Under the pieces are notes generated by a model that did not search any database, had not been told where the DNA came from, and saw only the letters and a program-made list of their open reading frames with translations. From NCBI RefSeq assembly GCF_023150065.1, contig NZ_JAKLLN010000005.1:1-64000 (forward strand): a stretch of 64,000 bases of DNA, written 5' to 3'. The stretch comes from Zoogloea sp. GTDB lineage: Bacteria; Pseudomonadota; Gammaproteobacteria; Burkholderiales; Rhodocyclaceae. This document shows, in pieces, positions 1 through 64,000 of the stretch. Each line of letters begins with the position of its first letter. Positions within the stretch are counted from its first letter, which is position 1. A program made the translations under genes and the position numbers.

Positions 1-76
1 AACCGCCCGGTGCGGACCCGCATGCCGGGTGGTGTGGGAGGGGAACGGTCAGATTATCTGACCGCCCCTATCCCGA
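1..76 (+). ncRNA. 3' end of a bacterial group II intron (domain V and VI), truncated by the window edge
   Basis: ACCGCCCGGTGCGG-ACCC-GCATGCCGGGTGGT hairpin (domain V-like), followed by GGGAGGGGAACGGTCAGATTATCTGACCGCCCCTATCCCGAT, a second hairpin with an unpaired A near the 3' side (domain VI-like) and a terminal AT. Confidence 0.6.
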
Positions 77-246
77 TTAAAACAACAAACAACAACACTC
101 GCAGAAACACCGTAGCAGGCGTCTACGGCTTCCACTGCGGAACCAATACCACCTCAAAAGCCCAGGCTGCAGCCATCATCATCGATGACTGCAGCTGTCT
201 ACGGTCGCTGCTGAATTGCCCCGGATTTCCTAGACGCTCCCGTTCC

Positions 247-1252
247 TCAAAAGATACCGCCGTTCGTACTCGATCGGCGACAGTTGGTCGTTGTTGTTGT
301 GCCTGCGATTCGGGTTGTAGAACAGCTCAATGTAATCGAACACATCCGCACGGGGGTCATCTCATCTCGGGTCGGGTAGATTCGGGGCTTGATCCGCTCC
401 CGCTTGAGGAGCTGGAAGAAGCTCTCAACCACCGCGTTGTCGTGGCAGTTCCCGCGCCGGCTCATGCTGGGCTTGAGTCGATGCGCTTTCAGGAAATCCT
501 GCCAGTCATGGCTGCTGAACTGGCTGCCCTGGGCGACATGCACCAGCACCTCCTGCACAGGTTTGCGGCGCCAGACGGCCATCAGCAAGGTGCCGATGGC
601 CAGATCGCGGGTGATCTGCCCCCCATCGACTAACCGACGATCTGGCGTGAGAACAGATCGAGCACCACCGACAGGTACAGCCACCCTTCGTGGGTTCGGA
701 TGTAAGTGATGTCGGTTACCCACGCCGTGTTGGGCTAGGCCACGTCGAACGCCGGCTTCAGGTGGTTCGGTGCCACCACGGCTGGCTTTCCGCTGCGCAA
801 CCCCGGCCGACGTGTGTAGCCCGTCTGGGACTTCCAGCCGGCCTGGCGCATTAGCCGGGCGACCCGATGCTTGCCGCAGCGTTTGCCTAGGGTGCGCAGA
901 CCTTGCGATAGCCATACACCCGTCCGCTCTCGATCCAGGGTTGATGCGCGAGGACGCTCACGCGCCGGTCGTCCTGACTGCGCTTCGAGTGAGGCTCGCG
1001 GCGCCACGCGTAGTAGCCGCTGTGATGCACCGCCAGCACCGCGCACAGGCGCCGCACCGGGTGATGCGCTTCCTGGCCCTGAATGAACGCGTACTTCACC
1101 CGGACTGCCTGGGAAAGTACGCGGCGGCCTTTCTTAGAATGTCGCGCTCCTCGGTCACCCGACGCAGTTCCGCCTTCAGGCGCCGGATCTCGTCGGACTG
1201 GCTGTCCTGCTGGGCGCGCTGCGCAGGTGGAACCCCGTAGCGTTTGATCCAC
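247..1252 (-). pseudogene. IS3-family transposase OrfB, split over three frames
   Basis: OrfB-like pieces in ORFs 887-1252 (YAFIQGQEAHHPVRRLCAVLAVHHSGYYAW), 735-1046 and 247-915 (LKAHRLKPSMSRRGNCHDNAVVESFFQLLKRERI). Confidence 0.8.
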
Positions 1253-1386
1253 GCGTACTGGCTGTGGCTGCTAACGCCAAGCCGGGCCGCCACTTCAGCG
1301 ACCGGATGACCTCGCTCCGTCACTTGCCGTACTGCCTCGGCCTTGAACTCTCCAGTGAAGCGTTGCTGCGACTTCTTCGTTTCCAT
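1096..1386 (-). CDS. IS3-family transposase OrfA (HTH)
   Basis: METKKSQQRFTGEFKAEAVRQVTERGHPVAEVAARLGVSSHSQYAWIKRYG...EIRRLKAELRRVTEERDILRKAAAYF, typical IS3 OrfA. Confidence 0.85.
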   Translation of the reverse strand: METKKSQQRFTGEFKAEAVRQVTERGHPVAEVAARLGVSSHSQYAWIKRYGVPPAQRAQQDSQSDEIRRLKAELRRVTEERDILRKAAAYFPRQSG

Positions 1387-1577
1387 GAACGCCTCCGATT
1401 TGCCTCCGTTGTGAGGCTACAGGGTGTCTAGGAAACCCGGGACGATTCAGTCGGTGGCGTCGCTCGGGATGCAGGCTTGAGCGGACACTATCCTCATCCT
1501 GATGGTGCGGGTTTTCGGTGAGGCGCGCTCGCCTCACCACCGTCTGCCCATCATTGTTTTCAGTGTGTTATGGACCT

Positions 1578-2768
1578 TCAGTCTTCAGGCTGGACTTGCC
1601 GCTGGAGGGCCACCAGCAGGAGCATGCCGGCGGCCATGACCCAGGCTGCGACGATCAGTGCGCCCTGGTAGCTACCGGTCGCTGTTGCGATGTAGCCTGC
1701 CATGGCGGGGGCGACGATCTGTGCGACACCGTAGCTGAGGGTCAGCCGGGCCATGGCTTTTGCTGGGTTTGCGGGAAAGCAGCGTCCGATGATCGAAAGG
1801 GTCAGGCTGACGATGCCGACAAAAGTGCCACCGTAAAGTACGGCGCTGAGCAGGTTGGCTGTTGTGCCGTCACTCAGGGCAGGCAGAAGGATGGAGACAA
1901 TCTGCAGGCCATAGGCGAGGAGCAGGGCGGGGATCTGGCCCAGATTGCTGGCGATGCGATCCCAGAGAAAGCAGGAGGGGGCGGCCGCCAGGCCGACGAT
2001 GACCCATACCCATCCCCCTTTACCTGCCAGAAGTGGCAGTTTCTCGACAATGGCAATGATGAACGTGGCGCTGATCACATAGCCGAATCCGGCACAGAAA
2101 TAGGCGGCGATGAACAGCTGCATCCAGCGCTTGGAAGGGGCTGCGGGCAAGGCCTTGGCAGCCTGGGTGGCGATGGCGGCTGGGGCGGGCAGCCAGAACC
2201 AGGCTGGCAGGAAGAACGCGACGCCGAGCAGGCCGAGACCGATCCACTGGCCATCCCAGGCGAGATTGCCCACCATGGCGGCGACTGCCAACCCGGATAC
2301 CACGATACCCAGCCCGATGCCGGCGAAATGCAGGCCGAGCTCGGGGCGATGACCGTGGCGGATCAGCCAGTTCAGGACCAGTCCTGAAGCGATCAGCAGT
2401 CCTGCCGTACTCGATAGCCCGGAGACGAAGCGCAGGGCGACCCACAGGTTGATGTCCTGGGTCATGCCCATCGCGGCGGTGCTGACGACTGCGACGACCA
2501 GGCCGATTCGGTAGAGCCGGAACTTGCGGCTCAGATCGCTGATGGTGGCGGCAATCAGGGCGCCGGTGATGTAGCCCACGTAGTTGAAGGTGGCCAGCCA
2601 GCCGCCGGCCAGATCGGTCAGGCCGGCTTCTCCCCGCATGATCGGCAGAAGCGGGGTGTAGGCGAAGCGTGCCAGCCCCACGGTGAGGATCAGGGCGCAG
2701 ATACCTGCAAAAATCACGCGGTAGCGATCGGCCGCACCGGGAGTGGAAAGGGCGTTGGAAGCCTGCAT
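1578..2768 (-). CDS. MFS transporter (YbfB/YjiJ-like)
   Basis: 396 aa, multiple hydrophobic segments, LALRFVSGL-type MFS character; divergent to an AraC regulator. Confidence 0.75.
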   Translation of the reverse strand: MQASNALSTPGAADRYRVIFAGICALILTVGLARFAYTPLLPIMRGEAGLTDLAGGWLATFNYVGYITGALIAATISDLSRKFRLYRIGLVVAVVSTAAMGMTQDINLWVALRFVSGLSSTAGLLIASGLVLNWLIRHGHRPELGLHFAGIGLGIVVSGLAVAAMVGNLAWDGQWIGLGLLGVAFFLPAWFWLPAPAAIATQAAKALPAAPSKRWMQLFIAAYFCAGFGYVISATFIIAIVEKLPLLAGKGGWVWVIVGLAAAPSCFLWDRIASNLGQIPALLLAYGLQIVSILLPALSDGTTANLLSAVLYGGTFVGIVSLTLSIIGRCFPANPAKAMARLTLSYGVAQIVAPAMAGYIATATGSYQGALIVAAWVMAAGMLLLVALQRQVQPED

Positions 2769-2874
2769 GCTGTTCTCTCTTTATCGGGTTTTATGTTCAG
2801 CATGCTAGGCCTTGGCGCGCTGGGCTGCTTTCGATAGCATGACTTTATGTGTTGATGAGCCGACAGATCTGAAG

Positions 2875-3669
2875 ATGGCACCCTTGAATTTTGACGCTGG
2901 CTGGACCTCGGTCGAGGTACCCGAGATCGAAAGTCTGTCCCGACCAGTGCGGCTGCGCTCGCAGAGCTTGCCCGCACGGCACATCTTTCCGATGCATTCC
3001 CATCGCTGGAATCAGTTCGTTTATGCGACGGCTGGCACCCTGGTGGTGACGGTCGAGGATTGCTGGTACGTCATTACCCCGGAGCAGGCGATCTGGGTAC
3101 CGACTGGGGTTGTGCACACCACAGGTGCCTTGCATGGCGCCGAGTTCCGCAATCTGTACGTGGCTGATCAGCCGGGTCTCGGCATGCCGCACCGCTGTAC
3201 CGTGCTCTCGGTCACGCCATTTCTGCGCGCCTTGATCGTCGAGTTGGTGGATATCGACCGACGAGGTGAGGAGGAGCGCTACATCACCCGGGTCAATCAG
3301 CTCATCCTGGATCAGTTACGTCGACTTCCGGTGCAGGATCTGCGCCTGCCCTGGCCCCGCAGCCCTCAGCTGAGGCGCTTGTGTGAGGCGCTCTATGCCA
3401 GTCCGGCGGATCCGCGCGGAGTGGATGAGTGGGGGGCGGAGCTGGGGGCATCCGCCCGTACCCTGGCCCGGCGCTTCGAGCGGGAGCTGGGGATCAGCCT
3501 GAGGGAATGGCGTCATCGCCTGAGGTTGTTCCGTGCCCTGGAGTGGTTGGGTGCAGGGCGCAGCGTGACCGAGATCGCGCTGGAGCTGGGCTATGCGTCG
3601 ACCTCGGCCTTCACCTACATGTTTCGACAAGAGATGGGATGCAGCCCCACCGAATGGCGTGGAAAGTGA
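2875..3669 (+). CDS. AraC-family transcriptional regulator with cupin-like N-terminus
   Basis: C-terminal LGASARTLARRFERELGISLREWRHRLRLFRALEWLGAGRSVTEIALELGYASTSAFTYMFRQEMGCSPTEWR; start codon uncertain. Confidence 0.85.
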   Translation: MAPLNFDAGWTSVEVPEIESLSRPVRLRSQSLPARHIFPMHSHRWNQFVYATAGTLVVTVEDCWYVITPEQAIWVPTGVVHTTGALHGAEFRNLYVADQPGLGMPHRCTVLSVTPFLRALIVELVDIDRRGEEERYITRVNQLILDQLRRLPVQDLRLPWPRSPQLRRLCEALYASPADPRGVDEWGAELGASARTLARRFERELGISLREWRHRLRLFRALEWLGAGRSVTEIALELGYASTSAFTYMFRQEMGCSPTEWRGK

Positions 3670-3671
3670 TG

Positions 3672-5378
3672 TCAATGTGCCTGCTGCTCAGTCAGCCGGC
3701 TGGCCACGTGGCGGGCCATGCTGGCGGCCAGCTCCTGCTCGGCAACGAAGACCTCGCCCAGCTTCTCCTTGCGCAACAGGGTGGCGCCGTCTTCGGTTTC
3801 CGATCGGAGTACGGCCTCGATGCCGGGGTTGAGTTTGCGAGCAATATCCACCATCTTGCGACTGGATACGGGGTCGGGAATGGTCACGACCAGCATGGCA
3901 GCCTTGGTGATATGGGCCTGGACCAGCACGATGGGGTCGGAAGCATCCCCCGTCACGGCCGCCTTGCCGCGCTTGCGCAGCGCCTCCACAACCTCCCGGT
4001 TGCTGTCTGCCACCACGTAGTGGATATGGGCTCGATCCAGAGTCGCTGCGATGTGCCGGCCAACCCGCCCACAGCCGACGAGGACCACCTGGTCGGACAG
4101 CAGTTTGCGGTCGGTGGACATGGGCAGGGCGGCGAGGGGGTCGTCACGCAGATCCAGTTTGCGGGCCCAGGCCGAGCGGGCCCTGGCCCACGACTGCGCC
4201 GGGCCGATGGCGGCAAAGAGCAGGGCATTCAGAGCGATTGAGATCAGCGCGCCGGCCAGGATCAGGTTCTGTCCTTCAAGGCTCAGCAGACCCAGGCTCA
4301 GGCCGAGGCCCGCCAGAATGAAGGAGAACTCGCCGATCTGGGCGAGGCTGGCCCCTACCGTGAGGGCCGTGTTGAGGGGATAGCGGAAGGCCAGCACCAG
4401 GCCCACCGCGGCTACGGTCTTGCCGACCAGGATGATGGCGACCACAGCCAGCACCCGCAAAGGCTCATCCATCAACATCCGGGGGTCGAAGAGCATGCCC
4501 ACCGACACGAAAAACAGCACCGAGAAGGCGTCCCGCAGGGGGAGCGAGTCTTCTGCCGCGCGATGGCTGAACTCGGATTCACGCATCATCATCCCGGCAA
4601 AGAAGGCGCCCAGGGCGAAGGACACGTCGAACAGGGCTGCCGATGCGTAGGCTACCCCTACGGAGGCGGTGATCACGCACAGGGTGAACAGCTCCCGGGA
4701 GCCGGTGCGAGCCACCAGCCACAGCAGGCGCGGGAAGGCCCGTCCGCCCACGATCAGCATCAAGGCGATGAAGGCGGACACCTTGGCCAGGGTCAGGCCG
4801 ATGGTCAGGGCCAAGGCCTTGTAGTCGGCGCCGGAGGCAGTTTCACTGCCACCAAGCAGGGGGGCAAGGGCGGGCAGCAGTACCAGCACCAGTACCATCG
4901 CCAGGTCTTCCACTACCAGCCAGCCCACTGCGATGCGTCCGTTGGTCGAGTCCAGCAGACCCTTGGCCTCCAGGGCCCGCAGCAGCACCACCGTGCTGGC
5001 CACCGACAGGGCGAGACCGAACACCACGGCTTCGCCGGTCGGCCAGCCCCACCACAAAGCCGTGGCAGCGCCGAGGAGGGTGGCCACGGTGATCTGCACG
5101 ATCGCTCCGGGCACCGCTATCTTGCGTACGGCGAGCAGGTCACCCAGGGAGAAGTGGAGGCCGACGCCGAACATCAGCAACATCACGCCGATCTCCGCCA
5201 GCTGGCCGGCCAGGGCCAGATCTCCGACGAAGCCTGGTGTGCCCGGGCCGATGGCAACACCGGCCAGCAGGTAGCCGACCAACGGTGGCATGCGCAGACG
5301 CGACGCAATCAGTCCAAGGACCATGGCGAGGCCGAAACCGGCGGCAATCAGGGCAATCAGCGAAACGTTATGGGGCAT
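3672..5378 (-). CDS. CPA2 cation:proton antiporter with TrkA-N domain (YbaL/KefB-like)
   Basis: N-terminal antiporter membrane domain, GRVGRHIAATLDRAHIHYVVADSNREVVEALRKRGKAAVTGDASD NAD-binding domain. Confidence 0.85.
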   Translation of the reverse strand: MPHNVSLIALIAAGFGLAMVLGLIASRLRMPPLVGYLLAGVAIGPGTPGFVGDLALAGQLAEIGVMLLMFGVGLHFSLGDLLAVRKIAVPGAIVQITVATLLGAATALWWGWPTGEAVVFGLALSVASTVVLLRALEAKGLLDSTNGRIAVGWLVVEDLAMVLVLVLLPALAPLLGGSETASGADYKALALTIGLTLAKVSAFIALMLIVGGRAFPRLLWLVARTGSRELFTLCVITASVGVAYASAALFDVSFALGAFFAGMMMRESEFSHRAAEDSLPLRDAFSVLFFVSVGMLFDPRMLMDEPLRVLAVVAIILVGKTVAAVGLVLAFRYPLNTALTVGASLAQIGEFSFILAGLGLSLGLLSLEGQNLILAGALISIALNALLFAAIGPAQSWARARSAWARKLDLRDDPLAALPMSTDRKLLSDQVVLVGCGRVGRHIAATLDRAHIHYVVADSNREVVEALRKRGKAAVTGDASDPIVLVQAHITKAAMLVVTIPDPVSSRKMVDIARKLNPGIEAVLRSETEDGATLLRKEKLGEVFVAEQELAASMARHVASRLTEQQAH

Positions 5379-5469
5379 GTCGGAAAAGGGGTGGGGTCAA
5401 GGGCATCCGCCTGTTCGATGTCAGACAGCCCAGCCGGTTCTTGAAAAATTCGAGCTTCTGCCTGGAAGC

Positions 5470-5976
5470 TCAAAAGGCCCCCATGGCCAGGCCTGCGGCA
5501 AAGGCAGCGCCAAGCTCCTCGCCCTTCAGCAGATCGGAGGCGGGGACATGTTTGGGTGCAAGGATGGCTTCGGGCGTCTGGGCCCGGGTGCAGATGATCA
5601 GTGGCGGAGCGATGTCGCGCAAACGCCAGCCCGTGGCGATCCGTGCAATCTGGCGCGCGGCATTGCTGCCGTCACTGCCGGCACAGATCAGTGTTGCATA
5701 GGGACGGCCATTGATCCGGTCCAGGACAGGATAGTAACAGCGGTCGAAGAAATCCTTCATCAGACCGGCGATGGCAGCCAGATTTTCCGGTGTCGCGAAG
5801 ACATAGCCGTCGGCGGCCAGTACGTCGTCCGGGCCTGCGTCGGGCGCGCGCAGCACACGCACCTCGACCCCGGGCTCGGTGCCGGCACCCTGCGCCACGG
5901 CGTCGATCATCTGATGCGTGGCACCGGTCATGGAGTGGTAGATGAGCAGCAGGGTCTTGCGGGAGGGGTCGGGCAT
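5470..5976 (-). CDS. Flavodoxin/NAD(P)H-dependent FMN reductase-like protein
   Basis: LLIYHSMTGATHQMIDAVAQGA flavodoxin-like N-terminus. Confidence 0.65.
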   Translation of the reverse strand: MPDPSRKTLLLIYHSMTGATHQMIDAVAQGAGTEPGVEVRVLRAPDAGPDDVLAADGYVFATPENLAAIAGLMKDFFDRCYYPVLDRINGRPYATLICAGSDGSNAARQIARIATGWRLRDIAPPLIICTRAQTPEAILAPKHVPASDLLKGEELGAAFAAGLAMGAF

Positions 5977-6214
5977 GGTCTGAGGGCCTGAGCGGGCGTA
6001 ACTGCCTGAGTGTGAGACTAGGCGGCACCCCGACGGTGGTCAATCGTGCCTTCCCCTGATACGGGGCCTGGCCCTGCGGCCGCCGCCTTTGCGCCACGTC
6101 AAGGGGAGCGGCGGTACGCCCGCTAAGATGAGGGCATTGTTGCGCTGCATAGCCCCGCAGCAGACGGGGCCCGCGGATTGGGGGAGACGCCTCACCTTCC
6201 AGCTGGGAGTAGCA

Positions 6215-9784
<3,570 letters not shown>

Positions 9785-9793
9785 GAGCCCGCC

Positions 9794-10807
9794 ATGATCG
9801 ACCTGTCCACCGATTACCTTGGCCTGCGCCTCAAAAACCCCCTGGTGCCCTCGGCCTCACCGCTTTCAAAATCCCTCGATTCCCTGCTGCTCCTCGAGGA
9901 TGCGGGGGCTGCTGCGGTGGTGCTGCACTCCCTGTATGAGGAGGAGCTCATCGCCGAGGACGCCATGACCGAGCGCTTCCTGCTCCACGGTGAGCTCCAC
10001 GACGCCGAGGCCACCGGCTTCCTGCCCGACCATGGCAATTTCCAGGGTGCCCTCGAGCGCTACCTGGAGCATCTGCGTCTGGCCAAGCTGCGCCTCGGCA
10101 TCCCGGTGATCGCCAGCCTCAACGGCGTCACGCCCTCGGGGTGGATCGACCTGGGCAAGGAGCTGCAGAGCGCCGGCGCCGACGCCCTCGAGCTGAACGT
10201 CTATCACGTGGCTGCCGACCCCCTGGAAAGCGGCGACGCGGTGGAGGCCCGCTATGTCGCCCTGCTCACCGAGCTGCGTCGGGTGGTGGAGATTCCGGTG
10301 GTCATGAAGCTGTCGCCCTTCTTCTCGTCGCTGCCCCATTTCGTCCAGCGCCTGGAAGAGGCCGGCGCCGCTGGCGTGGCTCTGTTCAACCGTTTCTTCC
10401 AGCCCGACATCGACCTGCAGACCCGGGAGATGGTCGAGCAACTGCACCTGTCGAGCCGCGAAGAGGCCCTGCTGCGCATCCGCTGGATCGCCATCCTGCG
10501 CAGCCACACGTCCATCACCCTGGCGGCCACCGGCGGCGTGTATGGGCATGAAGAGGCCATGAAGCTGCTCCTCGCCGGGGCCGACGTGGTGCATCTGGCG
10601 TCGTGTCTGCTGGCCCATGGCCCGGCACATCTGGGGCACATCCTGCGGGGCATGGCGGCGTGGATGGAGGAGGGGGAATACGCCTCCGTCGCCCAGCTCA
10701 AGGCCAGCATGAGCCTGGGCCATCTGCGCGACCCGAGTGCCCTGGTGCGCCAGTCCTACATCCGGGTGCTGGACAGCTTCACCCCCAGGGCGGGGGTGTG
10801 GCGATAA
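9794..10807 (+). CDS. Dihydroorotate dehydrogenase-like protein
   Basis: MIDLSTDYLGLRLKNPLVPSASPLSKSLDSL...; DHOD-like TIM barrel; immediately follows nifJ. Confidence 0.8.
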   Translation: MIDLSTDYLGLRLKNPLVPSASPLSKSLDSLLLLEDAGAAAVVLHSLYEEELIAEDAMTERFLLHGELHDAEATGFLPDHGNFQGALERYLEHLRLAKLRLGIPVIASLNGVTPSGWIDLGKELQSAGADALELNVYHVAADPLESGDAVEARYVALLTELRRVVEIPVVMKLSPFFSSLPHFVQRLEEAGAAGVALFNRFFQPDIDLQTREMVEQLHLSSREEALLRIRWIAILRSHTSITLAATGGVYGHEEAMKLLLAGADVVHLASCLLAHGPAHLGHILRGMAAWMEEGEYASVAQLKASMSLGHLRDPSALVRQSYIRVLDSFTPRAGVWR

Positions 10808-10810
10808 GGG

Positions 10811-11413
10811 CTACAGCCGGGTCGAGGCCCGGCTGCGGGCGTCCTGCAAGGCCTTCTGGCCGGTCTGGTGGAATGCCTTCTTTCTGTCTGCGGCCGCTGC
10901 AGGCGCAGGGGCGACGAGCATCGCCTGGCTGACTGCACCGGGTTCGGCCAGCCCCGCGGGGCCACCATCCCAGAACACGTGCCCGGCTTCTTCCTGGCAG
11001 TCCACCTCGCCAAAGGCGATGCAGCGGGTGTAGGCCTGCTTGATGGCGTCCTGCCGGTCGGCGGAGAAGGCATAGCCGAAGCGTTGGTCGTCCTCCGAGC
11101 GGGCCAGCACGATGGCGATGAAACCGGGGCCGTCATAGTGGGCCACCATCTCGCAGCTGCCCTTGGCCTTGTTGTGCTGCAGGGTGCTGCGGCAGGTGCT
11201 CATGGCGGTGGCCACGGCGTCGCCGGGCTTGCTGGCACCGTAAGACCAGGCCAGATTCACCCGCCCGCCGTCGTCGCGGATGGCCACGATGGCGCTGGCG
11301 GCCTGACTGTCGGGGATGGGGGCCAGGGCCAGCAAGCCGAGGGACAGCCCAATGCCCCTGATAAGCCGGGAACTCACGGCCGGCCAGGAGAAAGACGGGA
11401 AAAGAGGCTTCAA
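10811..11413 (-). CDS. Secreted DUF4189-like protein
   Basis: Signal peptide then SAIVAIRDDGGRVNLAWSYGASKPGDAVATAMSTCR. Confidence 0.6.
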   Translation of the reverse strand: MKPLFPSFSWPAVSSRLIRGIGLSLGLLALAPIPDSQAASAIVAIRDDGGRVNLAWSYGASKPGDAVATAMSTCRSTLQHNKAKGSCEMVAHYDGPGFIAIVLARSEDDQRFGYAFSADRQDAIKQAYTRCIAFGEVDCQEEAGHVFWDGGPAGLAEPGAVSQAMLVAPAPAAAADRKKAFHQTGQKALQDARSRASTRL

Positions 11414-11818
11414 GATGGAATCCTTTGTAATCAGTGATCAACCAATTGCAAAGGCAGAAGCAGACATGCGCAGGCGCTGACCGGGCTGGAGATCCAGCAT
11501 GCGGGCAACCCGGCTATCCCGTTTGATCGGGACCCGTGGCTTTGCGTCCTGCAGTTGCCTGCAGTTTGCCTTTAATGGCTACAGACTAGCACCGTGATTT
11601 CAAATGTGAACCAGCGTAAAACACGGGCCGTGACATGCGCCACGTACCACCGCCACATGGGGTAGGAATGGGGTCGAAGGCGATCAGCGACACTTGCGGT
11701 GAGTACCGACAAAGCCGACAAAAGCGCTGTCGCAAAGTCGCCAGAGGAGCCTGGATGGCCGCCTTAGGGTGATCTCAAGATACTGTAGGGAAAAGGGTTT
11801 TCCGGTTTCTGGCGGTGC

Positions 11819-11834
11819 TGGCGCGGAATCTGCA
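11819..11834 (+). promoter_or_regulatory. Putative sigma54 -24/-12 promoter of nifENX operon
   Basis: TGGCGCGGAATCTGCA: GG and GC at correct spacing (consensus TGGCACG-N4-TTGCW), about 37 bp upstream of nifE ATG. Confidence 0.65.
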
Positions 11835-11870
11835 TAGAAAGGGCATCCCCACCTTTTTCTGGAGATTCCG

Positions 11871-13277
11871 ATGGATGCCCGAGTGTCGGCGAAGATCCAG
11901 TCCGTGTTCGAGGAACCGGCCTGCGAGCACAACCAGAACAAGGACGAAAAGGCCCGCAAGAAGGGCTGCACCAAGCAGCTCTCGCCCGGTGCCGCGGCAG
12001 GTGGTTGCGCCTTCGACGGGGCCAAGATCGCCCTGCAGCCCATCGCCGATGTGGCCCACCTGGTGCACGGCCCGATAGCCTGCGAAGGCAACTCCTGGGA
12101 CAACCGCAATTCCTCCACCAGCGGCCCCCAGCTCTACCGCACCGGCTTCACCACCGACATCGGCGAGCTGGACGTGATCTACGGGGGCGAGAAGCGCCTC
12201 TTCAAGTCGATCCGCGAAATCATCGAAAAGTACGACCCGCCGGCCGTCTTTGTGTACCAGACCTGCGTCACCGCCCTGATTGGCGACGACATCGAGGCGG
12301 TGTGCAAGCGCGCGGCCGAGAAGTTCGGCAAGCCGGTGGTGCCCGTGAATGCGCCGGGCTTCGTCGGCCCCAAGAACCTGGGCAACAAGCTGGGGGCCGA
12401 GGCGCTGCTCGACTACGTGATCGGCACCGAAGAGCCCGAGCTGACCACGCCCTACGACATCAACATCATCGGCGAGTACAACCTGGCCGGCGAGCTGTGG
12501 CAGATCCGCCCGCTCCTGGACGCCCTGGGCATCCGCATCCTGTCGTGCATCTCCGGCGATGGCCGCTACCACGAAGTAGCCCAGAGCCACCGGGCCCGGG
12601 CGGCGATGATGGTGTGCTCCAAGTCGATGATCAACGTCGCCCGCAAGATGGAGGAGCGCTACGGTATCCCCTTCTTCGAGGGCTCGTTCTACGGCATCGA
12701 GGACATGAGCGACACCCTGCGTCAGCTGGCCCGGCTGCTGGTGCAGCGTGGTGCCCCGGCAGATCTGCTGGCGCGCACCGAGGCCCTGATCGCCGTCGAA
12801 GAGAAGCGCGCCTGGGATCGCATCGCCGCCTACCGCCCGCGCCTGGAGGGCAAGAAGGTGCTGCTCATCACCGGCGGCGTGAAGAGCTGGTCGGTGGTGG
12901 CGGCCCTGCAGGAGGCCGGCCTCGAAGTGGTGGGCACCAGCGTCAAGAAGTCCACCAAGGAAGACAAGGAGAAGATCAAGGAGATCATGGGTGAGGACGC
13001 CCACATGATCGACGACATGACCCCCCGAGAGATGTTCAAGATGCTCCGCGACGCCCGCGCCGACATCATGCTCTCCGGCGGGCGCAGCCAATTTGTAGCC
13101 CTCAAGGCCAAGATGCCGTGGCTCGACATCAACCAGGAACGCCACTACGCCTACGCCGGCTACGAGGGCATGGTCGACCTGGTGCGGGAGATCTCCAAGA
13201 CCCTGTTCAACCCGGTGTGGGAGCAGGTGCGGGCGCCGGCTCCGTGGGAGACGCCGGCCCTCGAGGAGGCGTGCTGA
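11871..13277 (+). CDS. nifE: Nitrogenase FeMo-cofactor scaffold NifE
   Basis: [34 protein letters not shown]; NifD-like fold, followed by nifN/nifX. Confidence 0.95.
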
Positions 13278-13278
13278 G

Positions 13279-14697
13279 ATGGCCACCGTCCTCGATAGCA
13301 AGAAGGCCTGCGCGGTCAATCCGCTGAAGATGAGCCAGCCCCTGGGGGCCTGCTACGCCTTCCTTGGCCTCTCCAACACCATGCCGATGATGCACGGCTC
13401 CCAGGGCTGTACGTCCTTTGGTCTGGTGCTGCTGGTGCGCCACTTCAAGGAGGCCATCCCGATGCAGACCACCGCCATGAACGAGGTCAGCACCATCCTC
13501 GGCGGCATGGACAACATCGAGCAGGCCGTGCTCAACATCAAGAAGCGCGCCAACCCGGCCCTCATCGCCATCGCCTCCACCGGCCTCACCGAGACCAAGG
13601 GCGACGACGTGGACGCCTACCTGCGCCTGATCCGCGCCAAACACGGCGAAACCCTGGCCGGCACCGAGATCGTCTATGTGTCTACGCCGGACTACGTGGG
13701 CGCCTTCCAGGACGGCTGGGCCGCCGCCATCAAGGCCCTCGTCGCGGCCTTCGTGGTGCCGGCCGAAACCCCCGTGGCTGGCCGCATCGGCGTGCTGCCC
13801 GGCGCCCACCTGACCCCGGCGGACCTGGAGGAAGTGCGCGAGCTGATCGAATGCTTCGGCCTCAATGCAGTGCTGGTGCCGGACGTGTCCGGCTCCCTCG
13901 ACGGCCACATCCCCGAGGATTTCACCCCCACCACCCTGGGCGGGGCGACCCTGGGCGACATCCGCGGCCTGGGCGCCTGCGAACATGTGATCGCCATTGG
14001 CGAGCAGATGCGCGGGGCCGTCGAGCGCCTGGAAGCCGTGGGGGTGCCCTGCACCCTGTTCGACCGGCTCACCGGCCTCACCGCCACCGATGCCCTGGTG
14101 GCCCTGCTCATGCGCCTGTCGGGCAAGCCGGCGCCGGCGCGCCTGAAACGCCAGCGCGGCCAGCTCCAGGACGCCATGCTCGATGGTCACTTCCACCTGG
14201 GCGGCAAGCGCGTCGCCATCGGCGCCGAGCCCGACCTGCTGTTCGCCCTGTCGTCGCTGATCGCCGAGATGGGCGGGGAGGTGGCCGCCGCCGTCACCAC
14301 CACCCATTCGCCGCTGCTGGCCCGGGTGCCCACCACCGAAGTGCTGGTGGGCGACCTGGAAGACCTGGAAATGCGCGCGGTGGGCTGCGACCTGCTCATC
14401 ACCCACGCCCACGGGCGCCAGGCCGCCACGCGCCTGGGCATCCCCCTGTTCCGCGCCGGTATCCCCCAGTTCGACCGCATCGGCACTGCGCATCAGCTCA
14501 GCGTCGGCTACCGGGGCAGCCGCGACCTGATCTTCCAGCTTGCCAACATCTTCCTGGCCCACATGCACGCCCACGGCCCCGAAGACTGGCCCCTGCCCGC
14601 CGAGGCCGTGGCCGCCGCCCGGGGCCAGCCCGCTGCCGGCTGCGGCTGCGGCAGCAGCATTTCCGACGAAGTCGTCATTCCGATCATTCCCGCCTGA
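13279..14697 (+). CDS. nifN: Nitrogenase FeMo-cofactor scaffold NifN
   Basis: VNPLKMSQPLGACYAFLGLSNTMPMMHGSQGCTSFGLVLLVRHFKEAIPMQTTAMNEVSTILGG. Confidence 0.95.
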   Translation: MATVLDSKKACAVNPLKMSQPLGACYAFLGLSNTMPMMHGSQGCTSFGLVLLVRHFKEAIPMQTTAMNEVSTILGGMDNIEQAVLNIKKRANPALIAIASTGLTETKGDDVDAYLRLIRAKHGETLAGTEIVYVSTPDYVGAFQDGWAAAIKALVAAFVVPAETPVAGRIGVLPGAHLTPADLEEVRELIECFGLNAVLVPDVSGSLDGHIPEDFTPTTLGGATLGDIRGLGACEHVIAIGEQMRGAVERLEAVGVPCTLFDRLTGLTATDALVALLMRLSGKPAPARLKRQRGQLQDAMLDGHFHLGGKRVAIGAEPDLLFALSSLIAEMGGEVAAAVTTTHSPLLARVPTTEVLVGDLEDLEMRAVGCDLLITHAHGRQAATRLGIPLFRAGIPQFDRIGTAHQLSVGYRGSRDLIFQLANIFLAHMHAHGPEDWPLPAEAVAAARGQPAAGCGCGSSISDEVVIPIIPA

Positions 14698-14707
14698 GGA
14701 GCCCGTC

Positions 14708-15109
14708 ATGAAAATCGCATTCGCCACCCAGGACAAGGAGCGCGTTGACGCGCACTTCGGCTGGGCCAAGTACATCGCCATCTACGAGATCAACGCCGAG
14801 GGCTACCGCTACCTGGAGACCCACGACTTCGGCGGCGAGCTGGCCGAGGACGGCAACGAGGACAAGCTGGCCCCCAAGCTGGACGTGATCATGGACTGCG
14901 CCATCGTCTACGTGGCGGCCATCGGCGGCTCGGCCGCCGCCCGCGTGGTGGCCTGCAAGATCCACCCGGTCAAGGTGGCCGGGCCGGAACCCATCCTCGA
15001 CATCCTCGACAAGCTGCAGGACGTGCTCAAGGGCACTCCGCCGCCGTGGCTGCGCAAGACCCTCGCCAAAGGCGAGGAGAAAACTTACGACTTTGAAGAA
15101 GAGGCCTGA
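14708..15109 (+). CDS. nifX: Nitrogen fixation protein NifX
   Basis: MKIAFATQDKERVDAHFGWAKYIAIYEI, directly after nifN. Confidence 0.92.
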   Translation: MKIAFATQDKERVDAHFGWAKYIAIYEINAEGYRYLETHDFGGELAEDGNEDKLAPKLDVIMDCAIVYVAAIGGSAAARVVACKIHPVKVAGPEPILDILDKLQDVLKGTPPPWLRKTLAKGEEKTYDFEEEA

Positions 15110-15112
15110 AAA

Positions 15113-15577
15113 ATGACTGATGTAGCTGAAGCCACCGACGTGATGCAGGACCCGTTCATCCGCGAACTGGTCAAGCAATGGCGCGCCCAGGACACCCACG
15201 GCGCCTGGGAAGGCAAGACCGACGCCATGCTCCTCGACCCCTACGTGCTGGATGCCGAGAAGCGCAAGGAACTGCCCATGATGGCCGACCCCGACCCGGA
15301 AACCCTGTGGCGCATGGAGCTGTTCTACAACGCCATCGCCCTCTCCATCGAGCGCGAGACCAAGGTGATGGTCAGCCCCATGCTCAAGATGCACCACGAA
15401 GGCTTCGGCCGTCAGGTGCTCATCGCCGGGCGCCTGATCGTCTTCAACAAGCAGGTGCGCGATGCCCACCGCTTCGGCTTCAACAGCCTCGAAAAGCTCT
15501 CGGCTGCTGGCACCAAGGCCGTGACCGACGCGGTGGAGATGATCCGCAAGTTTCCCGACGTGGCCAACTATTCCTGA
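15113..15577 (+). CDS. NifX-associated nitrogen fixation protein (DUF269)
   Basis: [49 protein letters not shown]. Confidence 0.9.
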
Positions 15578-15590
15578 CCGGAGCCCGACC

Positions 15591-15788
15591 ATGGAAGACC
15601 TCGACGCCCTCAAGGCCCGCGCCAAGAAGCTCAACGCCCAGGCCACCCAGGCCAAGATGGACCTGCACGACCTGTCCGAAGAGCTGCCGACCAACTGGGA
15701 ACAGATCCTGGAAGTCGCCCAGCGTGCCTACGACGCCCACAAGAACCTGATGGCCGCCCGCAAGGAACTGGCCGCCGCGAGCGCCTGA
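15591..15788 (+). CDS. DUF683/CCE_0567-like small nif protein
   Basis: 65 aa helical protein in the nifENX operon. Confidence 0.8.
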   Translation: MEDLDALKARAKKLNAQATQAKMDLHDLSEELPTNWEQILEVAQRAYDAHKNLMAARKELAAASA

Positions 15789-15820
15789 ACGGCGCCGCCC
15801 TTACCCCCAGGAGAGCAGAC

Positions 15821-16126
15821 ATGGCTGATTTTTCCGTCACCCTGCCGAGCGGCGAGATCTGGGTTCCCCAGTTCGTCGCCGACCTCAACCAGGAAAAGTG
15901 CATCGGCTGCGCCCGCTGCGTGCGGGTGTGCGCCCGGGAGGTGCTCGAACTCGTCGGCGTCAATGAAGACGGCGACGTGATCCACATCGATCCCGATGGC
16001 GATGACGACGAAGAGTACGAAAAGAAGGTCATGACCATCGCCCACAAGGAAAACTGCGTGGGCTGCCAGGCCTGTTCCAAGGTCTGCCCCAAGAAGTGCT
16101 ACACCCACGAGGCCGTCCAGGTCTGA
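15821..16126 (+). CDS. fdxB: Nif-specific ferredoxin III (two 4Fe-4S)
   Basis: CIGCARCVRVCAREVLEL ... CVGCQACSKVCPKKCYTHEA. Confidence 0.88.
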   Translation: MADFSVTLPSGEIWVPQFVADLNQEKCIGCARCVRVCAREVLELVGVNEDGDVIHIDPDGDDDEEYEKKVMTIAHKENCVGCQACSKVCPKKCYTHEAVQV

Positions 16127-16164
16127 TTTCGTAAGGCATGCACGCCACCGAGGAGGCCCGCGCC

Positions 16165-16680
16165 ATGAACGACATCTCCCGCAGCTACCTTGCCGCCCGC
16201 GCCGCCCTGCCGCCCACGCGGCTGGTGCCGGCCTGGCTGGCCCTGGCCCTGGAAACCGAGTTCGGCGAACAGGCCGGCGTCATCGCCGCCCTATGGACGG
16301 CCCGCCACCCGGCGGTGGTCCGCGAGGACGGCTCCACCGGCATCGACGACCGCCATGAAGAGTACGGCGACCTCCTCGAACTCCTCCTCGAGGGCGCCGC
16401 CACCAGCAGCGCCCACACCGTCGCCATCGCCCGCTGGATCGCCCTGTCGTGCTTCGGGGCCGACCACCTGTGGGAAGACCTCGGCCTACCCGAACGCCCG
16501 GCCCTCGGCGCCCTCATCGCCCGCCACTTCCCGGCCCTGCACGCCAGAAACGTGCACAACCTGCGCTGGAAGAAGTTCTTCTACAAACAACTCTGCGACC
16601 GCGCCCAGGTAAGAGCCTGCCGCGCGCCGAGCTGCGCCGAGTGTTCGGAATATGCGGGGTGTTTTGAAGGAGCTGCATAA
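16165..16680 (+). CDS. nifQ: NifQ
   Basis: C-terminal C-x4-C-x2-C-x5-C (CRAPSCAECSEYAGC), FYKQLCDRAQVRACRAPSC; position at end of nifENX operon. Confidence 0.88.
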   Translation: MNDISRSYLAARAALPPTRLVPAWLALALETEFGEQAGVIAALWTARHPAVVREDGSTGIDDRHEEYGDLLELLLEGAATSSAHTVAIARWIALSCFGADHLWEDLGLPERPALGALIARHFPALHARNVHNLRWKKFFYKQLCDRAQVRACRAPSCAECSEYAGCFEGAA

Positions 16681-16864
16681 GTCGGACCGAGCTCCTCTTT
16701 CCTGATCTCCGAGCACTATCGGGATATCGCGCCTATTTGCGTCAGCCTCCGGCAGGGCCGTGATTGTGCAGCGCACTTGCCGCTAGATTGCCGTGCAGCA
16801 AGCCTTGCCCGCAGAGGTGAGGATGCAATCACGCATAGTCTCGATACACGCAAAGGAGGACGCA

Positions 16865-17629
16865 ATGGTTGGAATGCTCGAAAACAAGGTCGGGGTCATC
16901 ACGGGAGCAGGGCAGGGCATCGGGCGCGAGTCGGCCCTGGTGATGGCGCGGGAAGGGGCCCGCCTGATCGTCAGCGACATCAATCTGGAAGGGGTCGACG
17001 AGACCGCCCATCTCATCAGCCTGGCAGGGGGGACGGTGCTTCCGCTGAAGGTGGACGTGGCGCGGGGCGAGGATCTCCAGGCTTTGATCGAGCTCGCCGT
17101 GAGCCACTTCGGCCGACTCGACTGTGCCTTCAACAATGCCGGTATCTCCGGTGAAGGGGCGCTGCTGGCCGATTTCTCCGAAGAAGGGTTCGACCTGCTG
17201 ATGGCGGTGAACCTGAAGGCAGTGTGGCGTGCCATGAAGCTGCAGATCCGGCAGATGCTCAAGCAAGGTGGGGGTGGTGCCATCGTCAACACCTCGTCGG
17301 TGGGCGGGCTGGTGGGCAAGGAGCATCTGTCGGTCTACTGCGCCACCAAGCACGCCGTCCTCGGGCTCACCAAGTCGGCCGCCCTCGAATATGGCGCCAA
17401 GGGCGTGCGGGTCAATGCGGTGTGCCCGGGGGTAGTCCGCACCCCCATGGTGGAGGCCGTCATCAGTGGCACGGGCACCTCACTCGATGATTGGAGCAAG
17501 CTCCAGCCCATCGGCCGCTTCGGTACCCCATCGGAAATCGGCGAGGCGGTGGCCTGGCTGTGCTCCGATCGTGCTTCGCTGGTGCATGGCCACGCCCTGG
17601 TGGCGGACGGCGGCCTGACCTGCGCCTGA
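16865..17629 (+). CDS. SDR-family oxidoreductase
   Basis: VITGAGQGIGRESALVMAREGA; YCATKHAVLGLTKSAALEYG; GGAGGA-type RBS upstream. Confidence 0.85.
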   Translation: MVGMLENKVGVITGAGQGIGRESALVMAREGARLIVSDINLEGVDETAHLISLAGGTVLPLKVDVARGEDLQALIELAVSHFGRLDCAFNNAGISGEGALLADFSEEGFDLLMAVNLKAVWRAMKLQIRQMLKQGGGGAIVNTSSVGGLVGKEHLSVYCATKHAVLGLTKSAALEYGAKGVRVNAVCPGVVRTPMVEAVISGTGTSLDDWSKLQPIGRFGTPSEIGEAVAWLCSDRASLVHGHALVADGGLTCA

Positions 17630-17810
17630 CCGGGCGACGCGCGTCGCCCACGCCCGGCGGGCGGCGCATCCGCGTGCCCGCCGGGCGCCCTGGCCGTAAA
17701 TTGAGCGATTTCTGCAAAGTCACCCCCTGCCGTCGGAACGCCGGGTCATTACAATGGGGGATATAACAAAAGTAGTATCCACTAAAGAGACATCCCATCA
17801 GGAGGAGACA

Positions 17811-18722
17811 ATGACGGGATTGCTTTCGTCGACCCCGCAGCTCATTGAGCACGCCACTGCATCACGTCCCGACTACGTGCTGGAGGGCCGCAATGGCGAC
17901 ATATTTGGCGCCCGCTGGAATCACCCGGCCGGTGAGTCCCAGCTCAGGCGCAATGCCGAGCATGTCCTGGTCTATCACCTGTCGGGCAACACCGACGTTG
18001 AACGCCTGCAGCAAGGGGTGGTCACGGGTTTTCGCTCCCGCGTCGGAACGGTGACCTTCATGCCCCGTGATTCCGAATCCGACTGGCGGCTGGGGGGCAA
18101 TACCCAGGTCATCCATCTTTACCTGCGCCAGACCCTGCTCGACGATTTTGCCCGGGATGTCCTGGAGCGTGAGGCATGTCCCGAGATCGAAGACTTCTTC
18201 GCCATTTCCGATACCTGGCTGGACGGCTTCTTTCGGATGCTGGCCAGTGAGGCACCCCCTTCGGCGGCCAGCGGCAACCGCCTGGAGACCCTGGTGCTCG
18301 ATCAGGTCCAGAGCCTGCTGGTGAGCCACCTGGTCACCCGCTATGCGCGGGAGCGTCCGCCCAACGGTGAGCGGGCGCCAATGTCCGGCGGCAAGGCCAG
18401 CCAGCTGCGGCAGAGCGTTCTGAAGAAGATCAATGCGCTGATTCACGAGCGCCTCCACGAGGACATCTCCCTCAAGGATCTGGCCGAGCTTGCCTGCATT
18501 TCGAAGGACCACTTTTTGCGTGCCTTTCGCGATACGGTCGGGCAGACGCCCTATCACTATTTGCTGTCCCAGCGGCTGGAACGGGCCAAGATGCTGCTGC
18601 GCGAGGAGCCCGGTGTGCCGGTGGCGGAAGTGGCGCGGCGTTGCGGGTTCAAGAATCTGAGCCACTTCTCGGCAACCTTCCGGCGAATGACCGGGGTCAG
18701 CCCCAAAGGCTATCGCAACTGA
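17811..18722 (+). CDS. AraC-family transcriptional regulator
   Basis: DISLKDLAELACISKDHFLRAFRDTVGQTPYHYLLSQRLERAKMLL...VAEVARRCGFKNLSHFSATFRRMTGVSPKGYR. Confidence 0.88.
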   Translation: MTGLLSSTPQLIEHATASRPDYVLEGRNGDIFGARWNHPAGESQLRRNAEHVLVYHLSGNTDVERLQQGVVTGFRSRVGTVTFMPRDSESDWRLGGNTQVIHLYLRQTLLDDFARDVLEREACPEIEDFFAISDTWLDGFFRMLASEAPPSAASGNRLETLVLDQVQSLLVSHLVTRYARERPPNGERAPMSGGKASQLRQSVLKKINALIHERLHEDISLKDLAELACISKDHFLRAFRDTVGQTPYHYLLSQRLERAKMLLREEPGVPVAEVARRCGFKNLSHFSATFRRMTGVSPKGYRN

Positions 18723-18775
18723 GCAAGCATGGACCGGACCGCCAGGCCAGCAAGGCGGTCCGGTGTGGCGCGGGT

Positions 18776-19264
18776 CTAGCGATGCACGCCGTGCGCCACG
18801 CCGTCTCGTTCGGCCATTTCCAGCATCACTTTGTAATCGATGATTCCGGCAATGGAACCGTCCGGCGCCAGCCCGGCGATGGGCCCGTCGAAAACGCAGA
18901 ACAGCACGCAGCCATTCTTCGAGCGCGGCTGGTGGATATCGCCGGCGGGCTCGAACATGTAGTTCCCGGTCACTCCGATATCCGACTCCTCGTAATAGAC
19001 ATCACCTTCCATCACCATCACCTCAATGGCGCCAATATGCTGGTGAATGGGCGCCTCCACGCCGGGAAGCACTTTCAGCATGCAGGTAAAGCCGCCGGTG
19101 CGGGAATTGACGCTCAATAGCTTGTATTCGACACCCTCCATGGCGTAAGGGCGCCACGGAATCGTGTCTATTTTCTGGAACTTCGGATAGGGCAGGGTGA
19201 TCCTGTCGCGTGCAGTGCTTTTCCCTTCCTGTCCGATGCGCTCGTTGCTCAGGGTGATGCTCAT
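18776..19264 (-). CDS. Cupin protein (dihydroxyacetophenone dioxygenase/ChrR-like cupin)
   Basis: KVLPGVEAPIHQHIGAIEVMVMEGDVYYEE cupin motif; paralogous to 19582-20070. Confidence 0.65.
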   Translation of the reverse strand: MSITLSNERIGQEGKSTARDRITLPYPKFQKIDTIPWRPYAMEGVEYKLLSVNSRTGGFTCMLKVLPGVEAPIHQHIGAIEVMVMEGDVYYEESDIGVTGNYMFEPAGDIHQPRSKNGCVLFCVFDGPIAGLAPDGSIAGIIDYKVMLEMAERDGVAHGVHR

Positions 19265-19581
19265 CGTGTTCTCCTCCTGTTAAAGGCGTGTCTGTGGTGT
19301 GTTTCTCCATGGCGCCCGCGCGCAGGTCGCGGTCTTTTCCGGATATGCGCCGATCTCGATATTAGGCGCCGTCACCAGGCCGTGCCCCTATTCGAGGCAA
19401 ATCGCCGCGACTAATACAAAGCCGCGATATATCGACAGTCAGGAGCTGCCATTTGCGAAAAATCGGCAGCTTTTGCGATATCGGGCAGATTCCCGACGGC
19501 CTGTGTTTGTGCGCTGCGCTCGCAGTTAGATTTCGCCTCGCCGGCTTATTGACCGGAATACAAATAAACAGGAGACACACT

Positions 19582-20070
19582 ATGACCAGCACCGCCATCG
19601 GCCATTCCCCAGCCGCCGACATTGACCTCACCCACCGCCACGGCAAGGATTTCGTGAACCTCTCCGCAGTGCCGTGGACGCCCTGGGTCATGGACGGTAC
19701 CTATTTCAAGCTCTTGGCCGTCAACGAATTGTCGGGTGGCTTCTCGATGCTGCTCAAAGTCGATCCTGGCGTTCAGGCGCCGGTGCATGCACATATCGGT
19801 TCGGCCGAGGCCTATCTGGTCGAAGGAGGCTTCTATTACGAAGAGGACGATCCTGGCTACGAGGGCTACTACACCTACGAACGCGGTGGTTCCGTGCACC
19901 AGCCCGTGTCGCCCCAGGGATGCGTGATGTTCGCGGTCACGCACGGGCCGCTGGCTGGCTGCAACCCGGACGGTTCAATCGGCGCCGTGGTCGATTGCCG
20001 TCTGATGCTGAAGCTGGCCGAGGCCAATGGCGTCGCCAGCCACGTCGTGCAGATCGTCTCCGGCCGCTGA
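19582..20070 (+). CDS. Cupin protein, paralog of 18776-19264
   Basis: KVDPGVQAPVHAHIGSAEAYLVEGGFYYEEDDPGYEG. Confidence 0.65.
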   Translation: MTSTAIGHSPAADIDLTHRHGKDFVNLSAVPWTPWVMDGTYFKLLAVNELSGGFSMLLKVDPGVQAPVHAHIGSAEAYLVEGGFYYEEDDPGYEGYYTYERGGSVHQPVSPQGCVMFAVTHGPLAGCNPDGSIGAVVDCRLMLKLAEANGVASHVVQIVSGR

Positions 20071-20111
20071 GCCCCAGCTTGCCCCTCCCTCCATCTCCCC
20101 AAGGAGTGCAG

Positions 20112-21977
20112 ATGAACGGCAAACCTTTCAGACCCGGCCTTCGCCGGGCCGCCATTGCTGCAGCCCTTGCCGCTTTCGGCAGTGGCGCCAGCGCAGGCGA
20201 ATTCACGCTCGGTGACGGCGTCACGGGCTCCTGGACCCTCAACGCAGCCCTCGGCACCAGTGTCCGCATGCAGGGGCGCGATGCCGCGTTGACGTCCTTC
20301 GGCAATGCCAACCATAACGGCGGCCGGCCGGGTACCGGTGGCGGTAGCACCGACGATGGCGACCTCAACTTCAAGCGTGGCGATGTCACTTCCACGACCC
20401 TCAAGGTGGTGGGTGACATGGAGCTGCGTTATCAGAACTACGGTGCCCTGGTTCGCGCCAAGGCCTGGCACGACTTCACCCTGGCCAGCAAGAAGGTTCA
20501 GCACGGCAGTTTCGACAACGGCTATGCGCCCGATCAGCGTCTCGACGACAGTCATTTCGACCGTGCCGCGAGGTTCAGTGGTGCCGATCTGCTCGACGCC
20601 TTTGTCTATGGCAACTGGGCACTGGGCAATGACAGCAAGCTCAATCTGCGCCTGGGCAACCAGGTGGTGAACTGGGGGGAGAGTATCTTCATCCAGGGCG
20701 TCAACGTGGTGAGTCCCATCGATGTGCCGGCAGCCCGGCGCGCCGGCGCCCAGGTGCGCGAGATCCTGCTGCCCGTACCCTTGCTCTACGGCAACCTGGG
20801 TCTGGCCGGTGGTGTGAGCGTCGAGGCCTTCTACCAGCTCCAGTGGAAGAAGACCGTGATCGACGGTTGCGGCACCTTCTTTTCGCCGGCCGACGTCATC
20901 AACTGTGGCGGCTCCCAGTTCGGCCCCGATGTCTTCTCCGACCGGGAGCAGTACCACGGTGTGGCCGCGCTGGGGGGGCTGAACCTGCGCTCGCTGCGCC
21001 AGGCCGACGCCAAGCCGTCGAACGCAGGGCAGTTCGGTCTCGCCCTGCACTGGCTGGAGCCGAGCAGCGAGACCGATGTGGGCCTCTACTACATCAACTA
21101 TCACACCCGCACGCCCTATCTGAGCCTTTCCAGCAAGCCTTCAGAGGCGAGTTCGTTTTATGGGTCGGTGGCACCCCTGTCCTATCTGCTTGACTACTCG
21201 GCCGAGAACATCCAGACCTACGGCCTCAGTCTGTCGAACACCCTGGGGGGCGTGTCGGTGATGGCCGAGCTGTCCTACACGCGTGACCTGCCGGTGCAGG
21301 TCAATGGCGGGGATCTGGTGCAGTTCGGCGTGTCCGGCGGTACCCAGGGGCCCCTGGCCGGCAAGCGCGTCTATGACCCGGCGGGGGCCACCATCCAGGG
21401 CTACGACCGCATGGACAAGGTCCAACTGCAGTTTGGCGCCATCAATGTCTTCAGCCAGGTGCTCGGCGCCCAGTCCCTGCTGGCGGTCGGCGAGGTGGGC
21501 ATGAGCTGGTTGCCCAACCTGCCTGATGCGGCGACGGATGTGCGCTATGGCCGTGCCTTCACCTTCGGTACCGCCTGGCATCAGGCCTACACCAGCCCGG
21601 CACTGTCCACCCGCGATGGCTGCAATGCGGCCAACAGTGCCGGCATGGTGACGCCCGCCAACTGCGCACAGAGCGGTTTCGTCAGCGCGTTCTCGTGGGG
21701 CTATCGCCTGCTCGGGGAGCTCGAGTATCCCAATGCCGTTGTGGGCTGGACCGCAAAGCCCCGGCTGTACTGGGCTCATGACGTAAAGGGCAATGCTGCC
21801 GACGGCGCCTTCATCGAGCACAGGCGCACCCTGGGTAGCGGCATCTCCCTGTCGCGCCTCGAAAACGGCCGCCGCCTCACCCTGGACCTCGCCTACACCC
21901 GCTTCATCGATGCTGCCCGCTGGGACACCAACCGCGACAAGGACTTTCTTGCCGCCAGCGTCAGCGTCGCCTTCTAA
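20112..21977 (+). CDS. DUF1302-like outer-membrane protein
   Basis: Signal peptide, TLKVVGDMELRYQNYGALVRAKAWHD, LNLRLGNQVVNWGESIFIQGVNVVSPID; C-terminal aromatic-type end SVSVAF. Confidence 0.8.
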   Translation: MNGKPFRPGLRRAAIAAALAAFGSGASAGEFTLGDGVTGSWTLNAALGTSVRMQGRDAALTSFGNANHNGGRPGTGGGSTDDGDLNFKRGDVTSTTLKVVGDMELRYQNYGALVRAKAWHDFTLASKKVQHGSFDNGYAPDQRLDDSHFDRAARFSGADLLDAFVYGNWALGNDSKLNLRLGNQVVNWGESIFIQGVNVVSPIDVPAARRAGAQVREILLPVPLLYGNLGLAGGVSVEAFYQLQWKKTVIDGCGTFFSPADVINCGGSQFGPDVFSDREQYHGVAALGGLNLRSLRQADAKPSNAGQFGLALHWLEPSSETDVGLYYINYHTRTPYLSLSSKPSEASSFYGSVAPLSYLLDYSAENIQTYGLSLSNTLGGVSVMAELSYTRDLPVQVNGGDLVQFGVSGGTQGPLAGKRVYDPAGATIQGYDRMDKVQLQFGAINVFSQVLGAQSLLAVGEVGMSWLPNLPDAATDVRYGRAFTFGTAWHQAYTSPALSTRDGCNAANSAGMVTPANCAQSGFVSAFSWGYRLLGELEYPNAVVGWTAKPRLYWAHDVKGNAADGAFIEHRRTLGSGISLSRLENGRRLTLDLAYTRFIDAARWDTNRDKDFLAASVSVAF

Positions 21978-21987
21978 GGACAAAGAC

Positions 21988-23346
21988 ATGATCCGCGTTC
22001 GTTCTTCCGCATGGCACCTCGCTGCCTTCCTGCTGCCCCTTGCCGTGGGCAGCGCCCAGGCCGCGCTCAGTGCCGCCGACCTTGCCCGTCTGGGCAAGGA
22101 CCTCACCCCCGTCGGTGCCGAGCGTGCCGGCAATGCGGCCGGCACCATACCGGCGTGGACCGGTGGCCTTGCCAAGGCTCCCGCCGGCTTCGACATCACC
22201 CAGGGCCACGCCAACCCCTACGCCAGTGAAAAGCCCCTGTACACCATCACCGCGCAGAACTGGGAGCAGTACAAGAAGGTGCTCTCCGACGGGCATATCG
22301 CCATGCTCAAGCGCTACCCGGACAGCTACCGTCTCAACGTCTATCCGACCCACCGCAGCGCGGCCCTGCCACCGGCCGAATACGAGCGCATCCGCGATCA
22401 GGCCGCCAAGGTGACAGTCTCGGCCAGCGGCACCGGCCTGGATCACTGGGAGCAGAGCCCCGTGCCCTTTCCCATTCCGGCCAACGGCCTCGAGGCCATC
22501 TGGAATCACGAGGTGCGCTCCCGGGCCGGCGGCATTCAGCGCCGCCACCTGATCGGGGCGGTGAACCCCAATGGCAGTTTCAACGCCTATGGCGTCGACG
22601 AGAGCTGGATCTTCAGCCAGAACATGGACCGCCAGGAGAACAACCGCTTCTGGTACTTCATGGCGCGGATGTACTCGCCGGCCGACGTCAGCGGCGAGGT
22701 GGTGATGGTGCACGAGCCCCTCGACTTTGCCCGCGACGGTCGCCTCGCCTGGGTCTACAACGCCGGCCTACGCCGCGTCCGCCGCGCGCCGCAGATCATC
22801 TACGACTCGCCGGGTAGCTTCTCGGAAGGGACGCGCACCGAGGACGACTACGACATGTTCAACGGGCCGACCGACCGCTACAACTGGAAGTTGGTGGGCA
22901 AGCGGGAAATGCTGATCCCGTACAACAGCTATGCCATCCACTCCAAGAAGCTCAAGGCCCGTGACGTGGTCAAGCCGCACCATCTGGACCCCGCGCTGAC
23001 CCGCTACGAGCTGCACCGGGTGTGGGTGGTGGAGGCCACGTTGAAGGAAGGCATGCGCCACATTTACGGCAAGCGCGTGTTCTACATCGACGAGGACAGC
23101 TGGACCATCGCCGTCAAGGAGCAGTACGACGGCCGTGGCCAGTTGTGGCGGGTGGGGGAGGCGCAGCTGATGCAGTACTACGACGTGCCCTTGCCCTACT
23201 ACGCCTTCGAGAACATGTATGACCTGCAGGACGGCCGCTACTACGTGGCCGGCCTCAGCAACGAGGAAGGGCCGTGGCGCTTTGGCGCCAAGGCCCGGCG
23301 CGCAGACTTCGACCCCGACGCGCTGCGCCGCAGCGGCACCAAGTAA
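21988..23346 (+). CDS. DUF1329-like exported protein
   Basis: LARLGKDLTPVGAERAGNAAGTIPAWTGG; follows DUF1302 protein. Confidence 0.82.
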   Translation: MIRVRSSAWHLAAFLLPLAVGSAQAALSAADLARLGKDLTPVGAERAGNAAGTIPAWTGGLAKAPAGFDITQGHANPYASEKPLYTITAQNWEQYKKVLSDGHIAMLKRYPDSYRLNVYPTHRSAALPPAEYERIRDQAAKVTVSASGTGLDHWEQSPVPFPIPANGLEAIWNHEVRSRAGGIQRRHLIGAVNPNGSFNAYGVDESWIFSQNMDRQENNRFWYFMARMYSPADVSGEVVMVHEPLDFARDGRLAWVYNAGLRRVRRAPQIIYDSPGSFSEGTRTEDDYDMFNGPTDRYNWKLVGKREMLIPYNSYAIHSKKLKARDVVKPHHLDPALTRYELHRVWVVEATLKEGMRHIYGKRVFYIDEDSWTIAVKEQYDGRGQLWRVGEAQLMQYYDVPLPYYAFENMYDLQDGRYYVAGLSNEEGPWRFGAKARRADFDPDALRRSGTK

Positions 23347-23416
23347 GCAGCGGCTACGACCGCGCACTCCGGACGCGCCGGTTTTGCTGGCGCGTCCTGC
23401 CCACAGGGATATCACC

Positions 23417-24577
23417 ATGACACGCTTTCCCCTCGCCACGCTGGGCGTGGCGGCGGCTCTCGCCGTCGCAGCCAGCGCGGGGGCCGGTCTCGCCCAGCGG
23501 ACCGCAGCCCCGCCCATTGACCTGCTGGAGACTCCGGCACCCCAGAGCCCGCGCGCCGCCGGGCAGATGATGAACGGCTTGACCCGCGCTGGTGAGCGCC
23601 TTGTTGCCGTTGGGGCCCGCGGCACCATCGTGTATTCCGACGATGACGGACGCAGTTGGCATCAGGCCGCAGTGCCCGTGGCCGTGATGCTCACCGCCCT
23701 GCATTTTCCAACGCCCAGGCTGGGCTGGGCGGTGGGCCACGACGGCGTGATCCTGCACACCCAGGATGGCGGCGTCACCTGGCAGCGCCAATTTGACGGT
23801 CACCAGGCCAACATCCAGATGCTGGTATGGGCAAAAGCCCAGGTGGAGCGCGCCCGGCAGGCCCTGGCAGCAGCCACCGAGGGCCAGCGTCAGGCGGCCG
23901 AGGATGCCCTGGCTGCAGCCGAGGACAGCCTGGCCGGCTTTGAGCAGTCCGTCGGCTTCGGCCCCTCTCAGCCCTTCATGGGGGTGTGGTTCGGCGACCC
24001 GCAGAAGGGGTATGCCGTGGGGGCCTTCGGCATGGCCTTTGTCACCCGGGATGGCGGCCGACAGTGGACGCTGCTATCCGACCGCCTGCCCAACCCTGAA
24101 GGCCTGCATTTGTATGCCCTCAGCGCGCCAGCCCCCGGGGTGCTGCTGATTGCCGGGGAGCGGGGCCTGCTGCTGCGTTCGTCCGACGGTGGCGAGCGTT
24201 GGCAGGCGCAAACCGGCCTGGCAGAGGGCGGGTTGTATGGTCTGGCCAGCCTGGCGGACGGCAGCAGGTTGTTCGCTTTCGGCTTTGATGGCGTGGTGCT
24301 GCAGAGCTCCGATCTGGGGCAGCGCTGGCAGGCCATCGACAGCGGCACCCGCAGCGCCCTCTACGGTGCCGCACTGGCCGGCAGCGAGCTGATCCTGGTG
24401 GGCAACAATGGCACCCGTCTGCGCCTGACCGGCAATCGTTTCGAGACGCTGCCCAGTCCCGATGGCCGCCCCCTTGGTGGCGCTGCTTTCGGCAAGGACG
24501 GCTGGGTGCTGGCCGGCTGGGGTGGGCTCACCCGGGAGCCCACTCGCCCGGGCGCAGGAGGTGAGCATCATGAGTGA
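23417..24577 (+). CDS. YCF48/PSII stability factor-like beta-propeller protein
   Basis: Repeated GWAVGHDGVILHTQDGGVTWQ / GYAVGAFGMAFVTRDGGRQW / GLLLRSSDGGERWQ. Confidence 0.8.
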   Translation: MTRFPLATLGVAAALAVAASAGAGLAQRTAAPPIDLLETPAPQSPRAAGQMMNGLTRAGERLVAVGARGTIVYSDDDGRSWHQAAVPVAVMLTALHFPTPRLGWAVGHDGVILHTQDGGVTWQRQFDGHQANIQMLVWAKAQVERARQALAAATEGQRQAAEDALAAAEDSLAGFEQSVGFGPSQPFMGVWFGDPQKGYAVGAFGMAFVTRDGGRQWTLLSDRLPNPEGLHLYALSAPAPGVLLIAGERGLLLRSSDGGERWQAQTGLAEGGLYGLASLADGSRLFAFGFDGVVLQSSDLGQRWQAIDSGTRSALYGAALAGSELILVGNNGTRLRLTGNRFETLPSPDGRPLGGAAFGKDGWVLAGWGGLTREPTRPGAGGEHHE

Positions 24578-26969
24578 GATTGACGCTGTGTCCCGCCCCA
24601 TGCCACACGGCGGCCTGCTGAAGCGCATCGAGCGCTGGCTGGAGGGGGCGCTGTTCGCTCATCGCACCGCTACCGTCCTCGTCTTCGCGGTGCTGACCGT
24701 GGCCCTGGGCTGGTCCGCCCTCGGCCTGCGGCCCGACGCCAGCTTCGAGAAGATGATCCCGGTCCATCATCCGGCCATCGCCAACTACCTGACCCACGAG
24801 GACAACCTGCGGGGCCTCTCCAATGTGGTGAGGGTGGTGGTGGAGAACCGCAAGGGCGACATCTTCGACCCGGCCTTCCAGGAGGTGCTGCGCAAGGTCA
24901 ACGACGAGGTGTTCTACATCCCCGGCGTGGACCGGGCCGGCATGCGCTCCCTGTGGACGCCCAATGTGATGTGGGGCGAGGTGACGGCCGAGGGCTTCGA
25001 GGCCGGGCCGGTCATCCCCGATGGCTACGACGGATCACCGCCGGCCATCGAGCAGCTCCGGCGCAACGTCTTCCGCTCCGGTGAGGTGGGCACCCTGGTG
25101 GCCAACGATCTGCGCTCGGCCCTGATCCTGGTGCCGCTTATGGAGCGTGACCCGGACAGCGGCGAACGCCTGGACTACGCGCGCTTTGCGTCGGATCTCG
25201 AGGAGAAGATCCGCGCCCGCTACGCCAGCGACGGGGTGGACATCCGCATCGTCGGCTTTGCCAAGGTCATTGGCGAGCTGATTGACGGGGCCCTGCCCAT
25301 CCTCGGCTACTTTGTGCTCACCCTGGTCCTCACTGCCGCCTTGCTGCTGTGGTACTCGCGCTGCCTGCGCAGTACCCTGACCACCCTGCTGTGCTGCCTG
25401 ATCGCCGTGGTGTGGCAACTCGGCATCGTGCGCCTGCTGGGCTACGGACTGGACCCGTATTCCATCCTGGTGCCCTTCCTCACCTTTGCCATCGGCATCA
25501 GCCACGCGGTGCAGAACATCAACACCACCGCCAACGCCATGCTCGACGGGGCCGACAGGGTGGAGGCGGCGCGGCGCTCCTTCCGCACCCTGTTCGTGGC
25601 CGGCACCGTGGCCCTGCTGTGCGACGCGGTGGGCTTTGCGACCTTGCTGGTGATCCGTATCGGCGTGATCCAGGAACTGGCCATCTCGGCCAGCATTGGT
25701 GTAGCGGTGATCATCTTCAGCAAGATGTTCCTGTTGCCCGTGCTGATGTCCTGGACTGGCGTGTCGCCCGCAGCGATCGCCCATGCCCGGTCTCGCCGGG
25801 CGCACCTGTCCTGGCTGTGGCAGTGGGTGGCCGCCTGTGCCCGGCCCCGGCCGGCCATCGCGGTGACCGTGGCCGGTGCGGTGCTACTGGCCGTGGGGGC
25901 CTGGGGCGCGCGCAGCCTGCAGATCGGCGATCTGGACCCCGGCGCGCCGGAGCTGCGCACCGACTCCCGCTACAACCGCGATGCCGCCTATCTGGTGGAG
26001 CACTACACCACCAGCACCGATGTCTTCGTGGTGATGGCCGAGACCCCGCCCCAGGGGTGCCGCGACTATCAGGTCCTGGCCGGCATGGACCTGCTGGCGG
26101 CCGAGTTGGAGCGGGTACCCGGCGTGCAGCGCAGCGTGTCCATGTCCGACTTTGCCTACCGGGTGCTGGCGGCCAACAACGAGGGCAACCCCAAGTGGTA
26201 TGCCATCAGCCGCAACAAGTACGCCCTCGGCGGCGCCTTCCAGAAGACACCCAAGGAGTACATCGGCAACGGCTGCGCAATGACGCCCCTGGTGGTCTAT
26301 CTGAACGACCACAAGGCCGCCACCCTCGCTGCCGTGATGACCACCGTGCGCGACTTTGCCGCCCGGCATGACTCCGACAAGGTGCGCTTTACCCTGGTGG
26401 GTGGGAATGCCGGTATCGAGGCGGCCACCAACGAGGTCATCCGCGATGCCGACCACACCATGTTGCTACTGGTGTATGCCATCGTCGCCGTGCTGCTGCT
26501 GATCGAGTTCCGCTCGGTGCGGGTGACAGCCTGCATCGTCCTCCCCCTCTACATCACTTCGGTGCTGTGCGAGGCCATCATGGCCTGGATGGGCTTGGGG
26601 GTGAAGGTGGCGACCCTGCCGGTGATCGCCCTCGGGGTGGGCATCGGGGTGGATTACGGCATCTACATCTACAACCGTCTCCAGTCCTATCTGGATCACG
26701 GCCATCCGCTGGCCGAGGCCTACCTGCTCACCGTGGCCACCACCGGGCGCGCAGTGGCCTTCACCGGCCTGACCCTGGCGGTGGGCGTGCTCACCTGGAT
26801 CGGCTCGGCCATCAAGTTCCAGGCCGACATGGGCCTGCTGCTGACCTTCATGTTCCTGTGGAACATGGTGGGGGCCCTAGTACTGCTGCCGGCCCTGGCG
26901 CGTCTGCTGCTGCCCGCACCTCCGCCGGCGGTGCAGGCCCCGCTCTCCAAACCCGTTCCCCAACCTTGA
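24570..26969 (+). CDS. RND/MMPL-family transporter
   Basis: About 800 aa, two repeats of membrane segments, VIALGVGIGVDYGIYIYNR. Confidence 0.85.
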   Translation: MSEIDAVSRPMPHGGLLKRIERWLEGALFAHRTATVLVFAVLTVALGWSALGLRPDASFEKMIPVHHPAIANYLTHEDNLRGLSNVVRVVVENRKGDIFDPAFQEVLRKVNDEVFYIPGVDRAGMRSLWTPNVMWGEVTAEGFEAGPVIPDGYDGSPPAIEQLRRNVFRSGEVGTLVANDLRSALILVPLMERDPDSGERLDYARFASDLEEKIRARYASDGVDIRIVGFAKVIGELIDGALPILGYFVLTLVLTAALLLWYSRCLRSTLTTLLCCLIAVVWQLGIVRLLGYGLDPYSILVPFLTFAIGISHAVQNINTTANAMLDGADRVEAARRSFRTLFVAGTVALLCDAVGFATLLVIRIGVIQELAISASIGVAVIIFSKMFLLPVLMSWTGVSPAAIAHARSRRAHLSWLWQWVAACARPRPAIAVTVAGAVLLAVGAWGARSLQIGDLDPGAPELRTDSRYNRDAAYLVEHYTTSTDVFVVMAETPPQGCRDYQVLAGMDLLAAELERVPGVQRSVSMSDFAYRVLAANNEGNPKWYAISRNKYALGGAFQKTPKEYIGNGCAMTPLVVYLNDHKAATLAAVMTTVRDFAARHDSDKVRFTLVGGNAGIEAATNEVIRDADHTMLLLVYAIVAVLLLIEFRSVRVTACIVLPLYITSVLCEAIMAWMGLGVKVATLPVIALGVGIGVDYGIYIYNRLQSYLDHGHPLAEAYLLTVATTGRAVAFTGLTLAVGVLTWIGSAIKFQADMGLLLTFMFLWNMVGALVLLPALARLLLPAPPPAVQAPLSKPVPQP

Positions 26970-26983
26970 AGGAATTGAAAGCC

Positions 26984-27790
26984 ATGACACTCACCGAACG
27001 CAGCATGCTGGACCTCACGGGCCGTGTCGCCCTCGTCACCGGGGGCGCCTCCGGCATTGGCCGGGCCTCGGCCCACGCGCTGGCCGCCCAGGGGGCACGG
27101 GTCATCATTGCCGATATCAACGAAGCCGGCGGCGTGGAGACCGCCGAAGCCATCGGCAACGCCGCCGGCTTCGTGCATCTGGATGTCACCGACGAAGCCG
27201 CCTGGTGCCGGGCGCTGGATTACGTGATCTCCACCGAGGGAGGGCTCGACATCCTCGCCAACGTGGCCGGTATCGGCACCGGTGGGGACTTCGAGGATCT
27301 GGCCCTGAGGGACTGGAACCGCATGATGGCGGTCAATGCCACCGGCCCCTACCTTGGCTGCAAACACGCCATCCGTGCCATGGCCGGCAGCGGTCGGCCG
27401 GGGGCTATCATCAATGTAGGCTCCATCGCCGCCGACCGGGCCGCGCCGGATCTGGTGGGCTACTGCGCCAGCAAAGGGGCCCTGCGCATGCTCAGCAAGT
27501 CCGTGGCCCTGCACTGTGCCCACAAGGGCTATCCGATCCGCTGCAACGCTGTCCATCCCACCTATGTGGACAGCGAGATGCTGGACCCCATCGCCGATCT
27601 CTATGGCAGCCGGGAGGCCATGGTGCAGGACATGTCCAGGCTGGTGCCCCTGGGCCGTCTCGCCAAACCGGCGGACATTGCGGCTGCGGTCGTCTTCCTG
27701 GCCTCCGATGGGGCGGCGATGATCACCGGGACCGAGCTGTTCGTGGATGGCGGCCACACGGCTGGCGTCCCGCCGTCGCACTTTGCCTGA
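26984..27790 (+). CDS. SDR-family oxidoreductase (hydroxysteroid dehydrogenase-like)
   Basis: VALVTGGASGIGRASAHALAAQGARVI; GYCASKGALRMLSKSVALH. Confidence 0.85.
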   Translation: MTLTERSMLDLTGRVALVTGGASGIGRASAHALAAQGARVIIADINEAGGVETAEAIGNAAGFVHLDVTDEAAWCRALDYVISTEGGLDILANVAGIGTGGDFEDLALRDWNRMMAVNATGPYLGCKHAIRAMAGSGRPGAIINVGSIAADRAAPDLVGYCASKGALRMLSKSVALHCAHKGYPIRCNAVHPTYVDSEMLDPIADLYGSREAMVQDMSRLVPLGRLAKPADIAAAVVFLASDGAAMITGTELFVDGGHTAGVPPSHFA

Positions 27791-27848
27791 ACGCCTTGGC
27801 CCGGTGCTTCACCCGCGCCGGGCGGTGTTGGTCGCCCTCAAGCACGCG

Positions 27849-28433
27849 TCATTTTGCCAACTTGACGCACTGCACAGACTCCGCCATCCGCATGACCCAG
27901 TCTTTGCCGATGGCGGCTTTGCCATCGTTTTCCACAGATAGCGAAACCGACCCTGCCGCCGGATCCCATCCCACCCCCCATCTGGTGTTCTTGGGGTTTG
28001 CCCTATCGACCACCAGCGCGATGGTGGCTCTTTGCCCATTCACCTTTGCGTTATAGGCCTCTTCGCTCCGGTAAGAACGCGCACTTGACCGATCGAAGAT
28101 GGAAAGCATGACCCTCCTGTCCGGACCGGTTCGAAAGAAGAACGTGTCCTGGGCGTGCCCGCTTTCGCTGACACCTTTCTCCACCACCAGGAGACTGGAT
28201 CTGCAATCGAAACGCGAGTTCGTCGGCCGCGAATCAAGCGCCTTGCGTAGCCCCTCGGTCACCCGTGTATGCGCGTAAGCTTTTGAAAGGATGAAGTAAC
28301 CGTCGGGGCTGACTGAGCGGTCTTCCCAGAAGGTGCGTTTGGCCAGCTCCCGCAGTTGATCGTCTTCCACGTCTGCGAAGCAGAAATGGGGTGCGATGGA
28401 GAGAAACGCGCACAGAACATGGCGTGCATTCAT
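27849..28433 (-). CDS. Hypothetical exported protein
   Basis: MNARHVLCAFLSIAPHFCFADVEDDQ... signal peptide; no recognised family. Confidence 0.5.
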   Translation of the reverse strand: MNARHVLCAFLSIAPHFCFADVEDDQLRELAKRTFWEDRSVSPDGYFILSKAYAHTRVTEGLRKALDSRPTNSRFDCRSSLLVVEKGVSESGHAQDTFFFRTGPDRRVMLSIFDRSSARSYRSEEAYNAKVNGQRATIALVVDRANPKNTRWGVGWDPAAGSVSLSVENDGKAAIGKDWVMRMAESVQCVKLAK

Positions 28434-28576
28434 TTCGCGCTCGCCCCCTTGTTGATCCAATTTGCAGTGTTCAGCATCCGACCGTGCAGGAAAGCTGTGT
28501 TGAGAAAGGCCGGAATGGTAATGCATATGTCCTTTCAGGGGGCGTGGTGCGGGCGCGACCGTGGTTTCAACTGGCC

Positions 28577-29569
28577 TCAGGCCGCCATCACTTCGGGCGC
28601 TTCCGTATCGCCGGGCCGGGGCCGCCTGAGCATGTTGGGCAGGCCCGGGTGGCTCGCCGGATGCGCCAGTGCCCGGGCGGCCTGATCGGCAAGGGCGTCC
28701 AGCAGGGCATAGCGGCGGCGATACATGGCGCGTTTCTGCATGGGCATCTCTTCCGGGCTGCGGCGGCGCCCCTGAAGGGGGATCCGCCAATGGCCGTCGT
28801 CGCCCAGCCGTGCGCCGTGCTCCTGCCAGAAGGCGCGGTAGTCGAAGCTGAACTCATCGATCTTCTTCTTGTACTGGGTGACCTGGTTGCAGCTGTCTAT
28901 GCCAACGATGCGCGTCACCCCCCATTGGGCGCACAGCAGGCGCAGCACCTCCAGCAGCAGGGCATGGGGGCGCAGGCCATGGCACTGCTTGGTCAGGCTG
29001 CGGATCGTCTCCCGGTTACTGCCGTCGGTACGCTTGAGCCCCTGCAGCGAGGCGATGAGCAGGGTATCCGCGGCCGTGAAGCCGAAGCTCAGGTTGAAGA
29101 GGGGGCGCGCGTCGGCGTCGTACAGGCACAGGGCCCAATAGCCCTCGATGCGCGTCGGGACGTTGAGGGTCAGATCCACCGCGCAGCCTGGGGCCTGGGC
29201 CACGCGCAGGCTGCTCCCGCTGGCCAACTGCCCGCACAGCAGGGGGCCAAAGTGGCCAGCCGCCGCGTCCAGATCGGCGATCATGGCGTGAAAGCGCTGA
29301 CGCAGGCCGAAGCGCCGATCCAGATAGCGCCGATAGAACACGTAAAAGCTGCGCCTGTCGGCGTCCAGCAGGCGCGCCCAGGCAGGGTGGCGGTCCAGGG
29401 CCTGCAGCAGCAGGCGGCGCTCGGGCGTGGTGAACCACGCGAGCAGACGGTACTTGAGGCGATGGAACACCCGCCGCGTACGGGCCGGCCCCAGCACGTC
29501 GGGCAGAGGCGGCCAGCTGGCGGCTGGGGTGGTTGGGGCGACGCGGGTGAAGGCATGAAGCGAGGACAT
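28577..29569 (-). CDS. VirK/YbjX (DUF535)-like protein
   Basis: RFHAMIADLDAAAGHFGPLLCGQLASGSSLRVAQAPGCAVDLTLNVPTRIEGYWALCLYDADARPLFNLSFGF. Confidence 0.7.
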   Translation of the reverse strand: MSSLHAFTRVAPTTPAASWPPLPDVLGPARTRRVFHRLKYRLLAWFTTPERRLLLQALDRHPAWARLLDADRRSFYVFYRRYLDRRFGLRQRFHAMIADLDAAAGHFGPLLCGQLASGSSLRVAQAPGCAVDLTLNVPTRIEGYWALCLYDADARPLFNLSFGFTAADTLLIASLQGLKRTDGSNRETIRSLTKQCHGLRPHALLLEVLRLLCAQWGVTRIVGIDSCNQVTQYKKKIDEFSFDYRAFWQEHGARLGDDGHWRIPLQGRRRSPEEMPMQKRAMYRRRYALLDALADQAARALAHPASHPGLPNMLRRPRPGDTEAPEVMAA

Positions 29570-29692
29570 GGCGGCACGAACGGAGTGAAGGGTGCTGATG
29601 CCGACTGTACCGATGAAGCCTTAACGCGCACTTGCCTGGATCTTGCAATGGACTGACAGGCGGGGGTGGATGGGGTGGGAGGAGGGGGCGCC

Positions 29693-29948
29693 CTATCGGT
29701 GAGTTGCGGGGGGCTGGATTGACGTGGTGCTACTTGTGTTGCGCATCACCGCCAGTGCGCCCCGAACCGCCTCCGCCTTGCCCATCTTTCAAGGGTGCCG
29801 CTTGTCATGAAAAGCGATGTGGCGTTTAATCCATCCCACATAAGCCTGCTTGGTTCGCAGATCGTAGTGCTTGACCTGATCCGCTCTCAAACCCGATCCA
29901 GCAAGCCGGGCAACGAGGTCGGGCCGCAAGAAGGGTAGACGACATCAT
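29693..29948 (-). pseudogene. Remnant of integron integrase (intI) N-terminal region
   Basis: Minus-strand translation, in shifted frames: LLDRV*ERIR / VKHYDLRTKQAYVGWIKRHIAFHDKRHP * KMGKAEAVRGALAVMRNTSSTTS, matching the tyrosine-recombinase SAM-like N-terminus of IntI (LLDQVRERIRxKHYSLRTExAYVxWIxRFIxFHxKRHPxxMGxAE...LAVxRNVSxST); two in-frame stops and a frameshift; catalytic domain missing; divergent from the cassettes as expected for intI. Confidence 0.8.
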
Positions 29949-30062
29949 GGCGGATTTCTTCGATAATTTTTTTGTATACAAAGATTTAGTGAGTTACGGC
30001 AGCTTGGGCGACAGTCGTGTAAGACACCAGAGGCGTCAGATGTCGTCTACTTCACGTTAGGC
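29949..30062 (+). promoter_or_regulatory. Putative attI region with first cassette junction at GTTAGGC (30056-30062)
   Basis: Lies between the intI start and cassette 1; GAGTTACGGCAGC...GGCGACAGTCG resembles attI-type sequence; ends TTCACGTTAGGC; no GCCTAAC partner box upstream, so attI rather than attC. Confidence 0.55.
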
Positions 30063-30071
30063 ATCAGCAAA

Positions 30072-30515
30072 ATGCAACGCGTCGTTGATCTGGAGCTCTG
30101 GTCGTTACCAAAGACACCTCTGCTTGAAGGCAAGGCCGTGGCTCAAGCATGTCGCTTGGCCACAAATGTGTCGCCTGAGATCGTTCTCGGTTTGAGTTTC
30201 GTGCCAGATGAAAAAGACATAACGAACCTCGACTTGATTTTTGCAGAGAATCCCTTGATAGAAATCGCATTCAAGAGCTTCTGCCGTGAGCAAGGCCTTG
30301 CAAGCGAGCCAAGCAACACGAATTCGGCGGCACGTTTCATAGCGTCCTCAGAAGGTCAACTTTTGGCTTGGTTGCACTTTCCGGCAGAGCCTGCGGGCAA
30401 AAGCATGGCGCTTTCTGTCTGCCGTTGGGCGGCAAACTCTGGTTATGTCATTCGTTCAGGTCAGAGTGAACACGCCCTCTCGGAATCAGAGGTTGAAGCG
30501 CTATGGGAAGGCTGA
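30072..30515 (+). CDS. Cassette 1 hypothetical protein
   Basis: 147 aa ORF filling cassette 30057-30567; no recognised family. Confidence 0.7.
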   Translation: MQRVVDLELWSLPKTPLLEGKAVAQACRLATNVSPEIVLGLSFVPDEKDITNLDLIFAENPLIEIAFKSFCREQGLASEPSNTNSAARFIASSEGQLLAWLHFPAEPAGKSMALSVCRWAANSGYVIRSGQSEHALSESEVEALWEG

Positions 30516-30573
30516 TGCCAACATTTCACTCCACGCGACAGCCTTCGGCGGCGCGTGAATTCAGGCGTTAGGC
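30516..30573 (+). repeat. attC1
   Basis: TGCCAAC...CACGCGACAGCCTTCGGCGGCGCGTG...GTTAGGC. Confidence 0.85.
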
Positions 30574-30580
30574 GCCATCA

Positions 30581-31099
30581 ATGATTCCCAATCTCCCGAT
30601 TGCCACTGACAACATCTATAAGTTCGCATGCTTGTTCGGCCTTGCAATCATCATTGCTTCAATACTCTCCTTCGTTAGCGTCTATTCCTCAACGCTCGAT
30701 AGAAAGGTGGCACTTAGCGAGGTAGTTATTTCTCTTGAAGCCAAGGAGCAACTAACAAAGGCTGAAGAAAACACTCTCGAACTGAACAAGAAGCTTGTTG
30801 AAGTCGCACAGAGAAATGAACGCTTCGCTCAAAGCATCATTGGCGGTGCTTTTGCAGTTGGGTTATTGCTCAGCATTTACGGTGCATATCATTGGCACAC
30901 CAAGATTCAGGCTCGTGATGACTTGCTCGCAACTTTGCAGATTGAAAGAATTCGAGCCGAGATCGCTAAGCTGCAACTTGATACGAATCGACTCAATAGC
31001 TCTGCGGGTGAGCAGACTGAACAGCAAGTAGTCGCTAAGAAAAATAACGTCCGGGTTCAACAGGAAAATGAAACAAAAACTACAGAACATATCGCCTAA
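30581..31099 (+). CDS. Cassette 2 membrane protein (two hydrophobic segments, helical linker)
   Basis: FACLFGLAIIIASILSFVSVY and SIIGGAFAVGLLLSIYGAYHW separated by a charged helical segment. Confidence 0.7.
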   Translation: MIPNLPIATDNIYKFACLFGLAIIIASILSFVSVYSSTLDRKVALSEVVISLEAKEQLTKAEENTLELNKKLVEVAQRNERFAQSIIGGAFAVGLLLSIYGAYHWHTKIQARDDLLATLQIERIRAEIAKLQLDTNRLNSSAGEQTEQQVVAKKNNVRVQQENETKTTEHIA

Positions 31100-31183
31100 C
31101 ACTGCGGTCAAGGCCGCTCCCTTCGGTCGCTGGGCGCTGCGCGATAAACCGCCGCGCAGCGCCCCTTACCAACAACGTTGGGC
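31094..31183 (+). repeat. attC2
   Basis: GCCTAAC ... GGGCGCTGCGCGATAAACCGCCGCGCAGCGCCC ... GTTGGGC. Confidence 0.92.
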
Positions 31184-31196
31184 CTAATACTTAGCG

Positions 31197-31649
31197 ATGG
31201 ATGCTCAAGACCCTCGTCTCCGTGAAATCTGGCTCCAAAAGGTGGTGCCGGTTGTATATCGCCAAGTCCGCCCAGAGCCAGTACTGCTGCGTATTCCTTA
31301 TGCGCAGAACAACTTTGAGTGGGTTCGTGGCGAGAAGCGCCACAAGCCTGACTGGAACGCAAAGTTCAAGTGTTGGGAAACGCCCGTTTCTTGGTTCGAT
31401 GAACTCATCGAGCGAACGCTTCGGAAGTTCGGGAAGGTCTACGTCATTCAGCTCTTTAAAGAACATCAGAAGTGCGCGCCGGCCTGTTGGAATGCAAAAG
31501 GCTTTCATTGTGAGTGCTCTTGCATGGGAGCCAACCACGGATCGGGCCATCCCGGTGGTCGGTGGCATGAGGTTTCAGAGACGTTTGCCTTTCAATGGGG
31601 GGCGCGCAAGTACTCATGCCGGCTTATCACTGCCGATGCTGCCCGTTAG
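31197..31649 (+). CDS. Cassette 3 Cys-rich hypothetical protein
   Basis: 150 aa; CAPACWNAKGFHCECSCMGANHGSGHPGGRWH cluster. Confidence 0.7.
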   Translation: MDAQDPRLREIWLQKVVPVVYRQVRPEPVLLRIPYAQNNFEWVRGEKRHKPDWNAKFKCWETPVSWFDELIERTLRKFGKVYVIQLFKEHQKCAPACWNAKGFHCECSCMGANHGSGHPGGRWHEVSETFAFQWGARKYSCRLITADAAR

Positions 31650-31718
31650 GCCCAACCCATCATTCCACCGGACCTTGCGCATAGATCCGCGCAAGGCCGG
31701 TGAATTCAAATGTTATGC
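31650..31718 (+). repeat. attC3
   Basis: GCCCAACCCATCATTCCACCGGACCTTGCGCATAGATCCGCGCAAGGCCGGTGAATTCAAATGTTATGC. Confidence 0.9.
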
Positions 31719-31732
31719 CTCAAGGAGCCTCT

Positions 31733-32290
31733 GTGGCTAATATCCCAACATACAAGGCGCTTCAGAAGTGCTATGACGCAAAATCCGCTGAAGTAAAAAG
31801 TCATTTCGGCCATCTTCCCCAGTTAATCGCTGACGGCCTCCCGTATGAAATTGCAATCGCGTACGTTTTCCTGAAAATTGAACAAGCTCAAAACAGAGCA
31901 CTATATGGCGGGGTCGTTAAGGTCCATCGCTGTAATGCGGAGTTCGCAAGGCGTTTGATGAATTTTCAACACCTAACCCGAGATGGGTTCAAAGAGCTCT
32001 ACAAAAATGTATTCGGCCGCGCTCTTCCAAAAGCAACAGCAGATTTAATGGCTGATGCGGAAAGTTCTCGCGACAAAGTTATTCACGGCAAGGATGTAAC
32101 GGATAGTGAGCTTCGTGGAGCTATTGCTGATGTCCTAGCTTATGCTGAGGCCTTCAATTCGGAAGTTAACGACGTTGCAGGCTTTAAACCGCTAGGCAAC
32201 ATGCGCGGCTTTAAGGGACGCGCCGAACCTCTCGACACACGTACTAGCAAATGGTTAATGCGAGGGCTTGGCTTTGGCGTTAAGGCATAA
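31733..32290 (+). CDS. Cassette 4 protein with HEPN-like RxxxxH motif
   Basis: GTG start preceded by AAGGAG; ATG at 31715 lies inside the core site TTATGC; motif SSRDKVIHGK. Confidence 0.65.
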   Translation: MANIPTYKALQKCYDAKSAEVKSHFGHLPQLIADGLPYEIAIAYVFLKIEQAQNRALYGGVVKVHRCNAEFARRLMNFQHLTRDGFKELYKNVFGRALPKATADLMADAESSRDKVIHGKDVTDSELRGAIADVLAYAEAFNSEVNDVAGFKPLGNMRGFKGRAEPLDTRTSKWLMRGLGFGVKA

Positions 32291-32380
32291 CACTGCAGTC
32301 GAGAGGGACAGCCAACAAGCTGCGCTTGTTCGTCCCCTCCGCGCTTCGCGCTCCGGCTGCCCCTCACTTCCACGTTGGGC
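32285..32380 (+). repeat. attC4
   Basis: GCATAAC ... GGGACAGCC...GGCTGCCCC ... GTTGGGC, 96 bp. Confidence 0.88.
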
Positions 32381-32404
32381 GCCGCAAATTATGCTTGTCG
32401 CAGT

Positions 32405-32785
32405 ATGGGGAGTAAATTAGTGAATATCGTGCGCCATGCAGTTACGTTAAGTGTCGCCACCCTGGCTCTGGCCATGGCCGGTTGCGCCATTACAAAGGAA
32501 ACCCACATGCCAGATGGGAGCAAGGGTTACAGCATTAGTTGTGACGGCGCGGCGGTAGGAATTAACGTATGTTTTGAAAAAGCAGGTGATCTTTGCGGCG
32601 CCTCTGGTTATGACCTCGTTACTCGAGAAGGTCAAATTATTCCTTTCGGGGTTAGCTCCGCAAGTGTATATGGAACGCCATCACAAATTCAGGGCCAGAG
32701 TTTTGCAACTTATGGTTCATTCAATAGTAAGAGCATAATGATTAGGTGCCGTAACCGGACATCCGGCAGTGTCCCAGAAAATTAG
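32405..32785 (+). CDS. Cassette 5 lipoprotein
   Basis: VTLSVATLALAMAGCAITKE lipobox. Confidence 0.7.
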   Translation: MGSKLVNIVRHAVTLSVATLALAMAGCAITKETHMPDGSKGYSISCDGAAVGINVCFEKAGDLCGASGYDLVTREGQIIPFGVSSASVYGTPSQIQGQSFATYGSFNSKSIMIRCRNRTSGSVPEN

Positions 32786-32793
32786 AACATCAT

Positions 32794-32863
32794 GCCCAAC
32801 CCATCACTCCACGGGACGCTGCGCGATGAAGCCGAGCATCGCCCGTGAATTCAGATGTTGGGC
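32794..32863 (+). repeat. attC5
   Basis: GCCCAACCCATCACTCCACGGGACGCTGCGCGATGAAGCCGAGCATCGCCCGTGAATTCAGATGTTGGGC. Confidence 0.9.
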
Positions 32864-32881
32864 GTTTATCAAGGAGACACA

Positions 32882-33556
32882 ATGAAAAGGGTTTCATGTT
32901 CTGTTGCAACCATATTCATGGTTGCTATTCTCTTGGCCGGATGCGCCTCTGAGAGAGTGATTTCCCCCAACATATCCGGCTCATCACGCACCGGTCTCAT
33001 AGTCTCTCCCGCAATTCTTGGTGCCGTATACGACGGACGGGCCTCGCAAGAACCGAATGATGCAGCGGCCATCCTTCAAGGCGACCTGAGTCGCATTTAT
33101 GGTACGTCTATTGAGTGGACGGACTATTTCGCAAAAACGCCTGCCGGTCGAGTCTCCGCACGAATCCGAATTGTTACGCTAGGCTCCTCTTTCGGAAATC
33201 GCTTGGTATCTTCAGTAGCCTTCGCAAATGCGGTCGGTTCTGCACAGGCAAGCGCAACAGGCCCTTGGGGCCCTGTTGTTGGTTCTGTATCATCCGAGCA
33301 GTCGGTTCTCGCCGGCTCATTTTCAGGCGAGGGTTGGTGGAATGGAGCTGCGTGGGTTGACTTGGAAGTGCAAGACAATCGAGGGAAAAAGCCAGTTGCA
33401 TTCACAGTGCCTATTGTCGCAGAGCATCGTGAGTCAAATATGTGGGGCTACGCATCGGGAGATAAAGCAGCAAAGGTGGCATGGGATCGCGTCGGAATTC
33501 AACTTACTAGGGCTTTGGATGCAATCGCTCGCACAGTCCGCGACCAACAGCCATGA
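32882..33556 (+). CDS. Cassette 6 lipoprotein
   Basis: MKRVSCSVATIFMVAILLAGCASER lipobox; AAGGAG RBS. Confidence 0.75.
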   Translation: MKRVSCSVATIFMVAILLAGCASERVISPNISGSSRTGLIVSPAILGAVYDGRASQEPNDAAAILQGDLSRIYGTSIEWTDYFAKTPAGRVSARIRIVTLGSSFGNRLVSSVAFANAVGSAQASATGPWGPVVGSVSSEQSVLAGSFSGEGWWNGAAWVDLEVQDNRGKKPVAFTVPIVAEHRESNMWGYASGDKAAKVAWDRVGIQLTRALDAIARTVRDQQP

Positions 33557-33609
33557 GAAAGCACGCTGCGCGATAAAGCCGCGCAGCGCCGGTTAGCTTC
33601 ACGTTAGGT
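33542..33609 (+). repeat. attC6 (weak R'' box)
   Basis: CGCTGCGCGATAAAGCCGCGCAGCG stem, GTTAGGT core; upstream box GACCAAC is imperfect. Confidence 0.75.
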
Positions 33610-33617
33610 GTCATCAA

Positions 33618-34310
33618 ATGGCCGCCCCAGTTTTCGAGCTAATTGACAACTCCACATTTCGGTTTGGAGAGCGAGTCGTCTCCGGCCATTTCAGCGATCT
33701 GCCGTTTCACGGAAAGTACCGCTATGTGGTGGAGGGAACGTCGGATGAGCGAGCTCGAATTCCCCAGCAGTTATTTTTTCACGACTTTATAGATATTCGC
33801 CCTGCAGATCTTCCGAACGGCATTTCTATTACCCTGCAACGCCCAAGGTCTGAATTTCGGCAGGTCAATTTTGCGGAGATCAAGAAGGTTGATGACCAAT
33901 CTGTACTTGTCATCATCCTGTGCTTTGACTACGTGGACTGGCATCTTCCTATCAACCTTCAGCTCTTTTCCGAGCGCTACCGTGACTCACTTCTGCGCCA
34001 AGTCGACAGCGCGGTTGAGGCTCACATCGACCAAGCCGATTTTGGCCTATTTATCAATTGCTCAATTTCGGTTGCGTCCGACGTCACGTTTCTTGCCGCT
34101 TACCGAAAGGCCGATAGCCAGATACTCGCAACCTACCGAAAGTGTCTTGAAGATCTCTACAAGACGCAGCCAGCCAAAAATGAGACAAAGCCGGCCAAAA
34201 CTGATGATTCTGAGGGGGCGAAGTGGTGGTTCCGTTATGTAATCGTTCCCGTTGTAGGCAGCGGCGCCGTTGCAGCAATCGCTGCGGGATTAATGGCCTT
34301 TGTGAAATGA
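33618..34310 (+). CDS. Cassette 7 protein with C-terminal membrane anchor
   Basis: 230 aa; charged linker then WWFRYVIVPVVGSGAVAAIAAGLMAFVK. Confidence 0.7.
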   Translation: MAAPVFELIDNSTFRFGERVVSGHFSDLPFHGKYRYVVEGTSDERARIPQQLFFHDFIDIRPADLPNGISITLQRPRSEFRQVNFAEIKKVDDQSVLVIILCFDYVDWHLPINLQLFSERYRDSLLRQVDSAVEAHIDQADFGLFINCSISVASDVTFLAAYRKADSQILATYRKCLEDLYKTQPAKNETKPAKTDDSEGAKWWFRYVIVPVVGSGAVAAIAAGLMAFVK

Positions 34311-34314
34311 TGGT

Positions 34315-34383
34315 GCCTAACCTTTCGGCGCACACCGGCCTTGCGCGAAAAGCCGCGCAAGGCCGGTAATCTCCACGTTAGCT
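34315..34383 (+). repeat. attC7
   Basis: GCCTAAC ... ACCGGCCTTGCGCGAAAAGCCGCGCAAGGCCGGT ... GTTAGCT. Confidence 0.92.
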
Positions 34384-34387
34384 GTCC

Positions 34388-35011
34388 ATGGAATCATCAC
34401 TCAAACCAAACCCGAACGGATTTGCAGTTGACCCGTTTGGCTACAGCGCGCTCGCATGGCACAAGTGGGGATTGCTGGCGTGTGCAAATGGCTTCGACAT
34501 AGACATATCCAAGCCGCCAACTGTCGCTGATCTGAAGAATCCAGTTCTTTGGCTATGTCACGCCGATGCGCTAACTGAAGCAGCTATCTGCTTGGTAAAG
34601 AATTCGCCGAATTTTGACAACACATCTCCAGATTTAAGGACGATCTGTCATAGTCAATATCACGCAGTAGCGTTGATGCTAGTCGGCTATAGTCTTGAGG
34701 TCTGTTTGAAGGCCATGGTCTTGATCAAACTTGGACTAGATGAATTCATACGGCAAGAAAGGAGCTATTTTCACCACCGGCTAGAAGAACTAGCTGATTT
34801 CATTCCGGACCTTAATGAGAAGGAGTTGGCGATCTTGAAATGCCTTTCTCACTTTGTTGTTTGGGCCGGTCGTTATCCGGACCCAGGCTCAAAGCGCATG
34901 AGCGATGCAGTGGATGTATTTGAAATATCTGAACAACACAAGATAAATGCCAAAGACCTTTTCTATCTGGCTGCAAAGGTAAGCCAGCATGTCAAGACAG
35001 TTGTTGACTAG
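34388..35011 (+). CDS. Cassette 8 hypothetical protein
   Basis: 207 aa; alpha-helical, FHHRLEELADFI...WAGRYPDP. Confidence 0.68.
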   Translation: MESSLKPNPNGFAVDPFGYSALAWHKWGLLACANGFDIDISKPPTVADLKNPVLWLCHADALTEAAICLVKNSPNFDNTSPDLRTICHSQYHAVALMLVGYSLEVCLKAMVLIKLGLDEFIRQERSYFHHRLEELADFIPDLNEKELAILKCLSHFVVWAGRYPDPGSKRMSDAVDVFEISEQHKINAKDLFYLAAKVSQHVKTVVD

Positions 35012-35013
35012 AC

Positions 35014-35080
35014 AGCTAGTCCATCACTCCACTGGGCCTGCGCGAAAAGCCGCGCAGGCCCGAGAAATGAAACGTTAGAC
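35014..35080 (+). repeat. attC8 (degenerate R'' box)
   Basis: AGCTAGT in place of RYYYAAC, then CCATCACTCCACTGGGCCTGCGCGAAAAGCCGCGCAGGCCC...GTTAGAC, aligned with attC3 and attC5. Confidence 0.82.
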
Positions 35081-35257
35081 GGAAAGTTCATGTATCCATG
35101 GGCGTGCCAACCAAGAAACAGCTCTTTCGTTGTGGACCGCCGACGGCGAGGTTGTCTGCCCGGTTGCTCGGGGTGCAGCTATGCTCATGTGGTCTTTGCT
35201 CCTTCACTCTTCGTCAAAGGCTCTCGGGCAAAGCCAGCATAGGGGAGAAAACGAGCT

Positions 35258-35581
35258 ATGAACCTTCTTTTCGTCTGTAGTGAGAACCGGCTGCGGAGCC
35301 CGACTGCTGAGGAGGTGTTCTCCAAGTACCCTGGCGTCAGTACCATCGGTGCGGGCACCAATGCAGATGCAGAAACAACCGTCTCCGGGGATCTCATTGA
35401 GTGGGCCGATGTGGTCCTGGTGATGGAGAAAAGTCACAGGAACAAGATTTCAAAGAAGTACAAAGAGCAGCTAAAGGGGAAGCGGCTGGTATGCCTGGAT
35501 ATTCCGGACATATACGCACGCATGGACCCAGATCTGGTGAAATTGCTCGAAGCCAGGGTCAAGAGATATGTTCGTTTCTGA
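35258..35581 (+). CDS. Low-molecular-weight protein-tyrosine-phosphatase-like protein
   Basis: LLFVCSENRLRSPTAEEVFSKYPGVSTIGAGTNADAETTVSGDLIEWADVVLVMEKSHRNKI. Confidence 0.75.
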   Translation: MNLLFVCSENRLRSPTAEEVFSKYPGVSTIGAGTNADAETTVSGDLIEWADVVLVMEKSHRNKISKKYKEQLKGKRLVCLDIPDIYARMDPDLVKLLEARVKRYVRF

Positions 35582-35696
35582 ATGGGCGAAAGTAAGCAGG
35601 CGTCCCAGGTGACACCCACGAAACCGCAGCCTTTTGTCTGCGCTTGCGCTTCAACCTCCGGCGCCAAGACCCCAACCCCACGCAGCATTGCGAACA

Positions 35697-36140
35697 ATGT
35701 CAGAAGCCCGGATTCATTGCGATAGTTGCGGGAAGACACTTCCAAACCCTCAGGCTGTTTGTCCAGCTTGCGATGCGCAGCTGGAGCGCGAGTTGAAGAC
35801 CTCCGCAAGTGGCAAACACCTGTGCCCCGTGTGCTCGCAGGGATTCGACAGACCCATCTTTGAACTCTGGCCGCGCGGAGCAAAGTGGTACACCCCAAGG
35901 CAGATGAAGCCGACCTGCCCGCACTGTAAGGCGTTCTTGCTGGATCGGAGAAATCCCCCCCTTCCTGCAAAGCTCATCTGGCTGTTTGCAGGCGTCACCG
36001 TAGTGGGCTACCTGGCGGTTCCGTCGCGTTATGAAGAGCCGGTCTTGGGCGTCATGCTGGCAATCTATGCTGTGGGTTCGTGGCGCTTTCGCGGGATCCG
36101 TGTCAATGACCGAGAGCGCTATGGCAGGGGTGAGGCCTGA
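35697..36140 (+). CDS. Zinc-ribbon hypothetical protein
   Basis: HCDSCGKTLPNPQAVCPACDAQ ... HLCPVCSQGF ... CPHCKAFLL, C-terminal hydrophobic segments. Confidence 0.55.
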   Translation: MSEARIHCDSCGKTLPNPQAVCPACDAQLERELKTSASGKHLCPVCSQGFDRPIFELWPRGAKWYTPRQMKPTCPHCKAFLLDRRNPPLPAKLIWLFAGVTVVGYLAVPSRYEEPVLGVMLAIYAVGSWRFRGIRVNDRERYGRGEA

Positions 36141-36213
36141 CCCTCCAATGAAGCCCCCGTCAAGCAGCCTTGTCCCAATCACCGGCCGTCAGGCCGGTTT
36201 TCCTTGATCCGAC

Positions 36214-36570
36214 TCACCCCTGCTGAAACTCAAACAACCCCGGGGCCCCTTCCTTGTACACCCGCAACCACATCAACGTAGCCGGCACCAGGGCCCGGAT
36301 TGCGAACCACAGGGCTTCGTCGTGGGTTGCCGGATCGGCGTTGAGTTGTTCAGGAAGGGCGCGCCAGGTGTTCCAGTCGAGTTCGGCGAACTGCTGGCGC
36401 TGGGCGTCGGGGAGGTCGGCGAGGTTGGTGGCCATGACGCCCACCAGGCGGGCCATTTCGGCGCGGGCCAGGCGGGAGCGGCGGAAGGTGGCTTCGTCCA
36501 TGTCTTCGGCCAGCACCAGGGCGTCGGTGCCGGCGTTGACGATGTTGGCGAGGAGGGCGGCGATGATCAT
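36214..36570 (-). CDS. Uncharacterised protein at end of the nifV-fix operon
   Basis: 118 aa MIIAALLANIVNAGTDALVLAEDMDEATFRRSRLARAEMARLVGVMATNLADLPDAQRQQF; tightly linked to the upstream TPR gene. Confidence 0.7.
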   Translation of the reverse strand: MIIAALLANIVNAGTDALVLAEDMDEATFRRSRLARAEMARLVGVMATNLADLPDAQRQQFAELDWNTWRALPEQLNADPATHDEALWFAIRALVPATLMWLRVYKEGAPGLFEFQQG

Positions 36571-37130
36571 TGGGTGCCGCCTTTCTTGAGGCGATCCAGG
36601 TAGCTGTCGCCCGTGGGGCCGGGGCGTTTGCCGGGCCGGGTGTCGGGGGCGGAGGCGTCCTTGAGGCTGGCGATGACGCTGGCGCCCATGTTGTCGGCGG
36701 GGTCGAGCTGGGCGGCTTTTTCGAGCAGGGCCTGGGCTTCGGCCCGGTCGCCGCGGCGCAGCCGGATGAAGGCCAGAGCCTTGAGGGTGAACAGCCAGAA
36801 GCGGGCCGGGCCGATGGCGCTGAAGTCGGCGTCGCCGCCCTGGACTTCGCGCCAGTGGCGGCCGATGCGGGCTTGTCCGGCGGCGGCATGCAGGCCGTCG
36901 CGGGCGCAGCGTTCGGCGTCTTCGAGGCGCTTGCGGTAGAAGTAGAACTTGTACTGGGCGAAGTACACCGGCAGGCAGTCGGGGGCCGACAGGCGGGCGC
37001 TCCACAGCAGGGCTTCGGCCTTGGTGGGGTCGGCGTGGGCGGCGGCGGCTTCGTGGAGCAGCCGGTTGACGCTCTCCGGCGCGTCACCGCCGAAGAGCGC
37101 CCGGGAGCTTTCGCCGGTAAAGAGGTTCAC
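36567..37130 (-). CDS. TPR-like protein in the nif/fix operon
   Basis: Repeated helical units, ALAFIRLRRGDRAEAQALLEKAAQLDPADN. Confidence 0.7.
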   Translation of the reverse strand: MNLFTGESSRALFGGDAPESVNRLLHEAAAAHADPTKAEALLWSARLSAPDCLPVYFAQYKFYFYRKRLEDAERCARDGLHAAAGQARIGRHWREVQGGDADFSAIGPARFWLFTLKALAFIRLRRGDRAEAQALLEKAAQLDPADNMGASVIASLKDASAPDTRPGKRPGPTGDSYLDRLKKGGTQ

Positions 37131-37450
37131 CAGACGGCCGCCGGTGCCTGCAGGCGGGTGACCACTTCGTCGCCTTCCAGGTGTTTGTCGAAGATCTCGA
37201 CCACGTCGTCCTTGGTGACGCCGGCGTACATCACGCCTTCGGGGTAGACCAGCACGTTGGGGCCGCTGTCGCAGGGGCCGAGGCAGCCCGAGTAGGTGAC
37301 GCCGATGTGCTCGTAGGCGTTGCGCTTCTGCAGCTCGCCCCAGAAGGTCTGCAGAATTTCGTTGCAGCCCTTGGCGGCGCAGGAGCCACGGGGGTGGCCG
37401 GGGGGGCGCTGCTGGGCGCAGACGAAGACGTGTTTTTTCGGTTTTGCCAT
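37127..37450 (-). CDS. Thioredoxin-like [2Fe-2S] ferredoxin (Shethna-type)
   Basis: FVCAQQRPPGHPRGSCAAKGCNEIL ... YSGCLGPCDSGPNVLVYPEGVMYAGV. Confidence 0.85.
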   Translation of the reverse strand: MAKPKKHVFVCAQQRPPGHPRGSCAAKGCNEILQTFWGELQKRNAYEHIGVTYSGCLGPCDSGPNVLVYPEGVMYAGVTKDDVVEIFDKHLEGDEVVTRLQAPAAVW

Positions 37451-37484
37451 GATGCTTCTCCGTTGGGGTGATCCGGCCTGGGGC

Positions 37485-37943
37485 TCAAGCGGATGCGACG
37501 CGGTCGATGAGCTTTTCGAGTTCGGCCACGTGCTCGGCCTCTTCTTCGGCGAACTCGGTGGCCATGCGCTTGACCTTGATGTTGTTGCTGACCGCGGCGA
37601 TGCCGGCGTAGAAGGCGTGGCCGCGGCGCTCGGCCAGCAGCGCCAGCTCCAGGGCGCCGAGCACGTCCAGGAAGCCGTCGACGCCTTCCCAGCCGGCGTT
37701 CTCGGGGCTGATGCCGTCGGGCCAGCGCAGCTGGTCGGGGCGCAGCTCGGGGACGACCCGGAAGCCGCCCCGTTCCATGGCCTCGGCCAGGTGCTTGCGC
37801 GAGAAGCCGGCCATTTTCCGGAAGAACTCCGCCACGTCGGTGTTGCCGGCGGTCTTCATGTCTTCCGTCAGCGACTCGTAGTGGCGGGCGGCCTCCCGCT
37901 CCAGCTGGATGGCGTGGGCGAGAAACAGGTGGATGTCATCCAT
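37485..37943 (-). CDS. Ferritin/rubrerythrin-like protein
   Basis: AIQLEREAARHYESL ... AERRGHAFYAGIA ... EFAEEEAEHVAELEKLI metal-ligand pattern. Confidence 0.75.
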   Translation of the reverse strand: MDDIHLFLAHAIQLEREAARHYESLTEDMKTAGNTDVAEFFRKMAGFSRKHLAEAMERGGFRVVPELRPDQLRWPDGISPENAGWEGVDGFLDVLGALELALLAERRGHAFYAGIAAVSNNIKVKRMATEFAEEEAEHVAELEKLIDRVASA

Positions 37944-37958
37944 GATGGGGTCCGTTTC

Positions 37959-38255
37959 TCAGCCGAACTTGAACAGGATGCCGTGCCCGCCGCGGGGGTA
38001 TTCCCATTCCACGTTGGACAGCTCGGTGCAGATGATCCGGCAGCTGCCGCATTCCAGGCAGCCGTCGGTGATCAGGGTGACCGCGCCGTTGCCTTCCGCC
38101 TTGTAGCAGGCGGCGGGGCAGACGTAGGTGCAGGACTGGCTCTTGCATTCGTTGCGGCACAGATCCGGCTGGCGGATCTTGATGTGCGGGCGGCCGTGGT
38201 CGACCTTGTAGCGGTTCTGGAAGAGTTTCTCTTCCACATTCACGACGGTGCTCAT
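37959..38255 (-). CDS. fixX: Ferredoxin-like protein FixX
   Basis: CRNECKSQSCTYVCPAACYKAEGNGAVTLITDGCLECGSCRIIC. Confidence 0.93.
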   Translation of the reverse strand: MSTVVNVEEKLFQNRYKVDHGRPHIKIRQPDLCRNECKSQSCTYVCPAACYKAEGNGAVTLITDGCLECGSCRIICTELSNVEWEYPRGGHGILFKFG

Positions 38256-39556
38256 CTGAAGGCCCTCCACAGCTTGAATGCGTCGCCCGCCAGGCCGGCC
38301 AGGCTGCGCGATTTACGGAAGCTGGAGAAGATTTCCTTCTCCTTGGTTTTCTTGTCGATGCCGTCCACCGTCAGCATGGTGCGGGCGGCGCGGTTGACCA
38401 GCTCGGGGTAGGTGGTGAAGAACTGGCTGTTGTCGTGGAACACGCTGGGCATGTCCCGGTACTTGTGCAGGTCCTTCATCACGAAGGATTCGTCCAGGGC
38501 GGCCTTGTAGCCGGCCAGCTGTTTGGCCTTGAAGCCCTTGCCGGCGGCCTTGGCAGCGATGGCGGTTTCGGCGGCCAGGCGGCCGGTGGTCATGGCCAGG
38601 TTGGAGCCTTCCCGATGCACGGCATTCACGAAGCCGCCCGAGTCGCCGACGATCATCCAGCCGTTGCCGAAGGTCTTGGGCACGGCGTGGAAGCCGCCTT
38701 CGGGGATGAGGTGGGCGCAGTATTCCTTCATCTCGCCGCCGGCGATCATGGGGGCGATGGAGGGGTGGGCCTTCATTTTCTCCAGCATGGTGTAGGGCGA
38801 GGTGCGGTTGGGGTTGCCCTTGAAGTCGGAGAGCATGCAGCCGACGCCCAGGGTGATCGAATCCTTGTTGGTGTAGAGAAAGCCGGTGCCCATCAGGCCG
38901 TCGGTGATCTTGCCGAACATCTCGATCACCACGCCCTCTTCGTCCTTGACGTTGAAGCGGGCCTCGATGGTTTCCTGGGGCATGAAGAGGATTTCCTTCA
39001 CCGCCAGGGCCACGTTGCCGGCCTGGATCTCGCCGTGGAAGCCGGCCTTGCGGGCCAGGGTGGAGTTGACCCCGTCGGCCAGGATCACCACGTCGGCAAA
39101 CACTTCGCCGCCCTGGCGGTCGCAGCGCACGCCCACCACCTGGTCGCCGTCCATGATCAGGCTGTCCACCGTGGTCTCGCAGATCACCAGGGCGCCGGCC
39201 TCCTTCACCTTCGACGAGAACCACTTGTCGAACTGGGCGCGGATGATGGTGTAGCGGTTGTAGGGGGGCTTGTTGTAGTCGTCGGAGCGGAAGTGGGTGC
39301 CGACGAAGGATTCGTCATCCAGCACCCACATGCGCTGCTCGATGATGTGGCGCTCGAGGGGGGCATCCTCGCGGAAGTCGGGGATGATCTGCTCCAGGGC
39401 GTTGGCGTACAGGATGGCGCCCTGCACGTTCTTCGAGCCGGGGTATTCGCCCCGCTCGATCTGCAGCACCGACAGGCCGGCCTTGGCCGCGGTGTAGGCA
39501 GCGGCGTTGCCCGAGGGGCCCGCGCCGACAACGATGACGTCGAATTTCTCGCTCAT
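38252..39556 (-). CDS. fixC: FixC flavoprotein (ETF-quinone oxidoreductase-like)
   Basis: MSEKFDVIVVGAGPSGNAAAYTAAKAGLSVLQIERGEYPGSKNVQGAILYANALEQIIPDF. Confidence 0.93.
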   Translation of the reverse strand: MSEKFDVIVVGAGPSGNAAAYTAAKAGLSVLQIERGEYPGSKNVQGAILYANALEQIIPDFREDAPLERHIIEQRMWVLDDESFVGTHFRSDDYNKPPYNRYTIIRAQFDKWFSSKVKEAGALVICETTVDSLIMDGDQVVGVRCDRQGGEVFADVVILADGVNSTLARKAGFHGEIQAGNVALAVKEILFMPQETIEARFNVKDEEGVVIEMFGKITDGLMGTGFLYTNKDSITLGVGCMLSDFKGNPNRTSPYTMLEKMKAHPSIAPMIAGGEMKEYCAHLIPEGGFHAVPKTFGNGWMIVGDSGGFVNAVHREGSNLAMTTGRLAAETAIAAKAAGKGFKAKQLAGYKAALDESFVMKDLHKYRDMPSVFHDNSQFFTTYPELVNRAARTMLTVDGIDKKTKEKEIFSSFRKSRSLAGLAGDAFKLWRAFR

Positions 39557-39576
39557 GATGGGTCTCCGGTGGGCGC

Positions 39577-40674
39577 TCAGGCGGCCTTGCGGCTGCGCAT
39601 GGCAATGTGTTCGCGGAAGGTGTCGGTGAGCACCGGCAGCACCTGCATGGCGTTGCCGACGATGCCGTGGTGGGCGAAGTCGAAAATCGGGGCGTTGGCG
39701 TCGGTGTTGATCGCCACGATCACGTCGGCGCCCTCCATGCCCACCCGGTGCTGGATGGCCCCCGAGATGCCGGCGGCGATGTAGAGCTTGGGGCGCACCG
39801 TCTTGCCGGTCTGGCCCACCTGACGCTCCGCATCCACCCAGCCGGACTGGACCACCGGGCGGGTGGCGCCCACCTCGGCGCCGAGCACCTTGGCCAGGTC
39901 CCAGATCAGCTTGAAGTTGTCGGGCGTCTTGAGGCCCTTGCCGCCGGACACGATGATGTCGGCGTAGGCCAGGTTGACCTTGTTGCTGTTCTCGTCGGCG
40001 ATGAAGTCGAGCAGCTTGGTGACGATGTCGGTTTCGATCATGCCGAGGGTGTCCTCGACGATGCTGCCGCTGCGTGCCGGGTCGGCGTCGGGCATGCGCA
40101 TCACGCGGGGGCGCACGGTGGCCATCTGCGGCCGGTAGGCCAGGGTCATGATGGTGCACAGCAGGGAGCCGCCGAAGGTCGGGCGGGTGGCGGCCAGGGC
40201 CCGGGTGGCCGGGTCGATGCGCAGCTCGGTGCAGTCGGCGGTGAGGCCGGTGGCCAGGGTGGTGGCCACCGAGCCGGCGAGGTCGCGGCCCATGGTGGTG
40301 GCACCCAGCAGCACGATCTCGGGCTGGTACTTGTTCACCAGGTCGGTCATGCCCTTGGTGAAGGGCTCGTTGCGGTAGCCCTTGAGCACCGGGTCGCGGA
40401 CGATGTAGCAGTTCTCGGCGCCGAAGGTGTAGGCCTCCCGGGCGATGGTGTCGAGGGGTTCGTCGGGGCCGCCCATGATCACGCCGGACAGGGACACCCC
40501 CAGGGTGTCGGCCAGCTTGCGGCCTTCGCCGAGCAGCTCCCAGGACACCGAGTGGGCCTCGCCCCGGTCGTGTTCGATGAACACCCACACGCCCTTGTAG
40601 GCTTTCAGGTGCTCGGGCAGTTCCAGGTTGCGGCCGCCCCGGGCGGCGGGCTTCTTGACTTCGGCGTCGCTCAT
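39577..40674 (-). CDS. fixB: Electron transfer flavoprotein alpha FixB
   Basis: [38 protein letters not shown] ... [34 protein letters not shown]. Confidence 0.93.
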
Positions 40675-40705
40675 GGCAGGTTTCCTTTCGCGTCTTGTCG
40701 TGGGG

Positions 40706-41554
40706 TCACACCGAGGCCTTGGCGAGGATGTCGCGCTCAAGGGTCGGGTGCTGGGTGAAGATCTTCTGGATGACGTTGAGGGCCACATCCCTCGGGGTGG
40801 CGTCATCGACGGACTGCATCAGGGCCTTCTCGGCGCGGGGCGTCGGGCCAAAGACCTTGCTCACCACCGTGGGCGAGCCCTTCAGGCCGATCTTGGTGAC
40901 GTCCTCGATGCCGGCGGCCTCCTTGTTCCACTTGCGCACCGGGTAGCGGGCGGCGTGGATCATGTTTTCCAGCGGGGCGAAGCGCATCTCGTTGGTGCCT
41001 TCGAGCATGGTGATCAGGCAGGGCACGGCGGTCTTCAGCACCTGCACGCCGCCTTCGGCGCGGCGCTCCACGGTGATGGTGTCGTTCTCCAGGTCCAGGT
41101 CGGCGATGCGCGATACGTAGGTGAGCAGCTGCAGGCCCAGGCGCTTGGCGATGCCGGGGCCCACCTGGGCGGTGTCGCCGTCGATGGTCTGCTTGCCGGT
41201 GAACACGATGTCCACCTTCTGCTCCTTGCTGATCTGGCGCACCGCGGCGGCCAGGGCGTAGGAGGTGGCCAGGGTGTCGGCACCGGCGAAGGAGCGGTCG
41301 GTGACCAGCACGGCGTCGTCGGCACCGAAGGAGATGCACTTCTTCAGCGCGTCCTCGGCCTGGGGCGGGCCCATGCACAGCATGGTGACCTTGCCGCCGA
41401 ACTTGTCCTTGAGGCGCAGGGCTTCTTCCAGGGCGAACAGGTCGTAGGGGTTGACGATGGCCGGTACACCCTGGCGCATGATGGTGTTGGTCACCGGGTG
41501 GACGCGGATCTGCGCCGAATCCGGGACCTGCTTGATACAGACGACGATGTGCAT
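40706..41554 (-). CDS. fixA: Electron transfer flavoprotein beta FixA
   Basis: [46 protein letters not shown]. Confidence 0.93.
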
Positions 41555-41571
41555 GGCGGCTGTCCTGTGAT

Positions 41572-41904
41572 TTAGCTGGCGGAGGGGAGGGTGGCGCGCA
41601 GGCTGTCGAGGCTGACCTGCTGGCGGCCTTCGGTCTCCTGGAACACCTTGAAGACCTTTTCCTGGGCCGGGGTGGAGCGCACGAAGTCGTCGTAGGCGGC
41701 GACCAGGTGGCTGCGGTAGCGGCCGAACAGCTCGCTGCCGGTCAGGGCGCTCAGGTCGGCATCCCGGCGCAGGTACTGATAGAAGCGCTTGAGGATGTGC
41801 AGCCGGCTCACATGGACCACCTTCTGGTCGAAGGGCACGGCAAAGAAGTGGAGGAATTCCTCTGCGGAGGAGAGCTTGGCGAGTTCGCCGGTCAGTTCGT
41901 TCAT
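41572..41904 (-). CDS. nifW: NifW
   Basis: LSSAEEFLHFFAVPFDQKVVHVSRLHILKRFYQYL. Confidence 0.92.
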   Translation of the reverse strand: MNELTGELAKLSSAEEFLHFFAVPFDQKVVHVSRLHILKRFYQYLRRDADLSALTGSELFGRYRSHLVAAYDDFVRSTPAQEKVFKVFQETEGRQQVSLDSLRATLPSAS

Positions 41905-41908
41905 GGCG

Positions 41909-42727
41909 TCAGGCTCCTGGTGCGGTGGGGGCGGCGGCCTTCCAGCTACCGTCAAAGGTGGGTTGCGAGCAGGTGTCGTCGCAGGTCCGGCAGGCGCCGT
42001 CTGCATGGGTGGGTTCGCCCTTGAGCTGGGCGATTTCCCGTTCCATCTGGGCGATCCGGTCGAGCAGGCAGCCAATCGCCTTGCCGACCGGGTCGGGTAT
42101 CTGGTGGTGGTCCAGGTCGATGCCGTGGGCGATGCGCCGCCCTTCCTTGGGCAGCACCATGCGGCCGGGGATACCGACCACCGTCATGCCGGGGCGCACT
42201 GCGTCGATGACCACCGAGTTGGCCGCCACCCGGGCGTTGTCGCCCACGGTGATGGGGCCGAGGATCTTGGCGCCGGCGCCCACCACCACCCCGTTGCCGA
42301 GGGTCGGGTGGCGCTTGCCGGGGTTCCAGGTGGTGCCGCCCAGGGTGACGCCGTGATACAGGGTCACGTCGTCACCGATCACCGCCGTCTCGCCGATCAC
42401 CACGCCGGCGCCGTGGTCGATGAAGAAGCGGCGGCCGATGACGGCACCCGGATGGATGTCCACATTGGTCACGAAGCGGGCCACGAAGGACAGGGCGCGG
42501 GCGGCGTAGCGCCAGTTGCCCCGCCACAGGCGATGGGCCACCCGGTAGAGCATCAGGGCCTGCACGCCGGGGTAGATGGTGAGCAGCTCCAGGGTGTTGC
42601 GGGCGGCCGGGTCGCGGGCAAAGACGCAGGCCACGTCTTCGCGCAGGGTGGCGAAGAAGCCCGGCGTGGCGCCCTCGGCGGCGACGCTGTCGGCGAGGAT
42701 CTTCATGTCGGGTTCCCTGGGGCTCAT
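41909..42727 (-). CDS. cysE: Serine O-acetyltransferase
   Basis: Hexapeptide repeats, [40 protein letters not shown] overlap with nifV stop. Confidence 0.9.
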
Positions 42728-43863
42728 GATGCGCTGCCCTCGCAACGGCTGACTTCAAGGAGGAAGCGGGCCAGCTCGCCGGCGGAAGGGGAGCGCTTGG
42801 TGCAGGTGGCGTGGTCGCGGATGCGTTCGAGCAGGCCGTGGGCCTCCTGGTCGGACACCAGCACGCCGAGCTGGGCGTAGGCGGCAATCACCGCCCGGGA
42901 GCCGGAGTGCTTGCCCAGCACGGTGCGGTGGCTGCGCCCCAGCTCGGCGGGGTCGAAGCCCTGGTAGGTGCGCGGGTCCTTCAGCAGGCCATCCACGTGC
43001 AGGCCGGCCTCGTGGGTGAACACAGCCTCGCCGACGATGCTCTTGTTGGCGGCCACGCTGCGCCCGGAGGCTTCGGCCACCAGGGCCGAGATGGCCGGCA
43101 GGGCGTGGGTGTCGATGCCGCAGTCGATGCCGTGGAGGTGGCGCAGGCCCATCACGATCTCTTCCAGCGGGGCGTTGCCGGCGCGCTCACCCAGGCCATT
43201 GACGGTGGTGTTGGCGTGGCTGGCGCCGGCCCGGAAGGCCGCCAGGGTGTTGGCCGTGGCCAGGCCCAGGTCGTCGTGGGCGTGCATCTCGATGTCCATG
43301 TCCACCCGGCGGCGCAGGGCGGCGATGGCGTCGTGGGTGGAGAAGGGGTCGAGGATGCCGAGGGTGTCGGCGTAGCGCAGGCGCGTGGCACCGGCCCGCT
43401 GGGCGGCCTCGGCCACCCGGGCCAGGAAGGACGGATCGGCGCGGGACGAATCCTCGCAGCCCACCGACACGGCGTAGCCCAGGTCACGCCCTTGGCGCAC
43501 GTAGCGCCCCACCCGCTCCAGCACCCAGTCGCGGCTGCGCTTGAGCTTGGTGGTGATATGGATGTCGGACACCGGGATGGACAGGTTGAGCGTATCCACC
43601 GGGCACTGGCGGGCGGCGGCCAGATCGGTGTCGGTCATGCGGCACCACACCATCAGGCTGGCCGGCAGGCGCATGCGGGCGATCTCGCCGATGGCCTCGA
43701 TCTCCACGGCTCCCATCGCCGGAATGCCAATCTCCATCTCCTGCACCCCCACATCGGCGAGGGCCTGGGCGATGGCGCACTTTTCCTCGACGGTGAAGGC
43801 CACGCCAGCGGTCTGTTCGCCGTCGCGCAGGGTGGTGTCGTTGATGGTGGGCAGCGGGTTCAT
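42724..43863 (-). CDS. nifV: Homocitrate synthase NifV
   Basis: [45 protein letters not shown]. Confidence 0.95.
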
Positions 43864-43892
43864 GGTCGGTGGTGTCCTTTCACCACCAGACC

Positions 43893-43908
43893 AGCAAAGG
43901 CCGTGCCA
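43893..43908 (-). promoter_or_regulatory. sigma54 -24/-12 promoter of nifV operon
   Basis: Minus strand TGGCACGGCCTTTGCT = exact TGGCACG-N4-TTGCT. Confidence 0.93.
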
Positions 43909-44000
43909 TCTGGGGATGGCGATTTAGTGCGCTGATTTACAAGGGTTTAATTATTGCGGCGTGATGTAGGGCGAGGGGGGCGGGATGTGGCTGTAGGCTT

Positions 44001-44016
44001 TGTCGGGTTCCGCACA
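44001..44016. promoter_or_regulatory. NifA upstream activator sequence for nifV operon
   Basis: TGTCGGGTTCCGCACA = TGT-N10-ACA, about 92 bp upstream of the -24 element. Confidence 0.85.
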
Positions 44017-44161
44017 GGGGAGCGGCGGCGGATGCGGGAGGTATGTAGGGGACATGCAGGGGCGGCTCCAGCCGCCCGTGGACGCGGATCAACGGACTGT
44101 GCCTGCTTTACGGGTGAAGGCGGCTGAAACCGCCCCTACACATCGCCCGCCACACCTTGAT

Positions 44162-44635
44162 CTAAGGCATGCTCTCCCGCGGCTCGCACCGGACCTCGCT
44201 CTTTACCGAATTGGCGATGAAGCACTCCTCGTGCGCCCGGTGATGGAGCTCGTCCAGCTCGGCCCTGGTCGGCTGCCTGTCTCCTGAGAAACGCACTTCG
44301 GGGCGCAGGGTGACGACGGTCATCATCAGCTTGCGCTCTGCGTTCCTGGCCATCACCCCCTCGGCCGCGTCGTGGTAGTGATCGACGATGAAACCCTGGT
44401 CGGCCGCAATGTTGAGGAACCACAGTATGTGGCAACTCGACAGCGCCGCGACGAAGGCCTCCTCCGGATCGACGGCGTCGATGGCCGAACAGGGCGGGGG
44501 GACTACATGGGGCGACGACGAACTGGCGACTTCAATGCCACCATCGAAGCGGAGGATGTGCTTGCGGCTGTAGCGGTTGTCGATGAATTTCTGGCCGTCG
44601 CGGGACCAGATCACTTCTGCGGTGTAGAGGGCCAT
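44162..44635 (-). CDS. OsmC-family protein
   Basis: MALYTAEVIWSRDGQKFIDNRYSRKHILRFDGG ... DPEEAFVAALSSCHILWFL. Confidence 0.85.
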   Translation of the reverse strand: MALYTAEVIWSRDGQKFIDNRYSRKHILRFDGGIEVASSSSPHVVPPPCSAIDAVDPEEAFVAALSSCHILWFLNIAADQGFIVDHYHDAAEGVMARNAERKLMMTVVTLRPEVRFSGDRQPTRAELDELHHRAHEECFIANSVKSEVRCEPRESMP

Positions 44636-44803
44636 GGGTGGGTCCAGAGTTTTGCCGGGGATCAGAGCTTGGTCATGAGGAAGTATGGACCTTTCTGCCG
44701 TCAGCTTTCCAAAAAGCCTGGACAGGACGCTGGTCTTCGGAGGAGGGGGGCGCGAAGCCAAGCAGTTCTCCGACACATCCGGGTTGATATGCGACTTTTG
44801 AGC

Positions 44804-45346
44804 CTAGCCTTGCCGGGAAATATGACGAGATAGCTCGGTCTTGAATTGATGAAAAGCCGAAGGCTCATTAAAAGCACGGCGCGGGATGATGAATGAAACG
44901 ACCGGGTCAAGAAAAACGTAGAGGTAGTCACGGTCCTCCTCAATCGCGAGAATGTCGGTCCATGCAAACCTGGATTCGGTTGACCGCTGCCGGTGCAGTA
45001 GGTGCCCGTCCTCCACCTTGAAAGTCTGGGGGGAGCAATAGTAGCCGCCCTTTCTAAAAAGAGCGCGCTTGTAAGCCAGAGCGTGTATGTGGGGATTGAT
45101 GGCCAGCATGATGATCCCTGTCAGTGCCAGACCTAGTCCCCAGTAAAGCGGTTTTTGGCTTATGCAGCCGTATTCCATTCCGTATCGATAGATAAGCATC
45201 TGTCCGAAGCCGATCAGCAGGCCATAGAGGCAGCCCCATCCCGTTGAGAAGAAACGCAAGAGAGAGCGCTTGACCACTTTGCGTCGTGTGTAGAGGGTGC
45301 TCTTCTTATAGTCCTCGGGTGTGAGTTGGAATGTGATTTCCATCAA
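44804..45346 (-). CDS. YcxB-like protein
   Basis: Two hydrophobic segments then FAWTDILAIEEDRDYLYVFLDPVVSFIIPRRAF. Confidence 0.7.
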   Translation of the reverse strand: MMEITFQLTPEDYKKSTLYTRRKVVKRSLLRFFSTGWGCLYGLLIGFGQMLIYRYGMEYGCISQKPLYWGLGLALTGIIMLAINPHIHALAYKRALFRKGGYYCSPQTFKVEDGHLLHRQRSTESRFAWTDILAIEEDRDYLYVFLDPVVSFIIPRRAFNEPSAFHQFKTELSRHISRQG

Positions 45347-45695
45347 GTCTTAATCCTGTGTAGGGAGCACGAAGAACTCAGTGTTGGCGTGGTGTGGAAG
45401 CAGATGAGGGCATTTTTTGCCTCTAACTGCAAGGCGGGTGGAGAGCGATTGCCTTTGAGTCCTGATGGCTGTCCGTACCTGTTTAAAACTGACCAGGGGT
45501 ACCGGTTGAGTTTTGACCAGGGGCGATAGCCGCCCGTCATTCAGACGGCTGTGGATAAGTCTATCGGGTTTTCCTTCCTGGAAACCTCCCTCCACACCAA
45601 TGGCGAGATGCGTGTTGTCGATGTGCCCTCCGCGCAGGGCGCATCGGGACTCCGTCAGAAGGGCTCCGTGTCCTCAGCCGCTCCCGGCGCTCGAA

Positions 45696-46550
45696 CTAGT
45701 GGTTGCGGGCCACACTTACCAGGCAGGTGCTGGAGACGTGCCCCGGCTCTTCCACGTAGCCGGCGAACGCCGTCACCATGGGCATCAGTTGCGGCTGCTC
45801 GTGCTCAAGTATCTCGGCAACCGAGAGCGCGTACTCCGGATGACGGATTTCCTGCCAGAGGGCCTGGCAGCGGGCCAGCAGCCAGGCGTTCAGCTCCGCG
45901 AAGCTACTGAACCGCTTCCTGCCAGATGCGCCGCCGGCTGTCCTGCACGTTCTTCTCGGCGACGCCTTTCTCTCAGCCACTGGCGACGTTGCAGAAATCG
46001 GTGTCAAACGGGTAGTGCGAACACATCGCCGCAAAGCGGGCATTGACCACCCGACCCTTGCCCTTCTTGATCCTGTCGACGGCGGTCTTCATGTTGTCGT
46101 AGATCCCCTGCCGGGGAATGCCGCCCAGGGCCGCAAAGTTCCGCGTGTGGGCATCGAGCAGCATCTCGTGGCCCTGGCTGGGTTAGGCGACCAGCACGAA
46201 GGCGCGGCTCGGCGCATTTGCCCCCACCTCAAGTCGCCAGTCCCGAATGAAGTCGGTGAATACGGTATAGCCCCCGTGGAGCCCAAGCCCCTGAGTTCGG
46301 CCAGCAGTGCCTTGCCGCTGCGACGGTCCCGCCTGGGCGGCCGGGCGTCCGCTTCAAGGGCCTGGATCAAGGTGGCCTGGTACGGCCCGAGCTTCCCCGG
46401 CGTGGACTCCCGCCGGTAAGCCGGCGACGCCCCCTCCGCGGCCTTCAACCACTTCTTCACCGTGTTGCGCGACAAACCCGTCCGCCGTGAAATCTCCGAA
46501 CGGGACAGTCCTCCCGGTAATACATCCGTCTGACCTTGCCCCGCATTTCC
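45696..46550 (-). pseudogene. Decayed IS21-family istA
   Basis: Fragments SRNTVKKWLKAAEGA, LLDAHTRNFAALGGIPRQGIYDNMKTAVDRIKKGKGR, FAELNAWLLARCQALWQEIRHPEY; flanks carry ACTGACCAGGG / TTTGACCAGGG (45490-45530) and CCCTGGTCAAATTTCAGCCGG (46600-46622) terminal-type repeats; no istB. Confidence 0.8.
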
Positions 46551-46846
46551 ATGGTGATCACCTCGCTTCCTCTGCCTAAAAAAGAGGCAGGGAGGTTAAA
46601 CACCCTGGTCAAATTTCAGCCGGAAGTCACCCTGATAGATAGTCAGTTTTCGGCCGGCAACAACAGCATGGTGGGCCTGATGCGGCGCCGCAGCATGGCG
46701 GCCAATCACGGCATACTCTTTGTGTTCACTTAGGCACAGAGCCATTGCATGTGGATGAGGGACACCCTGCCACCGCCCGCCCACGTGGGGAGGGGCAGCA
46801 ATGTGTGGGGGGGGGGCGCTTTGTGCCCTCCTGGGGTGGATGTTGC

Positions 46847-47184
46847 TCAGCCGTGTTCCCGGGCGTGGTTGCGGGAGTGTTTGGGGATTTCGATGAGGAG
46901 GTCGCCGTCGCCGAGCTTGACGCAGCAGGCGAGGCGGGAGTCGGCCTGGAGGGCCCAGGCGGAATCCAGCTGGTCTTCTTCCAGATCATTGCTGGGGGGC
47001 ACGCTGGCGCCGCCCTGGCGGATGTAGACGTGGCAGGTGGCGCAGGCGGCCACCTTTTCGCAGGCGTGTTCGAGGGGCACGCCGTGGGCCAGCAGGGCGT
47101 CGCACAGGGATTGGCCGGGCTTGGACGCGAAGGTGACGCCGTCGGGGCACAGGTGGGGGTGGGGCAGGACGCGGACGGTGCTCA

Positions 47185-47185
<1 letters not shown>
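46847..47185 (-). CDS. fdx: ISC-type [2Fe-2S] ferredoxin
   Basis: CEKVAACATCHVYIRQG ... SRLACCVKLGDGDLLIEIP; start at MSTVRVL. Confidence 0.88.
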
Positions 47186-49062
<1,877 letters not shown>

Positions 49063-49084
49063 GATGGTCTCTCCCTTTACACGT

Positions 49085-49408
49085 TCAGACGGCGAAGCTC
49101 TCGCCGCAGCCGCATTCGGCCTTGGCATTGGGGTTGTTGAACTTGAAGCCTTCGTTGAGCCCTTCGCGCACGAAGTCCAGCTCGGTGCCCTCCAGGTAGG
49201 GCAGGCTGCGCGGGTCTACCAGCAGCTTGACGCCACCGCTTTCGAAGATCAGGTCTTCGGGCTGGCTCTCGTCGGCAAACTCAAGGGCGTAGGCCATGCC
49301 GGAGCAGCCGCTGGTCTTGACGGCGAGGCGCAGGCCGACGCCCTTGCCGCGCTTGTCGAGGGTTTTCTGGATGTGCCGGGCAGCTTTCTCGGTGACGGTG
49401 ATGCTCAT
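49085..49408 (-). CDS. iscA: A-type Fe-S carrier (IscA-like)
   Basis: [46 protein letters not shown] ... CGCGESFAV. Confidence 0.9.
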
Positions 49409-49418
49409 GATGGCGACC

Positions 49419-49772
49419 TCACATGGAGAAGGAGCTGCCGCAGCCACAGGTGCTGGTGGCATTGGGGTTGCGGATGACGAAGCGCGAGCCTTCGAGGCCG
49501 TCCTCGTAATCGATCTCGGCGCCCATCAGGTACTGGGTGCTCATGGAGTCGATGAGGAGGGTGACGCCGGACTGCTCGATGCGCAGGTCGTCCTCGTTGG
49601 CCACTTCGTCGAAGGAGAAGCCGTACTGGAAGCCGGAGCAGCCGCCGCCGCTCACATAGACGCGCAGCTTGAGCTCGGTGTTGCCTTCTTCGGCGATCAG
49701 TTCGGCCACCTTGCCGGCAGCGGCGGTGGTGAAGACGACGGGGGCGGGCATTTCGGTGACAGCGGTATTCAT
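49419..49772 (-). CDS. A-type Fe-S carrier (ErpA/HesB-like)
   Basis: [29 protein letters not shown] ... [11 protein letters not shown]. Confidence 0.88.
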
Positions 49773-49783
49773 GGCATGACTCC

Positions 49784-50209
49784 TCAGGGGGCGACGGGGG
49801 CGCAGATCGGGGTTTCGGTTTCGGTGCTGCTGCCGTGCTTGGCGCGGTAGTCGGCGACGGCGGCCTTGATGGCATCCTCGGCGAGGATCGAGCAGTGGAT
49901 CTTCACCGGGGGCAGGGCCAGCTCCTCGGCGATCTCGGTGTTCTTGATCTCGAGGGCCTCGCTCAGGGTCTTGCCCTTCACCCATTCGGTGACCAGGGAG
50001 CTGGAGGCAATCGCCGAGCCGCAGCCGTAGGTCTTGAACTTGGCGTCCTCGATGACGCCCTCGGCGGACACCTTGATCTGCAGGCGCATCACGTCGCCGC
50101 AGGCCGGGGCGCCGACCATGCCGGTGCCCACGTCCTCGTCGTCCTTGCCGAAGGCGCCGACGTTGCGGGGGTTCTCGTAGTGTTCGATGACTTTTTCGCT
50201 ATAGGCCAT
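49784..50209 (-). CDS. iscU: Fe-S scaffold IscU
   Basis: [47 protein letters not shown] ... [16 protein letters not shown]; IscU-length rather than modular NifU. Confidence 0.93.
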
Positions 50210-50245
50210 GAGGGTTCTCCGGGGGGCTCTGTCGGGTTGCTGGGG

Positions 50246-51460
50246 TCAGTGGGCGGCCCACTGGATGCTGTCGAGATCGATGCCCTCGCGCACCATCTCC
50301 CACAGGGGGGAGAGCTCGCGCAGCTTGGCAACGGCCTCGCCGAGGAGGGCGATGGTGGTGTCCACCTCGGCTTCGGTGGTGAAGCGGCCGATGGAGAAGC
50401 GGATCGAGCTGTGGGCCAGTTCGTCGCTGCGGCCGAGGGCGCGCAGCACGTAGGAGGGCTCCAGGCTGGCGGAGGTGCAGGCCGAACCGGACGACACCGC
50501 CAGCTGCTTGATGCCCATCAGCAGGGATTCGCCCTCCACGTAGTTGAAGCTGACGTTGAGGTTGTGGGGCACGCGGGCATCCAGGTCGCCGTTGAGGTAC
50601 ACCTCGTCCATGGCGGACAGGCCGGCCCACAGGCGGTCGCGCAGCCAGCGGATGCGCTCGTTCTCGGCGGCCATGCCGGCCCAGGCGATGGCGTAGGCCT
50701 CGCCCATGCCGACGATCTGGTGGGTGGCCAGGGTGCCGGAGCGCAGGCCGCGCTCGTGGCCACCGCCGTGGATCAGGGCCTCGAGGCGCACCCGGGGCTT
50801 GCGCCGCACGTAGAGGGCGCCGATGCCCTTGGGGCCGTAGGTCTTGTGGGCCGAGAGGGAGAGCAGGTCGATGGGCGTCTTGTCCATGTCGATCTCCACC
50901 TTGCCGGCGGCCTGGGCCGCATCCACGTGGTAGATCACGCCCCTGGCGCGGCACAGGGCGCCGATGGCCGCCACGTCCTGGATCACGCCGATCTCGTTGT
51001 TCACATACATGGTGGACACCAGCACTGTGTCCGGGCGCATGGCGGCGGCAAGCTTGTCCAGGTCGATGAGGCCGTTGGGCTCCACGTCCAGGTAGGTGAC
51101 GCTGAAGCCCTCGCGTTCCAGTTCGCGGCAGGTGTCGAGTACCGACTTGTGCTCGGTCTTCGGGGTGATCAGGTGCTTGCCGCGGGAGGCGGCGTAGAAG
51201 CGCGCGGCGCCCTTGATGGCCAGGTTGTTGGATTCGGTGGCGCCGGAGGTCCACACGATCTCCCTGGGGTCGGCGCCGATCAGGGTGGCCACCTGTTCGC
51301 GGGCGTTCTCCACCGCCTCCTCGGCTGCCCAGCCGTAGGCGTGGGAGCGGCTGGCCGGGTTGCCGAAGAGCTCGGTGAGGTAGGGAATCATCTTCGCCGC
51401 CACCCGGGCGTCCACCGGGGTGGTTGCGGCGTAATCGAGATAGATCGGTTGGGTCGTCAT
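50246..51460 (-). CDS. iscS: Cysteine desulfurase IscS/NifS
   Basis: [65 protein letters not shown]. Confidence 0.93.
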
Positions 51461-51498
51461 GGGCCTTGTTCTCCGCTGGGGGCTTTTGCGGGGACTTC

Positions 51499-51514
51499 AG
51501 CAACTTCGGTGCCA
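51499..51514 (-). promoter_or_regulatory. sigma54 -24/-12 promoter of isc operon
   Basis: Minus strand TGGCACCGAAGTTGCT (TGGCAC-N5-TTGCT), about 40 bp upstream of iscS ATG. Confidence 0.9.
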
Positions 51515-51607
51515 TGCCCGGATGGATGATGCAGGTCTTTGAATTAAAAGGAATGTAGGATTTCCGTCAGGGCGATTTGCGGATTTTTGGCGTGGCTTTG
51601 TCGGCTT

Positions 51608-51623
51608 TGTCGGCTTCCACACA
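51608..51623. promoter_or_regulatory. NifA upstream activator sequence for isc operon
   Basis: TGTCGGCTTCCACACA = TGT-N10-ACA, about 94 bp upstream of the -24 element. Confidence 0.85.
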
Positions 51624-51916
51624 GGTGCGCTGCCGACATTGCCCGGCGGGCGCGTGAGGGGCACCACGGCGGGGCGTGATGCGCTTGAAAGGGGCGCAGA
51701 AGGGCCGCCGCAGCGGGGTGTTGGCAAGGTACTGGTGGCCTTGATTTTTTGTGCAGCGCCGTAAATCAAGGCGCTCCGCCCGATGGCGCCCTGTCAATGC
51801 CCCTACGGCGTGTAGGTATAAGCCTTGCTTGGGTTCATCCCCATATCCCCTCGCGGCGACCCTTTTCCCGCGATCCAAGCCGGCACGCTGCCCGGCGTTT
51901 TATCAGGAGGCTCGCT

Positions 51917-53551
<1,635 letters not shown>

Positions 53552-53677
53552 AGGGGCCGAGCGGGTTTGCCGTTTGGTCGTTTTCCTTTGTTGTTAATTT
53601 GAGTTTCGTGCGGCTGCTGCAGTCCTTATATACTCGGCAGTCCGATATGCGCTTCATCTAACGCTGCCGCTCCGCCC

Positions 53678-54967
53678 ATGTCAAAAGCCGAACATCTGCC
53701 CCCTTACACCGGGGCCACGCTGCCTGCTGCAGAGGTGCTTTTTGATCAACTGGCGGATGCGGTCTATCTGATTGATCCCGAGTCGTCCCGCATCGTGTGG
53801 GGCAACCGCAAGGCCTGGGACAGCCTGGGCCTGAGCCGTGAGGACGTGCTCGACCACAGCGTGCTGAGCCTGCAGATGGACGTGCATGGCCTGCCCCAGT
53901 GGTCCGAGATCGCCGCGGCCATCCGCAGCACCGACTGTTTCCGCTTCAATGGCCGGCATCGCCACCAGCAGGGTCACGAGGTGGCGGTGGAGGTCAATAC
54001 CACCCACTTTGAACTCGACGGCCGCAGCTACTTCCTGTCGGTGGCCCGGGACATGACCCGCCGGGTCGCCCAGGAGGCCGGCGCCCTCCACCGGGAAAAG
54101 CAGCTGTGGTTCGCCCTCAACGAGGCCAGCGACGGCCTGTGGGACTGGGAGGTGCCCACCGGGGTGCTGTTCTTCAGCCCCCAGCTCAAACGCATGCTAG
54201 GCTACGGCCCCGACGAGATGGCCCCCGTGCTCGCCACCTGGAGCGACAACGTGCATCCCGACGATGCGCCGGCCGTGATGGCCGTGCTGGACGAGCACCT
54301 GCAGGGCAAGCGTTCCCGCTACGAGGCCGAGTACCGCATCCGCAACCGCAACGGCCATTACATCTGGGTGCACGACCGAGGCCGTGTCTGCGAATACGGC
54401 CCGGACGGCGCCCCCGTCCGCGTGGTCGGCATGGTGCAGGACATCAGCGATCGCAAACAGATGGAGCTGCAACTGCAGGCGCTGGCTTCCAGCGACACCC
54501 TCACCGGCCTGGCGAACCGTCACCAGGGCAGCACCTTCCTCAAGTCCCAGAGCGAGCTGTGTCAGCGTCTGGGCCTGCCCCTCGGCCTGGCCTTCATCGA
54601 CATCGACAACTTCAAGGGCATCAACGACGTCTACGGCCACCTGACCGGCGACCGGGTATTGCAGCAGGTCGGGCAGGCCGTGAAGGGGGCCGTGCGGGGC
54701 TCCGACATGGTGTGCCGGTGGGGCGGCGAGGAGTTCATCGTGATTGCCCCCAATACCACCACCGGGCAGATGTCCCTGGTCGCGGAAAAGGTGCGCCTTG
54801 CCGTGCTCCACGATCTCGCCGGGGAGCAGCCGGAGGTGACGATCAGCGTGGGGGTGGCATCCGCCGCCGGCCGCGCCATCGACCTCAATGCGCTGATGGC
54901 CAGCGCCGATTCCGCCCTCTACCGGGCCAAGGAGTTGGGCCGCAACCGGGTGGAAGTGTCGGTCTGA
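53678..54967 (+). CDS. PAS-domain diguanylate cyclase
   Basis: CRWGGEEFIVIAPN GGDEF variant; two PAS-like regions. Confidence 0.88.
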   Translation: MSKAEHLPPYTGATLPAAEVLFDQLADAVYLIDPESSRIVWGNRKAWDSLGLSREDVLDHSVLSLQMDVHGLPQWSEIAAAIRSTDCFRFNGRHRHQQGHEVAVEVNTTHFELDGRSYFLSVARDMTRRVAQEAGALHREKQLWFALNEASDGLWDWEVPTGVLFFSPQLKRMLGYGPDEMAPVLATWSDNVHPDDAPAVMAVLDEHLQGKRSRYEAEYRIRNRNGHYIWVHDRGRVCEYGPDGAPVRVVGMVQDISDRKQMELQLQALASSDTLTGLANRHQGSTFLKSQSELCQRLGLPLGLAFIDIDNFKGINDVYGHLTGDRVLQQVGQAVKGAVRGSDMVCRWGGEEFIVIAPNTTTGQMSLVAEKVRLAVLHDLAGEQPEVTISVGVASAAGRAIDLNALMASADSALYRAKELGRNRVEVSV

Positions 54968-55134
54968 GCGACGACACCCGGGCGGCGGGAGCCCCCGTCT
55001 GATGCCTGCCTTGGAGCGGGGGCTTCGGTGTAGGTGATGCCCTACTCTGGGCAAAGGGTTCGCCGATCACAAATCCGGGTACGCTGATAGACCCCGTTTC
55101 CGGACGGGAACGACAATTCGGACACGCCGCCGAT

Positions 55135-57228
55135 TTGATCGTTTCGATGCTCCTCCGCCTCTCCGCCTTCCTCTCCAATCTCCGCGCTTCGCCTCAGCCT
55201 GGTGCCTTGCTCGTTCTCCTTGTCACGACCCTGGTGACCGGCGTGGCCTGGAGCGTCGCATATGTGCGTGCGGGAAAGACGGCCGAGCAAGGCCTGGCAC
55301 AACAGGCGGAGGTGATCCGCCAGGCGATAGTCCGGCGTATCGAGGATTACAGCGTGCTCCTGGCCCGATGCGCCGAGCCAAGCCGGGCGGAGCGGCTTGA
55401 GCCGGAGGGTGATGGCCTCCGTCCGGGCTACCTGCCCGCCACCGCCCTCGGGTCGGACACCGTCTTGGCGGACTGGCTTCACAGCCTCTCGGTAGATGGC
55501 GGGCCGCGCCTGTCTCCGGTGATGCGCTGGCCTGATGGCAGCAAGCCGGAGCCCGGGTTGGCCCTGGCCGCCGGTGCTCGGGATGGCCTGCGTGCCAGGG
55601 GCTTTGTTTACCTCCCTCTGGCGCTGGATGAACTGCTTCAGGATATCCCGGGGGTAGGGCGAGCCGGGGTGTCCGTACAGCTGTCGGATACGTCGCCGGG
55701 TGGAGAGCCGCCGCGCGTCCTTTTCCGCTCCGCCAGTCAGGTCCCGAAGGATGCGCCCCGGGTCAGCCTTCCGGTTGGACTGCCCGGGCGGACCTGGAGC
55801 CTCGAAGTGGCCGGCTACCCCCTCTCGACGGGGTTTGACCCGGCTTACCTTGGCGTGCTCGGCCTGGGTGTCAATGGTCTGCTGTTCGCAGGCGTGCTGG
55901 CTTTGCGTCGTCAGCCAGAACCCACGGCAGGTGATGACATCGGGCCGCAAGATGCAGAGTCCGGCCACCCGTCGCCCTCGGGGCCCGGGGGAGGCGGAGC
56001 GGTGGAGTGTGACAATCCCGGTGAGCAAAGCCGCTTCTTCTCCCACGTCAGCGAGGAGATCCGCGGCGCGCTGCAGACCATCACCCTCTCGACCCGTCTG
56101 TGCCTGGATGCCCGGGTCAGCGAATTGCAGCGGGAATACCTGGAGTGTTCGCTCAGGACCAGCAGCCAGCTGGTGGATACGCTCAATGGCGTGCTCGACC
56201 TGCTGATGATCGAGGCCGGGGAGTTGAGGGTGACGGAGGAGAACTTCGAAGTCCGCCCGCTGATCCTGGAGCTTGCCGAACTCACCGAGGCCTGGCTTCA
56301 AGGCAAGGATGTGCGCCTGGCGTGGTCGCTCGCGGATGACGTGCCCGCTGTCCTGCAGGGTGATCGGAGCTTGTTGTACAAGGCACTCTTCAGCCTGTGC
56401 AGAAACGCGGCCCGTTGTTCGAGCACCGGGCAGATCTGCATTGACTGCCGCCTGGCCCGCTGGGAAGGGGTCAATGCCGTTCTTGATTTCTGTGTCGAGG
56501 GCGGTTCCGCAGACGATCTCGAAGCCCGGCCGGCCATGCGCTCCGACGTACCGGAGGGCATGGCCGGGCCGGGCTTTGGTTTGGCTGTGAGTCGACGCCT
56601 GGTTGAGCTGCAGGGGGGCACCCTGTGGGTGGGCGAGGCCAGCGGCGGCGGCTCGGTGGTGCATTTCACCCTTCCCTTTGCCCCGGCGACGAGCACCAGT
56701 GCCAAGGGGCGGGAGCCGCGCAGCGTCGTGCGGCGACGGGGAAATCCGTGGCAGGTCACGGGGGCTCCACTGGGGGCCCACGTGCTCGTGGTCGATGACA
56801 ATTCGGTGAATCGATATGTGGCGCGGGAGATGTTGACCCGGATGGGCCTGAGCGTCAGCGAGGCAAGCACGGGCCTGGATGCCCTGCAACGTCTACGCGA
56901 AGGTGGTGTGGACCTGGTGTTGATGGATCTGCGCATGCCCGACATGGGGGGCTGCGAAGCCGTTCGCCTGGTGCGGGGCATCCCGGCGTTACGCACACTG
57001 CCCATCATTGCCATGACGGCCAATGCCTCCTCGGCAGTGGCGGCCGAATGCCGTGATTCCGGCATGGATGACCTGCTCATCAAGCCAGTCGATCCCTCCA
57101 GCCTGAGCATGGTGCTGAGTCGTCATCTGGGGCGTCCGGAGTCCCATGCTTCTTCCGATCCCGGCAGTGGTCCATTCCACGGTGTGTTTGTCTCCCTCTC
57201 CAGTGCTTCGAATCAAAGGAAAGACTGA
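55135..57228 (+). CDS. Hybrid histidine-kinase-like protein with receiver domain, H-box His absent
   Basis: RFFSHVSEEIRGALQ at H-box; NAARCS N-box; GFGLAVSRRLVELQGG; receiver VLVVDDNSVNR...LVLMDLRMPDMGG. Confidence 0.85.
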   Translation: MIVSMLLRLSAFLSNLRASPQPGALLVLLVTTLVTGVAWSVAYVRAGKTAEQGLAQQAEVIRQAIVRRIEDYSVLLARCAEPSRAERLEPEGDGLRPGYLPATALGSDTVLADWLHSLSVDGGPRLSPVMRWPDGSKPEPGLALAAGARDGLRARGFVYLPLALDELLQDIPGVGRAGVSVQLSDTSPGGEPPRVLFRSASQVPKDAPRVSLPVGLPGRTWSLEVAGYPLSTGFDPAYLGVLGLGVNGLLFAGVLALRRQPEPTAGDDIGPQDAESGHPSPSGPGGGGAVECDNPGEQSRFFSHVSEEIRGALQTITLSTRLCLDARVSELQREYLECSLRTSSQLVDTLNGVLDLLMIEAGELRVTEENFEVRPLILELAELTEAWLQGKDVRLAWSLADDVPAVLQGDRSLLYKALFSLCRNAARCSSTGQICIDCRLARWEGVNAVLDFCVEGGSADDLEARPAMRSDVPEGMAGPGFGLAVSRRLVELQGGTLWVGEASGGGSVVHFTLPFAPATSTSAKGREPRSVVRRRGNPWQVTGAPLGAHVLVVDDNSVNRYVAREMLTRMGLSVSEASTGLDALQRLREGGVDLVLMDLRMPDMGGCEAVRLVRGIPALRTLPIIAMTANASSAVAAECRDSGMDDLLIKPVDPSSLSMVLSRHLGRPESHASSDPGSGPFHGVFVSLSSASNQRKD

Positions 57229-57231
57229 ATC

Positions 57232-57597
57232 ATGAAGACCATTCTGCTGGTGGACGACTCCGCCACCGTCCTGTTGTCGATCTCCAGCATCCTGACCAAG
57301 GAGGGGTACGCCGTCGAGAAGGCCTCCAGCGCCGAGGCGGGCCTGGCCTTGCTCAATACGGGCAAGAAGATCGATCTGCTCATCACCGACCTGAACATGC
57401 CAGGCATGAGCGGGATCGAGTTCATCAAGGTGGTGCGCCAGCTCGCCGCCTGTCGTTTTACGCCGATCCTGTTTCTGACCACTGAATCACAACAGGCGCG
57501 GCGTCAGGAAGCAAAGGCTGCCGGGGCCTCGGGCTGGCTGGTCAAGCCGGCCACCGCGGAACAATTGCTGGGTGCCATCAAGATGGTGCTGCGCTGA
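57232..57597 (+). CDS. CheY-like single-domain response regulator
   Basis: [18 protein letters not shown] ... [13 protein letters not shown] ... GWLVKPAT. Confidence 0.92.
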
Positions 57598-57605
57598 GGC
57601 CGGCC

Positions 57606-58868
57606 ATGATGACGTCGCGCTTGTTGGCCAGGGCCATCACGGTTGCGTTGCTGACGGCCCTGGGGGCCGGCCTGGTCGTGCTCGTCGGCAGCGCGGGTAT
57701 GCACCGGCTCAGTGAAGCCATCGGGCTCGGGCTGCCGGTCGCCGAGGCCTGCGGGGCCATGCTCATCGTGCTTGTCGCCAATCTGGCCCAGGCCACGTTT
57801 TCACGGGCTCTGTTCCGGGATGCCTTCCTCGGTGCCGCGTCCGAACCGGTGGAGAGCGACGCTGCGCGCAGCCGCCGCGAGGCCGGCGAGTGGGTGGTGG
57901 CAGAGATTGTCCAGGTCCGGCAATTCACCGTCGCCTTGCGCCAGCAGCTCGAGTCGGTGGTGGGGGCAACCGAGGGCGCGGCCCTGGCCATCGTGCAGCG
58001 CCTCTCGGACATCGACGGGAAGATCTCCGAGCTCGATCAACTGGTCGCCGATTCCGTTGTTGATTCGGGCCGGGCGGCGTCCGACTCGGCCCGCGAGATC
58101 GACAACAACAAGGCCTTGATTGCCTCGATGAACGCCTATATCGCCTTCCGCATGGAGGAGTCCGCCCGCGACCGCGACCGTGTGGTGGAGGTGACCGCCG
58201 AGGCCGAGTCCCTGGGCCGTCTGGTCAAGCTGATCCGCAGCATCTCCAGTCAGACCAACCTCCTGGCGCTCAACGCCGCCATCGAGGCGGCCCGTGCCGG
58301 AGCGGCCGGGCGGGGCTTTGCGGTGGTTGCGGACGAGGTGCGCAAGCTCTCCGGCGAGACCGACAAGGCGGTCGAGCAGATCAATCAGGGGATTGTCGGG
58401 GTGGCCGACGCCATCAACAGTCAGTTCCGCGACAAGATTGCCCAGGACAAGATCGATGAAGAGAAGGGCCGCCTGCAGCATTTTGCGGCCCAGCTGGATG
58501 GCCTGAACGAGAAGTACGGTGCGCTCATTGAAGGCCAGACCCGGGTCGCCCTGTCCATCGGTCATACCAGTCGTGAGCTCAAGCTGCAATTCATGGATGC
58601 GATGGCGAGTGTGCAGTTCCAGGATCTGACACGTCAGCAACTGGAGCAGGTGTCGGCCACCCTCGATCATCTGGATGCCCATTTCTCACACCTGAGCGAA
58701 CGCCTTGAGCGGGCCGACGATGCCGCATTCGAGGCCCGTTCCCTGGTGGGCAGCCTGGACCGGATCTTCGACAGCTATGTCATGGATTCCCAGCGTCAGC
58801 ACCACCGCCAGGCGCTGGGCCAGAGCGCGCCGCGTACCGAGACGCTGCCGACGGTTGAACTCTTCTAG
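57606..58868 (+). CDS. Methyl-accepting chemotaxis-like protein
   Basis: [48 protein letters not shown]. Confidence 0.9.
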
Positions 58869-58877
58869 GAGCAGACG

Positions 58878-59189
58878 ATGACTGGACAGGCGAGCACCAC
58901 GCTGACCATCGAAGGGCCCTTGTGCATCTACACCGCGGTGGACAACAAGCTTCGCCTGATGGAAGCCCTGCACCGCAGCGCAGTGCTGGAGGTGGATCTG
59001 TCGCGAGTGGATGAGTTCGACAGCGCCGGCTTCCAGTTGCTCGTGCTGGTGCGGCGTGAGGGCTTGCGGCTGGGCCGGACGGTCCGCCTGTGCGGCCACT
59101 CGGCCGCAGTCCGTGATGTTCTGGTTTTCTACAACTTCGATGCCTATTTCGGTGAGCCGATGGTGCTTTCGGCCGGGCAGGGACAGTGA
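58878..59189 (+). CDS. STAS-domain protein
   Basis: LEVDLSRVDEFDSAGFQLLVLVRREGLRLGRTVRLCGHSAAVRDVL. Confidence 0.82.
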   Translation: MTGQASTTLTIEGPLCIYTAVDNKLRLMEALHRSAVLEVDLSRVDEFDSAGFQLLVLVRREGLRLGRTVRLCGHSAAVRDVLVFYNFDAYFGEPMVLSAGQGQ

Positions 59190-59198
59190 GACAGACCC

Positions 59199-61379
59199 AT
59201 GAGTGATGATATCCATGGCGTATTCGTGCAGGAGGCCCGGGAGCGTCTCGACGAGATGGAGGCGGGGCTGCTGCGCCTGGAGCAGGGCGATCCGGACCCG
59301 GAGATCCTCCACGGGATCTTCCGTGCCGCCCACACCATCAAGGGGGCGGCAGGCATCGTCGAGCTGACCGGCATTGAAGCCTTCACCCACGTACTCGAGA
59401 ATCTGCTTGATCGTCTGCGCAACCTGGAGATCTCGGCTGACGTGGGGCTGGTGAGCTTGTTGCTGCGGTGTTGTGATCACCTGGACGCCCTGGTGAAACG
59501 CGTCGAGGTTGGCATGATCGATCCGGACCCGACACTCGATGCGCAAGGTGATGCGCTTGTGACTGCCTTGCGGAACATGGCCGGGCAGGCTGCCGGCCCG
59601 CACCCGGTGGCGCTGTCAAGGACTGAAGAGGGTGTCCTGCTGCGGGACGGAGACGCCGCAGCGATGAACGACTGCTGGCATGTTTCCATTCGATTCGGTC
59701 GTGACGTGCTGCGGAACGGCATGGACCCGCTGGCTTTCCTGCGCTATCTGCAGGGGCTGGGTGACATCGTCCATCTGGCAACCCTGGTGGATGGCATGCC
59801 CGAACCGGCGGACATGGATCCGGAGAGTTGCTACCTGGGATTTGAGATCAGCCTGCGCAGTGAAGCCGGGAAGGCCGCCATCGAGCAGGTCTTCCAGTTC
59901 GTGCAGGACGACTGCGAGCTGCGCATCCTTCCACCCAACAGCCGGGTCAGTGAATACATTGACCTGATTGCCAGCCTGCCCGAGGAGACCCTGCGCCTGG
60001 GAGAAATCCTGCTCCGCTGCGGCGCGCTGACCGCGGAGGAACTGGCCCGTGGCCTGGCCCTGCAGGCGCAGGGTGCGGACTGCGGTGATTCCCCGGCCCA
60101 GCCCCTCGGCGAAATCCTCGTGGCGAGCAATCAGGTCCAGACCGAGATCGTCGAGGCGGCTGCAGCAAAGCAGAAGTCGGTCGCCGAGCGCAAGGCGGTC
60201 GATGCGCGCCTCATCCGCGTTCAGGCCGAGAAGCTCGATCAGTTGATCGACTTGGTCGGCGAATTGGTGATTGCCGGTGCGGCGGCCAATCTGATGGCCC
60301 GGAGCAGCGGTCAGGCTGGCCTGGTGGAGTCGACCTCGATGCTGTCCCGGCTGGTCGAGAGCATTCGCGATTCCGCACTGCAGCTGCGCATGGTGCAGAT
60401 CGGCGAGACATTCAACCGCTTTCAACGCGTGGTGCGTGATGTCTCGCGGGATCTGGGCAAGGACGTCGCGCTGGTGGTCAGCGGCGGCGAGACCGAGCTG
60501 GACAAATCGGTGGTGGAAAAGATCGGCGATCCGCTGATGCACCTCGTGCGCAATGCGATGGACCACGGTATCGAGTCGGCCGATCTGCGCCAGGCCCGGG
60601 GCAAGCCCGCACGCGGTTGCCTGCGCCTGCATGCCGCCCATGACTCCGGCAGCATCCTGATCGAGGTCAGTGACGATGGTGGCGGGCTGAACCGGGCGCG
60701 CATCCTTGCCAAGGCCATCGAGCGCGGCATCGTACAGGCGGGTGCCGAGCTGGCCGATCACGAGATCTGCAATCTCATCTTCGAGCCCGGCTTCTCCACG
60801 GCGGACAAGGTCACCAATCTGTCGGGCCGCGGGGTCGGCATGGATGTGGTGCGCAAGAACATCCAGGCCTTGCGGGGGACCGTGGAGGTGAGTTCGGTGG
60901 AGGGGCAGGGGAGTTGTTTCAATATTCGTCTCCCTCTGACCCTGGCCATCATCGATGGATTTCTCGCCGGGGTTGGACGTGCCTCCTACGTGCTGCCCCT
61001 TGAGAGCGTCGTCGAGTGTCTCGAACTGCGTGGTGGCAGTTGGGAGCGTGACTACCTGGATCTGCGTGGCGAGGTGCTCCCCTTTGTCCGTCTGCGCGAG
61101 CTCTTCGAGATCGCCGGGCCCGGCCCGACGCGGGAGAACGTCATCGTCGTGAAGAGCGGCGGCAGCAAGGTCGGCATCGTTGTGGATGCGCTGCAGGGTG
61201 AGTGCCAGACCGTCATCAAACCCCTCGCCACCCTTTTCAGGAATCTGCGCGGGATCGCCGGCTCCACCATCCTCGGCAGCGGGGATGTTGCGCTGATCCT
61301 GGATGTGGATGCCATCGTCCGGATCGCCGCGGGTGGCGAGCAGAAACGCCTGCTGACCAGCGTCAGCATGGACCGATAA
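59199..61379 (+). CDS. cheA: Chemotaxis histidine kinase CheA
   Basis: Hpt AAHTIKGAAGIVEL; HLVRNAMDHGIE; FSTADKVTNLSGRGVGMDVVRKNI; CheW-like C-terminus. Confidence 0.94.
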   Translation: MSDDIHGVFVQEARERLDEMEAGLLRLEQGDPDPEILHGIFRAAHTIKGAAGIVELTGIEAFTHVLENLLDRLRNLEISADVGLVSLLLRCCDHLDALVKRVEVGMIDPDPTLDAQGDALVTALRNMAGQAAGPHPVALSRTEEGVLLRDGDAAAMNDCWHVSIRFGRDVLRNGMDPLAFLRYLQGLGDIVHLATLVDGMPEPADMDPESCYLGFEISLRSEAGKAAIEQVFQFVQDDCELRILPPNSRVSEYIDLIASLPEETLRLGEILLRCGALTAEELARGLALQAQGADCGDSPAQPLGEILVASNQVQTEIVEAAAAKQKSVAERKAVDARLIRVQAEKLDQLIDLVGELVIAGAAANLMARSSGQAGLVESTSMLSRLVESIRDSALQLRMVQIGETFNRFQRVVRDVSRDLGKDVALVVSGGETELDKSVVEKIGDPLMHLVRNAMDHGIESADLRQARGKPARGCLRLHAAHDSGSILIEVSDDGGGLNRARILAKAIERGIVQAGAELADHEICNLIFEPGFSTADKVTNLSGRGVGMDVVRKNIQALRGTVEVSSVEGQGSCFNIRLPLTLAIIDGFLAGVGRASYVLPLESVVECLELRGGSWERDYLDLRGEVLPFVRLRELFEIAGPGPTRENVIVVKSGGSKVGIVVDALQGECQTVIKPLATLFRNLRGIAGSTILGSGDVALILDVDAIVRIAAGGEQKRLLTSVSMDR

Positions 61380-61385
61380 CACTCA

Positions 61386-63014
61386 ATGGAGATCAGGGAA
61401 ATGTTCAAGAATCTGCGGATCGGTACCCGCCTCGCCATAGGCTTCGGCCTGACCGTGCTGATGATGGTGATCCTGGCGAGTGTCGCCTATGTCCGGATCA
61501 GTCAGCTCGGTGCTTCGATTGAAGACATCACGGAGGACAAGTATCCCAAGACGGTCCAGGCCAATGACATTCTCGGCAACATCAACGTGATCGCCCGGGC
61601 CATGCGCAACTCCCTGTTGGTCAGGACGCCGGAGGAGGCACAGAAGGAACTTGAGCGCCTCATCGAGGCACGCAAGAAGATCGCCGAGGCCTTCGACCGG
61701 CTCAAGGAAACCATCCGCTCGCCGGAGGGCAAGGCTCGCCTGGATGCGGCACTGGAAACGCGCCGGATCTACATTGCGGATCAGGATCGCTTCCTTGAAT
61801 TCCAGAAGGCGGGCAAGCGCGATGAGGCAACGGATTTCCTGGTCCAGTCGGTGCGGCGCAGCCAGGGCGATTACATCAAGGCGGTCAATGAGCTGATTGT
61901 CTTCCAGGGTGGTTTGATGGCCGAGGAGGGACGTCGGGCCGGGGTCATGGCTGAGTCGGCACGCACCCAGATCCTGGTGCTGGCGGTGGTGGCCTTCCTG
62001 TTTGCCGCGGCCTTCAGCGTGTGGATCACCCGCTCCATCACCCGGCCCATCGCCGACTCCGTGGAGGCGGCCAATCGCTTGGCGGAAGGCGATCTGAGCG
62101 TCCACATCGAGGTGGATTCCAAGGACGAGATGGGGCAGCTCAAGGCAGCCATGAAGGGCATGGTGGACAAGCTCGCCCACATCATCGGGGAGGTGCGCAG
62201 CTCGGCCGACACCCTGTCGGCGGCGGCGGAGCAGGTCTCGGCCACGGCCCAGTCCCTCAGCCAGGGTTCGTCGGAGCAGGCGGCCTCCGTCGAGGAGATT
62301 TCTGCCACCGTCGAGCAGGCATCGGCCAGCGTCAGCCAGAACACCGAGAACGCCAGGGTCACCGATGGCATGGCCAGCAAGGCGGCGGACGAGGCTCAGG
62401 ATGGGGGGCGTGCGGTGAAGGATACCGTGAGTGCCATGCAGGCCATCGCCGACAAGATCGGCATCATCGATGACATTGCCTATCAGACCAATCTGCTGGC
62501 CTTGAACGCCGCCATCGAGGCGGCCCGGGCTGGCGAGCACGGGAAGGGCTTTGCCGTGGTGGCGGCCGAGGTGCGCAAGCTGGCCGAGCGCAGCCAGGTG
62601 GCGGCCCAGGAAATCGGTGGCCTCGCCAGCTCCAGTGTGAAGCAGGCCGAGAAGGCAGGCAGCCTGCTCGATGACATGGTGCCCGTCATCCGCAAGACGT
62701 CCGAGCTGGTACAGGAGATCGCGTCAGCCTCGGCGGAGCAGTCCGGTGGCATCGCCCAGATCAACAGCGCCATGAATCAGCTCAACCAGGTGACCCAGCA
62801 GAGCGCGTCGGCATCGGAGGAACTGGCGGCCACGTCCGAAGAAATGGGTGGGCAGGCCGAGCAGCTGCAGCAGCTGATGAACTTCTTCCGCCTTGGTGCG
62901 GGTGAAGGAAGCCGGGCACCCGCCGCGGCCGCCGTGCGTCCCCGTGCGCAGCATAGGGGGCGTCAGGCGAAGCTGCAGCCTGTCGAGTCCGAGCTCGATT
63001 TCGTGCGTTTCTGA
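61386..63014 (+). CDS. Methyl-accepting chemotaxis protein with HAMP
   Basis: Two TM segments, [74 protein letters not shown]. Confidence 0.94.
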
Positions 63015-63024
63015 GGAGATCGGG

Positions 63025-63573
63025 ATGGAGCATGTGTCCCACCTGCCGGCTGCGAGCGCCTCATCCGCGGGCAAGGCGGCCGGTCCGTGTCAGTACCTGA
63101 CCTTCTCGCTGGAAGGGCAGATCTTCGGCATCGGCATCCTGCATGTGAAGGAGATCATCGAGTATGGCAGCCTGACCGAGATCCCCATGATGCCGCCGTC
63201 GATCCGTGGTGTGATCAACCTGCGCGGTGCTGTCGTGCCGGTCATCGACCTGGCCGCCCGCTTCGGCGGTGAGCCTACCGGCGTGGGGCGCCGGACCTGC
63301 ATCATCATCATCGAGCAGCCCGAAGAAGACGGCTGCCGCGACATGGGCGTGGTGGTGGATGCGGTCAATGAGGTGATCGATATTCCCCTGTCCGACATGA
63401 CACCACCCCCGGGCTTCGGTGCCCGGGTGCGTACCGACTTCATCGACGGGATGGGGCGGGTCGGGGGACGTTTCATCATCATCCTCAATGTGCCCCGGGT
63501 GCTGTCCGTCGAGGAGATGGCCCTGCTGGATGGGCTCGGCCAGGGGGCTTTGCCCGAGGGAGGTCGCTCGTGA
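63025..63573 (+). CDS. cheW: CheW
   Basis: YLTFSLEGQIFGIGILHVKEIIEYGSLTEIPMMPPSIRGVINLRGAVVPVIDLAARFG. Confidence 0.93.
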   Translation: MEHVSHLPAASASSAGKAAGPCQYLTFSLEGQIFGIGILHVKEIIEYGSLTEIPMMPPSIRGVINLRGAVVPVIDLAARFGGEPTGVGRRTCIIIIEQPEEDGCRDMGVVVDAVNEVIDIPLSDMTPPPGFGARVRTDFIDGMGRVGGRFIIILNVPRVLSVEEMALLDGLGQGALPEGGRS

Positions 63574-63902
63574 GCGATGCCGCACCTTCCGGTGCCGATG
63601 GCGTCGAGGTGCAGCGTGTCGGCCATGTCTGTCTGATCCGCCCCCGCGGTCGTTTCGACTACAACCTGTACGGCGCCTTCCATGCGGCCGCTCAGCGTGC
63701 GCACGCCATGGACGGGGTGTCCGAATTTCAGGTGGATCTGGACGATGTTGTCTATCTGGACAGCAGCGCCCTCGGCATGCTGCTCAAGTTCCAGGCGGAT
63801 ATTCGGCCGACAGGTGGCAGCTTGACGCTCCTCCATGCCAAGGGGGTTGTCCGCGAAATTCTCGATATCGCCAATATCCAGGCGATCATCGCCTTGCGCT
63901 GA
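63570..63902 (+). CDS. STAS-domain protein
   Basis: FQVDLDDVVYLDSSALGMLLKFQADIRPTGGSLTLLHAKGVVREIL; overlaps cheW stop. Confidence 0.85.
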   Translation: MSDAAPSGADGVEVQRVGHVCLIRPRGRFDYNLYGAFHAAAQRAHAMDGVSEFQVDLDDVVYLDSSALGMLLKFQADIRPTGGSLTLLHAKGVVREILDIANIQAIIALR

Positions 63903-64000
63903 GGGGCCCTGAGGATGCTCGAATGCCGCCTGGAGCGCTGGTGATGTTCATGACGGAGACCCCATGGCTGATGCCCGGAGGGGCTGTCCTGATTGGCGTA

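Follow-up and report, generated by a model that had tools for sequence, protein, structure and literature searches.

Inactivated chromosomal integrons are already known and have been well described in Xanthomonas, where intI at the ilvD locus carries a frameshift, a stop or a deletion and is accompanied by lineage-specific arrays (PMC12444791). Clusters of attC sites without an integrase, termed CALINs in IntegronFinder, have already been stated to be mobilised in trans (PMC12444791), and loss of the LexA box correlates with intI inactivation (PMC3108266). Our literature search yielded nothing on chromosomal integrons of Zoogloea or on orphan attI platforms in general, which does not prove that none has been reported. 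No description was found of several conserved attI-only platforms per chromosome with arrays still turning over.

The organism studied here was placed in Zoogloea by the relatives found in genome comparison. The stretch of DNA that was analysed (64 kb in all, hereafter the window) contains, at 29.7–35.1 kb, a chromosomal integron consisting of a broken, divergently oriented intI remnant, an attI site, and eight cassettes. As in Xanthomonas (PMC12444791), a broken chromosomal intI lies beside attI, with lineage-specific cassettes and syntenic flanks. However, a common intI lesion in Xanthomonas usually goes with identical arrays (PMC12444791), whereas the Zoogloea species that share the lesion have no cassette in common. 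Unlike the Xanthomonas ilvD-locus integrons, the Zoogloea genome has three homologous attI platforms, namely locus A (the window locus), locus B (beside prfC on contig C155), and locus C (contig C110). With at least two attC sites and no intact integrase nearby, the window array belongs with the CALINs, a class mobilisable in trans (PMC9024848, PMC12444791). An attI is not part of the CALIN definition, whereas locus A retains attI together with a stub of intI, and locus C retains attI with almost no intI. Like the SOS/LexA-regulated integron integrases (PMC3108266), intI of locus B has the sequence CTGTATTTATATACAG, which is near the E. coli-type LexA box; the window copy, in contrast, has no LexA box, as expected from the reported correlation (PMC3108266).

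Table 1. Features of the integron at locus A and its flanks (positions in the window)
Feature	Position	Strand	Remarks
Left chromosomal flank	28577..29569	-	330-aa protein; syntenic in G020, broken in G012
intI remnant	29738..29951	-	First ~80 codons; 6-bp deletion, 1-bp frameshift, truncation, all common to G012 (contig C57)
intI promoter region	29952..30009		LexA box of homologous loci lost; 5 of 8 conserved end positions kept
attI	30010..30062	+	Crossover G30056|TT; 1 mismatch to clade motif
Cassette 1 ORF	30072..30515	+	147 aa; no family; distant relatives 32–33%
attC1	30517..30573	+	R1, E 7e-9
Cassette 2 ORF	30581..31099	+	172 aa; membrane/coiled-coil by eye; PHROG 19745 (function unknown)
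attC2	31094..31183	+	Long form, 90 bp; R1, E 2e-6
Cassette 3 ORF	31197..31649	+	150 aa; Cys/His-rich
attC3	31650..31718	+	Core GTTATGC at 31712; R1, E 1e-10
Cassette 4 ORF	31733..32290	+	185 aa; resembles Swt1-like HEPN weakly (E 0.036, below cut-off)
attC4	32285..32380	+	Long form; R1, E 9e-4
Cassette 5 ORF	32420..32785	+	Lipoprotein-like; PHROG 5685 (unknown); 37% relatives in Salmonella phages
attC5	32794..32863	+	R1, E 8e-12
Cassette 6 ORF	32882..33556	+	224 aa; lipoprotein-like, no family
attC6	33542..33609	+	Degenerate, 5' (R'') arm lost; R1 unfiltered, 6.3 bits
Cassette 7 ORF	33618..34310	+	230 aa; by eye, a membrane anchor at the C-terminus
attC7	34315..34383	+	Core GTTAGCT at 34377; R1, E 9e-4
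Cassette 8 ORF	34388..35011	+	207 aa; all-helical model; 50–54% homologues
attC8	35019..35080	+	Weak motifs, clear hairpin; R1 unfiltered, 10.6 bits
Right chromosomal flank	35258..37130		LMW-phosphatase-like gene, zinc-ribbon-like protein, gene 36567-37130 (-)

The attC sites were searched with a covariance model, R1, trained on 40 attC sites from other genomes and on none from the window. Over the whole window at E ≤ 10, R1 gave six matches only, all on the + strand within the array, each with E ≤ 1e-3, and all at cassette ends named in the preliminary description. Its eight attC palindromes were thereby recovered at six sites, and the other two (attC6 and attC8), which matched with the filters off, are degenerate. 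The GTTRRRY core claimed for every cassette is strict at only six of the eight ends, the exceptions being attC3 and attC7. One co-oriented ORF per cassette was seen in all eight, and the coordinates first proposed hold to within about 50 bp. The GC content of the array is 51%, compared with 65–66% in the flanks. An Rfam search of the window at gathering cut-offs matched no attC family; the sole match was a c-di-GMP-I riboswitch at 11.5 kb (11501-11580, − strand, 70 bits). The segment following attC8 (35088-35238) is 86% identical to part of contig C36 of G001, and it may be a ninth cassette devoid of its attC, because the G001 counterpart precedes an attC (L111 502-582).

The integrase family PF13495 matched the remnant at 29768-29878 (− strand) with 34 bits against a cut-off of 27, across an internal TGA. 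The DNA of the remnant (29738-29949) is 83–86% identical to five homologous intI loci, with 8–13 gap positions, and 70% identical to the most divergent one. No functional intI is left at this locus, since only about 80 codons with a stop and a frameshift persist, and the divergent, broken N-terminal piece recognised at the outset is thus real. Immediately 5' of the first cassette, the window carries GACAGTCGTGTAAGAC...GTCGTCTACTTCACG|TT, which also occurs at eleven other loci; in total, the motif at 30010-30058 was found at 12 loci in six Zoogloea genomes, and the reversed-pattern control gave none. Where aligned, the sequences part directly after it, and this immediate divergence resembles the behaviour of an attI. 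The segment 30010-30062 is homologous to the attI of live loci and lies beside the array-divergent intI remnant. The dead intI, the attI and the eight-cassette array agree with the preliminary description, and the flanks, syntenic in several Zoogloea genomes, mark a conserved chromosomal site without a mobile carrier. A perfect inverted repeat, GTAGACGAC ... GTCGTCTAC (29935-29943 and 30042-30050), was observed in the stretch from the intI start codons to attI; most homologous loci have it as well, and so does the C110-type locus, which is otherwise without intI. A candidate cassette promoter within intI (TTGTCA-N17-TTTAAT) was rejected: its conservation is limited to Zoogloea and two genomes of Gallionella, and it has no key -11 A.

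None of the eight products could be assigned convincingly to a family of Pfam, NCBIfam, or PADLOC, in line with the original remark that most of them were unrecognisable. To see in the array the likeliest source of undescribed functions, as that description also did, is fair yet unremarkable, since products without a family match are usual for cassettes. For the products of cassettes 2, 3, and 5, relatives were found in phage families whose function is unknown or among genes of plasmids. The cassette 3 product has relatives of 51–61% identity in other Betaproteobacteria and one of 80.5% on a Methylococcus plasmid, beside which an attC search found none. Another relative, on a Mesorhizobium plasmid (L158 4986-5423), directly adjoins a CBASS phospholipase gene. 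In another family of the class, a distant homologue of cassette 7 precedes an attC of its own (L147). A homologue of cassette 8 in another Rhodocyclaceae genus has a strong attC just 5' and a second attC-like palindrome, seen by eye, on its 3' side; in Pseudoalteromonas, a homologue is followed by a repeat that we read as being of VCR type, with only a weak model score. Judging from these sequence contexts, cassette 8 looks like a travelling cassette. Its structure was predicted to be all-helical at moderate quality, and neither a fold match in the PDB nor a profile match was obtained, so that a HEPN identity is not supported for this product. Nor is it supported for cassette 4, whose match lay below the cut-off (E 0.036) and whose structure model was poor. 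A cassette of the prfC locus on contig C155 (L003 18950-19366) encodes a product with a HEPN domain match that is also below the cut-off (E 0.0013).

Comparison across Zoogloea species revealed that the flanks of the window locus are syntenic and that all eight cassettes differ, which is the pattern anticipated for an integron in the preliminary description. The window and contig C57 of G012 have in common the flank, the truncation junction, the 6-bp deletion, the 1-bp frameshift, and the loss of the LexA box; the G012 cassettes at both array ends did not match any window cassette. Because the lesions are common to both species and the cassettes are not, recombination went on after the death of intI. 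The term "fossil integron" therefore holds for the integrase in cis and fails for the platform, whose array contents were replaced after the intI lesions arose. The attI of the dead G012 locus is 98% identical to that of the live G020 locus, compared with 62% for the adjoining spacer. When the window-type loci of G000 and G012 are compared, identity is 90% for attI and 95% for the intI remnant, so that attI is not the better conserved of the two.

Locus C showed the same change of array after loss of intI in cis. In four species, nearly all of intI is gone with an identical junction, and the upstream flanks are 88–95% identical. The last 50 bp, corresponding to attI, contain one variable site among the four species, compared with 27/50 and 17/50 variable sites in the region 200–300 bp upstream. 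The first cassette is different in all four species, and each is joined precisely at G|TT. In the present genome, attI of locus C has no intI save possibly a few start codons and heads an array with 14 attC sites found by the model; a model search of the assembly located additional attC sites on contigs C175, C133, and C166.

At locus B, intI of this genome is without about 260 bp covering the catalytic C-terminal end. The B-locus IntI is full length (331 aa) in G007 and G020, where attI has no mismatch to the motif, and the G007 copy contains both Pfam integrase domains. G007, which is nearly complete (10 contigs), has one IntI of the B type and two attI sites. A search with full IntI as the query detected no intact copy in the present assembly, a 251-contig draft in which an intact intI could be missing, and no intact close IntI was seen in G012. 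Among the compared genomes, no ordinary cassettes common to platforms A, B, and C were found; matches of 90–99% between platforms, considered as signs of cassette traffic, proved to be insertion sequences or similar elements (DUF772 transposase), and the argument from such traffic was abandoned. Insertion sequences were also observed at or next to attC cores in several Zoogloea arrays (L115 13842-15497 and 16244-18557, the contig start of L119, and the contig ends of L108 and L137), and one with a DUF772 transposase has attC cores on both sides. These are possibly attC-targeting elements.

The best explanation of these results is that the window intI was inactivated before at least two species diverged and that its attI stayed usable; we assign this reading as a whole a probability of about 0.7. 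The points against it are the conservation of attI between G000 and G012, which does not exceed that of the intI remnant, the lack of ordinary cassettes common to platforms A, B, and C, the draft state of the assembly, and the failure to see an intact close IntI in G012. Three other explanations were weighed against it. The view that the locus is no integron, but a row of small genes unrelated to one another whose palindromes arose by chance, would fit the lack of families for most products, but it was refuted by the attC covariance search, whose independent matches are confined to the array, and it conflicts with the intI and attI homology, the drop in GC content, and the variable array between syntenic flanks. 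Alternatively, intI may have died and the array may have frozen and then decayed, the differences between species reflecting uneven erosion of a larger ancestral array. The degenerate attC6, the weak attC8, the lost LexA box, the intI remnant, and the assembly without intact IntI are all consistent with such a course, and in Xanthomonas pathovars, the arrays beside a dead intI are as a rule frozen (PMC12444791). However, the attI-proximal cassette is species-specific and joined at the exact crossover base in two species at locus A and in four at locus C, and erosion without an integrase is not expected to yield precise attI-attC joints because the common homology is only about 7 bp. This explanation is already disfavoured, and we consider it unlikely.

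Somewhat less likely still is the exchange of whole arrays by homologous recombination via the conserved flanks, with relatives carrying active integrons as donors. The flanks and attI are conserved enough for recombination, and the attI allele at locus A of G012 agrees with the locus B allele and not with the one in the window. Nevertheless, such donors would need the identical dead intI remnant at locus A or the intI-less junction at locus C, and therefore the donor arrays would also have changed without an integrase in cis.

The preferred reading, in which attI of the integrase-dead locus A is still used, includes service in trans by the B-locus IntI, which is the only candidate agent seen and is intact in two relatives. 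Integron integrases recombine folded bottom-strand attC hairpins with the G|TT site of attI. The integrase encoded at locus B, with its LexA box and thus of the SOS type, would have inserted and excised the cassettes of loci A and C in this way, acting in trans; from sequence comparison, it is the likely agent at both loci. The cassettes are presumably expressed. In the present genome, the B integrase would have recently lost its catalytic C-terminus through the deletion of roughly 260 bp, and the arrays are probably now frozen and stable because of this loss. Tentatively, and with odds somewhat below even, the arrangement may be a hub-and-satellite system in which a single integrase under SOS control acts on several dispersed platforms that have attI only and are kept by selection after intI loss. 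If true, this would represent a stable multi-site form of the integron, not decay.

The C110-type locus of four species, with intI gone, attI nearly invariant, and first cassettes all different, lends itself to a direct test of the trans hypothesis, and the present genome, in whose assembly the last integrase of B type is lost, provides a natural frozen control. An array that lacks intI is usually put down as a decayed CALIN. Should loci with attI alone remain active in trans, elements of this kind would be under-called, and "dead" integrons would not necessarily be frozen.

Follow-up and report, generated by a model that had tools for sequence, protein, structure and literature searches.

The analysed stretch of DNA (the window), 64,000 nucleotides long, corresponds to C207:1-64000 in a Zoogloea genome of 5.25 Mb on 251 contigs that is 97.9% complete. 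The genus assignment is based on the IntI of same-genus genomes, which match named Zoogloea records at 98-100%. The window carries the remains of an integron integrase gene, followed by an attI site and a cassette array (Table 1). The remnant, read on the minus strand from 29945 to 29714, corresponds in a frameshift-aware alignment to residues 1-80 of the 331 residues of an intact IntI of the same genus. The frame is shifted by -1 near 29922 and again near 29875, in-frame TGA codons interrupt it at 29889 and 29791, and two residues are deleted. In a whole-genome profile search, positions 10-65 of the integron integrase model TIGR02249 match 29717-29878 (E=5e-8), and the remnant protein matches NCBIfam TIGR02249 (E=2e-9) and Pfam Phage_int_SAM_4 (E=5e-11). 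While it thus has the IntI N-terminal domain, the remnant ends at residue 80 and possesses neither the IntI-specific additional domain nor the catalytic R-HxxR-H-Y residues nor an open frame. No catalytic domain of intI was found at the window locus, where the alignment ends at 29714 and the DUF535 gene comes next. The window intI is a pseudogene, not an IntI. The original prediction had described an IntI N-terminus with two stops, one frameshift and no catalytic domain beside an otherwise intact array, and had proposed a frameshift-aware alignment as a check. This description agrees with the alignment in everything except the frameshifts, of which there are two.

Table 1. Features of the integron locus in the window
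Feature	Position	Strand	Remarks
DUF535 gene	28577-29569	-	abuts broken 3' end of intI; DUF535/intI junction common to G022
intI pseudogene	29714-29945	-	first 80 of about 331 codons left; two TGA and two frameshifts, catalytic domain absent
distal attI motif GTAGACGACA	29935-29944	+	10-bp inverted copy of TGTCGTCTAC; overlaps first intI codons
attI core block (66 bp)	29995-30060	+	75-92% identity with other Zoogloea attI; no match with the reversed pattern
TGTCGTCTAC, core-side arm of inverted repeat	30041-30050	+	
attI crossover G/TT	30056-30058	+	R box GTTAGGC 30056-30062
cassette 1 ORF, 147 aa	30072-30515	+	without Pfam match
attC1	30517-30573	+	22.5 bits
cassette 2 ORF, 172 aa	30581-31099	+	
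attC2	31094-31183	+	64.1 bits
cassette 3 ORF, 150 aa	31197-31649	+	overlapping frame from 31201 also open
attC3	31650-31718	+	44.9 bits
cassette 4 ORF, 191 aa	31715-32290	+	
attC4	32285-32380	+	34.6 bits
cassette 5 ORF, 126 aa from ATG	32405-32785	+	
attC5	32794-32863	+	52.9 bits
cassette 6 ORF, 224 aa	32882-33556	+	
attC6	33542-33609	+	45.2 bits
cassette 7 ORF, 230 aa	33618-34310	+	
attC7	34315-34383	+	39.7 bits
cassette 8 ORF, 207 aa	34388-35011	+	
attC8, degenerate R'' box	35015-35079	+	missed by the model at E 0.1; resembles attC of other arrays
low-molecular-weight tyrosine-phosphatase-like gene	35258-35581	+	distal array end; common to G022, partly G006

That the array is otherwise intact is seen from the attI, seven attC found by the attC model plus a degenerate one, and the cassettes themselves, all eight of which hold a single plus-strand ORF that runs without interruption over 78-95% of the cassette length. 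In Pfam, the phosphatase-like gene at the distal end found a match and the cassette ORFs tested did not. The attC model was built from 15 attC and is sequence-only because RNAalifold found no base pairs on the MAFFT alignment; within the window it matches at 30518, 31094, 31650, 32286, 32794, 33559 and 34315 and nowhere else. The locus has an attI with a G/TT crossover beside intI and a cassette/attC array, as expected of a chromosomal integron platform, but no functional intI in cis. A plasmid search with the window array returned mainly short, attC-sized matches and one match of 438 bp at 74% identity. The stretches 32285-32380 and 33542-33609 have short matches of about 80-88% identity to plasmids of clinical origin, within resistance cassettes or close to them, which is consistent with related attC sites.

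The window locus has its ortholog in the sister species G022, whose contig C57 is 88.8% identical to window positions 28966-30066 over 1108 bp, spanning DUF535, the remnant and attI. In both, the frame breaks before VKHYDLRTKQAYVGW, which reads LKHYDL in G022, and the truncated intI 3' end meets DUF535 at the same junction. The homology ends at 30066, just beyond the attI crossover. On the other side, the left flank 8266-16670 is conserved; between it and DUF535, the window has a segment of about 12.3 kb (16670-28966, with MMPL, DUF1329 and BNR-repeat genes) that is absent from G022, G006, G010 and G011, and at least the start of which is present in G004. The G022 array, split over C57 and C156 at an IS, has the distal phosphatase gene and its flank in common with the window array and nothing else. 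The eight window cassettes are absent from G022 and from the rest of the 24 genus genomes searched, in which only attC matches were found. Since the lesion is common to both species and the arrays are wholly different, cassette turnover appears to have gone on after the lesion. The comparison set has a single genome for each species, in most cases a draft or one derived from a metagenome (most are probably MAGs), and turnover is therefore read from between-species differences; as a counterpoint, the oldest distal cassettes might be expected to persist in both species, and none does.

The intI remnant is 94.8% identical between the window and G022, and 22-26% of 376-bp flank windows are equally similar. 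As this value lies within the distribution of flank identities, the dead allele is most simply read as vertically inherited, and a recent transfer of it need not be invoked. The idea that attI is better conserved than the remnant between the two species was dropped, the identities being 87.9 and 94.8%, respectively. In G005 and G017 the locus is empty, and in G010 and G011 it holds differently truncated intI of 113 and 193 residues.

A search of the whole genome for a second, intact intI, as suggested by the original prediction, found a second gene that is not intact. This only other IntI lies at C155:62036-62698 beside prfC and matches the intact G006 protein at 96% identity over 236 residues. 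Compared with G006 and G004, 262 bp have been cleanly deleted from its interior at a GCGGGG microhomology, a loss that takes out the catalytic region with HTFRH, LGHAD and MIYTH and leaves the last codons frame-shifted. The prfC-adjacent locus is the common integron site of the genus, with an intact intI in G003, G004 and G006 and a decayed one in G019 and others. No intact intI is visible in the 97.9%-complete genome, and as the C155 intI is catalytically dead too, the window array may be frozen now; from this we infer that all three arrays of the present genome, which include the one described next, are static. The original prediction that the cassettes would be frozen may thus hold for the present, but it does not fit the past, given the different array behind the same lesion in G022.

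The attI block 29995-30060 has two further copies in the genome, one on C155 and one at C110:10279-10344. The latter (66 bp) shares 92% identity with the window attI; cassettes and attC come after it, and neither an intI nor a detectable intI remnant lies alongside. This platform is orthologous in G022, G006 and G004, with flanks 87-93% identical up to the attI/cassette junction, and past this junction each of the four species has a different array with no cassette in common; the pieces that these arrays do have in common are IS91-like. Of the species with this orphan attI, G006 and G004 carry an intact IntI beside prfC. A second orphan lineage is found in G017 and G018, where an intI-less attI lies at another place and three common cassettes are 92-95% identical versus 81-85% for the flanks, a contrast that fits acquisition of the cassettes after the species had separated. 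A 53-base attI pattern was found at 15 sites in 9 of the 24 genus genomes and in no other genus among 250 family genomes, and the reversed control gave none. A literature search on orphan or solitary attI, with most subscription papers outside its reach, returned nothing relevant. Further attC-like sites off the three attI platforms are located at G000:C166:48134 and 49069, C175:42439 and 45733, and C133:1804, and are possibly small CALINs.

To our knowledge, attI structure is poorly described outside class 1 integrons. Across 16 Zoogloea attI two blocks are kept, namely the core block and GTAGACGACA, which repeats TGTCGTCTAC of the core exactly in reverse-complement form and is positioned at -120 +/- 3 of CACGTT; in one of the 16 (G019) the first half of the distal motif is changed. 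The distal motif is also kept in six attI that have no intI, and in orphan attI the motif distance is unchanged while the sequence between and beyond the blocks is 27-37% identical to intI-bearing sites, with 31-37% for the part between them. The LexA box regulates intI. It is located at -87 (CTGTN8ACAG) and scores 7-8/8 in all other intI-bearing sites, including the recently dead C155, versus 4-6/8 in the window, G022:C57 and all orphans. A kept attI with a decayed LexA box would be expected if the attI is in use while local intI regulation is irrelevant.

An inverted repeat between the intI start and attI was also considered as a general integron feature and was rejected. In a first set of 65 loci, 8 had inverted arms of at least 9 bp at a spacing of 95-114 (swap control mean 1.1, maximum 6), but an independent set of 63 loci did not reproduce this (4 versus 2.0 +/- 1.3 expected at 8 bp). 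Because of this failure we limit the claim to Zoogloea; comparable cases occur in Pseudomonas and a few others. In Pseudomonas/Stutzerimonas loci (L070, L075, L079, L092 and L101), the attI core has a TTATRCACC-type motif, and an inverted copy 99-106 bp away falls within the initial intI codons.

Taking these comparisons together, we consider it fairly likely that the window platform outlived its intI and that its cassettes were swapped in trans by an IntI made elsewhere. The window locus is one of the genome's three integron platforms, and its intI would have been truncated beside DUF535 before the split from G022, leaving codons 1-80. The attI would have stayed functional after this loss, and cassettes would have kept entering and leaving at it and at the intI-less C110 attI. 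The acting IntI would most likely have been that of the integron at prfC, which has an almost identical attI; as the attI are near-identical on all three platforms, one IntI could serve all of them. We infer both the trans activity and the identity of this IntI from sequence comparisons. The proviso of the original prediction, that an integrase might act in trans, fits the different arrays at one intI-less attI in four species, though the activity itself is again only suggested by them. As G022 has no intact IntI at present, the actor in its lineage is not seen. A broader reading, which we put forward tentatively and with somewhat less than even confidence, is a hub-and-spoke integron in Zoogloea: the prfC-locus IntI would serve several stand-alone attI, and attI would consist of two parts over about 128 bp, with a distal inverted half-site that falls within the initial intI codons and is kept without intI.

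Several alternatives have to be weighed against this. The SAM-like N-terminal domain is common to many tyrosine recombinases, and the fragment could on this basis come from a phage or Xer-type enzyme, but we give this practically no credence: the NCBIfam models that match are integron-integrase models only, and at both the DNA and the protein level the best matches are intI genes of integrons that have their attI attached. Hardly more credible are sequencing or assembly errors in an intact gene, as the 3' three quarters of intI are absent with DUF535 in their place, and the frame break and truncation are independently present in G022, whose ortholog refutes this explanation for the truncation.

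A weightier alternative, although we regard it as unlikely, is an ordinary decayed integron that persists as a frozen relic, with the G022 array differing through homologous array replacement or transfer of the dead allele. It would agree with the frequency of intI pseudogenes, given as about one third (PMC2426708, Nemergut 2008) or 43-46% (PMC3108266, Cambray 2011), with the link between dead intI and more stable arrays in Xanthomonas (PMC12444791), and with a genome in which no intact intI is visible. Against it stand a remnant identity within the usual range of both flanks, array boundaries that fall at the attI crossover in unrelated platforms, and the four different arrays at one orphan attI in four species. 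It is less probable still that the attI blocks are kept for cassette expression from a Pc promoter and not for recombination. A 9/12 sigma-70-like match (ACGACA-17-GATAAT) does begin in the window distal motif, but its -10 half is not conserved in other attI, and promoter upkeep alone leaves unexplained why array changes start at the crossover.

The preferred reading, turnover in trans at a platform without its own integrase, can be set beside known systems. Like other chromosomal-integron intI pseudogenes, the window locus has a broken intI, kept attI and cassettes, and a decayed LexA box, and loss of this box is correlated with intI pseudogenes (PMC3108266); as such pseudogenes are common in the literature, the remnant alone is ordinary. 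Known intI pseudogenes are typically not common to close relatives (PMC2426708), whereas the Zoogloea lesion is common to two species with wholly different arrays. In Xanthomonas a dead intI is associated with stable arrays (PMC12444791), while in Zoogloea turnover appears to have followed the lesion. CALINs are clusters of attC sites lacking an integrase (IntegronFinder 2.0, PMC9024848), and their mobilisation in trans has been stated as possible (PMC12444791). The window and C110 arrays likewise have at least two attC and no functional intI nearby, and the C110 platform would be classed as a CALIN, but both keep an attI, which is absent from the CALIN description, and the C110 attI is conserved and seems to behave as an acceptor at an orthologous place in four species. 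Several integron integrase genes occur in about 20% of genomes (PMC2426708); as in these, there are several platforms per genome here, but the three have near-identical attI and none has a working intI now.

The unusual part is a lesion in common with arrays not in common, together with a conserved intI-less attI, and stand-alone, still-used attI platforms would be less expected than intI pseudogenes and CALINs, both of which are well known. The loss of intI is usually taken as the end of an array's life. Our observations suggest that losing the integrase need not end a platform, which can go on being used in trans. If this is true, the counting of integrase-less arrays would change; on the hub-and-spoke reading, some arrays filed as CALINs would be live acceptor platforms and not relics.

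Mobile elements were also noted in Zoogloea arrays. An IS91-like element with a tyrosine-recombinase ORF, identified by reading the translation, occurs at L046 14542-16350, L141 9823-10563, L142 4177-4695 and L057 8420-10148, and fragments of it are present in several arrays; in G006 the tyrosine-recombinase ORF is fused to an IS91-like transposase in a 602-aa frame. A piece of 660-704 bp, which appears to encode the C-terminal portion of a transposase of the IS110/IS1111 type, is common to the arrays of G011, G019 and G022 (L051 12417-13073, L053 11442-12100 and L141 9479-10182). At window 36155-36205 lies a hairpin-like sequence some 50 bases long, CACCGGCCGTCAGGCCGGTTTTCC, which is found once or in a few copies in many Zoogloea genomes, where several copies adjoin integron arrays. 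Elsewhere in the window, the minus strand at 11501-11580 carries a c-di-GMP-I riboswitch aptamer (70 bits).
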